A stretch of DNA of 64,000 bases from Ruminiclostridium josui JCM 17888. Lineage in GTDB: Bacteria > Bacillota > Clostridia > Acetivibrionales > DSM-1351. The translations under genes and the position numbers were made by a program. The notes under the pieces are model-generated. The model was not told the origin of the DNA, searched no databases, and worked only from the letters and a program-made list of their open reading frames with translations. Positions within the stretch are counted from its first letter, which is position 1, and every line of letters begins with the position of its first letter. The stretch is from the NCBI RefSeq assembly GCF_000526495.1, contig NZ_JAGE01000001.1, positions 310,001-374,000 of the forward strand, read 5' to 3'. Positions 1-64,000 of the stretch are shown in pieces.

Positions 1-414
1 CATAATCTGTTGACAAGCCTCTATACCTATTATATTTGGAGGATTATGAAGGGGAGCTATGTCTATACACTCTCTTACCGCTGCCATAACCTTTTCATCT
101 ATAACTACTGAACTGTTGAATTTTTCTCCACCATGTACTATTCTGTGTCCTACAGCTGATATTTCGGACATATTCTTTATAACGCCTATCTTATCATCTG
201 TAAGTGCACTAATAACTGCTTCTATGGCATCTTTGTGGTTCTTTAGTTCTTTATTTAAAACAACAGCCTCCTCAGAACCCCTTGACTGTTTTATAAAGGA
301 ATTGTCAATCCCTATTCTGTCACATAACCCCTTTGCAAGAACTGTTTCGTTTGTCATATCGATTAATTGATATTTCAATGAAGAACTTCCTGCATTGATA
401 ACCAAAACTTTCAT
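1..414 (-). CDS. ackA: Acetate kinase, N-terminal part (runs off the window)
   Basis: Acetate kinase makes ATP and acetate from acetyl phosphate and ADP, the last step of acetate fermentation. Only the first 138 codons are present, and the rest lies beyond base 1. The start [17 protein letters not shown] is the classic N-terminal signature of the acetate kinase fold, and VGHRIVHGG further on is also conserved in the family. The gene follows pta by 44 bases on the same strand, the usual pta-ackA operon order. The ATG at 412-414 is the obvious start because the signature begins there. Very sure of the family; completeness cannot be judged. Confidence 0.95.
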
Positions 415-458
415 TGTTTGTTCATCTCCCCTAATAGTCGTTAATCGTATTTTTTATA

Positions 459-1487
<1,029 letters not shown>

Positions 1488-1669
1488 CTAACAAGGGCAT
1501 CTCACCACGGCCCAATTAAAATCATCAAACTGAAAGTCTTGTAAATAAGGCAATTCAATTCAATAAAGTTCATATTGCACTTTGACATAATTATATTATA
1601 CAATTTTAGTAAAAATTTATTATTATTACCTGGTGTTAATACCTGAAAACAAGTATTAGCACCACTTTT

Positions 1670-1698
1670 ATTATATACAACTTGTTCATTGTATACAA
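1670..1698 (-). promoter_or_regulatory. Candidate pta-ackA promoter overlapped by a GntR-type palindrome
   Basis: Read on the minus strand, TTGTAT (-35) is followed by exactly 17 bases and TATAAT (-10). The -35 box is half of the perfect palindrome TTGTATACAA at 1689-1698. The same palindrome covers the -10 box of the citrate synthase operon at 53774-53785, whose last gene is a GntR/FCD regulator. FadR-type GntR proteins bind TNGT-N-ACNA dyads, which this matches. The predicted 5' leader of pta would be about 210 bases. The divergent gene at 1832 could be affected too. Promoter and operator are read by eye and not measured. Confidence 0.55.
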
Positions 1699-1831
1699 GA
1701 AAAAATTTGCTATTTAATTTTCTATTTCACAAACCCTAAAAACTGTTATAAACTTATATTAAAAAAGTACATGTTTATTGTGCCAAATAATTTAAAGCAC
1801 ATACCATTACGAAAGGTAAGGTTAATAACCA

Positions 1832-3433
1832 ATGAAAAAAAAGCTACTCTTATATTCCACATCATTCTTTTGCGGAATGTCTGTAATGGCAGTAGAATTA
1901 AGTGTTTCTAAACTTCTTGCTCCGTATTTCGGGACTTCTCAGATTATATGGACCGTTATTATAGGATTGATTATGATATCTCTGAGTGTAGGAAACGTTT
2001 TGGGCGGAAGGTCTGCGGACAAGCACAACAGTATGAACAGACTTTATCTTATAATATGGGCAGCCGCTATATGGATTGCCATAATTCCTTTTGTAGGCAA
2101 ATATATAGTTGTTGGTATAATCGGTCTGCTTTTTATGTTTCTTCCCCAGAACCTACTTATTACAGGCTCTGCAATCTCCTGTCTGGTCCTCTTCTCTGTT
2201 CCTTTGATTGGACTTGGAATGGTTTCTCCTTATCTTGTAAAGCTAGGTGTTACAGATATCGAAAATACAGGTAAAACTACCGGGAAGATATACGCTATGA
2301 ACACTATAGGTAGTATTATTGGGACGTTTTTACCAACATTTGTTACTATACCTACAGTTGGTACAAGTAAAACCTTTCTGATTTTTGCACTTGTTTTAAA
2401 CTTTATCTGCCTTGCTTATTTTATAATGAATAAAATTAAATCGGTTAAAACTGCTTTGACATTAATAATTATTTTTGCTTTGCTATTTATGCCACTTTCC
2501 AATTCATATGCTTTCTGGAGGGATTGTGTTGTTGAAGACGAATCTGTGTACAACTATTTACAGGTAACAGAAGACAAGGATTCAGTATACCTTTCCACTA
2601 ATGTTGCTTTTGGAGTACAGTCGGTATACAGAAAGGACAATAAGCTGTCAGGAATGTATTATGACTATGCGCTGGCGGCACCTCAATTCATAAAGAATTT
2701 TAAAAACCATGACAAGATGGACCTTTTGATACTGGGAAACGGCACCGGTACTTACGCAAAACAATCAAAAATATATTATCCCAATGTTAAGACAGATGCT
2801 GTTGAAATTGACCCTAAAATTGTAGATTTGTCAAAAAAGTATTTTGATTTAAAGGATGACGAGGCAACTATTTACGAGACTGACGGCAGAACCTTTCTTT
2901 CCGATGAAAATTGCGGCATGTATGACGTAATAATGATTGATGCCTATCATGATATAACTATCCCCTTTCATATGGCCACAAAAGAGTTTTTTTCAAAAGT
3001 TTCAGAGCATTTGAAGCCCGGTGGTGTAATTATTCTTAATATTAATATGAAGGCAAAAGGTGATAATCCTATAAACCAGTATTTAAGTGAGACTGTCAAG
3101 AGTATTTTTGAAAAGGTTTATACTTGTGAATTAAAAACAAGTACAAACGAATTGCTGTTTGCATCAAATGATATAGATATGGTGAATAATTTATTTGACA
3201 ATACCAGCAATATGAATACCTCTAACCCTTTAAAAAAGGTTTTTCAATATGTTATTGAAAATCTAAATGAGGTTACTGATTCTAGTCATGTATTTACAGA
3301 TGAAGTAGCACCAGTGGACATATTAGGACAGAAACTTTTGAATTCTATGGTTCAAGACGAAACTTCTGATTTGAAAGAAATGATTAATTTTAAAGAAAAG
3401 GGATTTAAAGGTTTGTTTGACATGCTTAGATAG
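1832..3433 (+). CDS. Membrane protein fused to a spermidine-synthase-like domain
   Basis: A 533-residue two-part protein. Residues 1 to about 230 are hydrophobic with six to eight predicted membrane segments, as in the membrane-fused spermidine synthase (MFS/SpeE-like) proteins. The C-terminal half is a class I SAM-methyltransferase-like fold of the polyamine synthase family: the glycine-rich LLILGNGTGTYA, the acidic strand-end VEIDPKIVDLSKKYF, and YDVIMIDAY are visible. The real substrate is unknown and no speD or other polyamine gene is adjacent, so polyamine synthesis should not be assumed. The start at 1832 has a GAAAGGTAAG ribosome site about 12 bases upstream. It is transcribed alone and divergently from pta. 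Confidence 0.8.
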   Translation: MKKKLLLYSTSFFCGMSVMAVELSVSKLLAPYFGTSQIIWTVIIGLIMISLSVGNVLGGRSADKHNSMNRLYLIIWAAAIWIAIIPFVGKYIVVGIIGLLFMFLPQNLLITGSAISCLVLFSVPLIGLGMVSPYLVKLGVTDIENTGKTTGKIYAMNTIGSIIGTFLPTFVTIPTVGTSKTFLIFALVLNFICLAYFIMNKIKSVKTALTLIIIFALLFMPLSNSYAFWRDCVVEDESVYNYLQVTEDKDSVYLSTNVAFGVQSVYRKDNKLSGMYYDYALAAPQFIKNFKNHDKMDLLILGNGTGTYAKQSKIYYPNVKTDAVEIDPKIVDLSKKYFDLKDDEATIYETDGRTFLSDENCGMYDVIMIDAYHDITIPFHMATKEFFSKVSEHLKPGGVIILNINMKAKGDNPINQYLSETVKSIFEKVYTCELKTSTNELLFASNDIDMVNNLFDNTSNMNTSNPLKKVFQYVIENLNEVTDSSHVFTDEVAPVDILGQKLLNSMVQDETSDLKEMINFKEKGFKGLFDMLR

Positions 3434-3443
3434 ATAATTCACC

Positions 3444-3473
3444 TTGACACACTTTTATTTAAAATAATATAAT
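3444..3473 (+). promoter_or_regulatory. Strong sigma-A-type promoter before gltX
   Basis: TTGACA at 3444-3449 and TATAAT at 3468-3473 are both perfect consensus boxes, separated by 18 bases. Initiation would be near 3480, only about ten bases before the hairpin at 3491. The transcript would contain gltX and apgM. Confidence 0.7.
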
Positions 3474-3490
3474 ATTATAGCGGAAGATTA

Positions 3491-3523
3491 CCTTTCGTCC
3501 TACATATGGACGAAAGGTTTTTT
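3491..3523 (+). terminator. Hairpin with U-tract: terminator of the upstream gene or gltX leader hairpin
   Basis: CCTTTCGTCC and GGACGAAAGG form a perfect 10-bp stem with a 7-base loop, followed by a run of T. It looks like an intrinsic terminator for the gene ending at 3433. It lies downstream of the gltX promoter, so it would also form at the very 5' end of the gltX mRNA. Confidence 0.8.
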
Positions 3524-3572
3524 AATATGTTTTCTAAAAATTATATAAATTTCAATTGAAAGGAGATTTTTT

Positions 3573-5042
3573 ATGCAAAATGTAAGAACCAGATTTGCAC
3601 CTAGTCCTACTGGCTATATGCATATAGGAAATTTGAGGACTGCACTATATGAGTATCTTATTGCAAGAAAATACAATGGTAAATTCATTTTGAGAATAGA
3701 AGATACCGATCAGGAGCGTTTTGTAGAAGGGGCTGTAGACGTTATATACAAGACCCTCAAGCTTGCCGGAATAACCCATGATGAAGGCCCTGATGTTGGC
3801 GGTAATTATGGCCCTTATGTTCAGAGTGAAAGAAGGGGCATGTACCTTGAATATGCTAAAAAGCTTGTTGAACTTGGAGGTGCATACTATTGCTTCTGTA
3901 CCAAGGAAAGACTTGCAGAATTAAAGGAAAAACAAGATGCTGAAGGACACGGCCACAGATACGACCGTTGCTGCTTGAAGCTTTCTAAAGAAGAGATTGA
4001 AGAAAATCTTAGAAATAACGTGCCATATGTTATAAGACAAAAAATGCCGGATACAGGTACTACAAGCTTTGAAGATACTGTTTACGGTACAATTACCGTT
4101 GATAACACAGAACTTGATGATCAGATTCTTATTAAAACTGACGGACTTCCTACCTACAACTTTGCAAATGTAATTGATGACCATCAGATGGAAATTTCAC
4201 ATGTTGTCAGGGGTAACGAATACCTTTCTTCTACTCCCAAATACAACCTTCTGTATAAAGCTTTTGGATGGGATATTCCAACTTATGTGCATGTTCCTCT
4301 TATTCTCAAGGCTTCCGGGCAGAAGTTAAGTAAAAGAGCAGGAGACCCATCATTTGAAGATTTAGTTTCAATGGGTTATCTGGTTGAAGCTATTGTAAAC
4401 TATGTTGTATTGCTAGGCTGGAGTCCAAGTACAAACCAGGAAATTTACTCTTTGAAAGAGCTTGAAGAAGTTTTTGATATTTCAGGTATCAGTAAGGCTC
4501 CTGCAATATTTGATATTAACAAGCTGACATGGATGAATGGTGAGTATATCAGAAAAATGCCTGTAGAGGAGTTCCACAAGCTTGCTCTTCCATATTATGA
4601 GAAAGCCATATCAAATAAAAATATTGATACATTTAAACTCAGCAAACTCCTTCAGATAAGAACAGAGGTTTTAACAACTATCCCGGAAACAATTGATTTT
4701 CTAGACCAATTACCGGATTACGATGTTCAGATGTATGTTCATAAGAAGAGTAAAACAACTCTTGAGAACTCACTGGAAAATTTAACTTCTGCTTATCCGA
4801 TTCTGGAAGGTATAAATGATTGGAATGCTGATAGTATTCACGAAAAGATTTTTGCTCATATAGAAGCTCTTGGAATTAAAAATAGCTTAATGCTTTGGCC
4901 TATAAGAACAGCTGTTTCCGGAAAGGCCGTTACACCGGGCGGAGCTATTGAAATTGCTGATATACTAGGAAAAGAAGAAACACTCAAAAGAATTGGCATT
5001 GGTATTGAAAAATTAAAGGCGGCTTTAGGTACCAATGCATAA
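3573..5042 (+). CDS. gltX: Glutamyl-tRNA synthetase
   Basis: Charges tRNA with glutamate in the cytoplasm. The 489-residue protein is the normal size for a class Ic bacterial GluRS. The N-terminal [14 protein letters not shown] contains the HIGH-type ATP motif, and [11 protein letters not shown] is the KMSKS-type loop. A cysteine-rich stretch YYCFC...RCC in the connective region may bind zinc. The ribosome site AAAGGAGA is well placed before the ATG at 3573. It is followed after 29 bases by apgM, and the two are probably cotranscribed. Whether the enzyme is discriminating (Glu only) or also charges tRNA-Gln cannot be told from sequence by eye. Confidence 0.95.
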
Positions 5043-5071
5043 ATAATATTAAGTATAAAGGATTTGATAAT

Positions 5072-6283
5072 ATGAAATATGTTGTGATTCTTGGTGACGG
5101 TATGGCCGATTATCCCATGCCTGAACTTGATAACAAAACTCCTTTGCAATATGCAAAAAAACCCACAATTGATATGTTGGCTTCAAAAGGTACCGTAGGA
5201 CTTGTTCGTACTGTTCCCGAAGGTATTGCCCCCGGCAGTGATGCTGCCAACCTGTCGGTAATGGGATATAATCCAAAAGTGTATTATACTGGTCGCTCAC
5301 CTCTTGAGGCTGTAAGCATGGGAATAGAATTGTCGCCTACTGATGTTGCATTAAGGTGCAATCTTGTACACTTGTCAGAAGATGAATTCGAGTATTCGGA
5401 TAAAACAATGATTGATTACAGTTCAGATGAAATTTCAACAGCTGAGTCTAAGGTTCTGATAGAGGCTGTAAATGATGCTCTTAAAACCGAGAACATAAGT
5501 TTTTACCCTGGAATAAGTTACAGACATTGCATGGTATGGAATAACGGCAGGACAAGCCTTGGATGCACTCCTCCCCATGATATTTCTGATAAAAAGATTA
5601 CTGATTATCTTCCAAAGGAAGAGTCAGGGCTGTTGCTTGATTTAATGAAGAAGAGTTATGATATCCTAAAAGACCATCCTGTAAATCAGGCAAGAAAAGC
5701 CCGTGGACTGAGAACTGCAAACTCTATATGGCTATGGGGCGAGGGAAAGAAACCTGCTTTGTCTTCTTTCCATGATAAATACCAAAAAACCGGAGCAATG
5801 ATATCGGCAGTAGATTTACTTAAAGGTATCGGAATCTGTGCAGGACTTGATTCTATTGATGTAGAAGGTGTCACAGGTAATATTGATACAAATTTTATCG
5901 GTAAGGCCAATGCAGCTATTAAGGCCCTTGAAGACGGAAAAGATTTTGTTTACGTACATGTTGAAGCTCCAGACGAATGTGGACACAGACATGAAATCCA
6001 AAACAAAGTCAAGGCCATAGAGTTGTTGGATTCACAGATTGTAAAACCTATACTTGAAGGAATAAGCAAGTTTGATTATCGTGTATTGGTGCTTCCTGAC
6101 CACCCAACACCTCTAAGCTTACGTACTCATACCTCCGAGCCGGTTCCTTTTATTATTTTCGACAGTACTAATGAAATTCAATCATCGGCTAATAGCTATG
6201 ACGAATTTGAAGCAAAAAAATCCGGTGTATTTGTTGAAGATGGTTACAAATTAATGGATTTGTTTATAAAGGGAAGTTTTTGA
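5072..6283 (+). CDS. apgM: Cofactor-independent phosphoglycerate mutase, archaeal type
   Basis: Interconverts 3- and 2-phosphoglycerate in glycolysis without 2,3-bisphosphoglycerate. The 403-residue length and the start KYVVILGDGMADYPMPEL identify the archaeal-type ApgM branch of the alkaline phosphatase superfamily. IAPGSDAANLSVMGY contains the expected phospho-acceptor serine, and VYVHVEAPDECGHRHE and VLPDHPTP supply metal ligands. The start is supported by AAAGGAT eight bases upstream. It lies 29 bases behind gltX on the same strand. A weak inverted repeat around 6311-6333 may end the transcript, right beside the repeat element that follows. Confidence 0.93.
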   Translation: MKYVVILGDGMADYPMPELDNKTPLQYAKKPTIDMLASKGTVGLVRTVPEGIAPGSDAANLSVMGYNPKVYYTGRSPLEAVSMGIELSPTDVALRCNLVHLSEDEFEYSDKTMIDYSSDEISTAESKVLIEAVNDALKTENISFYPGISYRHCMVWNNGRTSLGCTPPHDISDKKITDYLPKEESGLLLDLMKKSYDILKDHPVNQARKARGLRTANSIWLWGEGKKPALSSFHDKYQKTGAMISAVDLLKGIGICAGLDSIDVEGVTGNIDTNFIGKANAAIKALEDGKDFVYVHVEAPDECGHRHEIQNKVKAIELLDSQIVKPILEGISKFDYRVLVLPDHPTPLSLRTHTSEPVPFIIFDSTNEIQSSANSYDEFEAKKSGVFVEDGYKLMDLFIKGSF

Positions 6284-6330
6284 TGTAATATACAAAAACG
6301 GGGATTGTTACAAAGCAGAAAGTTTTTTGC

Positions 6331-6576
6331 TTTAACACGGTACTTCCGTATAAAATTGTATCAATGATTGCTTCCAAGATATTTGCAAAAGTTTCTAGCG
6401 GCTCATCATATGATATTTTACCGTCGCTCACATTCATCGTCCATGATTCATTGTGTCGCTAACACCTACATCGTGTAGGTGTTCCGGTAAAATATCCATG
6501 CTTCGCCTACAAACATCTGCAAATATCTTTAACCAAGCTTCCATTGATACAATTTATACTCCAAGTACAGGTTAAA
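6331..6576. repeat. MITE-like inverted-repeat element, long form
   Basis: A 246-base non-coding element with long imperfect inverted ends. TATAAAATTGTATCAATG (6349-6366) faces CATTGATACAATTTATA (6542-6558). The match extends outward (TTTAAC...GTACTT) and inward (GATATTTTACCG on both arms, GATATTTGCA on both arms). Inside, 6461-6483 is a separate perfect 10-bp stem AACACCTACA-TCG-TGTAGGTGTT. No ORF is present. A shorter relative with the same ends is at 63125-63190. Two copies at unrelated sites suggest a mobile miniature element; the mobilising enzyme is unknown. Confidence 0.7.
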
Positions 6577-6616
6577 CAATATAAATTTTTAATTTTGCGC
6601 CATCCCCATTTTTGTA

Positions 6617-7788
6617 CTATTTTCTATCTGTCTGCTGTTTCCAGTTACTATAGTTATATTCGATTACTATACAGCCGTTTTCTGTATTTTCCAAGGTTGC
6701 ACCTGTTTCGGGTAGTACGTCTTTACTGTCATATACTGTTATTTTGTTAACCATTAGTTCAATTATATTTCTGGTAATTCCATGTGTTTTTATTTTTGTA
6801 ATAAAATTTTTAATCAGTTGTTCTTTATTTAACTGCTTTGTTTCTTCTTCCTTTAGTTTTTCTATTTCCTGCCTTATTGTTGAAATACGGGTTTCAAGGT
6901 TTTGGTTCATCCTACAAAACAACTGTTCCGAAATTCTTCCTTCAAGCCTGTCATTGTACAGAATATCCTGCTGTTTTTGTTTTTGGATTATCTGCTGTTC
7001 AAATCTCTTTATACTGTGCAAAATACGTTCCTTCTCTGCTATTTCACTGCTATAATTTATATTCAAGTTATCAATCAGCTCGTTATTTGATAGAAGTTCC
7101 AGCAGTTCTTTTGTTAATATGTCAATAATACTCTCTTCTGTAACATAGTGGCTTGAGCACACTTCGCAGCCTTTTTTGGAATAGGAGCTGCATATATAGC
7201 CTACCGGCCTATCTTTTCTGACTCGAACATACATTGCTTTACCACATTTGCCACAATAGACAAAGTTACTCAGGAGATGTGTTACATTACGATTATATCC
7301 TTGGTTTGACCTTTTTTTAGCTCTCAATTTCTGAACTTCTTCAAATTCTTCATTGGATATTATGGGTTCGTGTGTGTTAGTTGTTATTATCCATTTTTCA
7401 AATGGCAGTCTTCTGGTTTTTTTGTTTTTAAAGCTTATTTTTTCACTGACACCTTGAACCGTATCCCCTATATATACTCGGTTACATAAGATTCTCTGAA
7501 CTGCAACCTGATTCCATGGGGTTATAGGTATCTCAGAATTTTTAGATGAAGGCGACGGATATCCTTTTTGGTTAAGCATATTTGCTATGGCAGCATAACC
7601 GTAGCCTTTTCGGTATAAACTAAATATCTCCTTTACCACAGGTGCATTTCTACTGTCTATAACCAGCTTATTTTTTTCATTTACCGATTTCACGTACCCA
7701 AATGGTGCATTGCCTATGTACTCACCTTGCTCAATTTTAAACCTGAGATTGGCTCTTATTTTTTTCGATATGTCTCTAATGTACCGCT
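6617..7788 (-). pseudogene. C-terminal part of a large serine recombinase, split by the 24.8-kb element
   Basis: This 390-codon segment lacks the catalytic resolvase domain but has all the rest. The order is the end of the resolvase domain (RYNERYIRDISKKIR), the recombinase domain (GEYIGNAPFGYVKS onward), a zinc ribbon (CGKCG ... YICSSYSKKGC), a coiled-coil and the C-terminus. Its open frame reaches only slightly beyond the att core before a stop at 7829-7831. The missing N-terminus lies at 32589-32998 on the same strand, and joining at the GAG codon 7787-7789 gives a continuous 526-residue protein. A GTG at 7693 could start a shortened product but has no clear ribosome site. It is therefore the downstream half of an interrupted gene and not random debris. 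Confidence 0.88.
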
Positions 7789-7797
7789 CGTTGTACC
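7777..7797. other. Left attachment junction of the element
   Basis: TAATGTACCGCTCGTTGTACC here matches 19 of 21 bases with 32578-32598, where TT replaces CC. Sequence to the left continues the interrupted recombinase, and sequence to the right belongs to the element. The inferred crossover dinucleotide is TC at 7788-7789 (GA on the gene strand). Immediately inside lies CATCATGGATATA, inverted relative to TATATCCATGAT at the other end. Confidence 0.82.
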
Positions 7798-7802
7798 TTA
7801 CA

Positions 7803-8000
7803 TCATGGATATATACGTGTACTGTTTTTTATTTTTTTACTTTTTTTATTCGTCTTGTTCGCCTTGTTCACTGCTTCTTCCAAAGTCACATATCTACACT
7901 TGTATCCTGTTATACGGGATACAACATCTCCAACATTGTTAAGTCTCTTTAACCTTTCTTCAGGAGTAATATCTGGTGTAATTATTACTTTATCCGACAT
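7803..8000 (-). CDS. Small protein beside the att site, possible directionality factor
   Basis: A 65-residue, lysine-rich protein with an excellent ribosome site (AAGGAGGAG seven bases before the ATG at 7998-8000). Its stop lies a few bases inside the left att core, and it is divergent from the integrase gene at 8123. I do not recognise the family. The middle (PDITPEERLKRLNNVGDVVS) looks helical and the tail is strongly basic. Small basic proteins next to a serine integrase and its att site are often recombination directionality factors or excisionases, but here that is position-based inference only. The gene cannot be the lost catalytic part of the neighbouring recombinase. Confidence 0.6.
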   Translation of the reverse strand: MSDKVIITPDITPEERLKRLNNVGDVVSRITGYKCRYVTLEEAVNKANKTNKKSKKIKNSTRIYP

Positions 8001-8122
8001 AAATACTCCTCCTTACTACAAGTCTATTTTCCACGGTCTGTCCCTTATACATTTTTCAACGTTTTAACAAGAACTCTTTTAGCATAAAATTTATATATAT
8101 TAATTCAACGGAGTATCTTAAA

Positions 8123-9637
8123 ATGGTAAAGACCTGCATATATCTTAGAAAATCAAGAGAAGATGAGAGAATGGAAAAGGAACTTGGAAAAGGTGAAACA
8201 CTTTCAAAGCATAGAGAAGATTTATTAAATTTTGCAAAAAAGAAAGATTTATTTATTGCAAAAATTTATGAAGAACTTGTTACAGGAGAAAGTCTTCTTT
8301 ACAGACCTGCCATGCTTGAACTTCTAAAGGACGTTGAAGCCGGAGTGTACGATGCTGTTCTGGTAATGGATTTACAAAGGCTTGGCCGCGGAGATATGGA
8401 AGAACAAGGAATTATTCTTAAGGCCTTTAAAAATACAAATACTAAAATTATAACCCCGGACAAGGAATATGACCTTTCAAATGAGTTTGACGAAGAATAT
8501 AGTGAATTTGAAGCATTCATGAGCCGTAAGGAATACAAAATGATTAACAAGCGCCTTCAAAGAGGAGTTATTCATTCTGTAAACAGCGGCAACTACAATT
8601 CTCCATACCCTCCATTTGGATATATTATAAAGCAGGAGAAATTGGGACGTACTTTGGAGCCTCATCCACAGCAATCTGAAATTATAAAGTGTATATACGG
8701 ATGGTATGTAAATGAATCCGTGGGCAGTCAGATTATTGCACAAAGACTTAATAGTATGGGGCTTAAAACAAATAAAAATAATAATTGGACTTGTCAGGCG
8801 GTAACAGCTATTTTAAAAAATCCTGTTTATACTGGAAAAATAGCTTGGAGAAAAACCTCAATTAATCGTATGCCCCCAAAAAAGAGCAAAAAGGTTCAAC
8901 CAAGACAGGACTGGATTCTTGCAGAAGGAAAACATCCTGCACTGATTTCAGAAACTATTTATCAAAAAGCACAAAACATCATGAAAAATAACAATAAAAC
9001 TCACACCAAACAATCTTCCTGTCTACAAAATACTTTAGCCGGAATAATTGTTTGCGGAGTTTGCGGGGCTAAAATGCGGTATAGACCATACCATAATTCA
9101 GAGCCACATCTTGTATGTATTAATAAATGCGGTAATAAAAGCAGTAAGTTTAAATATATTGAGAACTGTGTGCTGTCAAGCCTTAATGAATATCTAAAAG
9201 AATATTTATTTGAATTATCAGAAGAGCCTCAGAAGAATACTAGCAGTCAGGATGCTTTAAAGGCTAGTTATGCTATGCTTGAAAAACAGATGAAAGAAGC
9301 TTATTTACAAAAAGAGAATGTTTATAATCTTTTGGAAAAAGGTGTTTATTCTGTAGAGGATTTTAATCAAAGACTTATTTCTGTTAATACAAGAATTAAT
9401 GAACTCCGGCAATCTATTTCTAACATAGACAAACTACAGAAAAAAGTACTTAGTCAAAACCCTTGCAATACAAAGATTCAAAGTGGTATTTCAAAAATAA
9501 TGAAAATATATAATAATCTAAAAAGCGTTGAAGATAAAAATATCTTACTTAAAAGTATTTTAGGAAAAGTTGAATACTTCAAAAGCAAGGATTGTAGAAA
9601 TGATAATTTTTTGCTGAGGATATTTCCTCTTATTTAG
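8123..9637 (+). CDS. Large serine recombinase, probable integrase of the element
   Basis: The 504-residue protein is complete. It has a resolvase domain (about 1-140, with the nucleophile serine expected at S11 in YLRKSRED and arginines in LQRLGRGD), a recombinase domain (about 150-290), a zinc ribbon (CGVCGAKMRY ... CINKCG, about 313-340), a coiled-coil, and a C-terminal tail. This is the SpoIVCA/phage-integrase type that joins attP and attB without host factors. It lies about 330 bases inside the left att site and reads inward, the usual position for an integrase relative to attP. The ribosome site is CGGAG about ten bases upstream. It is distinct from the interrupted recombinase, sharing only family motifs with it. 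A bidirectional terminator follows. Confidence 0.9.
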   Translation: MVKTCIYLRKSREDERMEKELGKGETLSKHREDLLNFAKKKDLFIAKIYEELVTGESLLYRPAMLELLKDVEAGVYDAVLVMDLQRLGRGDMEEQGIILKAFKNTNTKIITPDKEYDLSNEFDEEYSEFEAFMSRKEYKMINKRLQRGVIHSVNSGNYNSPYPPFGYIIKQEKLGRTLEPHPQQSEIIKCIYGWYVNESVGSQIIAQRLNSMGLKTNKNNNWTCQAVTAILKNPVYTGKIAWRKTSINRMPPKKSKKVQPRQDWILAEGKHPALISETIYQKAQNIMKNNNKTHTKQSSCLQNTLAGIIVCGVCGAKMRYRPYHNSEPHLVCINKCGNKSSKFKYIENCVLSSLNEYLKEYLFELSEEPQKNTSSQDALKASYAMLEKQMKEAYLQKENVYNLLEKGVYSVEDFNQRLISVNTRINELRQSISNIDKLQKKVLSQNPCNTKIQSGISKIMKIYNNLKSVEDKNILLKSILGKVEYFKSKDCRNDNFLLRIFPLI

Positions 9638-9669
9638 ACTTATTAGTTTTTGAAACTTCCCATGCAAAC

Positions 9670-9713
9670 AAGCATAGCAACCGAAGAAATATTATTAGTC
9701 GGCTGCTATGCTT
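9670..9713. terminator. Bidirectional intrinsic terminator
   Basis: The 15-base arms at 9670-9684 (beginning AAGCATAGCAACCGA) and 9699-9713 pair with one mismatch. The hairpin sits between the convergent ends of the integrase gene and the fascin-like gene. Confidence 0.8.
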
Positions 9714-9726
9714 ATTAATTTCTTAA

Positions 9727-10128
9727 TTATCTAAAAACCACTATAACTTCAAAGATTTCATCAGGACCTATTGTGTTGCTTGCTGCATATAATTTTCTAT
9801 TATTATCTCTCTTATAGCTTACAAACTTTCCGTTGTGTGCTCTTATTGCAACCTTATTCATGCCAAGGCAAATAAAATCAAATGTTTCGTTATTAGTAAT
9901 AGCCTCATTGTTGGATTTAATTCTTACTAGCCCATCATCAGCAACACTGAGCAAATCTCTGGTATGTGTTTGTATGTATGCACCGCTCAAGGCTGCCGGC
10001 ACAGTAAATATAATATCTTGTCTGGTTTCATCATACCTACTTGATGTTAATAAAGCATCATTTTTCTCAATACATAAGTATTCGCCGTTACTTGCTTTAA
10101 CAGCTACCCTAGCTCCCATAAACGACAT
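9727..10128 (-). CDS. Small fascin-like beta-trefoil protein
   Basis: A 133-residue protein with recurring beta-trefoil units of the fascin/actin-crosslinking type: RVAVKASNGEYLCIEKN near the start, AYIQTHTRDLLSVADDG in the middle, and KVAIRAHNGKFVSYKRDNN towards the end. Three units of about 40 residues make one trefoil. It has no signal peptide or membrane segment. In bacteria such domains usually bind carbohydrate or act as adhesive modules, and the function here is unknown. It lies 62 bases downstream of the histidine kinase on the same strand and is probably the third gene of that operon. The start is supported by GGGAGGA seven bases upstream. Confidence 0.7.
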   Translation of the reverse strand: MSFMGARVAVKASNGEYLCIEKNDALLTSSRYDETRQDIIFTVPAALSGAYIQTHTRDLLSVADDGLVRIKSNNEAITNNETFDFICLGMNKVAIRAHNGKFVSYKRDNNRKLYAASNTIGPDEIFEVIVVFR

Positions 10129-10190
10129 AATATATTCCTCCCTAAAAAACTATAAATTTTGTATAATTATAGCAAGTTTTATAAGGTTTA

Positions 10191-12029
10191 TCAAATAGAC
10201 GTTTTTATGGGAATTGTTATAAATACTGTAGTTCCTTTGCCTTCTTCCGACTCAATGGATATAGAACCCCGGAATTGACTCTTTACGGCAATATTCGCAA
10301 AATACAGTCCGAGACCTGAACCATCTTTGCCTTTAGTTGTAACCATTTCATTAAAAATTCGATTCTTTATATCTGATGGAATTCCTTTTCCAAAATCCTG
10401 TATTGTAAATAGAACTCCTTCTGGCTTAGCGTCTGCCTGCAAATTGATGACACCACCATCACTGTATGCCTGCGTAGCATTTATGACAGCATTTCCCAGA
10501 ATTTGTGTCAATGATGAAATGTCTCCTTCTATACAAGTATCCTCATTAACATTTAAAACACTGTTTAGGCTGCAATTGGACTTTTTAAGCTCAAAATCCA
10601 AAAGTAATTCAATCTTTGAGAATAATTCTCCTACTGTAAATTTTCTATGCTGGGTTCCAATCATACTGGCAGCTTGTTCTTTAACTGCAGTAATCATGTC
10701 TGACATATAAACAAGGTAATTTTTTATTGTATCCTCCCATTTTCTCATATCTGATACAATATCCAAATATTCAGAGTATTCCCCATTATTATTCAAATCA
10801 GTTATTAGACTCTCTAGCTTGCGGGTATGGTTTTTAAGAGCAAGAATGCCTCCTGAAGATGACATCAGCGGAGATTTCATATTATGAGAAATACCACCTA
10901 TAAGATTATGCAAAGAAATCAGTCTTGCCTTTTCAATCATCTGCTTTGCATTCTCTTCCATCAGTTTTATAACCTGTATATGCTCTGTCAGGTCACGGAA
11001 TAAAATAAGTATTGCAATGTATTGCTCATGAGCATATACATGTATAATTTCAATTTCAAAGTAACGCCAAACATCATTTATTGTGAATTCCTGCTCAATT
11101 CTTGTATTCTGATGTGATCCTCCCTTGTTGGCAGTAATTTTAGATATTTGATTTTTGAGATTATTAAAATTCTCATCCTGCATTACTTTATAAAAATCAC
11201 TCTCATTTTGTTTTATTATTGAGCCAAACTCGTTTTTAAAGTTATTGTTCATTTCCAAAATGTTGTTTTTATAGTCTATAACTACAAATGAATCACTTAT
11301 GTAGTCCACAATACTCCTTATTGCAATGGGAAGTGTATCAAGAAACTTATATTTCTTTATTGCAATTGATAAGCACACCGTTGTAAAGCAATAGCTCAGG
11401 GTGTGTATACTGTCAGGTAATGAAATAGGAAGGTTTGAAAAATAGTTTAAATATACCACATAATCCACTGCTATAGGCATAATTATACCTGAAACTACAA
11501 GGAGTATTTGTCTTGTAAGGCAGTTTGTGTACTTGAGACTGAAATATATAAGGTATAAAACCGCAAAAGTCGAATAAATCAATTGCCATGTACAATGAAC
11601 ATAGTAATAGCTTCCGAATACCAAAGTCTTAACATCTTCTGAAATTTCCTTTATAAAAAGCTTATGAAAGCTATTGGTAACAAGCATTATTGTGCTCGTT
11701 ACAGGTGGTATGCAAATTAGAATATAAGTTACAATAGAGCTGATTTTGTTCTTTACAAGGAGTATGCAAAACATAATAAGAGTCGCCGGGAGAAAAAATA
11801 CACAGATTGAACCCGCAAAGTATATGCTGCATATCCTATAACCTGTAATAGTGTCTATGATAATATTTGACACTGCAAGTATCGTCCACATAAATAGGAT
11901 TAAAATATTCAAGGCACAGATACGATGCAGCTGCCTTGAATATTTTATATTTTTTATTCTGATTAGGAGTACTAAATGTACTCCTGCAGAGAATAAATAG
12001 ATTAAGATTTTTATTATTGATTCAAGCAT
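10191..12029 (-). CDS. Membrane-bound sensor histidine kinase (7TM-PAS-HATPase)
   Basis: A 612-residue sensor kinase. Residues 1-225 contain about seven hydrophobic segments (histidine-kinase N-terminal 7TM type), and 235-350 form a PAS-like domain ending in FRDLTEH. The H-box follows with GISHNMKSP, so H382 is the likely phosphorylated residue. An HATPase domain ends the protein: N-box near 511-522, G1 DFGKGIP near 545, G2 GSGLGL near 570. The sensed signal is unknown. It starts 11 bases behind the response regulator gene, so the two form an operon and presumably a cognate pair. It is part of the integrated element and probably controls the divergent genes at 12998 and 13453. Confidence 0.88.
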   Translation of the reverse strand: MLESIIKILIYLFSAGVHLVLLIRIKNIKYSRQLHRICALNILILFMWTILAVSNIIIDTITGYRICSIYFAGSICVFFLPATLIMFCILLVKNKISSIVTYILICIPPVTSTIMLVTNSFHKLFIKEISEDVKTLVFGSYYYVHCTWQLIYSTFAVLYLIYFSLKYTNCLTRQILLVVSGIIMPIAVDYVVYLNYFSNLPISLPDSIHTLSYCFTTVCLSIAIKKYKFLDTLPIAIRSIVDYISDSFVVIDYKNNILEMNNNFKNEFGSIIKQNESDFYKVMQDENFNNLKNQISKITANKGGSHQNTRIEQEFTINDVWRYFEIEIIHVYAHEQYIAILILFRDLTEHIQVIKLMEENAKQMIEKARLISLHNLIGGISHNMKSPLMSSSGGILALKNHTRKLESLITDLNNNGEYSEYLDIVSDMRKWEDTIKNYLVYMSDMITAVKEQAASMIGTQHRKFTVGELFSKIELLLDFELKKSNCSLNSVLNVNEDTCIEGDISSLTQILGNAVINATQAYSDGGVINLQADAKPEGVLFTIQDFGKGIPSDIKNRIFNEMVTTKGKDGSGLGLYFANIAVKSQFRGSISIESEEGKGTTVFITIPIKTSI

Positions 12030-12040
12030 AAAACATACCT

Positions 12041-12661
12041 CTATTTTTTTGACAGATTAGGGGTATCTCCGAAATTAGCCTTGTAGCAAAGTAAATAGTC
12101 CGTGGTTACTCTAAAAAGTTCTGCAAGTTTTTTTATGTTTTCCCCTGTAGGCTCAGTTTGATTGGTTTCCCAGTTAGCTATAGCCGTACGACCTACTCCT
12201 AAAAATTTGCCAAGGTCTTCTTGACTGATATTATGGATTCTTCTCAGCCTTTTTAGACGAATACCAAAGCTTCCTTCTTTTCTTGAATGCTCTACAGATT
12301 TTCTTGCAGACTCAATCATAATCAGTATTTCTTCAAAGTTTGCTGTCTTTTCGCAATACATTTGAATATCAAGATTTTTAAGTGTTTCCAAACCAGGAGC
12401 TTCTTCGGCCCTTCCGGTAAGAAGCATAATATAAAGCTCATCATCTGTTTTTCTTATCTTTTCGGTTACTTGTTTTCCATCCATGGAATCAATAAAATAG
12501 TCTAAAATCAAGAGGTCGTAATTATTTTCCTTTATTGCATCGATTCCTTCCTTTGAAGTCACAAACCCATCAACTATGTATTCGGATGAAAGATTTGCTT
12601 TTATTGCATCAATAACTCCCTGTTCATCATCAATAATAATTATTTTGAATTTATCTTCCAT
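12041..12661 (-). CDS. Response regulator with receiver and XRE-type DNA-binding domain
   Basis: A 206-residue protein. The receiver domain spans about 5-120, with acidic D11/D12, phospho-acceptor D54 in LLILDY, T82 and K105. A lambda-repressor-like HTH follows (about 133-190: LKRLRRIHNISQEDLGKFLGV...). Receivers are most often joined to OmpR, NarL or LytTR output domains, so receiver-XRE is uncommon. The short C-terminal tail has no recognisable motif. The start has a GGAGG-type site upstream. A TTGGTA-N16-TATAAT promoter lies at 12695-12722 with a TGACAT motif inside the spacer, suggesting autoregulation. It is the first gene of the operon with the kinase. Confidence 0.88.
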   Translation of the reverse strand: MEDKFKIIIIDDEQGVIDAIKANLSSEYIVDGFVTSKEGIDAIKENNYDLLILDYFIDSMDGKQVTEKIRKTDDELYIMLLTGRAEEAPGLETLKNLDIQMYCEKTANFEEILIMIESARKSVEHSRKEGSFGIRLKRLRRIHNISQEDLGKFLGVGRTAIANWETNQTEPTGENIKKLAELFRVTTDYLLCYKANFGDTPNLSKK

Positions 12662-12694
12662 ACCGGCCTCCTCACCGCCATATTTTATTTAATT

Positions 12695-12966
12695 ATTATA
12701 CCGTATTTTGACATTTTACCAACTAAAAATATAGAAAAATATTCTTTAATAATTCAAATATAATACAATTTATGTTTTTTAGCAATATATTTTTCATTAT
12801 TTATGACATTTATCACCTAATAATTCCATGTTATTTGTATATTATAAATGTCATTATTACTATACAATAACTGCTTGTAGCACGCTAAAATTAAATGGAA
12901 AATATTTCTTGACACGTCACATATAATGACATATAATTAGCTCAACAAATGATATCATTTATGACA
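12695..12966. promoter_or_regulatory. Divergent promoter region with five TGACA(T) motifs, candidate operators
   Basis: On the plus strand TTGACA (12909-12914), 17 bases, TATAAT (12932-12937) is a perfect promoter for the AidA/PixA-like genes. On the minus strand TTGGTA-N16-TATAAT (12695-12722) would serve the regulator-kinase operon. The motif TGACA(T), often as AATGACATT-like near-palindromes, occurs at 12709-12714, 12803-12809, 12848-12854 (inverted), 12926-12932 and 12961-12966. Two copies lie inside promoter spacers and one just downstream of the -10. These are plausible sites for the receiver-XRE protein. The rest of this 336-base intergenic region is AT-rich without genes. Confidence 0.6.
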
Positions 12967-12997
12967 ATTTAGTCCAATACTGAAAGGAGAGTCTAAA

Positions 12998-13423
12998 ATG
13001 ACACAAGCTTTAACACCATCCCCATCGGATTGTAATGTAAAAATTGTTATTTACGTCGATACTGCCAAAGCAAGAACAGGTTCAACCCAAGGAATCTATA
13101 TGGTTGATGACAGGGCTCCTAAAAGCTATAACGAGGGGACCGCTGGTCTGGATACATATTGCAACACTAATGACTACATATGCTGGAGAATTTTACCGAT
13201 TGATCCCGATACTCACGATTCAGTTGCTATTACAAGCTTCGATCAGTCACTTGCTTGGGGATACGGCGGAAGCCCAAAGGCCTCAGATACTACAAACACC
13301 GTTTGGGTAGGAAGAGCAGAAAATCAGGGAAGCAATCAGACACCAATCAATATAATTATCACTGAAAGCAACAAAAACCCTGTAACATTAAAAATTAATC
13401 CTGTTCTGAATGTTAACGGATAA
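12998..13423 (+). CDS. AidA/PixA-like protein, copy 1
   Basis: The 141-residue soluble protein resembles the AidA / PixA (inclusion body protein) family. Motifs are IVIYVDTAKA near the start, GIYMVDDRAP, the central ICWRILPIDPDTHDSVAI and a glycine-rich strand before WVGRAENQG. AidA is known as a quorum-sensing-controlled protein in Burkholderia and PixA as an inclusion protein in Xenorhabdus. The molecular role is not established, so none is given here. There is no signal peptide. A perfect sigma-A promoter and a GAAAGGAGAG ribosome site precede it, suggesting high expression. A paralogue follows after 29 bases. The family call is from motif memory; a search would settle it. Confidence 0.65.
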   Translation: MTQALTPSPSDCNVKIVIYVDTAKARTGSTQGIYMVDDRAPKSYNEGTAGLDTYCNTNDYICWRILPIDPDTHDSVAITSFDQSLAWGYGGSPKASDTTNTVWVGRAENQGSNQTPINIIITESNKNPVTLKINPVLNVNG

Positions 13424-13452
13424 TATTTTTTAAATAAAGGAGGTCACAAAAA

Positions 13453-13875
13453 ATGACTGAAACTATTGTTTTAAAAGCCCAAATAAGAGCGCAAACCAAG
13501 ATAGTAATAACAGTTGATACTTCAAGAGTACTAAGCGGGGATACAAGAGGAATATTTATGATAGATAATCGCGCCGAAGTCGGAAGTGCTAATGAAGGCA
13601 CTCTGGAACTTAGCACAAGATGCTTTGCGGGAGATTATGTTTCATGGCTGGTTAACCCTATTGATCCTGATACTCAGGATACAGTGTCCATAGCAGGATT
13701 CCAGGTTTCAAGCGGAAATGTATTCGGCGGTGAAGGAAGTCCTCAGCCCGCATCAGATGACAATACATACTGGATGGGTCGTGCATTTAATCAGGGAACC
13801 TCAACATATCAAATTAAGCTTCTTATAAACGGTACACACGTTATACAATGGGACCCTTTTATAACTGCTGTATAA
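13453..13875 (+). CDS. AidA/PixA-like protein, copy 2
   Basis: The 140-residue paralogue of the preceding protein has the same order of motifs: IVITVDTSRV, GIFMIDNRAE, WLVNPIDPDTQDTVSIAGF, a glycine-rich loop (VFGGEGSPQPASDDNTYWMG), and a C-terminal WDPFITAV typical of the AidA/PixA group. The two copies have diverged clearly, so this is an old duplication or a heteromeric pair. AAAGGAGG precedes the ATG. It is certainly cotranscribed with copy 1. Nothing coding follows for about 730 bases, where sequence composition changes to more GC-rich. Confidence 0.65.
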   Translation: MTETIVLKAQIRAQTKIVITVDTSRVLSGDTRGIFMIDNRAEVGSANEGTLELSTRCFAGDYVSWLVNPIDPDTQDTVSIAGFQVSSGNVFGGEGSPQPASDDNTYWMGRAFNQGTSTYQIKLLINGTHVIQWDPFITAV

Positions 13876-14460
13876 CCTCGAACCATGGGGTGCAAGCCGA
13901 TTAAAATGTTCGTTACCGGCAATCTACGGAAGCTGCATGTTACATTTTCGAAAATACACTCGTTATCCGGCACTTGAATGCTCAACGCCATAAGCCACCG
14001 TGTGCGGCTGTGTCGCGTTTTGTTAACCGCCATAAGGTGTTTGCCCATTCGACAAAAATGAAAACCGGGTTTGGCGGCTTTCTGCGAAAGGGTCTTATCA
14101 TTAAAAATGCAGACCAAAAATGTGTTTCGTCAACTCAATTTGTGGGGTGAACCATGGGGTCGAAAACCATGCAGGTTAAAGAGGGGTGGTCGCAAGCGAC
14201 CTTCCCTCGGATCACATCAGCCGAAATGCGGGCTGTAAGCATTTGGTATAGGTAGTCGGAAATGAATGCATTATGCCATTAGGTGGTCGGAACTACCAGA
14301 AACTCCACATTTCAAGCAGTTTTTCAGGTGCCGGAGCAAGCTGCACCTAAGCATTTGGCACCCAACATATATCCGATATATTCCACTACTCCCAGAACAT
14401 CAGTTTTTTCAATTCAACATAATCGGACATAAAAAACCCGGCTACCGTTTTATTGGTTTA
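13876..14460. other. Non-coding GC-richer stretch with repeated hairpins
   Basis: No convincing gene is seen. The stretch holds a direct repeat GAACCATGGGGT (13880-13891 and 14149-14160). A hairpin at 14181-14208 has the core GTGGTCGCAAGCGACC and outer arms GAGGG/CCCTC. A second hairpin CAGCC...GGCTG is at 14218-14235, and two ATAGGT-nGTCGG-like boxes follow (about 14249 and 14282). The same order of parts recurs at 17906-17990 with changed but still pairing outer arms. It may be a boundary element or structured RNA between cargo cassettes. Confidence 0.5.
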
Positions 14461-14605
14461 CCGGGTAATTGGCAGTAATTCAAAATTTGCATAAGAATCT
14501 GTGTAAATAGCCATAGCCATCCATTGGCTGAATGTCGATTGACGGCTATGGCTATATTTTGTTGTTTTATCGGTAAAAAGTTCATAAGATATTATTGTAT
14601 CTTCG

Positions 14606-15128
14606 TTATAGTCCGATGTTAATCCCCGCTTTGCGGTTTCCCCAATAAACAAATTCAGAATCTTTATTATCCTTCGCACTTATGATACAAAGTGAATATA
14701 AACCCACATTATCTGGATTGGCAGTATCGATTGTATACTCATATATTGCAACATGATATTCTTGTTTACTGGTGGTAAAAACATATGTTGATTGGGCTTC
14801 TTTTTTGTGATTACTGTTACCGTCAGCATTTTTTCTTCAGGAAAAGAGTAGGCGCCTGTACTTTTCCAAGATTGGATTTCACCTTGAATATAGTTGAATA
14901 AAGTATTTAAATTTCCGTCAAAGTCATCGGCTTCGGACAAAGCCTGCTTGGAAAACATCGCTTTTAAAGCAACTTTATCTTCGCGCTTTATTGCTTCAAT
15001 CAATTGTTCCATTCGAGCATCTGCTTTTTTATCACTATCATCGACTTTCACTCTACCAAATCCGTCTTTACATGAACATAATAACAGCATGCTTGCAAGT
15101 AATAAAAACATTAATAATTTTTTTTCAT
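14606..15128 (-). pseudogene. DUF5104-type lipoprotein gene with two frameshifts in A-runs
   Basis: The restored product would be a roughly 170-residue lipoprotein: a signal peptide with lipobox LLLCSC, then KDGFGRVKVDDSDKKAD and the DUF5104 body, ending near ...FVYWGNRKAGIN. Two single-base losses break it. The first is at the start, where ATG is followed by eight A (nine are needed to read MKKKLL...). The second is near 14840, where six A after GAAG should be seven; beyond it the correct frame reads NADGNSNHKKEAQS and continues to the stop at 14606-14608. An AGGAGGG ribosome site before the ATG at 15126-15128 is intact. It is a decayed or phase-switched gene, or carries sequencing errors. 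Function is unknown; related lipoproteins occur in toxin-rich regions. Confidence 0.75.
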
Positions 15129-15139
15129 GATTAGCCCTC

Positions 15140-15850
15140 CTAAAAGTTTAACATCGCCGTATAATTTTTCTTATCGAATGTCCATGGGGAGTTTTTTTGT
15201 CCAGCATACTGTTTATAAAATGCATCAAACATTCCTTTATTTTCTTTGTTCCCTGAAAAATCAACAGTATATGTAACTCTTAAGTCCCTTGCATTAACAT
15301 CCTGCTTGTAAGGATTAAACGCTGTTATCCACCACTGAGGCTCTGACGGGTTATACGAAGCAATTAGGTTTCCTTTATTATCATTCAACGTCAGGGTCAT
15401 TGGCAACGCAAGGTTCGTATCAACAAGCCAATGGTCTGTTTCATTTTCGAATACTGATAACCTTTTATATAAACCCAACTCCGCTCCGGCTCCTAAATTC
15501 AAATAGTCTCCTTTCCATGCCCAGAATCTGTAATCTTGATCATCGTATGTAAACTCGAAAGGTTGCGTTTTCATACTGGTGGCATAATCAAAGATTATAT
15601 CGTAAACGAAATTGTACCCTCCATATTGCTGTAAAGCATCTTGTCGCGCGTGGTAAACGCCTTTATCATCTCTGACAAATCCTGCAGCATAAAACAGGTC
15701 TTTAAACCAGCCATGTTGAGTTGCATAAACTGCGGCTGGATTTTCAATTAAGTATTCTGCAATAGTTCTTGTTACATCTTCAGGCTTAAGTTTGGATAAA
15801 TCTATTTCACCATTCCCCGCCCCCTCACTACAAGAGCTATAACTATTATA
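15140..15850 (-). pseudogene. DUF4474-type gene lacking its 5' end
   Basis: The last 144 residues from an ATG at 15574 match the DUF4474 pattern (FEFTYDDQDYRFWAWKGDYLNL..., PSEPQWWITAFNP, TYTVDFSGN). Homologous reading continues upstream without a start (IDLSKLKPEDVTRTIAEYL..., HGWFKDLFYAAGF), as far as a stop at 15851-15853. The internal ATG has no ribosome site. The gene is therefore truncated at its 5' end, just before the IS110 segment, which is probably what removed it. DUF4474 proteins are of unknown function. It ends 12 bases before the DUF5104 remnant on the same strand, so the two were likely one unit. Confidence 0.7.
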
Positions 15851-15914
15851 TTATCTCCGTTCCATATCCTCAATCAAAAAAAGCAAATTACTCCCAAGTG
15901 TTTAAATCTTGTTT

Positions 15915-17150
15915 TTAAAAATTAGTTCTATCAGCCTTCTCAAATGGTCTGTATTCCGTCTTTGTTTTCATCATGCCGTAAATAATTCTTACAAGCCTTC
16001 TCGCCACACGGACCAATGCCTGTGGCTTGTTCTTACCTTCCGTAACCTTTTGCTCAAAGTACTCTCTAAACACAGGATGTCTCGGAGTTCCGCACTTTGA
16101 TACTGATATCATCTGAATCGCTAAGAAGTGGAATATTGCGTTTAATGCCCTGTTTCCATTTCTGCAGCGTTCATCCTTGCCTTTTCCTGCTGAACTGAAT
16201 TTTACCGGAGCCAGACCCATGAACTGAGCAAGCTTATCCGAGTCGGGAAAACGGTTGATATCCCCGATTTCAGAAATGATTTGAGCTTCGGTTGTAATAT
16301 CAATTCCGGGCATTGTTCTTAATTTGTAGCCTGTCAGAGGGATTATTCTTTCAAGCTCAATATCAATTTCATGTATCTGCTCAAGGTTATTCTTAATGCT
16401 TTTCACAAGGCTTTTAACGATGAAATCTCTTTCCTCTTGGAAGTCTTTCCGAGTATCTCCATCAGCTTCAATGAGAGCATGTATTTGGAGTATTCTCTCC
16501 ATTTTCAAGCTTTGATTAATTGCCTTTAATGCTTCATAAACCTTTTCAGGAGTGGTATTTTTTATGTGCATGGGTGACGGATAGTTTTCCCAAAAGTAAA
16601 GGGCACTTTTTCCGTCAATTTCTGAAAAGAACTTTCTGTAGCTTGGATATGAGTACATTAGCTGATTATGAAGCGTGTTTTTATTCATGACGTTATTCTT
16701 CACAAGCAGGTCACGCCTTTTTACCATTTGCCGTATTGTCCAGTAAATATCCTCATGCTTTGCATCTGGCAGACTATCTACCATATCACGCAAAACTCTT
16801 GCAACACAATAAGCGTCATAGGAGTCATCCTTGTGAACAATTGGATTCGCCAGTCTTACTGCACTTGTATGTGCTGGGTTTACATGCTTTACATCAAATT
16901 TTCTGCCGACAAGGTAAGCCGACAGGTTTCTTCCAAAGCCTCTTGTGTCTTCAAGCCCAAATACTATTTCCTTTGAACCGCATATTCTTCTGACATTTTC
17001 GATGAATGCGGGAAACTTCGATGGTCTGTTTTCAAAGCTGATTTCTCCCATTTTATCCATCCAACAGTCAATAATGACTGCGCAGTGCATGTCTTTATGC
17101 ATGTCAATTCCGATAAAGCAGGTGTTTCTTTTTTTGTATATTCCCATCAT
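15915..17150 (-). CDS. IS110-family transposase
   Basis: A 411-residue DEDD recombinase. The N-terminal RuvC-like domain shows GIDMHKDMH (first D), FGLEDTRGFG (E) and KDDSYDAYC (D), and the C-terminal Transposase_20 domain contains LRTMPGIDITTEAQIISEIG and FMGLAPVKFSSAGKG, with the catalytic serine region around SSAG. It looks complete. IS110 elements have no large inverted ends, so the exact borders are not visible; they should lie near 15851-15914 and 17151-17480. The upstream non-coding stretch is structured, as expected for the guide (bridge) RNA of this family. The 5' truncation of DUF4474 lies next to its downstream side. Confidence 0.9.
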   Translation of the reverse strand: MMGIYKKRNTCFIGIDMHKDMHCAVIIDCWMDKMGEISFENRPSKFPAFIENVRRICGSKEIVFGLEDTRGFGRNLSAYLVGRKFDVKHVNPAHTSAVRLANPIVHKDDSYDAYCVARVLRDMVDSLPDAKHEDIYWTIRQMVKRRDLLVKNNVMNKNTLHNQLMYSYPSYRKFFSEIDGKSALYFWENYPSPMHIKNTTPEKVYEALKAINQSLKMERILQIHALIEADGDTRKDFQEERDFIVKSLVKSIKNNLEQIHEIDIELERIIPLTGYKLRTMPGIDITTEAQIISEIGDINRFPDSDKLAQFMGLAPVKFSSAGKGKDERCRNGNRALNAIFHFLAIQMISVSKCGTPRHPVFREYFEQKVTEGKNKPQALVRVARRLVRIIYGMMKTKTEYRPFEKADRTNF

Positions 17151-17447
17151 CTCCTATATTTTGTCTCCATCTCTCATACCGGCAACCTCAATTTAAGAGC
17201 GTTAGATTGAGCAGTTGACATACTTTCTGTCATCAGCCCAACCCTCGCAAGGGGGCGGCAACCTATCTAATCCAAATGTGACAGATTACGTGATTTTAGG
17301 CTCACGAGCCTTTATTCTGTTCTTTTGTTGCGTGAGCTTTTACTATTCGTAAAAGCACTCGCAAAAGTACAAATTTCAATTGTGTGTGATGTTAACTCTG
17401 GTTAGAAATGATTGCAAGTAGATTTTAAGAAAGAGACAAAACAAAAA
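17151..17447 (-). ncRNA. Structured leader of the IS110 element, candidate bridge-RNA region
   Basis: About 300 non-coding bases upstream of the transposase. Several hairpins are visible: GCTTTTAC/GTAAAAGC (17336-17356, perfect 8 bp), GGCTCACGAGCC with a more distant CGTGAGC partner (about 17299-17337), and CCCTCGCAAGGGG (about 17243-17256). Members of the IS110 group encode their guide RNA in this left, pre-transposase segment. The exact RNA ends and guide loops cannot be assigned by eye. Confidence 0.4.
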
Positions 17448-17483
17448 CAGAGAAGAAAAACATTTATCGTTTATTCTTCTCTG
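17448..17483 (-). terminator. Intrinsic terminator, probably of the Rhs/immunity transcript
   Basis: CAGAGAAGAA (17448-17457) pairs with TTCTTCTCTG (17474-17483). On the minus strand a T-rich tail follows the stem. Confidence 0.6.
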
Positions 17484-18120
17484 CCTAACATTTATTTTGA
17501 TATGCTTTTTTTGCTAAGATTTCGGGGAAGTAATTTTCCCCCTTAAACCCCCGGTCGCGTCCCAGTTTACCACAGATAAAAAAGCCTGACAAGGAGGGGT
17601 TCACCATGAACTGTGGGTGCTTTTGTAGATGTTTTTGCTAGACTCTAATCAGCAACTTTTCTATATCTTTGCCAATGGGCTGTCTTCTCTGAAAGAGTTG
17701 GTTTTTAACCACCGTCTTCAACTGCGAAATGCTTACCCCTGTGTCGCGACGTGTTACCCCTGTTTCCGATTTTCAATCTGCTGTAGGATACAAATACCTC
17801 TGCTATGACTGAAAAGGTATTTGAGGGCAATTTGAACGACTGTTCCTTTCAGCACTTTTCCGATCAAATTATGCTGTCTCCCCTATGATTTCGGTGCTGG
17901 ATAAAGGCACGTGGTCGCAAGCGACCTGTGCCATAGAACAACCGCCGGCAGTGCCGGCGGTTTGAGTGAGTTCATATAGGTGGTCGGAATGACCTGTTGT
18001 GTGTCGGGTTGGTGGTCGTAAAATTGCTCATGCCCTGTGTTTAAAGATTTTGGAGGTGGGCAAATAGGTTTATTGTAGCGTTTAATCTGTTCCCATAGTA
18101 TATTATAAGACAGTCCTCAA
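17484..18120. other. Non-coding stretch with hairpins matching those at 14181
   Basis: No convincing gene is seen in these roughly 640 bases. The hairpin at 17906-17932 has the same core GTGGTCGCAAGCGACC as 14181-14208, but its outer arms are GGCAC/GTGCC. Next comes a perfect 11-bp inverted repeat AACCGCCGGCA-G-TGCCGGCGGTT (17940-17962), then ATAGGTGGTCGG (about 17977) and GGTGGTCG (about 18013). GGGGAA/TTTTCCCC lies near 17524-17541. It lies between the immunity gene and the IS110. Confidence 0.5.
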
Positions 18121-18139
18121 AAGCCATCCCCTCTTTGCT

Positions 18140-18598
18140 CTACCACGCAACAAGATTCCTTTCTGAAACATCTGTGATAGACCTATATTGTACATTTTCA
18201 AATTCATTATCTATACAATTGTTATATACTATGTCTAATATGTCCTTGTCTTTACAGTAAAATTCTATAAATCCAGAATCGGTGCAAAGAAATACAATTT
18301 CACATTTACTTTCTAAAAAATCTTTGAAATTATTAATTTCAGCTCTTTTAGAATTTATAGGATACGCCTTTATATCAACAAATATCATGTAATATTTATC
18401 TCTTGAAATACATTTTAGGAATTCTTCTCCACTTAAAATATCTATCTCAAAAAGTTTTTCTTTTCTTTCACCATTTTCGTAAAATTGAAAATCTTCATAA
18501 ATTATTTCCCATTCATATTGAAGTACATCTACTCCACTGAAAATTTTACAAAGATAATTATTTTTTTCATTTTTCACATTAATGTCTAATGCAATCAT
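18140..18598 (-). CDS. DUF2691 family protein, likely immunity protein of the Rhs toxin
   Basis: A 152-residue soluble acidic protein matching the DUF2691 pattern: VLQYEWEIIYEDFQFYENG, FEIDILSGEEFLKCIS, YYMIFVDIKAYPI, and CEIVFLCTDSGFIEFYCKDK. No enzymatic motif is known. It starts 54 bases after the stop of the giant Rhs protein on the same strand. That is the standard place for the immunity gene of a polymorphic toxin, and this is the basis of the role assigned here. The ribosome site GGGAG lies about ten bases before the ATG. Immunity function is inferred and not shown by sequence. Confidence 0.7.
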   Translation of the reverse strand: MIALDINVKNEKNNYLCKIFSGVDVLQYEWEIIYEDFQFYENGERKEKLFEIDILSGEEFLKCISRDKYYMIFVDIKAYPINSKRAEINNFKDFLESKCEIVFLCTDSGFIEFYCKDKDILDIVYNNCIDNEFENVQYRSITDVSERNLVAW

Positions 18599-18652
18599 TT
18601 TTTATTTGCTCCCGTCATTATTAATTTTTACTTGCAAAGTGCTAAAAAAATC

Positions 18653-21600
18653 TCAAACCAAATCTTTAGGTTTATACTCAGGCATTGACCGCATCCAAAT
18701 ATCAATTAAAGGCTTTGGTATTATAATAGGGCTCACTCTAGCTTCAACAGCATCCCCTACTCGGATAGCACCCTCTTTTAATGCAGGTAGTAGTTTTATT
18801 AATAAAGGTATCGGATCACCTCTTTCACCATTTTCATCATACTCATGACCATGCGGGAATGTATGTCCAGTACCACCATGATTATAGTCTATATCTACAT
18901 CAGGTTCTGTATTTGGCTTATACCATCTTTCTTGCTTAACGCTTCCATCGGGGTTATAAAGTGTCCCTGTAGATCCTGGCTCCCCATTCCATGGCAAGCT
19001 ACTAGTTGGTGTTTTAACTCCGTTTTTCTCTGTATATGTATCTGGGATCTTGGCTGCATTATTAACATTAAGATTACCCGTCCCCTTAGTTGCATTCCCT
19101 TTCTGATTTGGCTTATTAGTATCTTTATAATAGTTATTTGTTTGGTTATGTGATGAAATAATTTGATTATTTCCATTAACATTTACCATTTGAGTTCCTT
19201 TTATATCTCCATTTTTAACGGTTGTATCAATAGAGTATGTTACATAGGAATTCGTACTTTTGGTAAACATTTTATCAAATTGTTCATTATCAATTACTAT
19301 TTTTCCATTTACATTTTTATAGTCTGATGTTTTTAATTCCTTTGTTATTCCATTAACTGTTACAACAGCAACTCTTTTTTTAGAATCCCATTTTGCATTC
19401 CCACCAACTGACTTAGCTAAATCTGTCAAATAAGCATATGTATGCCCTGTCGGGTCAAAATACATCACCGGCTCATTATGGCAATACGTATACAAATTCA
19501 AGCTCAGCGGATCGTTAGGGTCACCAGTATAAGTATCCTCACTTAGGAATCTGGCTGTTTTACTGTCATAGTAGCGGGCATTCAGGTAATAGAGATCTGT
19601 TTCCTTATCGTACTGGTAGCCTGCGTAGGTTATGTTATTATTGACGTCCCCCGTCTGCTCTGTTATGTTTCCGAAGGCGTCGTAATAGTAGGTTGCTTGG
19701 ATTGCTCCGTTTTCCCCTATTAGTGCGGTTACATCTCCGTGACCGTTGTACATATAGTTCATTGTATCATTTTGTGCAGTTCTTGTCAGGAGATTTAAAC
19801 CATATATGTTTCTGGCTGTCTCGTTGCCTTCTACGTCTGTTTCCAGTACTACCTTGTCAGCTTCATACAGGTAGTTTGTGGTACGCTCATTTTCGGTCTT
19901 GGTTACCCTGTAGCCTTCTCCGTTATAAGAATAGGTTGCTGTTTTCTTACCTGTTGTGGTTTTTATCAACTGATTCCAGACATCGAACTGATAGTAGGTT
20001 ACATTGCTTGCCATACTCTGACCTGACTTTTCCAGACTAAAGCCTCCTGATGTTGACGTAGCAACCGGTTTTACTATTTCTGTGGTTTTTGAAACTGTGT
20101 TACCGTTATTGTCATACCTGTATGTGTCGGTTATTGTTTCGGTGCCACTTCTCTTTACTGTTGATACAAGTCTGTTCTGCTCGTTATAGGTATATGTGGT
20201 GGTTACAGAGGCCGCACCTGCCAGTATAGTTTCTGTAAGCCTGTTTCCTGCCTTGTCAAAGGTATAGTTGGTTGTCCTGCCGTTTGGCTCCATTATCTTT
20301 TCAAGTCTGTTGAGACTGTCGTAGATGTAGCTTGTAGTTCCTTTTCGGTCTGTCTTTGAAGTCTGGTTGTGAGCTTCGTCATAGGTATAACTATAGGTGT
20401 CTATTACCGTTCCATCGGCTTTTTTGTTAGTGAGAGTTTTATTTAGTCCGTCCTTGTAGTATGTGTATTCCTCTTTTGCTCCGTCGTTGTAAATTACGGT
20501 TTTTCTGCTTCCATTGCCGTAATATTTGTATGTAGTGGTCTTTCCCTCCGATATTACTTGGTAAAGTCTTCCTACTTTGTCGTATACTTTTTTTGTCAGG
20601 TTGTTCTTGAAATCCTCAGTAGTTTCAGAATACAAACCTTCTCCCTCAGGATTATCATAAGTATAAGTTGTTGTACCAAAGCCCGGTGCTTTTTTGGTTA
20701 TTACCCTGTTTTCTTCGTCATAGGTTCTCGTAGTTGTACCTGTTTTATCAGTCATTGTAAGTTGGTTGTCATTGTTGTCGTAAGTATAGCTGATTGCAGT
20801 TTCTCCTATGGCTTTTCTGGTAAGTCTACCATGTATGTCATAGGAATATATGGTCTGTTTTCCGTTTCTATCAGTTTTTGTCTTCAGGCTGCCGTCTGCA
20901 AAATAGGTGTACTTTTCTGTTTTAGCATCCAGATATGTATATTTCCCCGGTGTCCCTATTCTTCCACCCTGGTCTATTTTCCTAATAACCTTATTTGCAG
21001 CATTGTACTCATAGTAGGTTGTGTTTCCGTTTCCGTCAGTCTGAGTTAACTTGTTTCCGTTCAAGTCGTAGGTATAGGTTGTTTTCTCAGACTTGGGGTT
21101 AATTACCTCTGTCAACCTGTTAAATTCATCAAATCTATATGTTGTGGTAATATTTCTGCCATTTGTTTTGGCTATGATATTACCAACATCATCATAGGAT
21201 TGACTTGTTGTATGACCCTCTGGGTCTATAGTTGCAATGAGTCTGTTGTTTTTGTCGTATATGTATATGGTTTCGTTGCCCAATGCATCTGTTGATTTTA
21301 TTTGTTTGCTGTTTTTGTTGTACTCTAACTTTTGTATTGTAGTGTAGGGATCTTTTTTTTCTATTAACCTGTTTAATGGATCATAGATGTTGGTACTTGT
21401 ATTACCAAGCCAGTCGGTTTCAGAGGTTTTGTTTCCGTTGGCATCGTATGTCCAAGTAGTTGTTTTTTCCCTGCCACCTACCGTTGTTTCAACAGCTAGA
21501 AGTCTGTTTAAACTGTCATAGTTATATGTCTTTACATTCCCATTCCCGTCAGTTTCCGAGTATTTGTTTCCATTTAAGTCATAGGTTGAATATGTAGTTA

Positions 21601-24600
21601 TGGCCTGGGTATTATCGGACTTTTTCTCTGTATGGGAAAGCTGTCTCCCCTGATTATCGTAGGTATAGAGGTCAACCTTTCCCATTGAGTTTAGTTGTTG
21701 CTTCAGTTGTCCCATTTCGTCGTACTGGCTTGTTACCATTATTGACGGGATGGTGCTGTCTCCCGGTGCAACTGTTTTTCTGACTTTCCCCAGAGCGTTA
21801 TATTCAAATGTAGTGGTATTGCCGTTCCCGTCAGTCTGTGCCAGTATTCTGCCTGCAAGGTCATAGGTAGAATGCTTTATTACCTTTGGTTCAGACGAAG
21901 GATTTTTTTTCAGACTTACTGAAAGTATATCCCCTGCATCGTTGTATGTGTACCGGGTTTCCACTTTGTTTGCATTGGTTTCAGATATCTTTCTTGCCAA
22001 TCCGTCATATTCACTTCTGGAAGTAAATGCAAGATCATATTCCTTTGCTACCGGGTCTTTTGACGTTATTACCAGGTTTGCCAGATTGTATGTATACTCG
22101 GTACCATAACCTGAATTTATTTTTTCTTCCAGTGTTGTTCCTACTCCTGAGTCATATCCCGCAGCATCGAGTTCTTTTATGAGATTGCCTGAATTATCAT
22201 ATTTGCAGGTTTTTGTGTATATGGTTATCCACTGGTGTGTAACAGGGTCTATATATATGTCTTTTTTTGCTATGACTCTGTCCATTTCATCGTAGACATA
22301 TTCAATCCTGCTCATGTTATAAATACTTTTTGTGCTATCATAGTTTTTTGGTGTTACTTCTGCTATTTTTCTTCCTGCAAGGTCGTAGTCGTACGCTGTT
22401 ACTCCATTTTGGGCATCTGTTACTTTAATCAGTAATCCTCTATGATTATACTCATACTTTGTAATACCGCCCTTAGCATCTGTTACAGTAAGCAGGTTTC
22501 CCTCCCAGTCGTAGGTTGTGGATTTAGTTATTGTGACGACCACACCCTTTTCACTCACTCCGGGTTCACTTTGAGATAGCTGTCTGTCAAGTTCATCATA
22601 TTCAAATGTGGTGGTTACCTTGTTGGGGGCTGTCACGGTTTTTCTGTTACCATTCTTATCATAGGTATAGGAGGTTGTAAGTACTGTGTCCGTTGTGTCG
22701 TCAAAGTCTTTTCCGTACAGGTCTCCTGCTTTTACATGCTGCTCCTTTTTTTCCAACTTCCCAAGGTAATTGTAAGTATAATCTGTTACTAACTTATTGG
22801 CTGCATCAGTATATACACTTTCTCTTATAACGTTTCCATCGTCATCATATAGGTACTCCGTCTTTCTTCCTTCAGAATCCATTGTTTGACTAACGTTACC
22901 GTTTTTGTAATACCGATAGTTTGTTATTGCAAGACTTTCAGGTATTGACCAAAGAAGTACCTTGTCTTTGCCTGATTTCACCGCAGTTTTTCTTCCGGCT
23001 TTGTCATATTCGATTTTGCTATAGGTGTACAGTGTGTTTCCGTTGGATACTTCAAATGGAGTCCACTGTTCTGTCAATCTGTTTAGTCCGTCATATTTGA
23101 AGTATGTACTGCTTCCATTAGCTGCAATCTGCCTGTTGATTGTTTCGTTTGCGTTGTATATTGTCCTGAGCCTGGTTCCATCCGGATTCTGCTGTTCTAC
23201 AAGCCTGTCAGCATAGTCATAGGTATAAACTGTGACAGCCTTATCCTTGGAATCAAGAAATTTTGTTTCAGTTTTCTGTGTTTTTCCATCTTCCAAAGTT
23301 GCATAACTATATTGGGTAAGTAATATTTCAGATACTGATGAATTATCTCTGAAGTATATTTTAAGTGGTCTGTCCAGAACATCATACTCATATCTGTAAA
23401 TTGCACCGTTGGGTTTTGTTTCGGTAAGAATGTTTCCGTATACATCGTAAGTGAAGCTTGTTTTATCTCCTAATGCATTTATTTGTTCCTTTATTTTACC
23501 ACTGTCAAAGTATTCGTATTTTGTCCCCACCGTATTGTCAACGTATGTATTAGTTTCTACGTTGTCCTTAGTACTATCGTATTGGTTTGGGGTAATTTCT
23601 TGCATTTTTCTTCCCAATAGATCATACACAGTTCTTTGAGTCTCATTTTTTGAACTTACTATTGTAGTCTTAATTAACTGGCCGTTTTTGTCGTAGGTAA
23701 ATTCAGTTCTGTAGCCTTTTGGTGTCGTTTCGGAGGTTTTCCATCCAATCTGGTTGTACTCATAAGTTGTAACTTTTCCTGTTTCCGGGTCAGATACAGT
23801 TTCTACATCGCCGTAAGTATTGTAGGTATATGTGGTTGTATTACCTTCCGCATCAGTTTCACTTTTTAATAATCCTTTTGCCAATGAACCCGATTCTTCC
23901 GCAGTATAGTATTGGTAAGAGGTTATTGCAAAACCTGTATCGTCTGTACCGTCGTATACATCTGTCCCGTTAAGGGGTTGTACCTTCTTTATAAGGTTTA
24001 TCTTGTTTTCATCGTACACATTGTAGGTTATTTTCCCGCACTCATCCACTTCTTTTGTTACATTGTTTTTTTCATCATATTCTTTTAAATATGTACTTCC
24101 GTCAGGATTGATAATTTTAGTTACATTACCTCTATCATCAATTTCATACTGTGTTTTATTACCATTACAGTCAGTTTGAGATTTTATATCGCCATATTTG
24201 TTTTTACCTCCATATTGAAAATACTCCGTATAGCTTGATTTTCCGTCAGGGTTCTGCACTCGGATAGTATAGAAGGAGGAGTCAAACCAATAGGAGGATA
24301 CCCTTCCATTTATATCGATAATGGTAGTTTTTTTATTTGTCATATCATAGGCATATTTAACTGTATCTCCCAAAGAATCTGTTGCCTCTGATACCTTGTG
24401 CTGGTTTTCACCCTCTGCATGATTATATGTGATTTTTTCAACTACCTTTTCGTTATGGTCTTGTATCTGATTCAGATATCCCCATGAATCATAAAAATAT
24501 CTCATTTTACCGCCCATAGGGTCTGTAACCACTGACAGTCTTTTATTATTGTCATATTCATATACTACCACCCTGTTTTCCGGGTCAGTGATTTTTTGAA

Positions 24601-26554
24601 CAAGTCCGTTAGCTCCGTAGCTGACAGCATAAGTCCTGCCCACAGTGTCGGTTATTTTGGTTATTTTTCCGCTGCCATCAACTGTTATATTTATGGCATT
24701 GCCGTTTCTGTCCTCCATTTTTACAAGATAACGATTTGTATTAAAGGTGTACTTATATTGGTCAGGTGTAGTTAATGTATATGTACTGTCTGCATTTTTT
24801 GCAAATTTACTTCTGGATTCCTCTGGCTCATATACATTGCCGTTTAGCCTGAATCTCTCAACACTTCCGTTTGGGAGTGAAACATCGACTACTCCCGTTC
24901 CCTCAACTTTTCCTGAAAAACCAAAGGTCCAGCCTCTTCCAAATTCTTTGCTGACATCATTTCTGGAGTTGTAGGTACGTGATATGTTTACCTGAAAACC
25001 AGGAGCAAGGACACTCATATCGTTTACTGTAACCGAGAAGTTTCCCGATGCGGGATTCACACCTGATTCCCCGTAATGGAGCTTTTCCTTTATTTTTGCC
25101 AGTTGATCCATAGTATACCAAGTATCAATATTACCGCCCTGTTGGCCTGCCGGAACAGTGTTATTGTCATTTCCAGGACCATCGTATGTATCAGGTTCCG
25201 GCTTTGTGTTTGTCAAGGCAGCATAGGCATCGACCCTTCCTCCCGCGGAGACTTTTTCTTTCAAGTTTGTGCAGGATACCACGTTTTCTTTTATACGTTG
25301 GGAAATCTGTGTTATGGTCAAATTTGGCACATAACTTTGTAAAAGTGCTGCTATGCCCGTCACAAAAGGAACGGCTGCCGATGTTCCGGTGAAATAATCA
25401 TATGTGTTTCCGGGTGTAGTACTTAGAATATTTACTCCCGGAGCCGCTACATGTATTTTGTTGCCATAGCTTGAATATGGCGAAAGTACTCCTTTGCTGT
25501 CTATGGAAGCAACTGATAACACATTTGGAATGTCAAAGCATGCAGGATATACCGGGGATACTGCAACGTCTGCTCCCCTGTTTCCTGCAGCACATATGAA
25601 CAGGATGCCGCTGTTTGCCATGGTATCCTTTAGTGCAAAATTGTCATCAGTACCACCAAAACTGCAGTTTATTATTTTGACACCCATTTTCATTGCGTAT
25701 TCTATTGCATCTATTGCATCACAGGTGTAGCCCCAGTTTCCGTTAATGAATTTTAATGGCAATACCTTTGCTTTTGGTGCAATACCGCATATTCCTTCAC
25801 TGTTTGCTTCTGCTGCAATTATTCCTGCAACATGTGTTCCGTGAAAGTCTAATGTTGCATCATCAAACACGGTTTTATCTGAATTTACAAAGTCCCAACC
25901 ATTAATATCATCTATATATCCGTTATTATCATCGTCTATTCCGTTGCCCGGAATTTCCTTGGAATTTACAAATATGTTGTCTTTCAAGTCATTGTGATTG
26001 ATATCAACACCTGTATCCAAAAGTCCTACTACAACGGAGGAAGAGCCCTGAGTCAGATTCCATGCATTTAATGCATTTATATCCACGCCGTTTCTCCCCA
26101 GCTGCCCTTCTGTTTCCCGAGCGTTGTTTTGAAGACCCCACTGATGTTCAAACATCGGGTCGGATGGAGCAGACATTATATCGAGTTTGTAGTTTGGCTG
26201 TGCATACAAAACGTCAGGGTCTTTTTTTAGCTCATCAACTACTTGTGATATATCATCCTTTGTGTCTATTTCCAGTAAGTCAATTTTGTTTTTTTCATAT
26301 TTCTTTGTTACATTGAGCTTTTTGAGCTTTACTTTCTTTTTCAGGTTATTTTTAACCTTGTCCTGATTTGCGCTGTTTTTATATTTAACCAGAATTTCAG
26401 TTTTTTCATGGTGAACCATAGCAACTGTTTTTTTATCAGCTTTTTCATTATTATTTCCTGCTGCAAAGCTTAATGACGGTAAATATACAAGAGTATTCGT
26501 TATGAAAAAGGCCATAACAAGAATTCTGGATATTGCAATTCGTATTTTTTTCAC
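18653..26554 (-). CDS. Secreted subtilase-Rhs polymorphic toxin, 2633 residues
   Basis: Domains in order: signal peptide (1-31, ending SLSFA-A), inhibitor-like propeptide (about 50-125), complete S8 peptidase with D180, H238, N325 and S392 (GLLDTG, HGTHVAG, AAGN, GTSAA), and a DUF6531-type entry (ASGNFSVTVND). About 1800 residues of YD/Rhs repeats follow, then the Rhs core motif (NARYYDSKTARFLSED ... YFDPTG, ending near 2371). The last 262 residues are variable: a copper-amine-oxidase-like segment (about 2372-2430), a polar linker, and a histidine-rich motif DYNHGGTGHTFPHGH (2557-2571) that may be the toxin centre. It starts with GTG behind AAGGGGTG. In Rhs proteins the core marks where the toxin tip is cut free. 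The tip's activity is not recognised. It is probably cotranscribed with the kelch-FN3 gene upstream. Confidence 0.9.
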   Translation of the reverse strand: MKKIRIAISRILVMAFFITNTLVYLPSLSFAAGNNNEKADKKTVAMVHHEKTEILVKYKNSANQDKVKNNLKKKVKLKKLNVTKKYEKNKIDLLEIDTKDDISQVVDELKKDPDVLYAQPNYKLDIMSAPSDPMFEHQWGLQNNARETEGQLGRNGVDINALNAWNLTQGSSSVVVGLLDTGVDINHNDLKDNIFVNSKEIPGNGIDDDNNGYIDDINGWDFVNSDKTVFDDATLDFHGTHVAGIIAAEANSEGICGIAPKAKVLPLKFINGNWGYTCDAIDAIEYAMKMGVKIINCSFGGTDDNFALKDTMANSGILFICAAGNRGADVAVSPVYPACFDIPNVLSVASIDSKGVLSPYSSYGNKIHVAAPGVNILSTTPGNTYDYFTGTSAAVPFVTGIAALLQSYVPNLTITQISQRIKENVVSCTNLKEKVSAGGRVDAYAALTNTKPEPDTYDGPGNDNNTVPAGQQGGNIDTWYTMDQLAKIKEKLHYGESGVNPASGNFSVTVNDMSVLAPGFQVNISRTYNSRNDVSKEFGRGWTFGFSGKVEGTGVVDVSLPNGSVERFRLNGNVYEPEESRSKFAKNADSTYTLTTPDQYKYTFNTNRYLVKMEDRNGNAINITVDGSGKITKITDTVGRTYAVSYGANGLVQKITDPENRVVVYEYDNNKRLSVVTDPMGGKMRYFYDSWGYLNQIQDHNEKVVEKITYNHAEGENQHKVSEATDSLGDTVKYAYDMTNKKTTIIDINGRVSSYWFDSSFYTIRVQNPDGKSSYTEYFQYGGKNKYGDIKSQTDCNGNKTQYEIDDRGNVTKIINPDGSTYLKEYDEKNNVTKEVDECGKITYNVYDENKINLIKKVQPLNGTDVYDGTDDTGFAITSYQYYTAEESGSLAKGLLKSETDAEGNTTTYTYNTYGDVETVSDPETGKVTTYEYNQIGWKTSETTPKGYRTEFTYDKNGQLIKTTIVSSKNETQRTVYDLLGRKMQEITPNQYDSTKDNVETNTYVDNTVGTKYEYFDSGKIKEQINALGDKTSFTYDVYGNILTETKPNGAIYRYEYDVLDRPLKIYFRDNSSVSEILLTQYSYATLEDGKTQKTETKFLDSKDKAVTVYTYDYADRLVEQQNPDGTRLRTIYNANETINRQIAANGSSTYFKYDGLNRLTEQWTPFEVSNGNTLYTYSKIEYDKAGRKTAVKSGKDKVLLWSIPESLAITNYRYYKNGNVSQTMDSEGRKTEYLYDDDGNVIRESVYTDAANKLVTDYTYNYLGKLEKKEQHVKAGDLYGKDFDDTTDTVLTTSYTYDKNGNRKTVTAPNKVTTTFEYDELDRQLSQSEPGVSEKGVVVTITKSTTYDWEGNLLTVTDAKGGITKYEYNHRGLLIKVTDAQNGVTAYDYDLAGRKIAEVTPKNYDSTKSIYNMSRIEYVYDEMDRVIAKKDIYIDPVTHQWITIYTKTCKYDNSGNLIKELDAAGYDSGVGTTLEEKINSGYGTEYTYNLANLVITSKDPVAKEYDLAFTSRSEYDGLARKISETNANKVETRYTYNDAGDILSVSLKKNPSSEPKVIKHSTYDLAGRILAQTDGNGNTTTFEYNALGKVRKTVAPGDSTIPSIMVTSQYDEMGQLKQQLNSMGKVDLYTYDNQGRQLSHTEKKSDNTQAITTYSTYDLNGNKYSETDGNGNVKTYNYDSLNRLLAVETTVGGREKTTTWTYDANGNKTSETDWLGNTSTNIYDPLNRLIEKKDPYTTIQKLEYNKNSKQIKSTDALGNETIYIYDKNNRLIATIDPEGHTTSQSYDDVGNIIAKTNGRNITTTYRFDEFNRLTEVINPKSEKTTYTYDLNGNKLTQTDGNGNTTYYEYNAANKVIRKIDQGGRIGTPGKYTYLDAKTEKYTYFADGSLKTKTDRNGKQTIYSYDIHGRLTRKAIGETAISYTYDNNDNQLTMTDKTGTTTRTYDEENRVITKKAPGFGTTTYTYDNPEGEGLYSETTEDFKNNLTKKVYDKVGRLYQVISEGKTTTYKYYGNGSRKTVIYNDGAKEEYTYYKDGLNKTLTNKKADGTVIDTYSYTYDEAHNQTSKTDRKGTTSYIYDSLNRLEKIMEPNGRTTNYTFDKAGNRLTETILAGAASVTTTYTYNEQNRLVSTVKRSGTETITDTYRYDNNGNTVSKTTEIVKPVATSTSGGFSLEKSGQSMASNVTYYQFDVWNQLIKTTTGKKTATYSYNGEGYRVTKTENERTTNYLYEADKVVLETDVEGNETARNIYGLNLLTRTAQNDTMNYMYNGHGDVTALIGENGAIQATYYYDAFGNITEQTGDVNNNITYAGYQYDKETDLYYLNARYYDSKTARFLSEDTYTGDPNDPLSLNLYTYCHNEPVMYFDPTGHTYAYLTDLAKSVGGNAKWDSKKRVAVVTVNGITKELKTSDYKNVNGKIVIDNEQFDKMFTKSTNSYVTYSIDTTVKNGDIKGTQMVNVNGNNQIISSHNQTNNYYKDTNKPNQKGNATKGTGNLNVNNAAKIPDTYTEKNGVKTPTSSLPWNGEPGSTGTLYNPDGSVKQERWYKPNTEPDVDIDYNHGGTGHTFPHGHEYDENGERGDPIPLLIKLLPALKEGAIRVGDAVEARVSPIIIPKPLIDIWMRSMPEYKPKDLV

Positions 26555-26578
26555 TTAAGTGTCACCCCTTTTTATCCT

Positions 26579-28267
26579 TTACTGTATGGTGTAGGTAATT
26601 TGAGCCGGGCCGTCATGCTTTGCCCTGAGCCTTATACTATTAACAATACCTGACCATACCTGCCAGGACTGTGCGGAGCCGTTCTTAACAAATACTATTG
26701 TTCCGGGAGCTACCTGTTTTACGGTAATATCAGTGCCGTAAATATCCCCTTCCTGTGTGTCCGTCTTTGGAGTGAAGCCACAAAGGTCGATTAAATCAAA
26801 ATCGTTAGTATCGTAATGAATTGAAAATGTATATTTGTTTAAATCCTGAATGTCTGAACCGGATAAAATCAGGTCAAATTCTTCCCCTGTCAATGAAGTA
26901 ATTTCATATGTCTGTACTGAATTCAGGGTCTTTACTATCATTGGGGTACTCCATTCACTACAGCCTGAAACACTTCTGGCTCTTACTTTGTAGGTGTGGG
27001 TTGTGTCGGGAGAAAGTCCTTTATGTAAATAGCTTGTTCCTGTACCGTTGTCAATGATTGTTCCGTCAACCTCAATTTCATATTCCTCCGCACCTGTTAC
27101 TTTATCCCAACTAACAAGTATCGACGTCATGTTAGAGGAGGATACCACATTTGAAGGTATAGCCGGACCTTGGAGAAGTGTTGAAACAGTAAACAGACTA
27201 CACCATTCTCCTGCCCCGGAACTGTTATTGGCTCTTACACGATATACGTGCTTTGTCCCAGTCTGAAGTCCTTTACTCGTAAATGTTGTTGCATTTACAT
27301 TTGAGGTTATTATTCCGTCTGCTTCAACATCATAGGATGTAGCACCGTCAATTTTATTCCACATGATTGATATTGAAGTCTTTTTAGCTATAGCTGATAC
27401 TTTTGGTACATTGCCGGAAGTAAATTTTGTAGACTTAATTAAGGTATTGCTCCAGTTGCTGGTACCATCTCCACTAATCGCCCTGACTTTTATCTCATGT
27501 TGTGAATTTGCATCCAGACCTTTGGCTGAATATGTTGTTTCTGATATACCTGTTATAACAGAACCGTCAAAATCCAGTTCATAGGTTGTTGCTCCCTCAA
27601 CCGGCTGCCAATTAATTGTCATGGAGGTTTCTTCTGAAGTTGCTGATAAACCTTGAGGGGTTTGGAGTAAAAATGTATTAATTGTCAATGGTTCTGTCCA
27701 TTCACTGACCTCTGTGTCACTTTTCGCCCTTACTCTGTAGGTGTGGGTAGTATTTGGCAGTAATCCGTTATGTATACAGGAGGTTTCATCTCCGTTGTCG
27801 GTAACCACACCATCAACTTCCACTTCATAGCCGGTCGCATCGGCAACCTGATTCCATGACAATACGATTGAAGTATTATCTGCATTTGCCTTTAAATTTG
27901 AAGGGGTTCCAAATTCATTTGTAAGTGTAGCAGAAACAATTGCGGCACTCCATTCACTTGTTATCCCGCTCTTCTTTGCTCTTACCCGGTAAACATGCTG
28001 TGTTCCCGGTGCAAGGCTGCTATGGGTATAAGTAGTTCGTGTACCATTGTCAAATGCAGCTCCGTCTACTGATATCTCATAGCCTGATGCTCCGCTTACC
28101 TTGTCCCAGATAATAGTTATACTGTTTAGAGCCGGAGTTGCTGAAATATTTACTGGTACAGGGACTGTATCAAGAAGTGTGGTAGTATTCACATACCCAC
28201 TCCATTCACTCTTTCCTCCCGGATTAATGCTTCTTACCCGATATGAATGATGGGTTCCCGGAGTTAG
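26579..28267 (-). pseudogene. 3' part of the kelch-FN3 secreted protein gene
   Basis: About 560 codons downstream of the IS30 insertion. They encode the end of one fibronectin type III module (STLTPGTHHSYRVRSINPGG), then five or six further FN3 modules with the repeated core YEIEVDG and HTYRVRAK. A C-terminal beta-rich domain of about 120 residues (EITSLTGEEFDLILSG ... VWSGIVNSIRL) resembles cohesin-like or carbohydrate-binding sandwiches. The GTG at 28192 has no ribosome site, so the fragment is probably untranslated. The stop is 24 bases before the GTG of the Rhs gene, so the intact gene would have headed the toxin operon. Confidence 0.8.
28254..28267. repeat. Left copy of the 14-bp target duplication of the IS30-type element
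   Basis: GTTCCCGGAGTTAG is identical to 29941-29954. It encodes LTPG of the interrupted FN3 module on the minus strand. Confidence 0.8.
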
Positions 28268-29940
28268 TGTTGAATGAAAAAGTAAATTCCACTTTTAAAA
28301 AGTTAGAGTAGAATTTAGTCTTACGTAAATTCCACTACTTCATGTATAATTAATTTTGGTTTCCCAATCCGCAGTGAAAGGAGTTAATTATGTCTAATTT
28401 AATACCAGGAAACCAAAAACATCTCACCCTTGATAATAGGATTTTTATTGAAAAATCACTAGACAACAATTTACCTTTTAAAGTGATTGCGAAATATTTG
28501 TGCAAAGACCCTACTACTGTTTCAAAGGAAGTCAAGAAACACCGTTCTCTTACTTCTAGAAACAATTTTGTATCCCATAATCATTGTGTTCATCGTGGTA
28601 AATGTGGCCTTACAAATGTCTGCAAACGTACTGTTGCTTGTAAGAAGCAATGCAGAACATGTAATGCTTGTAATACCCATTGTGACCAGTTTAAAAATGA
28701 AATATGCAGTAAAGTATTAAAGGCTCCTTTTGTTTGTAACGGTTGTTCTAAAAAAGCTGGATGCAGGCTTGATAAATATTTCTACAAAGCAACTCAGGCT
28801 AATCGTCAATATAAGACTATCCTTGTTGAATCTAGAAATGGAATCAATATATCTGAAGATTCACTTAATCAGATGGATGCAATTGTCACACCTTTAATTT
28901 TGCAGGGGCAGACTCCGTACCAAATACTTAAAAATCATCCCGAAATAAAATGTTCTGAAAAAACAATTTATAATTATATTGCATCTGGTGTGTTATCTGT
29001 GAAAAACATTGATCTCCCCAGAAAAGTAAAGTATAAGCCTCGCAAACAAGACAGACCAAAAGCCAAAGATACAGGGATTTTTGAAGGACGAACTTATAAT
29101 GATTTCATGAAATATATGGAAGCCCATCCAGAGACGAATGTTGTTGAAATGGATACAGTAGTCGGTTGTGAGGGTAGCCGAAAAGTACTACTTACATTAT
29201 TCTTTCGCAGCTGCAAATTGATGTTAATTTATCTATTGCCAGATAAGACAGCAACTTCTGTTAAAAAAACATTTGACCATCTGGAAGAAAAAATGTCTCC
29301 TATCGGCTTCTACAACACATTTCCAGTTATTTTAACAGACAGAGGTACGGAATTTTCAAACCCAGAAGGACTGGAATGTGGGATTGATAATACCATACGC
29401 ACATCCATATTTTTTTGTGATCCTATGGCTTCGTGGCAAAAACCAGGTATAGAAAAGAACCACGAATATATACGTTCTGTTCTTCCCAAAGGCTCATCCT
29501 TTGATAAACTGACGCAATGGGATGTAACAAGACTTGCAAATCATATTAACAGTACAGCAAGAGCCAGTCTAAATGGTAGAACCCCATTAGAACTGGCTCA
29601 ATTGCTACTGGAAAAACATGCATTAAATGCATTCGGACTAAGAGAGATATCCTGCGACGATATCATCCTAAAACCAAAACTGCTGAAATAGAAACACAAA
29701 CCAAGAGTTAAAACTGCGGATAGAAACCTCAATATCAACTCTATTCCGAGTGGAATTTAGTTTTACAAAAAATCCTCCAGTCGGCTGTTTGCCATGCAAT
29801 TTTTTCTTCAGAGCAATTTTCTGTATGCTTATTATACTATATTTCAGGCACAAAGAATATAGTTCAAAGACTTGATTTAGTGGAATTTACTCTTCATTGT
29901 GGAATTAAAATTTACAGTGGAATTTAACTTTTCAATTAAC
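28268..29940 (+). mobile_element. IS30-type insertion sequence, 1673 bp
   Basis: Bounded by a perfect 14-bp duplication. The ends are related inverted repeats: TGTTGAATGAAAAAGT-AAATTCCAC at the left, and at the right, read inward, GTTAATTGAAAAGTTAAATTCC. The box TAAATTCCAC is repeated several times near both ends, as for multiple transposase sites. It carries one transposase gene, opposite in direction to the host gene. IS30 members usually duplicate 2-3 bp, but the IS1630-like branch makes long duplications, which fits. Confidence 0.85.
28390..29691 (+). CDS. IS30-family transposase
   Basis: A 433-residue DDE transposase. An N-terminal HTH (KVIAKYLCKDPTTVSKEVKKH) is followed by an unusual cysteine-rich stretch (about 70-135, with many CxxC pairs) that may bind zinc. 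The catalytic core has D in VVEMDTVVG, D in ILTDRGTEF and E in GIEKNHEYIR. It appears complete. A GAAAGGAG ribosome site precedes the ATG. It is transcribed against the interrupted kelch-FN3 gene. Confidence 0.92.
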   Translation: MSNLIPGNQKHLTLDNRIFIEKSLDNNLPFKVIAKYLCKDPTTVSKEVKKHRSLTSRNNFVSHNHCVHRGKCGLTNVCKRTVACKKQCRTCNACNTHCDQFKNEICSKVLKAPFVCNGCSKKAGCRLDKYFYKATQANRQYKTILVESRNGINISEDSLNQMDAIVTPLILQGQTPYQILKNHPEIKCSEKTIYNYIASGVLSVKNIDLPRKVKYKPRKQDRPKAKDTGIFEGRTYNDFMKYMEAHPETNVVEMDTVVGCEGSRKVLLTLFFRSCKLMLIYLLPDKTATSVKKTFDHLEEKMSPIGFYNTFPVILTDRGTEFSNPEGLECGIDNTIRTSIFFCDPMASWQKPGIEKNHEYIRSVLPKGSSFDKLTQWDVTRLANHINSTARASLNGRTPLELAQLLLEKHALNAFGLREISCDDIILKPKLLK

Positions 29941-29954
29941 GTTCCCGGAGTTAG
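29941..29954. repeat. Right copy of the 14-bp target duplication
   Basis: GTTCCCGGAGTTAG, identical to 28254-28267. Removing one copy plus the insertion restores a normal FN3 module (NSLTPGTHHSYRVRS). Confidence 0.8.
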
Positions 29955-32399
29955 ACTGTTATGAATGTAATTTGTATTTGGGCCATTGTTAACCAGTACT
30001 CCGTCCACCTCTATATCGTACCCGGTTGCACCGGAGACATTGTTCCAAGTAACCGTAACGGAGGTACTCAAAGGTACTGCATTAAGGTTAACAGGTATAT
30101 CCGGCGAAGCGGGAAGTGTGGATTTTGTGATTGGTGCACTCCAGTTGCCGGGGCCTCCTGCATTTTTGGCTCTGACCCGATATGTGTGAGGTGTTCCGGG
30201 ATTAAGACCAACATGTGTATATACAGTGGCAGTATCAGTATTTACAACTGTTCCGTCAACCTCAAGTTCATAACCTATAGCTCCATTTGAAGCATCCCAT
30301 GAGACAGTTATAGTCTTATCTGTGGCGGTAGCAATAATATTTACTGGTGAACCAGGAGGTGCAATAAGGGTTGTCCCACTTACGGAAGGACTAGCAACAG
30401 TTTCTATATTTTCAGCATTTCTTGCTTTTGCAGTAAAGGTATAGGTTTGCTCAGGGGATAAGCCTGAAACAGTAACCTTTTTGTTTGTAAGAGTAATCCA
30501 AGCAGGTGCAGCAGTAAGAGTTCCTTCTTGGGTTACATACTGACTGCCGTTGTTTACACTGATTTGATACTGTGTAGAATCCGAATTATTGTCGGTAGTT
30601 TCAACATCAAGAGTGTAAGACGATGGTTTATTCGCTTCAAGTTTGGGGACAGTAGCCTTAGTGTACACATTCTGTAAACTGGTTGAAATGTGTCCCTTTG
30701 CATCCTTTGCCTCAAACTTTGTAGGATATTGAGTATTTGGTATCAAATTATTCTGAGAAGTGTATGTACCAGAGCCAATCCATGAAGATAACTCAGAACC
30801 AATCGTGTATCTGTAAGGTTCTGTAGCAAGTCCGGATATCCCATCTGTGGCAGAGCCGGTAATTGTTATTGAATCAGTTGTCGACGAACACGCAATCTCT
30901 CCAAGGGTTGGAGCAGACTTGTCTACTTTGAAATTAATAGTCTGAGTAAAAGGCATCGTAGTCCTGCCATCTGTAACCTCATAGGTTATTGCGTGAGCCC
31001 CTTCTGACAGTGAACTCATGTCAATTGGATTAAATGATACTGGCTTGGTTTCTGTAGTGTTATTTACAGACTGAGTATCCCTTGGTGTTGTTTCAGAATC
31101 TATGTAGTATTTACACGTTAAAGTATCATTGTTTTTATCAGAAACACTAATTTGAGGAACAAAATTTGTGTCTGCATCGGAGAATACTTCATTTTGTTTT
31201 GGAGTTATAGCTTCAAAAACAGGAAAATAGTTTATGGAATATTCCCATAAGTCATTGTAATGATTTCCATTACCAACACCGCCGAACATATATAAGTTTC
31301 CGTTAATCTCTGCAACAGAGTTATTTATACGACCGATTGCACCCGACTTTCTTTGTGTCCATGTATCAGTTTTCGGGTCATATTCCCATAAACTGTTCAA
31401 TGCATACCCGGATGAAAAGCCACCAAATATATACATTTTCCCGTATAGTACCACTCCCAGTTGGCTCACTGCTTCAATAGGACCGTCCTTTTTCCTTGTC
31501 CATATATCTATAGCCGGGTTATATTCCCACAATTCATTATAAGTGTTACTTCCATTACTTCCATTACTTCCCCCATATAAATATATTTTACCATCAATTA
31601 TAACAGCTGTTCTATTAGTTCTAGCAAATGGCATACTTGCTTTTTTTGTCCATTTATTTGAAGCAGGATCATATTCCATAACTGAATCTGAAAAAGTCGC
31701 AACACCATTTGCGTAACTACCTCCAAATACATACATTTTATTATTTAGTACAACTGCTGAATGGAAAGCTAAAACACTAGGAGCATCTGCCTTTTTTACC
31801 CATTTATTTGAGCTAGGGTCATATTCCCACAAGTCCTGATAATAGTCGTAATCCCCGTGTCCTCCAAATACATACATTTTATCGTTTATGGCTACCGAGG
31901 TATGCCCATACCTAGAACAAGGGCCGCTAGCCTTTTGTGTCCATGAATTTGCTTCCAGATCATATTCCCATAAATCACCAGAAGCTCTATTTGATTCATT
32001 ATCTCCTCCAAATACATAGATTTTGTTATTTATAACTACAGTACTAGCATAGTCGCGAGCTACGGGAGCACTTTGCTTCTGCGTCCACTTTTCTTCAAAA
32101 GTCGCCTTGTTACCCTTTACGTACCAATAACCGTCGGTATGCACCCCGTCGTCCGGATAAGTTCCGTCCGGAACCAGAATATCGGACTTATTTACGTAAC
32201 TCCTAGTAATTACTCCATTTTCTAATTTGGTATAATATTGAGTATAGTAATACATTGCCGTAACCGCTTTAACTTCATTTCCAAACTTTACAAAGTCTTT
32301 CTTTGCTATAGGATTTCCAACTATAATAATCCCGGACAACACAATAGCCATTGCCAGCAGCAAAGCCATTATCTTCTTACCCGTTTTGTGCAAAAACAT
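29941..32399 (-). pseudogene. 5' part of the kelch-FN3 secreted protein gene
   Basis: About 819 codons. I choose the ATG at 32397-32399 (MFLHKTGKK), which has AAAGGAG nine bases upstream; an ATG 11 codons earlier lies before that site. The order is: signal peptide (IMALLLAMAIVLSGIIIV), a short spacer, six kelch repeats (pattern IYVFGG ... LWEYDP ... W) that should form a beta-propeller, an Ig-like region (VTDGRTTMPFTQTINF...), and FN3 modules. The frame runs into the insertion sequence after NSLTPGT and ends in IS-derived residues. Such secreted kelch-FN3 proteins probably bind surface polymers or the neighbouring Rhs protein; that is inference. The joined gene would encode about 1380 residues. 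Confidence 0.82.
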
Positions 32400-32447
32400 A
32401 ACATAATCTCCTTTTTTAATGAATTTTGTCAAACGATGGATTATATA

Positions 32448-32476
32448 ATATTACCATCATTTACATCCCCTTTCAA
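32448..32476 (-). promoter_or_regulatory. Candidate promoter of the kelch-FN3/Rhs operon
   Basis: On the minus strand TTGAAA (32471-32476), 17 bases, TAATAT (32448-32453), about 50 bases before the ATG at 32399. It lies inside the element near its right end. Confidence 0.5.
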
Positions 32477-32577
32477 TTATGTTCTGTTTTTGCTTTATAA
32501 TTTTATTTCCACATTACAAATGTTTAAAATCCCTACATCCCTTCCCCCTCAACAATTTCAGCAATATATCCATGATA

Positions 32578-32598
32578 TAATGTATTGCTCGTTGTACC
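32578..32598. other. Right attachment junction of the element
   Basis: TAATGTATTGCTCGTTGTACC matches the left junction except for TT instead of CC. To its right is the N-terminal part of the interrupted recombinase. To its left, TATATCCATGAT is the inverted partner of the arm at 7801-7813. The inferred crossover TC is at 32589-32590. Confidence 0.82.
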
Positions 32599-32998
32599 AT
32601 GTATCTATTCCCACGGTTTCATTGTCCTTCAGGCTATCGTATCTGCCGTCAGATGTAATGACTCTCACTCCGTATTCCTCCAGAAAATCAAGGAAAAGCA
32701 GGGTTTTGGCATTGTTTCTTCCCAGTCTTGACAAGTCCTTTAAAACCACAAGATTTATATTGCACGCCATTACGTCTTTTTTCAGTTCTTCAAGAGCATA
32801 CCTTTCAAAGCCTGCACCTGAAACATTGTCATCAACATAAGTTTTATAGATAGTTCCAAAATTATTCTTTTTCACAAAGTCTGCCAAAAGCTTTTTCTGT
32901 GTTTCAATAGTCTCAATATTTTCCTCATTTTCATCTCTGCTTTGCCTTACATATATACCTATATGATAATTGATATCAGGTTTGTTAAATCCAAGCAT
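32589..32998 (-). pseudogene. N-terminal (catalytic) part of the interrupted serine recombinase
   Basis: The first 137 codons of a large serine recombinase: nucleophile S20 in IYVRQSRDE, then VDDNVSGAGFER, LVVLKDLSRLGRN, and the end of the resolvase domain at GIDTWYNE. Past the junction the frame reads ten element-derived codons and stops at 32558. The start has GGGAGGA five to six bases upstream. The remaining 390 codons lie at 6617-7788 on the same strand. At present it could make a stand-alone catalytic domain without DNA-binding parts, which should be inactive. Confidence 0.88.
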
Positions 32999-33078
32999 GG
33001 CATCCTCCCTATTTTTGAATTAATCTGGATAAATACTATTCTATTTATATTCAAGTGTTTCAGAATATAAAAATTGTC

Positions 33079-33127
33079 CATGAAAAAGGCATACTAACCG
33101 ATTAACAGTTAGTATGCCTTTTTCATG
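33079..33127 (-). terminator. Intrinsic terminator of the esterase gene
   Basis: A perfect 20-bp inverted repeat at 33079-33098 / 33108-33127 (ends CATGAAAAAGGCATAC) with a 9-base loop. It can act in both directions. Confidence 0.85.
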
Positions 33128-33143
33128 TAAGAATTCTTTTGTA

Positions 33144-34073
33144 TTATAGCTTTTTTCCCTCTGAAGTAGGAAGCATTTCATCAAGATACTCATTAATTAA
33201 TTCAGCAGGTTTATGACCAGGTTTTTCAAAACCAAGTATCATATTGCAATGAGCATAGCCTTTGACAATAAATAATCTTGCATCTTTAGCCCCTTTTTCA
33301 ACTAGCTTGTTATGTAATTCTATGGAATTTGTTTTGGGAACCAGCCAGTCATCACCTCCATGCAGTATCAGACAAGGTGGTTCTTTTCCAGTTATATGTG
33401 AAACAGGGGAACATTCAACTTTATTATCATCTCCCCCTAACATTGCGATTATTGCTGCACTCAACATAGGGGGCATGTAATTTTCCGGAAGGTTAAAATC
33501 ATGAATACCGCTTAAAGGTATCCAGCACTTAACTTTTTTAATATCTATATCATATTTTTGATGCCATTTAACTCCTGTTACAAGAAGAGCTGCCAAATGT
33601 CCTCCTGCAGAATGTCCTACTACACAAATTCTATTAGGATCTCCGCCATACTCATGTATGTTTTCCTGTACCCACTTAAGAGCTTTAGCACAGTCTTCTA
33701 TTATTGCAGGATGTGTTACATTAGGTGATAACCTATAATTTATGGAAACAACCGTATATCCATTTTTTATCCAGTCATGTGCTACAAATCTTGTATTACT
33801 TTTATCTTCATTTGTCCAGCCACCTCCATGTATATAGAAAATAACTGGTCGTTTCTTTTTTTCTGGAGTTTTTAAGTGGTGAATGTCAAGTCTTTGCAGC
33901 GGATCTTCACTATATGGCCTTGCAAAGTAATCCTGACGCTTGGGGTCTGGTGTAGCGTAAAGAAACGGATACTCTAGTCCACATTGTCCATAAAATGCCC
34001 AATCCCTCTCCTGGATTGAGTTTAACGGTTCTTCCGAATCTACAAACTGCCTATAATCAGTCTCATAATTCAT
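33144..34073 (-). CDS. Alpha/beta hydrolase, esterase/lipase of the HSL or BD-FAE type
   Basis: A 309-residue cytoplasmic esterase. The oxyanion motif HGGGW lies near residue 81, the nucleophile elbow GHSAGG around S155, the acid in HGGDDWLVP, and the base histidine in GYAHCN. The combination matches small-carboxylester hydrolases related to hormone-sensitive lipase or bifunctional deacetylase/feruloyl esterases. The substrate is unknown; in a plant-polymer degrader it may clip acetyl or feruloyl groups from imported oligosaccharides. There is no signal peptide. GGAGG lies ten bases before the ATG. It is a single-gene unit with its own terminator, just outside the integrated element. Confidence 0.85.
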   Translation of the reverse strand: MNYETDYRQFVDSEEPLNSIQERDWAFYGQCGLEYPFLYATPDPKRQDYFARPYSEDPLQRLDIHHLKTPEKKKRPVIFYIHGGGWTNEDKSNTRFVAHDWIKNGYTVVSINYRLSPNVTHPAIIEDCAKALKWVQENIHEYGGDPNRICVVGHSAGGHLAALLVTGVKWHQKYDIDIKKVKCWIPLSGIHDFNLPENYMPPMLSAAIIAMLGGDDNKVECSPVSHITGKEPPCLILHGGDDWLVPKTNSIELHNKLVEKGAKDARLFIVKGYAHCNMILGFEKPGHKPAELINEYLDEMLPTSEGKKL

Positions 34074-34192
34074 AATTTTTCTGCCTCCGTATTTAGGTTA
34101 TGACATTGATTTTAATATCACTTTGTAGATTCTACAAAATATTTACATATTCCTCCTATTTGTACAATATTTTTTAAAATTTACATCTAATT

Positions 34193-34987
34193 CTAAACTT
34201 TCAAATCTCTGTTTTTGTAAAATAAATAAGTTGAACTTACAAAAATTATCACAAGTACAATACATAAAACTACTATTGAAACGTCAATACTCTTCCCGTC
34301 AACTATATCCTTGTAACTGAAATATTTAAAAGGCGAAAAGACATTAATTACATTCACTTTATCTGTCAAATCAGTAATCTTAGCTATTATAAAGCTTCCC
34401 ATAAGTATTCCTGCTGACCATGCCCCTGATACTTTTGGTTTTTTCATTACAGAAGCAAGAGCTGCACCTAAAGACAAAAACACAATCTGAACAATAAACA
34501 TACTCACAAAAAATATTACAATCTTCTTTGTAACGTACTCACCCTTGTTATAAGCATTAACCATCATTAACGATGAGACAAAGCTCACCAGGTTAATAAT
34601 CAACACATTTACTAAAGCTGCAAAAAACTTTGAAGTAATTACATTTATACGGGATACAGGTTTTACCATTAAAAATTCTGTGGTTTTATCCCTTTCTTCT
34701 TTTGCTATTATTCCGCTTCCCAGCAACACTGCATGTATGGCCGACGCAAGCTCAATATATACAAACAACATTGCGAAATATCCTGCCATTGTTGTTATAT
34801 CAAAAGAGCCCATTCCCATAAGTGCCTTTATGGAATACGGCATTTTATCAAAGACATTACTACCTCCCACACTCGAAGAGTAAGCCGTAAATTCTTCCAT
34901 GCTCCCCATTATCAATAAAACCATGCAAACGCTCCATATAATCAAAGCTTTTAGGTTTGCCTTCAATTCTCTTAAAAAAATATTCAT
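34193..34987 (-). CDS. ABC-2 type transporter permease
   Basis: A 264-residue membrane protein with about six hydrophobic segments of the ABC-2 permease type, including the conserved stretch IIAKEERDKTTEFLMVKPVSR between segments. The ATG at 34985-34987 (MNIFLREL) has AAGGGAGG in front, better than an upstream in-frame start eight codons earlier. It pairs with the paralogous permease at 35016 and the ATPase at 35825 in one operon. The cargo is unknown; similar TetR-linked systems export drugs, bacitracin-like peptides or lipids. Confidence 0.88.
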   Translation of the reverse strand: MNIFLRELKANLKALIIWSVCMVLLIMGSMEEFTAYSSSVGGSNVFDKMPYSIKALMGMGSFDITTMAGYFAMLFVYIELASAIHAVLLGSGIIAKEERDKTTEFLMVKPVSRINVITSKFFAALVNVLIINLVSFVSSLMMVNAYNKGEYVTKKIVIFFVSMFIVQIVFLSLGAALASVMKKPKVSGAWSAGILMGSFIIAKITDLTDKVNVINVFSPFKYFSYKDIVDGKSIDVSIVVLCIVLVIIFVSSTYLFYKNRDLKV

Positions 34988-35015
34988 AAAGCCTCCCTTA
35001 GCTAATCCCAAGCAG

Positions 35016-35819
35016 TTAACTCACTGCATGGATATCCTTCCTTATATATATTATAAAACTGGCAATAATAGCTGTAGCTACTATTACAGCAGATGCAACG
35101 AGGTATGTAGCCTCATAGCTGGCATTCTTAATAATATAGGCTAAATCAAAATATTTAAAAGGAGATATATACCGCACTTTATCGGCACTTTTTCCTAAAG
35201 AAATAATAATACTTATCAAGTAAAACCCAAAAACCACGCCAAAGGATATTGGAAGAATGGATTTCAGCTTCTTAAAAAATACTGATACAACCATGCCTAT
35301 TGACATAAAAATAATCTGCATAAAAAACAATGTCAGGTTTATCATAAAAAACAGCTTATTGCTGAAATCTTCTGTCTTAACAGCATTGGCTATGCAAAAT
35401 GTTGCCACATAAAACCCAAAATTGGTAGCAACTATAGTTGTAAAGGCAGCAAACACCTTTGCACTGATTATTGAACTGCGGGAAACAGGCTTAACAAGCA
35501 AAAAATCTGCCGTACGTTCCCTGGATTCTCTTGAAAGTATGGAAATACCAAGATTCATCCCCTGTATAGTCCCGCAAAGTGTTATAAACGAAAATACCAT
35601 AGAATAAAAGCCCAATAAGGATGCAATATTATCTAAATTTATCCCAAGCATATCCCTTATTTCAGGATTATAATTGGCAAGGAGGTTTTTAAATCCTTCA
35701 GCATCAGCAGCTACAGTAGGATATATGCAAAGATAGAGTGCCGATAAAGCTATCAAACTAATTGTCCATATAGTAGCAGTTTTTCTCATGGATTTGAGCT
35801 CATGCAGAAAAATATTCAT
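35016..35819 (-). CDS. ABC-2 type transporter permease
   Basis: A 267-residue permease with six membrane segments and the family stretch ILSRESRERTADFLLVKPVSR, a paralogue of the next gene. I prefer the ATG at 35817-35819 (MNIFLHEL), ten bases after AGGAGG. A TTG three codons earlier is too close to that site. It lies immediately downstream of the ATPase gene, with overlapping or nearly overlapping ends, which suggests translational coupling. The two permeases probably form a heterodimer. Confidence 0.88.
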   Translation of the reverse strand: MNIFLHELKSMRKTATIWTISLIALSALYLCIYPTVAADAEGFKNLLANYNPEIRDMLGINLDNIASLLGFYSMVFSFITLCGTIQGMNLGISILSRESRERTADFLLVKPVSRSSIISAKVFAAFTTIVATNFGFYVATFCIANAVKTEDFSNKLFFMINLTLFFMQIIFMSIGMVVSVFFKKLKSILPISFGVVFGFYLISIIISLGKSADKVRYISPFKYFDLAYIIKNASYEATYLVASAVIVATAIIASFIIYIRKDIHAVS

Positions 35820-35824
35820 ATAAC

Positions 35825-36706
35825 TCAATCCTCCTTTACATAATAGTGCATGAAGATTTCCTCAAGGTCAGGTTCTTCGATTGAAATATTCCTTAGTTGA
35901 ATATCAGCTATCTTTTTCATAATCAAGTTAATATTGCCTTTAAAGATGAAATTAATATTGTTACCTTTAGTTTCCAGTTTACTAACACCCTTTATATCAA
36001 ATACATCCTTTGAGACTATTTCTTTAGTTTCAATGCTAAACTTCTTATAACTGTTTTCCTGAAGAGTGCTCATCTTTTCAAGCTTTATAATCTTACCGTC
36101 TTTTATAAAGGCCACTCTGCTGCACATTTTCTGAACCTCACTTAGAATATGTGAAGAAAAGAACACCGTCGCTCCCTTATGGTTTTCCTCTGCAATAAGT
36201 TCAAAAAATTTCTGTTGCATGAGAGGATCAAGTCCGCTGGTAGGTTCGTCAAGAATAATCAACTTCGGTTCATGAAGCAATCCTTGGACAATACCTACCT
36301 TTTTCTTATTTCCAAAGGAAAGGTCCTCTATTTTCTTTTTCAAATCGAGGTCCATTGCTTCTGCAAGTTCTTTAATTCTAGTGGTACAGTCTTTTTTATA
36401 AAAGCTGGCTGAATATTTTAACAGATCTATTACCCTCATATTATCATAATAAAAAACCTCTGAAGGAAGATACCCCACTTCTCTTCTTACCTCAGGATAC
36501 TTTATGCAGCTTTTACCAAATATAGTTGCACTCCCCTCAGAGGGATAAATAAGACCAAGGAGAGTTCGGATGGTGGTTGACTTCCCAGCTCCATTAGGTC
36601 CGATAAACCCGAAAATCTCGCCCTCTTCTACGCTGAGATTAATATTATTTATGCCTCTGGCCTTGCCATAACTTTTTGTAAGATTCTTAATTTCAATGAC
36701 ACTCAT
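35825..36706 (-). CDS. ABC transporter ATP-binding protein
   Basis: The 293-residue ATPase powers the two permeases. It has a Walker A motif GPNGAGKST, signature LSFGNKKKVG (a slightly unusual form of LSGGQ), Walker B LIILDEPTSGLDP and the switch region FFSSHILSEVQ. A C-terminal extension of about 70 residues is usual for the CcmA/NatA-like ABC-2 group. The ATG has AAGGAGGAG before it and overlaps the end of the TetR gene by four bases, so regulator and transporter are translationally coupled. Confidence 0.92.
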   Translation of the reverse strand: MSVIEIKNLTKSYGKARGINNINLSVEEGEIFGFIGPNGAGKSTTIRTLLGLIYPSEGSATIFGKSCIKYPEVRREVGYLPSEVFYYDNMRVIDLLKYSASFYKKDCTTRIKELAEAMDLDLKKKIEDLSFGNKKKVGIVQGLLHEPKLIILDEPTSGLDPLMQQKFFELIAEENHKGATVFFSSHILSEVQKMCSRVAFIKDGKIIKLEKMSTLQENSYKKFSIETKEIVSKDVFDIKGVSKLETKGNNINFIFKGNINLIMKKIADIQLRNISIEEPDLEEIFMHYYVKED

Positions 36707-37314
36707 AAATACTCCTCCTTATAAAAATTGTCCCTGAGCAAATCCATACATTCATAAAATTCCTTTAGCATAGCATCTAAATCCAGTGTAGAAACGGACA
36801 ATTGACTAGTGTACCCTTCAGCCATCCATATAAGCATTTTTAGCACCAGTTTGGGGTCAATACCTTCTTTAAATTTTGAAGTATCCATTCCTTCAAAAGC
36901 GATTTTATCTCTATAGTCATCTCCAATGGCAAGCAGGGATGTAATATCTGACTTTACTTCCGGGTCAGACTCAAAATATGCACTGATTAGAAAAGCAGGA
37001 ATACTAGTATGCTTCCTCATTACTGATGCCTTAATCTCGGCTGATTCCTTGATTCTATCAAAGAAATCAGTAACAGTGTAATCAAAACCATTTTTTATTT
37101 CATTAATAATGATGTCAGTACACATTTTTATCAAGTACAGGTACAAGTCCTTTTTTGTCCCAAAGTAATGAAATACCATAGCTTTTGAAATATCAGCGCC
37201 TTTGGCTATATCACTTACTGAAGTTTTCTTATAGCCATTTGCACCAAATGATTTAAGTGCTGCATCAACAATTCTTTTTCTTTTCTCCTCAGGTAGGTTT
37301 AAAAACTTATCCAA
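36703..37314 (-). CDS. TetR family transcriptional regulator
   Basis: A 203-residue repressor with an N-terminal TetR HTH (RIVDAALKSFGANGYKKTSVSDIAKGADISKAMVFHYFGTK, about 13-52) and a helical ligand domain. It is the first gene of the operon with the ABC-2 exporter, and two palindromes lie just upstream, so it probably represses its own operon until an exported compound binds. The ligand is unknown. Confidence 0.9.
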   Translation of the reverse strand: MDKFLNLPEEKRKRIVDAALKSFGANGYKKTSVSDIAKGADISKAMVFHYFGTKKDLYLYLIKMCTDIIINEIKNGFDYTVTDFFDRIKESAEIKASVMRKHTSIPAFLISAYFESDPEVKSDITSLLAIGDDYRDKIAFEGMDTSKFKEGIDPKLVLKMLIWMAEGYTSQLSVSTLDLDAMLKEFYECMDLLRDNFYKEEYL

Positions 37315-37331
37315 AATATCACCTCAAATAT

Positions 37332-37381
37332 TATCAACCAAATCGGTTGATAATAGAATATCATTATAAACCGATTCGGTC
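37332..37381. promoter_or_regulatory. Two palindromes before the TetR-ABC operon, candidate operators
   Basis: TATCAACC-AAATC-GGTTGATA (37332-37352, perfect 8-bp arms) and AACCGATTCGGTC (37369-37381) share the pattern AACC-rAw-TCGGT and are about 35 bases apart. Size and position fit TetR sites. Confidence 0.65.
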
Positions 37382-37392
37382 AATGATTATAC

Positions 37393-37463
37393 AAAAAAAA
37401 GCATAACAACCGCACTATATGAGTACTTACAGGCTAGTCACATTACGGTTATTATGCTTTTTT
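37393..37463 (-). terminator. Intrinsic terminator of the dockerin-esterase gene
   Basis: AAAAGCATAACAACCG (37397-37412) pairs with CGGTTATTATGCTTTT (37446-37461) with one mismatch, and a T-run follows on the minus strand. Confidence 0.75.
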
Positions 37464-37485
37464 AAATTATTATATTTAGAGAAAA

Positions 37486-38796
37486 TTACCACCCTAAATC
37501 AGCTTTTATGGTTTCAGCAAGCTGGTTTGCCATCAGCTCATGTGTTTTAACACTAGGATGCCAGTCCTCACCGTAGCCGTTTGATTCAACCTGTACTGGA
37601 AATTCTATGAAATGAATCTTTGAATCCCCAGAAGTATTTTTCTGGTCAACAACACTTGTTATGGCATCCTTGCACTTTGCAAGCTGATCCCAAGACAGCA
37701 TTGGGCCTACTGCACAATAGATATGGGCATCAGGATACTGTCCTCTTATTTGGGTTACAAATTTTTCGTATGCCGCTGCAAAGGTTGTTTTATCAATAGA
37801 ACCAGTACTAAAGTCATTTGTACCCAGATTGATTACAACTACCTGAGGAGTCCATTTACTTGTATCCCAAGTGAGGGTTGTATTGTAAGGAAGAACTCTT
37901 GGATAAACTTCAGGCATTAGTTCATTAAGATCCCCACCATAGTTTTGTACCAACCCTTTTCCTGACCAGCAAACAGTTATCGGGTCAGCCTTCAAAAGTC
38001 TGGCAGTTATTGCTCCGTATGCCATATACGCATTTTCATTTTTGTTGGTAAATGACTGATACTGGCTTGTTCCTTCATTACCGTATCCACAGGTAATAGA
38101 ATCACCAATAAATTCTATTCTTCTTGAAGAAGGTGAAGGAGCAGGCAACAAGCCGCCTCCGATAATTTTAAAGCCTAAGAATTGTGTTTCACCAATCCAA
38201 GCTTCAGTTCTTCTAACCAGTTCAATTGTATGTATTATACCGTCTTGAAGGTCGGAAGCAAGGGTAACTGTAGAAGTCCCGGCAGGAACATTAACAGGTG
38301 CTTTTACAATGCCGTCGATTATTACATTAAACCAGTTATCACCTGATGATTTAATAGTTGCACTGATTGTGGTTCCGGTAAAGTTAGCCTTTATAGTTGA
38401 AGTGCTCCATGCAAACTTTGGTCCAGCAGGATCACTGGTATCAAATCTGCCAACTAGCAACACACCCGGTTCCGACGGTGTATAATTGATTGGCAGGGTC
38501 TTAATCATACCCAATAGATATTGTTTCAAAATAGCAAAGTCCATTGCATCCAATGCACTATCACCATTTAAATCCATATAATAGTAGTAATCAGTATTCT
38601 GCTCCATCAAATATTGCTTGAATTTCATAAAATCCAAAGCATCCACATTTCTGTCATTGTTGAAGTCACCATATACTCCTGGTGGCTCAAGTGCAGAAAC
38701 GCTAGTGCTTCCTACACAATTAAAAAATAATGTAAAAAGAAGTGAAAATACAACTAAAAAAGCCCCTGTTTTTCTTGTCATTGTTATTTTTCTCAT
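37486..38796 (-). CDS. Cellulosomal CE2-type acetyl esterase with N-terminal dockerin
   Basis: A 436-residue secreted enzyme. The signal peptide (1-36) ends near SVSA-L. A type I dockerin follows at about 41-98, with two calcium-binding repeats (GDFNNDRNVDALDFMKFKQYL and MDLNGDSALDAMDFAILKQYL). A beta-sandwich of the CE2 N-terminal type comes next (about 110-220), then an SGNH hydrolase with GDSITCGYG, GTNDF and a catalytic DWHPS. CE2 enzymes remove acetyl groups from xylan or mannan, and the dockerin anchors the enzyme to the scaffoldin. Dockerins are usually C-terminal, so the N-terminal place is less common. AGGAG lies ten bases before the ATG. Transcribed alone. Confidence 0.9.
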   Translation of the reverse strand: MRKITMTRKTGAFLVVFSLLFTLFFNCVGSTSVSALEPPGVYGDFNNDRNVDALDFMKFKQYLMEQNTDYYYYMDLNGDSALDAMDFAILKQYLLGMIKTLPINYTPSEPGVLLVGRFDTSDPAGPKFAWSTSTIKANFTGTTISATIKSSGDNWFNVIIDGIVKAPVNVPAGTSTVTLASDLQDGIIHTIELVRRTEAWIGETQFLGFKIIGGGLLPAPSPSSRRIEFIGDSITCGYGNEGTSQYQSFTNKNENAYMAYGAITARLLKADPITVCWSGKGLVQNYGGDLNELMPEVYPRVLPYNTTLTWDTSKWTPQVVVINLGTNDFSTGSIDKTTFAAAYEKFVTQIRGQYPDAHIYCAVGPMLSWDQLAKCKDAITSVVDQKNTSGDSKIHFIEFPVQVESNGYGEDWHPSVKTHELMANQLAETIKADLGW

Positions 38797-39148
38797 ATTA
38801 AAAAACTCCTATATTCTTATTTTCTAAAAAATAGCTTAAAACCTTAATTTTGAAATATAATTTGCAGCATCCCCCCCTATAAATAAAGTCAGGAAATACC
38901 GGTAGAATACAGGAATAATACAAAGATTACTATAGAATTTTATAAGAAAGATGTGTATCGTTAGCAAAAGTATGTTAGTTGTTTATGTAATTAAAAAAAC
39001 CGGTACTGCTTAACCTAAAATAAATGTCCCACCTCCCAATTCAAATGATAATTCATTTTCCAAGAAATACTTTAATATTAACTTTTAAAAAATTCAATAT
39101 TAAAAATTGTACTCCTTTATATGAAAAAAATATTCACCTCATATAATA

Positions 39149-39244
39149 TTACAAATTACGAGTCAACAATTTTATAATAAATTCCTTAATATCTATTTTA
39201 CCTTTATAAACGCTAACCACTTTTCTAGTTTTAGCTTTTGCCAT
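39149..39244 (-). CDS. Possible 31-residue basic peptide
   Basis: An ATG at 39242-39244 with AGAGGTG eight bases upstream opens 31 codons: MAKAKTRKVVSVYKGK, then IDIKEFIIKLLTRNL. It is basic, with an amphipathic C-terminal half. I do not recognise it. It is the only coding candidate in the roughly 600-base gap between the CE2 esterase and the folate gene, whose remainder is AT-rich with a palindrome ATACTAGTAT at 39273-39282 upstream of this ORF. Confidence 0.4.
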   Translation of the reverse strand: MAKAKTRKVVSVYKGKIDIKEFIIKLLTRNL

Positions 39245-39329
39245 ATGAAATACACCTCTAACCCTGTTAGGAATACTAGTATATTTATATTCAGTGAATA
39301 CTAATTTAAAATTTGTCCTTAAAAATCAA

Positions 39330-39384
39330 AAGGCACAACAATATGAAGTAACCTATAACAAGTAAAACTTCTGTGTTGCACCTT
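39330..39384 (-). terminator. Intrinsic terminator after the folate gene
   Basis: On the minus strand AAGGTGCAACA pairs with TGTTGTGCCTT across a loop of about 30 bases, followed by a T-rich stretch. Confidence 0.65.
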
Positions 39385-39405
39385 AAATTTCAACAATTTG
39401 ATTAT

Positions 39406-39975
39406 TTAGATATTTCTCTCTTCTGTAATTATAATATCCATAGGGATATCATGTTCGTCCCAGGGTATTTCATCCATTATCTGAAAGTCAAAAGCAACTC
39501 CTACCTTTAAGCAGCTATCTGATATTAAGTTAAGAAACCTATCGTAATATCCGGCGCCGTATCCCATACGATTTTTATGTAAATCAAATGCACATCCTGG
39601 TACAATCACTACATCAATTGAATCAGGACTAACTACATTTTTTTGTCCGGAAGTTGGCTCCAATACCCCGTAGGTCCCCGGCTCAAGCTCATGGAGACTG
39701 CTTATTTTAACTGCCTCCATGGATTTCCCTTTATTTTTAACAACACGAGGAACGCATACCTGTTTACCTTGAGAAATCCAGGTATTAATAATGTCATGAG
39801 TATAAACCTCGCTCCCAAAGCTAACATAACACATTATGGTTTTTGCCCGCTTAACACAGTCCAACTTATCCAGTTTTTGTGCTATAACCTTTGATTTCTC
39901 ATGTAAGGCATCTGAAGTTATATTTTTGTTTCTAAAGGAAATATATTCCTTTCTCATTTCAGTCTTATTACACAA
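39406..39975 (-). CDS. 5-formyltetrahydrofolate cyclo-ligase
   Basis: The 189-residue enzyme converts 5-formyl-THF to 5,10-methenyl-THF with ATP, returning an inhibitory folate to the one-carbon pool. Family marks are RKEYISFRNKN near the start, the substrate loop, and the C-terminal GYGAGYYDRFL nucleotide motif with VGVAFDFQ. Length is normal. It overlaps the preceding small membrane-protein gene by eight bases, so the pair is coupled. It is often called ygfA, fau or yqgN. Confidence 0.92.
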   Translation of the reverse strand: MCNKTEMRKEYISFRNKNITSDALHEKSKVIAQKLDKLDCVKRAKTIMCYVSFGSEVYTHDIINTWISQGKQVCVPRVVKNKGKSMEAVKISSLHELEPGTYGVLEPTSGQKNVVSPDSIDVVIVPGCAFDLHKNRMGYGAGYYDRFLNLISDSCLKVGVAFDFQIMDEIPWDEHDIPMDIIITEERNI

Positions 39976-40309
39976 AATTCAGTATTCCTCTCCATTTTAA
40001 CCATAAAAAAGCCAAAGCGCAAAATGTAATAATAGAAACAGCTATTAGTACAAATCCAAAAGACCTTTTCTCTTTAGCCTCATCATATAGAAATACCATC
40101 CCCGTAATCAGGCCTATAATTTGCCCTATTATGGGAATGAGTACGGTAAGGATGGTTAACACTCCTTTAGTCCAATTACTGATAACCTTACTGCTAATGT
40201 AATTAAGATTTCCCAGTAACATTTCCCTTTCAACACTAGTTACCTCACTATTGTTCCAAGTAAGGCAACTGTTATCAAAACCACTGCTATTGTCGCATTC
40301 CTGCTTCAT
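39968..40309 (-). CDS. Small membrane protein of unknown function
   Basis: A 113-residue protein. The polar N-terminal 45 residues are followed by two membrane segments (about 50-73 and 84-105). I recognise no family. It overlaps the folate cyclo-ligase gene by eight bases and is thus cotranscribed. The GGAGG-type site lies just upstream of the ATG. Confidence 0.65.
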   Translation of the reverse strand: MKQECDNSSGFDNSCLTWNNSEVTSVEREMLLGNLNYISSKVISNWTKGVLTILTVLIPIIGQIIGLITGMVFLYDEAKEKRSFGFVLIAVSIITFCALAFLWLKWRGILNFV

Positions 40310-40386
40310 CTGAATTAACCTCCAAACCTATTATGTTAATATTATAACATAATTTAACAGTTATGAAATGAGACCTTAATATCATT

Positions 40387-40677
40387 TTATGCAGGAACAT
40401 AATACAATTCAAATAGTCCCTTTACAACATCTTCGTAGTTTAAGTTTGTTATTCTGTATAAGTATCCGTTATCCATATGTAAATACATAGCTACATCATA
40501 CTTTTCGCTGTTGTCCATTAATGCACAAATCATATCTACTGAATCCAACGGATTGTAAAAGTCCTTTACCCATCTGCGAAGTGAGCAATCTATCTCCATA
40601 TCTTTTTCATAAAAACTATCTAAAAACCGGTTTAATTCTCCATGCTTGGTGGTCCACAAACTAATTGTAATTGCCAT
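40387..40677 (-). CDS. Conserved hypothetical clostridial protein
   Basis: A 96-residue soluble protein starting MAITISLWTTKHGELNRFL. I choose the ATG at 40675-40677 because GGGGGA lies about six bases upstream; a start 20 codons earlier would add a hydrophobic stretch without a ribosome site. Acidic and aromatic residues dominate (SVDMICALMDNSEKYDVAMYLHMDNGYLYRI). I know no function. It stands between the folate gene group and the amidohydrolase on the same strand. Confidence 0.65.
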   Translation of the reverse strand: MAITISLWTTKHGELNRFLDSFYEKDMEIDCSLRRWVKDFYNPLDSVDMICALMDNSEKYDVAMYLHMDNGYLYRITNLNYEDVVKGLFELYYVPA

Positions 40678-40776
40678 GACTATTCCCCCATAAAAAATCT
40701 GAATCATCCAACTATATATATTTGACATCCATCGCAAATACCCTTTATGTAAATTGTGTCAAAAAACAAGGAAAAT

Positions 40777-42081
40777 TTATCTGCCTAATAGCCTTTTGGA
40801 TAATGCATCTACCTCAAACTTTATTTTTTCTTCGTCTATGTGTGTAAATTCACGATTCTTCATCAGAATATTTCCGTCTACCATAACAGTATCCACATCA
40901 GAAGCCTGTGCAGAATATACCATCATTGCCATTGGGTCATTTTTAGGATAGAAGTGAGGTTTGTCAGTGTCAACCAGAATTATATCTGCTTTCATCCCTT
41001 CTGATAATATACCAGTGTCGTCAAAGCCTATAGCTCTTGCACCATTTACAGTCCCCATTCTAAGAACATCTTGAGCCTTCATTAGCTGTGGATTCATAGC
41101 AACCCCTTTATGCAGTATTGCCGCAAGATTCATTTCCTCAAACATATTAAGGTTATTATTGCTGGCAGCACCATCTGTACCAAGACATACATTAATTCCC
41201 ATATCCATCATTTCAGGAACCCTTGCAATGCCGCTTCCCAGCTTTAGATTACTGGTTGGATTATGAACAACACTTGCCTTCTTTTCCTTCATAATTCTAA
41301 GATCACTGTCACTGAGATGAACACAGTGTGCCGCCATAACAGGAACGTCAAGTACACCTGTTTCACTGCATATCTCAATAGAAGTCATACCATAGTCTTT
41401 TTTACTGGATTCAACCTCAGATACAGTTTCAAGTAAATGTATATGAATACCGGTATTCAACTGTTTAGCCAGCCTAGCTGCATTTCTCAGGGTATTTTCA
41501 TTAAACATGTAAACAGAATGTATTTCAACAAAAACCTTTATTCTTCCCTCTGCTGAATTATGATAGCTATTGTAATAATCAATAGTTCCCTGACTTTTAT
41601 CGAGTCTTTTCAGCTGTCCGTCTTCGAAAAACTGTATTGGGCTTTTGCAGAGATTTGCTTTTATGCCTGTTTCAGTTACAGCCCGTGCAACCTCATCCAT
41701 AAACATATACATATCTGCAAAAGCAGTAATTCCTGATTTAATCATTTCAGATATACCAAGCATAGTACCCCAATATACGCCTTTGTCAGTAAGTTTTGCT
41801 TCAACAGGGAAAATATTATCAAAAAGCCATTTTTCAAGTGCTATATCATCTGCATAATTTCTCATTAACGTCATGGCACTGTGACTATGAGCATTTACCA
41901 AACCGGGCATGGCAATCTTACTTCTCCCGTCAATTACTTCCTTTGCTTCAGCATTTTCAGGGAGACTGTCGGAAATAAAAGCAATACGCCCGTTCTTAAT
42001 TCCTATGTGCCCGTTAGTAATCAATGGCTTACTTTCATCAATAGTTATTAATTCAGCATTTTTTATAAGTATGTCAAACAT
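40777..42081 (-). CDS. mtaD: 5-methylthioadenosine / S-adenosylhomocysteine deaminase
   Basis: A 434-residue amidohydrolase of the MtaD/DadD group. It has metal ligands in NAHSHSAMTLMR, HIHLLET and AAHCVHLS, and the aspartate in LGTDGAASNN. Family members deaminate the adenine part of MTA, SAH, 5'-deoxyadenosine or adenosine to the inosyl form. I choose the ATG at 42079-42081 (MFDILIKNAE), eight bases after GAAAGG; an ATG three codons earlier sits inside that site. It is downstream of ahcY on the same strand, with an intrinsic terminator between them. Confidence 0.88.
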   Translation of the reverse strand: MFDILIKNAELITIDESKPLITNGHIGIKNGRIAFISDSLPENAEAKEVIDGRSKIAMPGLVNAHSHSAMTLMRNYADDIALEKWLFDNIFPVEAKLTDKGVYWGTMLGISEMIKSGITAFADMYMFMDEVARAVTETGIKANLCKSPIQFFEDGQLKRLDKSQGTIDYYNSYHNSAEGRIKVFVEIHSVYMFNENTLRNAARLAKQLNTGIHIHLLETVSEVESSKKDYGMTSIEICSETGVLDVPVMAAHCVHLSDSDLRIMKEKKASVVHNPTSNLKLGSGIARVPEMMDMGINVCLGTDGAASNNNLNMFEEMNLAAILHKGVAMNPQLMKAQDVLRMGTVNGARAIGFDDTGILSEGMKADIILVDTDKPHFYPKNDPMAMMVYSAQASDVDTVMVDGNILMKNREFTHIDEEKIKFEVDALSKRLLGR

Positions 42082-42130
42082 AATATTCATCCTTTCGCAT
42101 TATCAACCAATTAAAACAAACAAATGAAAA

Positions 42131-42180
42131 ATTAAGCATATTACCGATATCTTATGTAAACGTCGGTTAATATGCTTAAT
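42131..42180 (-). terminator. Intrinsic terminator after ahcY
   Basis: ATTAAGCATATTA-CCGA (42131-42147) pairs with TCGG-TTAATATGCTTAAT (42163-42180), and TTTTT follows on the minus strand. Confidence 0.85.
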
Positions 42181-42210
42181 ATAAATTTTCATAATGCAAT
42201 TTTGATATTT

Positions 42211-43458
42211 TTACTCAGCCCAACTGTTAAGATAATCCTTTTGCTCTTTAGAAAGCTTATCTATTTTTACTCCCCATGATTTTAGCTTCATGGTTGCAAC
42301 CTTTTTATCAAGATCAGCAGGAACATCAATTACCTTGTTTCCTAGCTTATTGTAATTTCTTAGCATATATTCTGCTGAAAGGGCCTGTAAAGCGAAACTC
42401 ATATCCATAATCTCAGCAGGATGTCCATCACCTGCAGCAAGATTTACTAGTCTGCCTTCTGCCAGAAGATTTATCCATCTTCCGTTCTCCATCTTATATC
42501 CAGTAATGTTATTTCTCTGAATCTGTTTCTCAACAGCGATTTTTTCCAATTCTTCAACGGAAACTTCAACATCAAAATGTCCTGCATTACAGAGAATAGC
42601 CCCATCTTTCATTACTTTGAAATGTTCCGCTGTAATAACATCACGGCAACCCGTTACAGTAATAAAGAAATCACCGACTTTTGCAGCATCGGACATTTTC
42701 ATTACCTTGAATCCGTCCATTACTGCCTCTGCAGCCTTAATAGGATCAACTTCCGTAACGATAACACTTGCACCGAAGCCTTTCGCTCTCATTGCAATAC
42801 CCTTACCGCACCATCCGTATCCTGCAACAACTACATTTTTTCCAGCTACAATAAGGTTGGTTGTTCTGTTGATACCATCCCAAACCGATTGTCCTGTACC
42901 ATATCTGTTGTCAAATAAGTACTTACAGTTGGCATTATTTACCGCAATCATTGGAAATCTCAGTACACCTTCTTTTTCCATAGCCTTTAAGCGAAGTACC
43001 CCGGTAGTTGTTTCTTCACAGCCACCCATAATATGAGGAAGAAGCTCTTTTCTCTTGGTATGCAACAGGTTAACCAAGTCGCCTCCATCATCGATGATAA
43101 TATTCGGCTTGTATCCTAAAGCAAGATTTAAATGCTCCTCATATTCTTCCTTAGTTGAATTGTACCATGCATATACATCAAGGCCATCTGCTACAAGACC
43201 GGCTGCTACATCATCCTGAGTGGATAACGGATTACTTCCTGTAACAGAAACCTCTCCTCCTCCGATTGCAAACAACTTTGCAAGATAAGCTGTTTTAGCC
43301 TCCAGATGAACTGAAACTACAACTCTTACTCCGCTAAACGGCTTTGTCTCCCTAAACTCATCCTCAAGACTTCTTAAAAGAGGCATGTTTTTTCTTACCC
43401 ATTCAATTTTCTGTTTTCCTTTATCTGCTAAAGAAATATCTCGGATAACACTTTTCAT
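42211..43458 (-). CDS. ahcY: S-adenosylhomocysteine hydrolase-like enzyme
   Basis: A 415-residue NAD-dependent hydrolase that splits SAH (or S-inosylhomocysteine) into the nucleoside and homocysteine. Visible marks are [29 protein letters not shown], the NAD-binding GYGWCGKG, and NAGHFDVEV. It is shorter than animal and proteobacterial enzymes and lacks their C-terminal lysine-tyrosine tail, like archaeal and Thermotoga types. I choose the ATG at 43456-43458 ([14 protein letters not shown]), which lies behind a GGGGGTTAGG site. It is followed by the mtaD deaminase gene, which hints that the two steps of SAH recycling are linked. Confidence 0.9.
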
Positions 43459-43670
43459 AAACCTAACCCCCATCTTTTTATTACCTGCAGTATGTAACTA
43501 TACAGACAAACTACCGTACAATCAGCATAATCTCATATAAAATATTTTTTCAACACCGGATAATATTATACTTAATTATAAGAATTTTATAAAAATAAAT
43601 ACATCCGATTTATCCTATTCTATATATTTGCAAAATATCCTGCAAAAATAATCAAAATATGATAAATCAT

Positions 43671-44042
43671 TTAATCTTTATGCTTTATTTTTGCTGTATC
43701 GCTTTTTTTCGTTAATTTTTTCTTTCTCACAATTTTCTTAGATATTGTAAAAACATAATTCTCTCCGGAATTATTATCCCAATTATCCGCTGAATCTTTA
43801 AAACAAATACCACAGGTTTTACCGTCTTTTATATCAATTTCAGCAATAAATTCACCGTTTTCTTTTGCCATTGTGACAAAATATTTATTTTCCCAGTTTT
43901 CTCCGAAACCAACATGAGCATATATATTCTCTGCTCCATCTTGGCAGAGTAACCCGTTATATTTCAGAATTATTTTATCTCCGCTGTACAAAGTTTTTTT
44001 TGATAAAAAAACTCCATTCTTCTCATAATTTTTCTGTGCCAT
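43671..44042 (-). CDS. Small carbohydrate-binding (CBM25/53-like) protein
   Basis: A 123-residue protein. Residues 8-105 fit a starch-binding beta-sandwich (SGDKIILKYNGLLCQDGAENIYAHVGFGENWENK, with aromatic residues and W-D-N-N-SG-NY near the end). A strongly basic tail follows (KKIVRKKKLTKK). There is no signal peptide or catalytic domain. The ATG at 44040-44042 has AGGGGGG six bases upstream. It possibly binds glycogen-type storage polymer, since it appears cytoplasmic; this is inferred. It is probably transcribed on its own. Confidence 0.65.
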   Translation of the reverse strand: MAQKNYEKNGVFLSKKTLYSGDKIILKYNGLLCQDGAENIYAHVGFGENWENKYFVTMAKENGEFIAEIDIKDGKTCGICFKDSADNWDNNSGENYVFTISKKIVRKKKLTKKSDTAKIKHKD

Positions 44043-44143
44043 GTAGTCCCCCCCTTGATGAATCTTCAATAAATATCACAGCTAATACTTACCAAACATT
44101 ATACTATATGGGAATTATATCTGTCAAAAATTGCCACTTTCAA

Positions 44144-45313
44144 TTAAAAATATGGCTCTATGAGTTTTTCAATAGTAGGATGTATCCCCAGTACCTCCTT
44201 AAGCTTCTTGTACTCATCTAGAAGGCTGTAGTTTATGCCTCCTGCTTTTTCAGCTCTTATCATAAGATTTTTCGGGGTTTCCAGAGGTGAAACATATTCT
44301 ACAATTGAAACCTTATAGCCAAGTGCTTCAAGAATCAGTAAACGTATCCCATCCGTAAGTACATCTGCTAAACGTGCCTTCAGAACTCCATGCTTTGTAA
44401 TGCTGTGAAGTATGTCAAAAGAATACTGGCTCAATATTTCCTTTTGGCAGCAAGGCACCATAACCATTGCCTTTGCATTGTTCCTTACAGCCAAACTTAT
44501 TGCTTCATCCGTAGCCGTATCACAGGCATGAAGACTTATTACAAGATGAATGTCCTTATCAGCAGTATAATCTCTTATGTCTGTTATTTTGAAATCCATA
44601 TTCTTGTAGTCAAGGCTTTCTGCAATTTTATGTGATGCATCGATTACAGTTTTAGAAATATCCAGACCGGTAAAATAGCAGTTCTTTTTCAGAACGTCCT
44701 TTATATAATAGTTCAGAACAAAAGAAAGATATGACTTACCGCACCCACAATCAATTACGTTTAAGCTTCCGTATTTTGAGCATAAAGTTTTAAGCATACC
44801 GTCAACTAATTCGATATAGTGGTCAATCTGGTTATACTTTCTTATCATATCATTTCTTATTTTGCCGTTATCCCCAAGAATACCAATAGCCTTTAATACA
44901 TCATCCGCAGGTCCCACTTTAATAAAGTAATCCCTGTTTGCTATCTGTGCGGTTTCATTATGGCCTTTTGAGGACTCTAAAGTTTCAGTATCTTTTGTCC
45001 TCATTTTAACATTTTTGTCATCTGCTTCAATTAATATAGAAGTCCCTCTTTCTTCATAAATAAGGGTTAATGCTTCGTAGCTTTCGGCAATCTTTGAGAC
45101 TCTAGCACTAAGCCAGGAAATTTCCAGTTTGTCAGTCCTGCCATTGTAATTTAAGAACAGCTTATTATCCTTTAGAATTATATTGGCTTCATACTGCTTT
45201 GTACCTGATTTAAGTTTTATAACTATACCCTTAAAAAAGCTTGAATTGTCTACAATTCTCTGCTCCAGTCCTGTCAGAAAGAGCACCAGTTTTTGTATAC
45301 TTTTTTTATTCAT
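44144..45313 (-). CDS. SAM-dependent methyltransferase (Methyltransf_32 type)
   Basis: A 389-residue protein. The N-terminal about 130 residues have no recognised motif. The methyltransferase domain begins near 185, with motif I VIDCGCGKSYLSF, TGLDISKTVID, LVISLHACDTATDEAI and a catalytic-looking MVPCCQKEI. This resembles the family that includes the glutathione S-transferase C-terminal-like MTases. The substrate is unknown; the neighbours are RNA modification enzymes (rsuA-like and rsmF-like), so an RNA substrate is possible. It lies 14 bases after the pseudouridine synthase gene. Confidence 0.78.
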   Translation of the reverse strand: MNKKSIQKLVLFLTGLEQRIVDNSSFFKGIVIKLKSGTKQYEANIILKDNKLFLNYNGRTDKLEISWLSARVSKIAESYEALTLIYEERGTSILIEADDKNVKMRTKDTETLESSKGHNETAQIANRDYFIKVGPADDVLKAIGILGDNGKIRNDMIRKYNQIDHYIELVDGMLKTLCSKYGSLNVIDCGCGKSYLSFVLNYYIKDVLKKNCYFTGLDISKTVIDASHKIAESLDYKNMDFKITDIRDYTADKDIHLVISLHACDTATDEAISLAVRNNAKAMVMVPCCQKEILSQYSFDILHSITKHGVLKARLADVLTDGIRLLILEALGYKVSIVEYVSPLETPKNLMIRAEKAGGINYSLLDEYKKLKEVLGIHPTIEKLIEPYF

Positions 45314-45327
45314 ATCTCTAACCTCAA

Positions 45328-46065
45328 CTATTTTTTATTATCAATAATTACTGCCTGCTTCAGCAGTTCAATGTCACTTTCCCCAAGTTCTTTACATTCT
45401 CCAAGTTTCAAATTCTCATCCAATTTAAGATTTCCCATACTTAGTCGCTTTAAATAAATTACTTTTTTGCCTACAGCCTCAAACATTCTCTTTACCTGAT
45501 GAAATTTTCCCTCTACAATTGTGAGTTTTATTTCTGATACATCATTGGATTTTAATATTTCCAATGTCGCGGGAAGTGTCTTATACCCATCATCAAGTGT
45601 TACTCCTCGACTGAAAGCCTCTGCATCATTCTGATTAACCCTTCCAAGGACTTTTGCATAATACTGTTTTGGAACATGCTTTTTAGGTGAAAGTATTTCA
45701 TGGGAAAGCTGACCGTCATTTGTCATAAGTACAAGGCCTTCCGTATCTATATCCAGCCTTCCTGCTGGAAAAAGGTCAAAACACTTGTATTCTTCTGGAA
45801 GAATATCAAAAACAGTTCTTTGTTTTCTGTCGCTTGTAGCCGAAATAACCCCCTGGGGCTTGTTCATCATAATGTATATAAACTTGCGGTAATTCAGTCT
45901 TTGTCCATTCATTTCAATAATATTTGATTCAGGGTCAACGTGAATTCCGCTGTCTTTTACAATTTGCCCGTCAACTGTAACCAGACCTTTTCTGACCGCA
46001 CTCTTAATGTCATTTCTTGAACCGAAACCAAAATTTGAAAGAACCTTATCCAATCGTTGTTTCAA
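45328..46065 (-). CDS. 16S rRNA pseudouridine synthase, RsuA family
   Basis: A 245-residue pseudouridine synthase. An S4 RNA-binding domain (QRLDKVLSNFGFGSRNDIKSAVRKG) precedes the catalytic motif PAGRLDIDTEGLVLMTNDG, whose aspartate attacks uridine, and KFHQVKRMFEAVG follows. I choose a TTG start at 46063-46065 because AAGGAGAG lies seven bases upstream and the S4 domain begins right there. An in-frame upstream ATG would add 52 residues encoded by the end of the preceding gene. It is cotranscribed with the rRNA methyltransferase gene upstream and the methyltransferase downstream. Confidence 0.88.
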   Translation of the reverse strand: MKQRLDKVLSNFGFGSRNDIKSAVRKGLVTVDGQIVKDSGIHVDPESNIIEMNGQRLNYRKFIYIMMNKPQGVISATSDRKQRTVFDILPEEYKCFDLFPAGRLDIDTEGLVLMTNDGQLSHEILSPKKHVPKQYYAKVLGRVNQNDAEAFSRGVTLDDGYKTLPATLEILKSNDVSEIKLTIVEGKFHQVKRMFEAVGKKVIYLKRLSMGNLKLDENLKLGECKELGESDIELLKQAVIIDNKK

Positions 46066-46099
46066 TATATACTCTCCTTCTTTATGGGAATTTAGTATC

Positions 46100-47506
46100 T
46101 TAGGACATTTTTCTCCACCCTTTGGGATATAGATTTTTAAGCATATCTCCGGTTTGCTTTGCCCATCCAAGTGGAAAATCATCCACACAAACGCCAGTAT
46201 AACCTTTTTCACTTGAAACAATCAGTGTTTCGCCCTTCAAATAACTGTTAACTTCACGTGAATCCGACTTGAAGCTTATAGTATTCTTTAGTTCCCTTAT
46301 ATTCATTGATACTGCCAAGGAATGGGAAGGTATAAAGCCTTTGTTGCCAATTTCTCCAAGATACCAGCCGAATTTTGCAACCTTTAGACCCGATAAATCA
46401 GGACATTCAACGGGTAAATGATAAAGATTGGCTCCCTTTTGAAATAAATATCCGTCTAGATTCAGGTTGGTGTTACTTTCAACAAATTCACCCAACTGAG
46501 AGTTAAATTGATTTACATCCTTGATATCCTTTATCCTCATGGCTTGGGATTTATAATCCGATTTGAATACTTCATTTTCATAGGAGTTTTCTGGGGAATC
46601 TTTTTTTCTCAGCAATGCTGCAAAATGTCCTTCACCATTAAGTTTATGGGGCCATAGACGAGCAGCTTTTTCAAAGTCATATCCTCCTTTTGACCACTCT
46701 ATACGGCCTCCCTCAATACCACCGACTTTAGGTATTTCCAGCAACTCGTAACTACCTTTGTGTTCATCCATGAACCTTTCAATCATTAACTCATCCTCTT
46801 CAGGTGAAAAGGTACAGGTCGAATATAAAATAATGCCTCCGGGCTTTAACATAGTATCAACCTTTTGAAGAATATCCCACTGCATTGTGCAGCACTTTTC
46901 ACATTTAAATTTTTCCCAGCTTTTTACAGCATCTTCATCCTTACGAAACATTCCTTCACCTGAACAAGGTGCATCAACCATTATTTTGTCAAAGTAATTC
47001 TCAAAGTTTACAGCCAGTTTATCGGGAGATTCATTCAAAACAATAGCATTTCTTACCCCTGCAAGCTCAATATTCTTAACCAGCGCCTTAACTCTCTCTG
47101 AGTTAATGTCGTTAGCCACAAGCAAACCCTGTCCCTTCATCTGGGCAGCCATTTGGACAGTTTTGCCTCCCGGTGCAGCACAAAGGTCTAAAACCCTTTC
47201 CCCCGGCTTTACTCCTATAACAGCACCTGGAAGCATGGCACTGGGTTCCTGAATATAGTATAAGCCCGCATAATAATACGGATGTCTCCCGGGATTATCT
47301 CCCTCTTGATAATAAAAACCATCCTTGGTCCATGGTACTGGTTCAAGATGAAAGGGTGCTATTTTTAAGAATTCATCTACTGAAATTTTTAAAGTATTTA
47401 CTCTAAGGCCATAAAATCTTGGTTTTTTATATGATTCAAGGTAGCTGTCGAATTCTTCGCCCATCAGACCCTGCATTTTCTCAACAAATTCAATTGGTAG
47501 TTTCAT
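46100..47506 (-). CDS. rRNA cytosine-C5 methyltransferase, RsmF (NOL1/NOP2/sun) family
   Basis: A 468-residue RNA m5C methyltransferase. PGERVLDLCAAPGGKT is the SAM motif, DAPCSGEGMF holds one conserved cysteine and LYSTCTFSPEEDE the catalytic cysteine. A C-terminal PUA-like domain (about 380-465: PLGWAKQTGDMLKNLYPKGWR) binds RNA. The length agrees with RsmF/YebU-like enzymes of Firmicutes. AGGAG lies 12 bases before the ATG. It is the first gene of an RNA-modification operon of three. Confidence 0.9.
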   Translation of the reverse strand: MKLPIEFVEKMQGLMGEEFDSYLESYKKPRFYGLRVNTLKISVDEFLKIAPFHLEPVPWTKDGFYYQEGDNPGRHPYYYAGLYYIQEPSAMLPGAVIGVKPGERVLDLCAAPGGKTVQMAAQMKGQGLLVANDINSERVKALVKNIELAGVRNAIVLNESPDKLAVNFENYFDKIMVDAPCSGEGMFRKDEDAVKSWEKFKCEKCCTMQWDILQKVDTMLKPGGIILYSTCTFSPEEDELMIERFMDEHKGSYELLEIPKVGGIEGGRIEWSKGGYDFEKAARLWPHKLNGEGHFAALLRKKDSPENSYENEVFKSDYKSQAMRIKDIKDVNQFNSQLGEFVESNTNLNLDGYLFQKGANLYHLPVECPDLSGLKVAKFGWYLGEIGNKGFIPSHSLAVSMNIRELKNTISFKSDSREVNSYLKGETLIVSSEKGYTGVCVDDFPLGWAKQTGDMLKNLYPKGWRKMS

Positions 47507-47645
47507 ATTGCAAATATAACTCCTATGTTTAAATTTTTACAGGTGTTATTATAACACATACTTATAAAAGAATTTATTAAATTTTGTAAGCCGTACTTGA
47601 AAAATAGGTATCACCATGCTATAATAGCTTTTGTCATTAAAAAAT

Positions 47646-47721
47646 GGCCCATTGGTCAAGTGGCCTAAGACACCGCCCTCTCACGGCGGTAACAGGGGTT
47701 CGAATCCCCTATGGGTCACCA
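47646..47721 (+). tRNA. tRNA-Glu (anticodon CTC)
   Basis: The cloverleaf is complete. The acceptor GGCCCAT pairs with ATGGGTC (one G-T). A D-arm is present, the anticodon stem CCGCC/GGCGG encloses the loop CTCTCAC, and the T-arm AGGGG-TTCGAAT-CCCCT ends with the discriminator A and encoded CCA. The anticodon CTC reads GAG. It stands alone with its own terminator. Confidence 0.95.
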
Positions 47722-47757
47722 AAAAGAAACTTTGCATAATTTGCAAAGTTTCTTTTT
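47721..47757 (+). terminator. Intrinsic terminator of the tRNA gene
   Basis: AAAAAGAAACTTTGCA (47721-47736) pairs perfectly with TGCAAAGTTTCTTTTT (47742-47757) over a 5-base loop. Confidence 0.85.
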
Positions 47758-47841
47758 ATATGCTCAAGTAAATAGTCTGTCATTTTCCCTGAAATATGCT
47801 TTGAACGTAAAAATATATAGAATAATAAATATTTTTACATA

Positions 47842-47872
47842 TGAAAACCAAAAGCGGTTCTTAGCCGTCTAA
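47842..47872 (+). promoter_or_regulatory. ECF-type promoter before the sigma factor gene
   Basis: TGAAAACC (47842-47849), 16 bases, CGTCTAA (47866-47872) matches the AAC-N16-CGTC pattern read by SigW/SigM/SigV-like ECF factors. It is about 50 bases before the GTG of the ECF gene, so autoregulation is likely. Confidence 0.65.
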
Positions 47873-47920
47873 TAGCTGACCGGTCAAAATAAAAAGAATA
47901 AACAAGGGGGGGATAAAAGA

Positions 47921-48403
47921 GTGACAAGTGACGAATTTTCAACGCGGATTGTGGCAATGATGCAAACTCTGTATCGCATAAGTTATGCACAGCTTCCACA
48001 AAGCTGTGACCGAGACGAGGCAGTTCAGGAATGTTTATACAAGGCGTGGAAAAAGCGCCATCAACTTAAAGATGAGCGCTTTATGCAGACTTGGGTAGTT
48101 CGTATTCTTATCAACGAATGCCATAATATTCAGAGAAAAAAAGGCCGTGAATTACCGTTGAATGAATTACCTGAACGAGTCGCGCCTAAGGATGCCAATT
48201 TAGAGCTGCATGATGCGCTGTTCAGTATAGATGAAACGCTCCGTATACCCATTATTCTTCACTATATTGAAGGATTTTCAATAGGTGAGATTTCACAAAT
48301 TTTACGATGTCCACAAGGCACTGTTAAATCACGTATGCTACGGGGACGACAAGAACTGAAAATAATTTTATCCGAGGAGGTCCAATTGCCATGCGAGACA
48401 TGA
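47921..48403 (+). CDS. ECF RNA polymerase sigma factor
   Basis: A 160-residue sigma-70 of the extracytoplasmic function group. Region 2 is about 10-75 (RDEAVQECLYKAWKKRHQL ... TWVVRILINECHN), and region 4 about 100-155 with the HTH GFSIGEISQILRCPQGTVKSRMLRGRQ. I take the GTG start at 47921, ten bases behind GGGGGG. The downstream gene overlaps by 13 bases and encodes a membrane protein of the anti-sigma type, giving the normal sigma/anti-sigma arrangement. The stimulus is unknown. Confidence 0.92.
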   Translation: MTSDEFSTRIVAMMQTLYRISYAQLPQSCDRDEAVQECLYKAWKKRHQLKDERFMQTWVVRILINECHNIQRKKGRELPLNELPERVAPKDANLELHDALFSIDETLRIPIILHYIEGFSIGEISQILRCPQGTVKSRMLRGRQELKIILSEEVQLPCET

Positions 48404-49488
48404 ATGAATTGAAGAATGCTTTCGGTCAGGCTGATGAAGACTTTGTCAATAATGTATATCAAACTTTGACCAGTATCCAATCAAAAAAAGACGCAAAACC
48501 TTTGAAAAAAATATATTTTAGACTGGTAGCTGTTATTACTATTGTCTGCATACTGTCTGCCGGAACTATTTTAGCTTTTACTAATACCTGGGGAATACTT
48601 GATTTCCTTAGTGGAAGAAAAAATAATATAAAGGTTTTACCAGAAGCTTCCTCAATTGTACAAAAGTTCCCCCCTCAAAAAGGTAACAATACCAATATTG
48701 CAACTTTTACGGCACGAGAGGCTGTATATGACGGGCAAAGTGTTTATATCGTTCTGGATGTCAAGCCATCTTCGCCCGATTTCCTTCTGTTGGGTCCAGA
48801 TGCCTATCCGTTGGACGAAATCAAAAATATGGGACCGATATTCAGTAATCAAACCGGTACTATTGCCGATTACGCCCGTAAAAACAATAAAGTTATGTTT
48901 CAAACATCCGTAGTTATCAGTAAAGCTAACTGTTCTATCTCTTATCTGCTTAAAGAAGACGGTACCCTTGTATATATGCTTGATGGACCTTATGAAGGTG
49001 ATTCAATTTCGTCGGATGTGGAATTTAAATGTGTTGCTATTCCTTTTGTCACAGAAAACGGCAAGTATACACTAGATATGGACAGCAGAAAAGATACGAC
49101 TCTCTCCGTCACACTCAAAAATACCGGAACAAAAAAAATTATAACCAGCAAAGAACCCGCCATCTACGAGAAATGTGGCATACGAGTAGACAAAATTACT
49201 CTAAAGAGCTCTGCTGTATCTACCTACGCGGAAGTAGAGTTCACTGTTCTTGACAAAGAAAAATATGCTCAAAACGACGGTATATTATTTGAATTTCTTG
49301 ACAGATATGGGGAGGTTATTCCAAACGGAGCGGCTTCAGGCGGAGGCATAGAGACAATCGATGACACACACTATATTGAAAAGATTTCACTGCAGGCATT
49401 TGATAAACTTCCAAGAGAAGTCATCCTTCGAGGACATAGCTTTTTTGACAGGAATCAGTACGATACGCATACGTTTGAAATGAAATAA
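48391..49488 (+). CDS. Membrane anti-sigma-like protein (DUF4179 type)
   Basis: A 365-residue protein. The short cytoplasmic N-terminus (about 1-40: NELKNAFGQADEDFVNNVYQTL) is followed by one membrane segment (about 44-66: FRLVAVITIVCILSAGTILAF) and a large extracellular beta-rich domain. This layout, together with overlap and coupling to the ECF gene, fits the DUF4179-containing anti-sigma factors of Firmicutes. The cytoplasmic part would hold the sigma factor and the outer part sense the cell wall or medium. Partner specificity is inferred from position. Confidence 0.78.
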   Translation: MRDMNELKNAFGQADEDFVNNVYQTLTSIQSKKDAKPLKKIYFRLVAVITIVCILSAGTILAFTNTWGILDFLSGRKNNIKVLPEASSIVQKFPPQKGNNTNIATFTAREAVYDGQSVYIVLDVKPSSPDFLLLGPDAYPLDEIKNMGPIFSNQTGTIADYARKNNKVMFQTSVVISKANCSISYLLKEDGTLVYMLDGPYEGDSISSDVEFKCVAIPFVTENGKYTLDMDSRKDTTLSVTLKNTGTKKIITSKEPAIYEKCGIRVDKITLKSSAVSTYAEVEFTVLDKEKYAQNDGILFEFLDRYGEVIPNGAASGGGIETIDDTHYIEKISLQAFDKLPREVILRGHSFFDRNQYDTHTFEMK

Positions 49489-49523
49489 AGATGTATAACC
49501 AAATATAAAGCAACAGTTTAACT

Positions 49524-49570
49524 AAAAAATCAGACATCTAGCCCTTTAATGGTTTTGATGTCTGATTTTT
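49524..49570. terminator. Bidirectional terminator between the ECF operon and the GntR operon
   Basis: AAAATCAGACATC and GATGTCTGATTTTT (49524-49538 / 49557-49570) form a stem with T-runs on both strands, between convergent genes. Confidence 0.85.
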
Positions 49571-49580
49571 GTACGTTTTC

Positions 49581-50252
49581 TTATTTTTGATGCTTTTCAT
49601 TGAAAATCCTGCTGGCATTTCTAATATGCTCAATTGTCAATTTCTCAGCAGTATCTCCGTCTTTCCTGACTATTGCCTCGAATATTGCACGATGCTCATC
49701 AAGGGCTTTCGCAGGTCTTCCCGGTGTTTCAAATGAATTGTTTCTGGCATTTTGTATATAGTGATGAAAAGTACTCAGCATATGCATCAATGGTCTGCTT
49801 TTGCATGCTCTGAAAATAATATCATGAAACTTGGAATCGTATTTCATCAGGTGCTCTGCATCGTTCTTCATAGTATAGAACTCCTCAAATTCAAGAGCTT
49901 CTTTCAGTTCACCAATCTCTTCCTCAGTAATCTTTTCTGCAGCCCATCTGGCAGCAAGGCCTTCAATCATTGTTCTAATAGTAAATATGTCTTCAACATC
50001 CTGATCAGTAACACCCTTTACTACTGCACCTTTATTTGGTATCGATACAACAAGGCCTTCAAGTTCAAGCTGCCTGATAGCTTCGCGTATAGGTGTCCTG
50101 CTGACTCCAAGCTCCTCTGAGAGACGCAGCTCTATCAAACTGTCTCCGGGTTTGTAAACTCCTGTCAGAATCTGCTTGCGAATTTGATTGAAAACCCTTC
50201 CCCTTAATGAATTTACTAAGTTATCACTTTCATCGTAGTCCAGCTTAGCCAT
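49581..50252 (-). CDS. GntR family regulator (FadR/FCD subfamily)
   Basis: A 223-residue regulator. The winged HTH is about 12-75 (QIRKQILTGVYKPGDSLIELRLSEELGVSRTPIREAIRQLELEGLV), and the helical FCD ligand domain is about 85-215 with metal-type histidines (HDIIFRACKSRPL, HHYIQ, EHRAIFEAI). FCD proteins respond to small organic acids. It is the last gene of the Re-citrate synthase-aconitase operon, 29 bases after aconitase. It probably binds the TTGTATACAA palindrome on that operon's promoter and on the pta promoter, with citrate or a related acid as effector; both points are inferred. Confidence 0.88.
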   Translation of the reverse strand: MAKLDYDESDNLVNSLRGRVFNQIRKQILTGVYKPGDSLIELRLSEELGVSRTPIREAIRQLELEGLVVSIPNKGAVVKGVTDQDVEDIFTIRTMIEGLAARWAAEKITEEEIGELKEALEFEEFYTMKNDAEHLMKYDSKFHDIIFRACKSRPLMHMLSTFHHYIQNARNNSFETPGRPAKALDEHRAIFEAIVRKDGDTAEKLTIEHIRNASRIFNEKHQK

Positions 50253-50281
50253 TTTAACTACTCCCCTTAGGGCATATTTTT

Positions 50282-52210
50282 TTAACCATTGTTTACTTTA
50301 GTATAGTTAAGCAATCCTCCTGCAAGAATCATCTGCACCTGTCTGTCTGACAAAGTAACCTTTACATTAAACTGTGTATTCTTTGTAAGATTCTTAACAA
50401 CTATAGTATCGGCATTTTTAACCTGTTCTATAGCATTATCTATTGCAAGTTCATCATTCATATCTATTTTATCGTAATCTGCTTCATTTTCAAAAGTCAT
50501 TGGTATAATTCCTGAGTTTATAAGGTTAGCCATATGAATTCTAGCGAAGGATTTCGCAATAACACCCTTTATTCCCAGCTGTAATGGTGCAAGAGCAGCA
50601 TGTTCTCTACTTGAACCCTGTCCGTAGTTTGAGCCTCCGATTATAAATCCGCCGCCGTTTTCCTTTGCTCTTGCAGGGAATTCAGGATCACAAGGAGTTA
50701 AACAGAATTCAGCAAGATAAGGAACATTTGACCTGAAAGGTAACAGTTTTGCATTTGAAGGCATTATATGGTCAGTTGTTATATTGTCTCCAACCTTTAT
50801 AAGAGCTTTACCCGTAACTTTATCTTCGAGTGCTTTATTTATTGGGAAAGGTTTGATATTCGGTCCTCTAACAACCTCTACATTGCTTCCCTCCGGAGCT
50901 GGTTCTATAACCAAATTATCATTTATAACAAACTCTTTAGGCATTTCTATCTTGGGAGCTTCTCCTAGTTCTCTAGGGTCAGTCAATACACCAGTAAGTG
51001 CGCTTGCTGCAGCAACCTCAGGACTTACCAGATATACTTTTGCAGAAGTAGTTCCGCTTCTTCCTTCAAAGTTTCTGTTAAAGGTTCTCAGTGAAACTGC
51101 ATCAGAGCATGGTGCCTGTCCCATACCTATACATGGACCACATGCAGACTCAAGAATTCTTGCTCCTGCTGCAACCATATCCGCTAAAGCTCCGTTTTGA
51201 GCAAGCATAGTTAATACCTGTTTTGAACCAGGTGCAATTACCAGACTGACATTTGGATTTATAGTCTTACCCTTTAGTATTGCAGCAACCTTCATCATAT
51301 CCATATATGATGAATTAGTACAGCTTCCTATTGCTACCTGATCAACTTTTATTTTTCCAATAGTTGATATCTTTTCAACATTGTCAGGGCTATGCGGTTT
51401 AGCTGCCATTGGCTCAATAGATGACAAATCGATAACAATATGTTCTTCATATACCGCATCAGCATCCGGCAATAGCTCAACCCAATCCTGCTCTCTTCCC
51501 TGAGCCTTGAGAAATTCCAATGTTACATCATCACTTGGGAAAATTGAAGTTGTTGCACCAATCTCGGCACCCATATTTGTAATAGTTGCTCTTTCAGGAA
51601 CAGTAAGAGTTTTTATACCCTCTCCTGCATATTCAATAATCTTTCCTACTCCGCCCTTAACAGACATTACCCTTAAAACTTCTAATATAATATCTTTTGC
51701 TGTAGACCATGGATTAAGTTTTCCTTTTAGCTCAACCTTACAAACCTTAGGCATAGTAAGATAGTAAGGTCCTCCGCCCATTGCAACAGCAACGTCAAGA
51801 CCGCCGGCTCCAATTGCAAGCATTCCAATTCCGCCTCCAGTTGGCGTATGGCTGTCAGAACCCAACAGTGTCATTCCAGGTACGCCGAAACGCTCAAGCT
51901 GCACCTGATGGCAAATGCCATTTCCTGGCTTTGAAAAGTATATACCGTGCTTTGAAGTAACTGTCTGTATATACTTGTGGTCATCGGCATTTTCAAAACC
52001 TGCTTGTAAAGTGTTGTGGTCAATATATGCTACTGATTTTTTAGTCTTAACCCTTGGAATTCCAATAGCCTCAAACTGTAAATAAGCCATTGTTCCTGTA
52101 GAATCCTGTGTTAGAGTCTGGTCAATTTTAATGGAAATTTCACTTCCTGCAACCATATCTCCACTAACAAGATGGTTCTTTATAATTTTTTGTGCCAAGT
52201 TCAAACCCAT
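50282..52210 (-). CDS. Aconitate hydratase (short, 642-residue type)
   Basis: Interconverts citrate and isocitrate using a [4Fe-4S] cluster. The cluster cysteines are in AIGSCTNSSYMD and ESACGPCIGMGQAPCSD. The substrate and swivel-domain motifs SDSHTPTGGGIGMLAIGAGG, FNRNFEGRSGT and GGSNYGQGSSREHAALAPL are complete. This shorter form is related to isopropylmalate isomerase large-plus-small subunits and is common in clostridia. It sits between Re-citrate synthase and the GntR regulator. Together they supply 2-oxoglutarate precursors; isocitrate dehydrogenase is not in this window. GGGGGT precedes the ATG. Confidence 0.93.
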   Translation of the reverse strand: MGLNLAQKIIKNHLVSGDMVAGSEISIKIDQTLTQDSTGTMAYLQFEAIGIPRVKTKKSVAYIDHNTLQAGFENADDHKYIQTVTSKHGIYFSKPGNGICHQVQLERFGVPGMTLLGSDSHTPTGGGIGMLAIGAGGLDVAVAMGGGPYYLTMPKVCKVELKGKLNPWSTAKDIILEVLRVMSVKGGVGKIIEYAGEGIKTLTVPERATITNMGAEIGATTSIFPSDDVTLEFLKAQGREQDWVELLPDADAVYEEHIVIDLSSIEPMAAKPHSPDNVEKISTIGKIKVDQVAIGSCTNSSYMDMMKVAAILKGKTINPNVSLVIAPGSKQVLTMLAQNGALADMVAAGARILESACGPCIGMGQAPCSDAVSLRTFNRNFEGRSGTTSAKVYLVSPEVAAASALTGVLTDPRELGEAPKIEMPKEFVINDNLVIEPAPEGSNVEVVRGPNIKPFPINKALEDKVTGKALIKVGDNITTDHIMPSNAKLLPFRSNVPYLAEFCLTPCDPEFPARAKENGGGFIIGGSNYGQGSSREHAALAPLQLGIKGVIAKSFARIHMANLINSGIIPMTFENEADYDKIDMNDELAIDNAIEQVKNADTIVVKNLTKNTQFNVKVTLSDRQVQMILAGGLLNYTKVNNG

Positions 52211-52321
52211 TATAAAAAATACCCCCTAATTCAATGTTAATCAATACGTTTTTCAAATAATTGCATCCGTTTAATATAATATCATTTTTACGTAAAAAAG
52301 CATATGTTATATATCATATTT

Positions 52322-53695
52322 TCAAGAAGGAATAATATCAGGTGCAATTTCCTTAATGCCATTAAGCATTTCCTTATCGCTTATAGAGGTAATTCTGCCC
52401 GCTTTGTACTGAGCATCTACCCATTCTTTTATTTTTCCAACTCGTTCATCTTTTTTGTCAATTAAATCGTTTCCTCTGAATCTGAAATAATTATTAATCC
52501 ATAATGCAATACCTGCAAGACCAGATGTTTGATTTATTGCAACCCCTATTGGCCTGTTAAGCAGCTTGTCGGTATTGAAAATATTGTATATCTCCTCATC
52601 CTTCAAAAGTCCGTCTGCATGAATACCTGCCTGTGTAACGTTGAAGTGTCTTCCTACGAAAGGTGTTCTAGGCGGAATTTCATAATCAAGTTCTTTTTCA
52701 TAGTATTCTGCAATCTCAGTAATAATTCTTGTATCCATACCATCAGTTGTTCCCCTGAGAGATGCATATTCAAATACCATTGCTTCAAGAGGAGTATTAC
52801 CTGTCCTCTCCCCAATACCTAAAAGAGAACAGTTAACTGATGAGCAGCCATATAACCAAGCTGTTGAAGAATTGCTTACTGCTTTATAAAAATCATTATG
52901 ACCATGCCATTCAAGCAATTCACTTGGGAAACCGGCATGATGTCTTAAACCATAAATTATTCCTGGAACACTCCTTGGCAGTGCAGTACCAGGGTATGAA
53001 ACACCATATCCCATTGTATCGCAAGCCCTAATCTTTATAGGAACTCCACTTTCATCCATTAATTTTCTAAGTTCTAATGCAAAAGGAATAACAAATCCAT
53101 AGAAATCAGCTCTTGTTATATCTTCAAGATGGCATCTTGGTTTAATGCCAACGCTTATAGCTTCCTTTATAACACTCAGATAACTCTCCATAGCTTGTTT
53201 TCTGGTCATTTTAAGTTTTCTGAAAATATGATAATCAGAACAGCTTACCAAGAAGCCGGTCTCTTTCATTCCCATCTCTTTAGCAAGTTTGAAATCATTT
53301 TTTGAAGCCCTTATCCAACTGGTTATTTCCGGGAAATCATAACCTAATTCCATACATTTGTATACAGCTTCCTTATCCTTGTCGCTGTAAAGAAAAAACT
53401 CAGTCTGACGGATTAAGCCCTTTGGTCCTCCCAACTGATGAAGATATTGGTAAAGCTTAACAATCTGTTCTACAGTATAAGGGGCACGCGACTGCTGTCC
53501 ATCTCTGAAAGTAGTATCTGTTATCCAAATCTCATCGGCAGGGTACATAGGTACTTTTCTGTGATTAAAAGCACACTTTGGAACATCATCATAGTTATAT
53601 ATCTCTCTATATAAATTGGGCTCTGAAACGTCCTGAAGTGAATACTTATACTGAGTTTGTTCCAATGTATTGGATTTTTTGTTGAACTCTATCAT
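52322..53695 (-). CDS. Re-citrate synthase (2-isopropylmalate-synthase-like)
   Basis: The 457-residue enzyme of the DRE-TIM metallolyase group has ITDTTFRDGQQSR near the start and the metal-binding EWHGHNDFYK. By sequence alone it would be labelled isopropylmalate or homocitrate synthase. It lacks the LeuA regulatory domain and sits directly before aconitase, exactly as the Re-face-stereospecific citrate synthase genes of Clostridium kluyveri and C. acetobutylicum do. The likely reaction is therefore acetyl-CoA plus oxaloacetate to citrate. AGGAGG lies before the ATG. The promoter has a palindromic operator on its -10 box. Confidence 0.85.
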   Translation of the reverse strand: MIEFNKKSNTLEQTQYKYSLQDVSEPNLYREIYNYDDVPKCAFNHRKVPMYPADEIWITDTTFRDGQQSRAPYTVEQIVKLYQYLHQLGGPKGLIRQTEFFLYSDKDKEAVYKCMELGYDFPEITSWIRASKNDFKLAKEMGMKETGFLVSCSDYHIFRKLKMTRKQAMESYLSVIKEAISVGIKPRCHLEDITRADFYGFVIPFALELRKLMDESGVPIKIRACDTMGYGVSYPGTALPRSVPGIIYGLRHHAGFPSELLEWHGHNDFYKAVSNSSTAWLYGCSSVNCSLLGIGERTGNTPLEAMVFEYASLRGTTDGMDTRIITEIAEYYEKELDYEIPPRTPFVGRHFNVTQAGIHADGLLKDEEIYNIFNTDKLLNRPIGVAINQTSGLAGIALWINNYFRFRGNDLIDKKDERVGKIKEWVDAQYKAGRITSISDKEMLNGIKEIAPDIIPS

Positions 53696-53773
53696 TTATC
53701 AAACCTCCTGCAAAAAAATATAAAATCAACGATATTGCTTTTATGTATTAATGAATATTTGTATATGTGTATA

Positions 53774-53802
53774 ATTGTATACAATAATACATCGCATGTC
53801 AA
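53774..53802 (-). promoter_or_regulatory. Promoter of the Re-citrate synthase operon with operator on the -10 box
   Basis: On the minus strand TTGACA (53797-53802), 17 bases, TACAAT (53774-53779). The -10 box is part of the perfect 12-bp palindrome ATTGTATACAAT (53774-53785). The same 10-bp centre overlaps the -35 box of the pta promoter. It fits repression by the GntR/FCD protein encoded in this operon. Confidence 0.72.
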
Positions 53803-53937
53803 GTTGGTTAATTTTGTTTATTTGTGAAGTATTTTGTATATAGGTAGGAATTTAATTTTCAATTCATAATTATTGTTGTATAATAAAATATATACTTAAA
53901 ATTTAATACATTTACCTAAATCGGGGGGATTCATGTT

Positions 53938-55188
53938 ATGAAAAAAACTGAGGAAAGAAATAGCTCCACCAATTTATATGGTATCGGTGCTATAATTAGT
54001 ATTGTTTTGTGCATTATTGGCGGTATTATCAGTGGCAAACCGGCATTTGCTGTATATACCTTCTTTGCATGTCTTGTATCTTGTATAACTTTTATAGTTC
54101 TGTCAGGATTACAATACAAAAAAACTATAAAAAGATTTTCTAAAGATATTGATGGCTTCAAGTCAGGAGATTTTTCACGAATGATTGAGCCTAAACAATA
54201 TGGTATTTTAGGATTTGTAGCGTCTGTAGTAAATATTGTAATCAGTGATATACGTTCATTGATAGAAAGTTTTTTTAATCTCTCCTTATCTATAACTCAG
54301 GCGTCTAGAAAAGTAACTTCTACTGCCGAAAATGCATCAAACGCTATTGAAGAAATATCAAAGACTATTGATGAAATAGCAAAAGGCGCTTCAGCACAAG
54401 CTGCAGAAGCTCAAATGGGTGTTCAGGTTGTTGATAAGCTTTCTGACCAGATTAATTTCGTATATGAAAGCTACAGCGGAATCACAAACGAAACCAACAA
54501 AATCATTGATTTGAATACCGTTGGTCTCAAAGCAGTTACTACATTGAGAGATAAGTCAAAAGAAACATATGAGACTTCTGAAAAAATATTTGCTGTTGTT
54601 GAAAAGCTTACAAATACAACAAAAGATATCGGCCTATTTGTTGAATCAATTGAAAACATAGCTGAGCAAACCAACCTCCTTGCTCTAAACGCTGCAATTG
54701 AGGCTGCAAGAGCTGGTGAAGCTGGAAAAGGTTTTGCCGTAGTTGCCGATGAAGTACGTAAGCTTGCTGACCAGAGCAGAAAGTCTACAGAAGAGATAAA
54801 CAACATGATGGAAAGTATTCAGGAAGAATCTGCTTTGGCTATATCTTCAATGGAAATAATGAAAAAAGTATCACAGGAGCAAAATATTGCCGTTGATAAG
54901 ACAAACAGCTCTTTCAGCGATATTGCAAATGCTATTGATTTTATAGTTTCTAAAATAAATGATGTAAACGAAGCAGTTATTAAAATGCAAACAGATAAGA
55001 GCGAAGTTATCAGTGCAATAGAAAATATATCATCTGTGTCTCAGCAAACAGCAGCGTCAAGCGAGGAAGTTGCTGCTACTACCGAAAATCAGCTTAAAAT
55101 TATTGATGATATGAAGGTTGCATCAGAAAGCTTAAATCAGTTGGTTAAGCAGTTGGATAACAAGCTAAAGAAATATAAATTGAGATAA
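53938..55188 (+). CDS. Methyl-accepting chemotaxis protein without a large sensor domain
   Basis: A 416-residue chemoreceptor. Two adjacent membrane helices (about 14-34 and 38-58) have almost no extracellular part, then a HAMP-like linker and a long cytoplasmic coiled-coil. The hairpin tip [41 protein letters not shown] signals to CheA/CheW. Without a periplasmic domain it probably senses an internal or membrane signal. Divergent from the citrate synthase operon, it shares about 240 bases of intergenic DNA with it. Confidence 0.93.
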
Positions 55189-55204
55189 TTTTAAAAATCA
55201 ATAT

Positions 55205-55248
55205 AAAAATGGAGATTAAAAAGATGATACTTTTTAATCTCCATTTTT
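55205..55248. terminator. Bidirectional terminator between the chemoreceptor and purD
   Basis: AAAAATGGAGATTAAAAAG (55205-55223) pairs perfectly with 55230-55248 over a six-base loop, with T-runs on both strands. Confidence 0.88.
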
Positions 55249-55273
55249 TATATATAAAGTTGTATCTCTAAGA

Positions 55274-56533
55274 CTACTTTCTTCCAATATCTTTTCTGTA
55301 GTGCATACCCTCAAACTGTATTTTTGCAATTCCTGCATATGCCTTTTCAATTGCCTTATCCATTGTTGATTCTACCGCCGTAACGCCCAGTACACGCCCG
55401 CCGGCAGTATAGTACTTACCATCTTTGAAGGTTGTACCAGCGTGAAACACTATGGTCTCACCATTTGCTTCAGCTTCGCTAATGCCTTTTATTTCTATTC
55501 CTGTAGCATACTTGCCAGGATAACCTCCGGAAGCAGCTATTACGCATACAGCTGAATTGTCATCCCATTCAATTTTTACATCATTTAGTCTTTCGTCAAT
55601 GATTGCTTCAAAAATATCTAAAAGGTCAGTTTTTAATCTAGGTAGAACAACCTGTGTTTCAGGATCACCAAAACGGGCATTATATTCCAAAACCTTAGGA
55701 CCATCTTTAGTTATCATTAAACCAAAATATAGAACTCCTTTGAATTTACGTCCTTCTTTTTTCATAGCCTCTACCGTAGGTATGAATATTTCATTCATGC
55801 AGTATTCAGCCAACTTTTTATCATATAGAGGGCTTGGAGAAAAAGTACCCATTCCCCCTGTATTCGGTCCCTGGTCCTTGTCAAAAACTCGCTTGTGGTC
55901 CTGAGAAGAAACCATAGGGACAATTGTATTCCCGTCTGTAAATGCTAATATAGAAACTTCAGGTCCCTGAATAAATTCTTCTATTACCACCCTGTTTCCG
56001 GCATCGCCGAAAATCTTATCATTCATCATACCATTTACGGCATCCTTAGCTTCCTGTATGGTCTGAGCAATTATAACGCCCTTACCTAAAGCAAGTCCAT
56101 CAGCCTTTACTACAATAGGAGCCGAACAGGTATCCAGATATTGCAATGCATCTGAGCAGTTGTCAAATACCATATAGCCGGCTGTAGGTATGTTGTATTT
56201 TTTCATTAAATCCTTTGAAAATGCCTTGCTTCCTTCGATTATAGCTGCTGCCTTAACAGGCCCGAAAGCCCTTATTCCTGCTTCTGTCAGCTTGTCAACC
56301 AAGCCTGCTGCAAGTGGGTCATCGGGTGCTACTACTACCATATCTATATTATTTTCTTTAGAGAACGTTACTATTCCGTCTAAATCCATTGCTTTTATGG
56401 GAACACACTCTGCAATCCTGGAAATTCCACCGTTACCAGGTGCACAGTATAATTTAGTTATTCTAGGGCTTTGTGCGAGCTTCCACACAATGGTATGCTC
56501 TCTTCCTCCCCCTCCAACTACAAGAACCTTCAT
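55274..56533 (-). CDS. purD: Phosphoribosylamine-glycine ligase
   Basis: The 419-residue ATP-grasp enzyme adds glycine to phosphoribosylamine, step 2 of purine synthesis. Start MKVLVVGGGGREHTI, then PGNGGI, VVKADGLALGKGV, GPNTGGMGTFSP and EYNARFGDPETQ are diagnostic. The ATG at 56531-56533 lies six bases after GGAGG; an earlier GTG in frame overlaps the site. It is the last gene of the purE-F-M-N-H-D operon. Confidence 0.96.
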   Translation of the reverse strand: MKVLVVGGGGREHTIVWKLAQSPRITKLYCAPGNGGISRIAECVPIKAMDLDGIVTFSKENNIDMVVVAPDDPLAAGLVDKLTEAGIRAFGPVKAAAIIEGSKAFSKDLMKKYNIPTAGYMVFDNCSDALQYLDTCSAPIVVKADGLALGKGVIIAQTIQEAKDAVNGMMNDKIFGDAGNRVVIEEFIQGPEVSILAFTDGNTIVPMVSSQDHKRVFDKDQGPNTGGMGTFSPSPLYDKKLAEYCMNEIFIPTVEAMKKEGRKFKGVLYFGLMITKDGPKVLEYNARFGDPETQVVLPRLKTDLLDIFEAIIDERLNDVKIEWDDNSAVCVIAASGGYPGKYATGIEIKGISEAEANGETIVFHAGTTFKDGKYYTAGGRVLGVTAVESTMDKAIEKAYAGIAKIQFEGMHYRKDIGRK

Positions 56534-56604
56534 ATATACCTCCACGTATCTTTCCTCTTGTTCTACGAGTTAATCATCCTTTGCAGCACAAGTGACAGGC
56601 TTTT

Positions 56605-58149
56605 TTAGTGTTTAAAGTGTCTCATTCCTGTAAACACCATTGCAATTCCGTATTTATTACATGCATCAATGGATTCCTGGTCTCTTACTGAACCACCGGG
56701 CTGTATAATAGCCTTAATACCGGCAGCCGCAGCAGCTTCAACACAATCTGAGAACGGGAAGAATGCATCTGATGCCATTACAGCTCCCTGTGACCTATCT
56801 CCCGCATATTCGATAGCTACCTTTGTAGGTACAATTCTATTTGTCTGACCAGGGCCAACGCCTATTGTCATTTTGCCCTTTGCAAGAGTTATTGCATTTG
56901 ACTTAGTATGTTTTACAACCTTCATTGCAAAAATTAAGTCTTCCATCTGTTCCTTTGTAGGTTGTACATTAGTCACACATTTTAATTCATCCGGATTTAA
57001 CAGCTCACTGTTATATTTTTGCACAAGTAAACCGCCCGCAACCTTTTTCATATCGTAAGAATCAGGTGATATCTTGTCAGTAATATTCTCAAGCTTCAAT
57101 ATTCTAATGTTTTTCTTTTGAGTAAGAATTGCCAATGCTTCATCTGTAAATGATGGTGCAACAACTATTTCTACAAATATCTTATTGATTTCTTCTGCAG
57201 TTTTCTTATCAATTTCCCTATTTGCAGCAATAATTCCTCCAAAAATAGAAACAGGGTCGGATTCATAAGCTCTCATATAAGCATCATATATATTGTCTGC
57301 ACTGCCAACACCACAAGGGTTTGTGTGCTTTACTGCAACAACAGTAGGCTCGTCGAATTCCTTTACCAGTTCAATAGCTCCGTTTGTATCATTTATATTA
57401 TTAAAGGATAGTTCTTTACCGTGAAGTTGTACTGCACTTGGGAGAAGTCCTTTGTTTGCTCCAACTTCTTTGTAGAATACTGCTTTTTGATGTGGATTCT
57501 CGCCGTAACGCATATCCTGAACCTTTTCATATGTAAGTGATAAAGTTTCAGGGAAATCAATATCTCCAAGAGTGTCTCTCAGATATTTTGCTATCAAAGT
57601 ATCATAATGACTTGTATGTTCAAAAACCTTGTATGCCAATCTGAATTTTGTATTAACACTTACATCTCCTGATTGATTCATTTCGCTAAGTACTTTTTCA
57701 TAATCAGCAGGGTCAACAATAACTGTAACATCCTGATAGTTCTTTGCAGCTGCTCTAAGCATTGTAGGCCCACCTATATCTATGTTCTCTATAGCTTCTT
57801 CCAGCTCAACATTACCTTTTAAAATTGTCTGTTTGAATGGATAAAGATTTATTATTACCATGTCAATTGTTTCAACGCCCAAATCTTTTATCTGCTTCAT
57901 ATGTTCTTCATTGCTTCTTATTGCAAGAAGTCCTGCGTGTACCTTTGGATGAAGAGTTTTTACTCTTCCGTCGAGACATTCAGGAAAACCTGTTATATCA
58001 GATATGTTTATAACTTTTAGCCCTGCTTCTGAAAGAGTTTTTGCAGTACCTCCAGTGGAAATTATCTCTACACCCTTTGAAGCCAAGGCAGATGCAAACT
58101 CAACAATACCTGTTTTGTCTGAAACACTTATTAATGCACGCTTAATCAT
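56605..58149 (-). CDS. purH: Bifunctional AICAR formyltransferase / IMP cyclohydrolase
   Basis: The 514-residue enzyme catalyses the last two steps to IMP. The N-terminal MGS-like cyclohydrolase domain ([15 protein letters not shown] ... [10 protein letters not shown]) and the formyltransferase domain ([48 protein letters not shown]) are complete, ending in the usual GMRHFKH. The ATG at 58147-58149 follows GGAGGA; seven codons upstream is a weaker in-frame start. Confidence 0.96.
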
Positions 58150-58179
58150 TAAAAAAATCCTCCAATCCATTTATTTAAA

Positions 58180-58803
58180 CTAAATTATCTTAACTCGTCT
58201 TCCTTCAATTACCAACCTGTTTTCCGCAAAAAGACGTATTGCTTCTGGTAATATTTCCCACTCAGCTTGTTCCATTACTCTCTTTTGCAAAATTTCAGGT
58301 GTATCATCATCTTGAACATAAACTGCTTTTTGAAGTATTATAGGGCCTGCATCAGCCTCCAGCTCAACAAAATGTACTGTGGCTCCTGTAACTTTGACAC
58401 CGGACTCAATTACTTTCTGATGAGGTATGATTCCATAAAAACCTTTTCCACAAAATGAGGGAATCAAAGCCGGATGAATGTTAATTACCCTACCTTCATA
58501 AGCCTTTGTAAAGCGTTCTCCCAGTATTGAAAGAAACCCTGCCATTACAACCAAATCAACCTCATGTGCTTTAAAATGACTTATCAGTGCTTCGTCATAT
58601 TCATCTATGTTGTTAAAAGTTTTTCTGGATATACATATACCTTTTATACCGTGCTTTTTAGCCCTTTCCAGAGCATATGCATCAGGCTTGCTAGAAACTA
58701 CTGTAACTATACTGACATTTTTTATGTAGCCGCTTTCTATTTTGTCTATAATGGCCTGAAGGTTAGAACCTCCTCCTGATACCAGTACTCCTATATTTAA
58801 CAT
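58180..58803 (-). CDS. purN: Phosphoribosylglycinamide formyltransferase
   Basis: The 207-residue folate-dependent GAR transformylase performs step 3. It has [15 protein letters not shown] at the start, catalytic [18 protein letters not shown] (N and H) and [21 protein letters not shown] with the aspartate. It overlaps the end of purM by seven bases, so the two are translationally coupled. Confidence 0.95.
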
Positions 58804-59819
58804 ATATCCACCCCTGCTTCGCCTTCAGTTACTGAACCGATAAGGTAAGCCTTTTCGCCTTTGGAATCAAGATAACTGATGATTTCATCCGCTTTTTGTT
58901 CATCAACAGCCAGAACCATTCCGATTCCCATATTAAAAGTGTTAAAATTATCTTTATCAGCCATATTGCCAAGGTCTCTGAGTAAATCAAATATTGGAAG
59001 CACAGGCCATGAACCTTTTTGAATTTTAACACGCAACCCTTTCGGAATCATTCTCGGAATATTCTCTATGAATCCTCCGCCTGTAATATGGGATATTCCC
59101 TTTATCTCATATTTTTCAATTAGGTCAAGAATTACTTTTACATATATTTTTGTTGGCTTTAAAAGTTCTTCGCCTAAAGTACAGCCAAGCTTTTCAACAT
59201 ATTCTTTAAGGTTGTTTTCAGTAGGGTTTATAAGCTTTCTTACTAAAGAATACCCATTACTGTGAATTCCTGATGACGGAAGTCCGATTAATTTATCCCC
59301 TGCTTTGATTTTTTTACCGTCTATTATTTTGTTTTTATCAACAATTCCTACTGTAAAACCTGCTAAATCATATTCATCAACAGGATAAAAACCCGGCATT
59401 TCAGCGGTTTCTCCTCCAATAAGAGAACAGCCTGACATTTCGCAGCCATCGGCTACCCCTTTTACAATTTGTGCAACCTTTTCTGGATAATTCTTGCCAA
59501 CTGCAACATAATCCAGAAAAAACAGCGGCTCCGCTCCGCTACATACTACATCGTTAACACACATTGCAACACAGTCAATACCAACAGTATCATGCTTATC
59601 TGTCAAAAACGCAATTTTTAGCTTTGTTCCTACTCCATCAGTTCCTGAAACCAATACCGGCTGTTCGTACTTAGATTTATCCAAACTGAAAAGCCCTCCG
59701 AAGCCCCCCAGTTCTGTCATAACCTCAGGCCTGAATGTACGCTTTACATGATTTTTCATTAATCTTACAGCTTCATAACCTGCCTCAACATCTACACCTG
59801 CTTCTCTATAAGTGGTCAT
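58797..59819 (-). CDS. purM: Phosphoribosylformylglycinamidine cyclo-ligase
   Basis: The 340-residue AIR synthetase closes the imidazole ring with ATP. Diagnostic stretches are [53 protein letters not shown] and [13 protein letters not shown]. The ATG at 59817-59819 ([14 protein letters not shown]) follows GGAGG; five codons earlier lies a start without a site. Confidence 0.96.
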
Positions 59820-59854
59820 GCAATTTACCTCCAAAGAAATTTGTTAATATCTAT

Positions 59855-61318
59855 TTAACAGCCGCAGCTGAACTTATCTCCTTCTTCTGGAACATCAATG
59901 GGATAATTTCCGTCTAGACATGCTGAACAAAAGCCTAATTTTGAACCAATAGGTGTTTTGAGAAGACCATCCAAACTCAAGTAACCCAAAGTATCGGCAC
60001 ATATCATTTCTCTGATTTCTTCAACTGAAAGTTTATCCGCCACAAGTTCCTTTCTGGAAGATATATCAATTCCGAAATAACATGGGAATTTAATAGGTGG
60101 TGAACTCACTCGCATGTGAACTTCCTTTGCACCAGCTTTTTTAAGAATCTGCACAATTCTTCTGGTTGTTGTTCCTCTTACAATAGAATCATCAATGATA
60201 ACAACCCTTTTTCCTTCAACTGATTTTTTTATGGGATTGTGCTTTATCCTGACAGCTACTTCTCGCATACCTTGACTTGGCTGAATAAATGTTCTGCCTA
60301 CGTATCTATTTTTAACAAGACCCTCTCCGTAAGGTATCCCTGTTTGGTTTGAAAAACCAATCGCTGCAGAAATACCAGAATCTGGTACCCCAATTACCAC
60401 ATCAGCTTCTACAGGGTGTTCAATTGCCAGTCGTTTTCCGGCTTCATACCTGGACTGCTGAACACTTGCTCCGTCTATAACACTGTCTGGTCTTGCAAAG
60501 TATACAAATTCAAATATACAAAGTTTTGTATCCTTGTTATTAAACGGTCTTACGGACCTGATTTCATTATTTTCAATTATTACTATTTCACCGGGCTCAA
60601 CATCTCTTATAAATTCAGCATTTACTGCGTCCAATGCACATGATTCGGAAGCCAGTACATAGGCTGTGGGAGTTTTTCCAATACATAAAGGTCTTATTCC
60701 GTAAGGGTCCCTTACTCCTAATATTTTAGAAGCAGCCATAAGTATAAGTCCGTATGAACCCTTTACATCCATCATCATTTTTTCCACAGCTTCTTCCAAT
60801 GTTTCTGATGTAATACTGTGTTTAGTTATAAGATTTATAAGTACTTCGGTATCATTGGTTGTTTGAAATATTGTACCACTATTTTCCATCTGTTCTCTGA
60901 GTATAGATGCATTTACTATATTGCCGTTGTGAGCCAGTGCCAATTGTCCGTTCCTTGATCTTACTACTATAGGCTGGGCATTTTCTCTTCTACTTGCTCC
61001 TGTAGTGGAATAACGAACATGTCCGACTGCCATGGTACCTTTCAAGTGGTTTAACATTACCTTGTCAAATATTTCGGGAACAAGTCCCATGTCTTTGTGA
61101 AAAACTATTGTCTCTCTGTCACTTACTGCTATTCCCGCACTCTCCTGACCTCTGTGCTGGAGTGAATAAAGACCGTAGTACGTTAACCCGGCCACGTCTA
61201 CTTCATTGGCATCCGTTGAATATACGCCAAATACGCCACATTCTTCATGCATCTTATCTATTCTTTCATCAAAGCAGTCAGGATTACTGCATTTCAAACA
61301 ATCACCAAAATTACACAT
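59855..61318 (-). CDS. purF: Amidophosphoribosyltransferase
   Basis: The 487-residue committed enzyme of purine synthesis. The N-terminal nucleophile is the cysteine in HEECGVFGVY (about residue 27), so a propeptide of about 26 residues must be removed, longer than the 11 in Bacillus subtilis and itself containing three cysteines. The PRPP site is VVIIDDSIVRGTTTRR, and C-terminal cysteines (CYFGIDISSRKEL, GFCSACLDGNYP) are typical of the [4Fe-4S]-containing B. subtilis class. AAGGAG precedes the ATG. The gene sits between purE and purM; purC, often found here, is missing. Confidence 0.96.
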   Translation of the reverse strand: MCNFGDCLKCSNPDCFDERIDKMHEECGVFGVYSTDANEVDVAGLTYYGLYSLQHRGQESAGIAVSDRETIVFHKDMGLVPEIFDKVMLNHLKGTMAVGHVRYSTTGASRRENAQPIVVRSRNGQLALAHNGNIVNASILREQMENSGTIFQTTNDTEVLINLITKHSITSETLEEAVEKMMMDVKGSYGLILMAASKILGVRDPYGIRPLCIGKTPTAYVLASESCALDAVNAEFIRDVEPGEIVIIENNEIRSVRPFNNKDTKLCIFEFVYFARPDSVIDGASVQQSRYEAGKRLAIEHPVEADVVIGVPDSGISAAIGFSNQTGIPYGEGLVKNRYVGRTFIQPSQGMREVAVRIKHNPIKKSVEGKRVVIIDDSIVRGTTTRRIVQILKKAGAKEVHMRVSSPPIKFPCYFGIDISSRKELVADKLSVEEIREMICADTLGYLSLDGLLKTPIGSKLGFCSACLDGNYPIDVPEEGDKFSCGC

Positions 61319-61405
61319 GGGTAACTCCTTTTTATCCAGATATATGAGCGGCTGCCTATGACAAAACCGCTTTTCCTATTTTTATTTGGTTATAAATTTT
61401 TAGAA

Positions 61406-61918
61406 TTATATTTCAAGAAGCTTTTTTTGAAGCTCTGCATTTTTCTTTTCTACTTTTTCTTGGAGGGATTTTTTATAATCGATCATTTTATGTCTTAATT
61501 CATGATATGCAACTGAAAGAATCTGTATTGCCAGCAATGCAGCATTTTCCGCACCATCTACCGCAACTGTTGCAACTGGAATTCCCGAAGGCATCTGAAC
61601 AATGGACAGCAGTGAATCCAATCCATCTAAAGTAGAGGATTTTACCGGCACTCCAATAACCGGAAGCGGTGTGTAAGCTGCCAATACGCCCGGAAGATGT
61701 GCTGCTTTTCCTGCTGCTGCAATGATAACATCAAAACCGTTAGCCTCTGCATTTTTCGCAAACTCTGACGCTTTATCTGGTGTCCTGTGCGCGGAACAAA
61801 CCATTACCTCACAGTCTATTTCAAAATCCTTTAAAATTTTAATACAGTTTTTCATAACTGAAAGGTCTGAATCACTTCCCATGATAACAGCTACCTTTGC
61901 ATCTTTGGAAATACACAT
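61406..61918 (-). CDS. purE: N5-carboxyaminoimidazole ribonucleotide mutase
   Basis: The 170-residue class I PurE. VAVIMGSDSDLSVMK holds the catalytic serine and aspartate, AHRTPDKASEFAKNA the histidine, and LPGVLAAYTPLPVIGVP is the conserved core. I choose the ATG at 61916-61918 (MCISKDAKVAVIMG), behind AGGGGGCAGAT; an in-frame start 13 codons upstream is less likely. First gene of the operon, preceded by a promoter at 62000-62029. No purine riboswitch fold is visible in the 80-base leader. Confidence 0.95.
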   Translation of the reverse strand: MCISKDAKVAVIMGSDSDLSVMKNCIKILKDFEIDCEVMVCSAHRTPDKASEFAKNAEANGFDVIIAAAGKAAHLPGVLAAYTPLPVIGVPVKSSTLDGLDSLLSIVQMPSGIPVATVAVDGAENAALLAIQILSVAYHELRHKMIDYKKSLQEKVEKKNAELQKKLLEI

Positions 61919-61999
61919 AACATCTGCCCCCTGCATTTTATTTATTTTTATGAACATTTTTTATATTTTTGTAAAAATAATTCGTCTTTTTATGCTTTT

Positions 62000-62029
62000 A
62001 TATTACCAATAAAGAGACTGTATTGTCAA
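62000..62029 (-). promoter_or_regulatory. Candidate promoter of the pur operon
   Basis: TTGACA (62024-62029), 18 bases, TAATAT (62000-62005) on the minus strand, about 80 bases before purE. Confidence 0.6.
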
Positions 62030-62040
62030 TTAATCTAAAC

Positions 62041-62074
62041 AAAAAAAGCGAACGTTTTTTTAACGTTCACTTTT
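62041..62074 (-). terminator. Intrinsic terminator of the AEC transporter gene
   Basis: GTGAACGTT pairs with AACGTTCGC (minus strand) and is followed by TTTTTTT. Confidence 0.82.
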
Positions 62075-62091
62075 AATATTCGGAATATCTT

Positions 62092-63069
62092 TTATCCAAG
62101 CAGATAAACTATTAACGGAAGTGTAAAAATTGAGAGAATAGTTGAAACAAATATTCCTTCTGTAGCTGCGTTATAATCTGAATCATATTGAAGTGCCAAT
62201 GCCGAAACAATTGTTGAAGCAGGCATAGCCAGTTGCAATACAACTATCCTGACAACAAATGGATTGAAAACTCCCTTTGTAATAGCAAAAATCAGTATTG
62301 CTAAAAAAGGAATTAAAAGCAGCTTAAACAGTGATAATATAAAATATTTAAGCTTTGATACTATGTCACCCAAGCCAGTTATTCTTATGCCCGAAAGTAT
62401 CAATCCGATAAATACCATGGACAGGTAAATAGTAGTGTGTCCCAGTCCATTGAAGGCCTCATAGAATACACTCCAGATTTTTTGGAATGCAAATGTTTTT
62501 TCTATTTTAAACTGGAATTTTAAAAATATCATTACTAATCCGCATAAAAAGGCAAGTGTATTGGGATTTATAAGGTGAAGGAGATTACCTCTCCAATTTC
62601 GAGTGTTATGTTTGTTAAACAGATAGATTCCCAATGTCCAAAGGATGGCATCATTAGCTATATTAAAAAATATAGCATAAACAATTCCAATATCCCCGTA
62701 CATTGCTTTTAATAACGGGTATGCCATAAATATAACATTTCCGAACATTGATTGGGCAATATATATGTTTTTTGTCTTTTCCTTTATTTTCAATATTTTA
62801 CATTGGCCTAAGGCAATCAATCCTGCAATAAGGATAAAAATAACACCGAAAATAAATATATATAGACCATTTGTCAGTGTTTCTCTGGTAAAAGTATAAT
62901 TACCCATGGTCGTAAATATCAAAAACGGCATGGTTATTTTCAGTATCAAGGCAGATATATATTTGTGAGAATTTTCAGGCAAAAACCCGGTTTTTCCTGC
63001 TGCAAAACCTATTAATCCCAAAAGAGTCAGAATTATAATCTGGTTTGTTATTATCTGTATCTGTTCCAC
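62092..63069 (-). CDS. AEC family transporter
   Basis: The 325-residue membrane protein of the auxin efflux carrier superfamily has ten predicted helices in two halves of five. Family-like motifs are TMPFLIFTTMGNY early, AQSMFGNVIFMAYPLL in the first half and AMPASTIVSALALQYDSDYNAATEGIFVSTILSIFTLPL at the C-terminus. Bacterial relatives move malate, malonate and other small acids. The substrate here is unknown. It is an independent gene with its own terminator. Confidence 0.88.
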   Translation of the reverse strand: MEQIQIITNQIIILTLLGLIGFAAGKTGFLPENSHKYISALILKITMPFLIFTTMGNYTFTRETLTNGLYIFIFGVIFILIAGLIALGQCKILKIKEKTKNIYIAQSMFGNVIFMAYPLLKAMYGDIGIVYAIFFNIANDAILWTLGIYLFNKHNTRNWRGNLLHLINPNTLAFLCGLVMIFLKFQFKIEKTFAFQKIWSVFYEAFNGLGHTTIYLSMVFIGLILSGIRITGLGDIVSKLKYFILSLFKLLLIPFLAILIFAITKGVFNPFVVRIVVLQLAMPASTIVSALALQYDSDYNAATEGIFVSTILSIFTLPLIVYLLG

Positions 63070-63124
63070 GGCAATGTGCCTCCAAAATTATGATATATAG
63101 GGGTGTTTACTATTCCGCACTGCA

Positions 63125-63190
63125 CTTCCGTATAAAATTGTATCAATGTTGCTTTCACTGATACAATTTATACCCTTTAGTACAGGCTAA
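63125..63190. repeat. MITE-like inverted repeat, short form
   Basis: TATAAAATTGTATCAATG (63131-63148) and CACTGATACAATTTATA (63156-63172) are the same ends as in the 246-base element at 6331-6576, but here only seven bases separate them. The flanking words (CACTTCCG before, TAGTACAGGCTAAA after) also match. It could be an internal-deletion derivative. Confidence 0.7.
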
Positions 63191-63251
63191 AAAGATAAAA
63201 TTTAATTATCAACTAGCCCTATGTTATCATATAATTTTGATTTAATATTGT

Positions 63252-63539
63252 CTAGCCGTTTTTGCCGTTCAGATTCAATCCGCAGGACGGACAAGTACTA
63301 TCCTCCGAGGCCAACGTTGCTCCACATGCCGGACAGACATTATACGGAATATCCATAACCTCATAATTATTATCCGATTGTATATTCTGCTCTGATGATT
63401 TTTCATACTGTTTTTGCAATATCATTCTTATCATCCTGATTTCTTCGGCTGTTTTCGAGCCATCTATTGCTGATTGGATTACACAATACAGTATGCCAAA
63501 AAACAAAATAACAAAGAATAAGTATAATATAATCTCCAT
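63252..63539 (-). CDS. Membrane-anchored zinc-ribbon protein
   Basis: A 95-residue protein. One N-terminal membrane helix (about 2-22) and a charged helix (KTAEEIRMIRMILQKQYEK) lead to a C-terminal zinc ribbon CPACGATLASEDSTCPSCG. The ATG at 63537-63539 follows GGAGG; an in-frame start 13 codons earlier lacks a site. Function unknown. Zinc ribbons of this kind are common in small clostridial membrane proteins. Confidence 0.75.
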   Translation of the reverse strand: MEIILYLFFVILFFGILYCVIQSAIDGSKTAEEIRMIRMILQKQYEKSSEQNIQSDNNYEVMDIPYNVCPACGATLASEDSTCPSCGLNLNGKNG

Positions 63540-63610
63540 AGTAACCTCCAAATAAGACTCTATAGTAGAATATACCATATATTACAATTAATAACTAATA
63601 TATTTTAGAA

Positions 63611-64000
63611 CTACGGTGTAAGAAGTAAAATACATTCCTCCGGGAAGAGCAAATTAATGGGCAAACCCTTTTCAATAATTTCCTCCCATATATCTTTATC
63701 AACTTCCCATCTGATTGACGAATTGCTTTCATTAGAACTTCTGTTCAGATTTTTAAGCATTATAATATAGGAAAAAGGATTTTCAATAACTTTTACTACT
63801 TCACAGGACATTATATTTGTACCTTCTCTTTTTTCCGAGTACTTGAAATAATGAGCTCTCATTCCCACATATTTAATCTTATCAGGTATTTTTCGGTTAA
63901 GAAACAATGTCATGTTCCAGTCAATAGCCATTAAAGAATTATCTGATAACCGCTTTATGGCAGAAATATTTTTACAGCCTGTCATAAGCGCTGCAGCAAC
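63611..64000 (-). CDS. C-terminal part of an ABC transporter ATPase (molybdate/sulfate type), cut by the window edge
   Basis: The open frame continues to base 64000 without a start (VAAALMTGCKNISAIKRL...), so this is the 3' end of a larger gene. The visible part is a TOBE-like regulatory domain of ModC/CysA-type ATPases: LTGCKNIS-like entry, IDWNMTL, YVGMRAHYFKY, and CEVVKVIENPFSYIIML ... EECILLL. The ATPase core with Walker motifs lies outside. The substrate (molybdate, tungstate or sulfate) cannot be decided here. Confidence 0.72.
   Translation of the reverse strand, partial: VAAALMTGCKNISAIKRLSDNSLMAIDWNMTLFLNRKIPDKIKYVGMRAHYFKYSEKREGTNIMSCEVVKVIENPFSYIIMLKNLNRSSNESNSSIRWEVDKDIWEEIIEKGLPINLLFPEECILLLTP

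Follow-up and report, generated by a model that had tools for sequence, protein, structure and literature searches.

A serine integrase element splits a conserved chromosomal recombinase gene in Ruminiclostridium: attachment sites, predicted crossover point and probable precise excision

Organization of the locus

The window (the whole stretch analysed, 64,000 nucleotides of the Ruminiclostridium josui JCM 17888 genome, here G000) contains a large serine recombinase gene in two parts with an integrated element of 24.8 kb between them (Table 1). The N-terminal half carries the Resolvase domain, and the Recombinase domain and the zinc ribbon lie in the C-terminal half (Pfam). When the outer flanks of the two junctions are joined, an open frame of 526 codons results, and the site encodes WYNERYIRDISKK. 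The joined frame is open in 7/7 Ruminiclostridium species.

Table 1. Features of the interrupted gene, its attachment sites and the element (positions in the window)
Feature	Position	Strand	Remarks
Upstream (N-terminal) half of interrupted chromosomal recombinase gene	32591..32998	-	
Downstream (C-terminal) half of interrupted recombinase gene	6617..7789	-	No start codon from the last upstream stop to the conserved RDISKK motif just past the junction
Left hybrid attachment site	7764..7813	-	attB half-site 7764-7787, core TC/GA 7788-7789, attP half-site 7790-7813
Right hybrid attachment site	32565..32614	-	attP half-site 32565-32588, core TC/GA 32589-32590, attB half-site 32591-32614
Predicted crossover dinucleotide GA, left junction	7788..7789	-	8-species intersection; first two bases of the Glu codon in NERYIRD
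Predicted crossover dinucleotide GA, right junction	32589..32590	-	8-species intersection
Integrated element	7790..32590	.	24,801 bp core to core
Large serine integrase of element, 504 aa	8123..9637	+	Pfam; PHROG_95; closest solved relative SPbeta YokA
65-aa protein between integrase and attachment site	7803..8000	-	ORF; weak candidate directionality factor
Fascin-like cargo protein	9727..10128	-	
Histidine kinase with 7TM input, conserved cargo	10191..12029	-	
Response regulator with HTH, conserved cargo	12041..12661	-	
Two PixA/MakCD-like proteins, conserved cargo	12998..13875	+	PixA by Pfam for the second only
IS110-family transposase within element	15915..17150	-	
Subtilase + RHS/YD-repeat giant protein, 2633 aa, cargo	18653..26554	-	
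Transposase, apparently inserted in kelch/FN3 cargo gene	28390..29691	+	HTH_38, PHROG transposase

The interrupted gene is widespread in the bacterial order to which the host belongs. Orthologues with 46-80% identity to the joined protein occur in most of its genomes, and in 44 of 58 the gene is either intact or represented by a C half. Of 196 sampled genomes of the class, 10 have the gene, eight of the ten from this order. The usual neighbours are one or another of rpoN, 5-formyltetrahydrofolate cyclo-ligase, a small conserved gene, apgM, spoIVA and a lipid-kinase-like gene (the names rpoN, spoIVA and lipid-kinase-like gene were assigned by eye from sequence in the relatives); in other families they include spoIVA and rpoN. 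The best phage proteins among the matches listed reach 30-32% identity, and no second copy above about 35% identity is among the matches listed for the G000 genome. Judged by its distribution and gene order, the target is a chromosomal gene in conserved synteny across the order and not a mobile gene. It looks like a domesticated, vertically inherited recombinase.

A block of conserved sequence, GGACAAWTTTTWATA...TGAATATAAWT, is found upstream of the recombinase gene in several species (upstream of 32998 and of the intact orthologues at L057 and L059). A sigma-E/SpoIIID promoter upstream of the gene seemed possible, but neither comparison with the regions upstream of spoIID, spoIIID and sigK nor a scan of the genome for the conserved block yielded a clear signal over background.

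The element and its cargo

The recombinase of the element begins 334 bp from the core, near one element end as in skin-type elements. The first-pass annotation had taken it to be a large serine integrase, and the domain content bears this out: Resolvase, Recombinase and zinc ribbon are found in one protein (Pfam). YokA, the integrase of SPbeta, is its best-matching solved structure (E 5e-39), and the match is near full length. The closest phage integrase found is that of Thermoanaerobacterium phage THSA-485A, 51% identical over its length. The best dyad in that phage was not accepted as its attP, as it lies inside a gene and away from the integrase. The 65-aa protein next to the integrase is under loose constraint (dN/dS 0.26-0.76), and no Pfam or PHROG match to it was found.

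Five species share a core made up of the integrase, the fascin-like protein, the histidine kinase, the response regulator and the two PixA/MakCD-like proteins. The giant subtilase-RHS protein is in varying states among them. No terminase, portal or capsid protein was found among the 15 element proteins searched against PHROGs, and the tail or virion PHROG matches of element proteins are kelch/FN3 repeat proteins. At the same codon in Pseudobacteroides cellulosolvens (G036) lies a tailed prophage of 37.7 kb with terminase, portal, major head protein and tape measure, which makes a phage origin of the element family probable, with loss of the virion genes in Ruminiclostridium. The PixA-like pair is near-identical between G000 and G007 (dS 0.01-0.02, where other compared genes have dS 0.28-0.47), which suggests that this pair alone was recently exchanged between the two genomes.

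Attachment sites and the crossover point

Both junctions, at 7774-7813 on the left and at 32565-32614 on the right, contain the sequence TAATGTA(CC/TT)GCTCGTTGTACC, in which the two differing bases are CC at the left and TT at the right. On the + strand the left junction reads ...CTCTAATGTACCGCTCGTTGTACCTTACATCATGGATATATACG and the right one ...ATATATCCATGATATAATGTATTGCTCGTTGTACCATGTATCTATTCC. The inner flanks, once joined, give the reconstructed attP TATATCCATGAT-ATAATGTATTGC-TC-GTTGTACCTTAC-ATCATGGATATA, the centre of which is TC on the + strand and GA on the gene strand. A symmetric attP of about 50 bp centred on GA, with inner half-sites that match in part, had been proposed in the first-pass annotation, and the joined flanks agree: the dyad spans 50 bp, its 12-bp arms are perfect and its inner half-sites match partly. 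At GA it scores 19/24 pairs (19/25 with the centre pair counted), the runner-up centre reaches 10/25, and none of 2000 dinucleotide shuffles attains the G000 score at its best centre. The location given in that annotation holds for the left junction; the other attP half, at 32565-32590, lies outside the range that it gave. The arm TATATCCATGAT occurs exactly only at the two junctions in the 64-kb window, and the attB sequence (<=3 mismatches) is likewise confined to the two junctions in the G000 genome.

An element occupies the same codon in six other Ruminiclostridium members and in two genomes from another family. Eight genomes, G000 included, allowed the two junctions to be paired for the attL/attR comparison, and the bases identical between the two junctions were recorded genome by genome, counted from the G of GA. 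The identical segment runs from -8 to +3 in G000, G007 and G009, from -10 to +3 in G002, from -3 to +3 in G005, from -8 to +1 in G001, from -4 to +1 in G036 and from -1 to +7 in G003. All eight segments overlap only at -1 to +1, which reads (C/T)GA. The best dyad falls exactly at GA in 8/8 reconstructed attP sites, with 17 to 20 of 24 pairs, and is equalled by 0 or 1 of 2000 shuffles per genome. Chance symmetry is ruled out as its source by the shuffles together with the agreement of the eight species. Among distant relatives the arms diverge (for example TATATCCATGAT, ATGTCCATGATAAT and CCTTCATATAGC) and the symmetry is retained, as expected if the binding half-sites coevolve with their integrase.

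Further support comes from unoccupied sites. The G001 junctions, joined at GA, reproduce the sequence of the site in G008, a close relative in which the gene is intact. The residue after NE is Arg in 23/23 intact orthologues inspected and the joined frame is open, so the earlier assignment of CGG (Arg) to attB and of CAA to attP is right. In every orthologue inspected GA makes up positions one and two of the Glu codon, so that synonymous change cannot shift the core. The central dinucleotide is identical in attP and attB by sequence comparison, as large serine integrases require. The features expected of the attP of such an integrase (about 50 bp, inverted half-sites and a 2-bp core) are present in the eight species. 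From the dyad and the junctions, which converge on the dinucleotide that had been proposed, we infer that crossover takes place at GA.

Inheritance and selection across the split

Substitution rates were estimated for the five species with orthologous elements by pairwise NG86, which is a simple estimator. The N half has 1-4 nonsynonymous against 20-38 synonymous differences per pair (dN/dS 0.006-0.025). The C half has a dN/dS of 0.039-0.069, with 7-44 nonsynonymous differences where about 159-490 would be expected under neutrality. The element integrase is also constrained (dN/dS 0.087-0.17). Intact relatives of the target give 0.016-0.03 where this is estimable, at nearly saturated dS. The interrupted gene is thus under selection while split, as expected of skin-type elements.

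In four genomes (G000, G007, G002 and G009) the open frame upstream of the RDISKK motif has no start codon, and the roughly 29 codons before the first internal start are protein-identical in all five species. In P. cellulosolvens (G036:C1:102908-103992) the downstream recombinase half is broken into frames with stops. Its degradation means that the arrangement is not kept in every lineage.

The element diverged along with the chromosome, since the dS of its kinase, regulator and integrase genes correlates with host-gene dS (r = 0.95-0.97, five species). These values are of the order of the dS of the flanking chromosomal gene apgM. The host tree and the integrase tree are compatible in a comparison that leaves out the rows for the sigK-associated integrases of G007 and G009. 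These substitution data show vertical inheritance of the element in at least five Ruminiclostridium species.

Other interrupted genes in the genome

In G000 spoIVA is also split (G000:C1:294795-302564, locus L119), about 7.4 kb to the left of the window. The two parts match profile positions 2-406 and 399-492 with about 6.3 kb between them. The insert encodes a serine recombinase of its own together with a GH53 galactanase bearing a dockerin, AgrB and a kinase-like gene, and relatives of the recombinase are found in G002, G003, G005, G007 and G009. The sigK gene of G000 is split by about 16 kb (G000:C1:3338635-3355696, L069/L070), and the recombinase within this insert adjoins the C part. The possibility that the target described here is itself the sigK-element recombinase was ruled out, because a separate recombinase accompanies sigK and genomes whose sigK is intact retain the target. 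A double interruption of sigK is apparent in G007 (G007:C1:1666094-1678770, L071), G009 and G036 (L072, L073). The second insert in these three genomes, present in addition to the usual element, adjoins residue ~137, and its integrase is 45-49% identical to that of the element in the window.

Comparison with known intervening elements

The SPbeta prophage of Bacillus subtilis resides in the spore polysaccharide gene spsM and uses the integrase SprA/YokA (PMC4191935). The present element resembles it in the large serine integrase, the in-frame split of a chromosomal gene and the restoration of that gene by precise joining. It differs in that the target is a recombinase gene, no capsid or terminase genes were recognised in the proteins tested, and excision would here be deduced from sequence. 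Skin elements in sigK are described from B. subtilis and Clostridioides difficile (PMC5025042). These likewise have their own serine recombinase, attachment sites with inverted repeats and a gene kept intact across the split. The integrase subfamily and the target are different, however, and in G000 sigK is split separately, with a recombinase of its own. The elements yin, in yabG of Clostridium botulinum (PMC10747680), and gin, in gerE of Bacillus cereus (PMC5595907), are also gene-intervening elements of spore-formers that are excised to restore the gene. Their targets are sporulation genes of known role, whereas the recombinase gene is not known to be a sporulation gene.

Programmed excision also restores genes interrupted by the heterocyst elements with XisF-type recombinases (PMC4874684). 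XisF is in the top three NCBIfam matches of both recombinases described here, far below cutoff. The heterocyst elements belong to another phylum and developmental system, and the available part of that source names no recombinase gene as a heterocyst target. Serine integrases use many target genes, according to the available part of a survey (PMC10083194). We found no published intervening element in a recombinase gene in the open-licence literature, within which the survey might include one.

Proposed mechanism and alternative explanations

We propose, with a probability of about 0.7, that this is an intervening element of the skin/SPbeta type, integrated at the attachment site of its integrase, inherited vertically and excised precisely when the recombinase is needed. 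Precise excision is suggested by three features together: the target is the only close copy among the matches listed for the genome, both halves are under strong purifying selection, and in four of the species the downstream half lacks a start codon near the junction. Most simply, excision would restore the split gene frequently enough for selection to act on it. In this model the integrase would recombine the attP dyad of about 50 bp with an attB in the NERYIRD codons of the target, with exchange at GA. If the parallel with SPbeta, skin, gin and yin holds, attL x attR recombination by the integrase would be turned on by a directionality factor under some condition. The integrase would then excise the element precisely, in cells or at a time where the recombinase is needed, and excision would restore the 526-aa recombinase, which would act on a substrate of its own and do its own job. 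Neither an excised circle nor an empty site was seen in G000. Timing to sporulation is plausible, as G000 also has a split sigK and a split spoIVA.

An ordinary, recently active integrative element could produce the same arrangement. Frequent hopping in the population would leave the gene mostly intact, and programmed excision would not be needed. Intact sisters do exist (G008 beside the split G001 and G006 beside the split G003), the cargo varies by lineage, and P. cellulosolvens has a tailed prophage at the same site. The intact sister species leave room for rapid gain and loss, though this is weakened by the dS comparison: element-gene dS correlates with that of the host gene and is of the order of the value for the neighbouring chromosomal gene, which points to shared descent and not to repeated arrival. 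The same element core is moreover present in every genome of the five-species clade. We regard this explanation as unlikely.

It is very improbable that the halves act as separate proteins, that is, as a 146-aa N-terminal catalytic piece and a C-terminal DNA-binding piece started from the internal GTG at 7693. Both reading frames are open and the GTG is present. The codons between the junction and the GTG would go untranslated in such a scheme, however, and yet their protein sequence is invariant across the five species; the N piece ends in non-conserved residues encoded by the element, and the intact orthologues are single proteins. Scarcely any weight can be given to a relic, in which the element is fixed, excision is lost and the gene is in slow decay. 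Such a state agrees with the lack of an observed excision product, and P. cellulosolvens indicates that decay can occur. Nonsynonymous differences are nevertheless few in both halves of the split gene, and the integrase is constrained too.

Precise excision, our preferred reading, could have a further consequence. By rebuilding a chromosomal serine recombinase, excision might start a cascade in which this enzyme performs its own programmed rearrangement elsewhere in the genome. We consider such a cascade possible and rather doubtful.

Implications

The known intervening elements reside in end-point genes such as sigK, spsM, gerE and yabG, whereas the target here is itself a recombinase. The interrupted recombinase is a fixed chromosomal gene of the whole order, with strong selection across the split. 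The locus also offers a natural set of attP and attB sites for one integrase family at a single codon, which should be useful for studies of specificity. The core is held in place by an invariant Glu codon, of which it occupies the two non-degenerate bases. The arrangement points to a function for a domesticated serine recombinase and allows the idea of hierarchical DNA rearrangement in bacteria to be tested. If the cascade is true, one DNA rearrangement would license the next.
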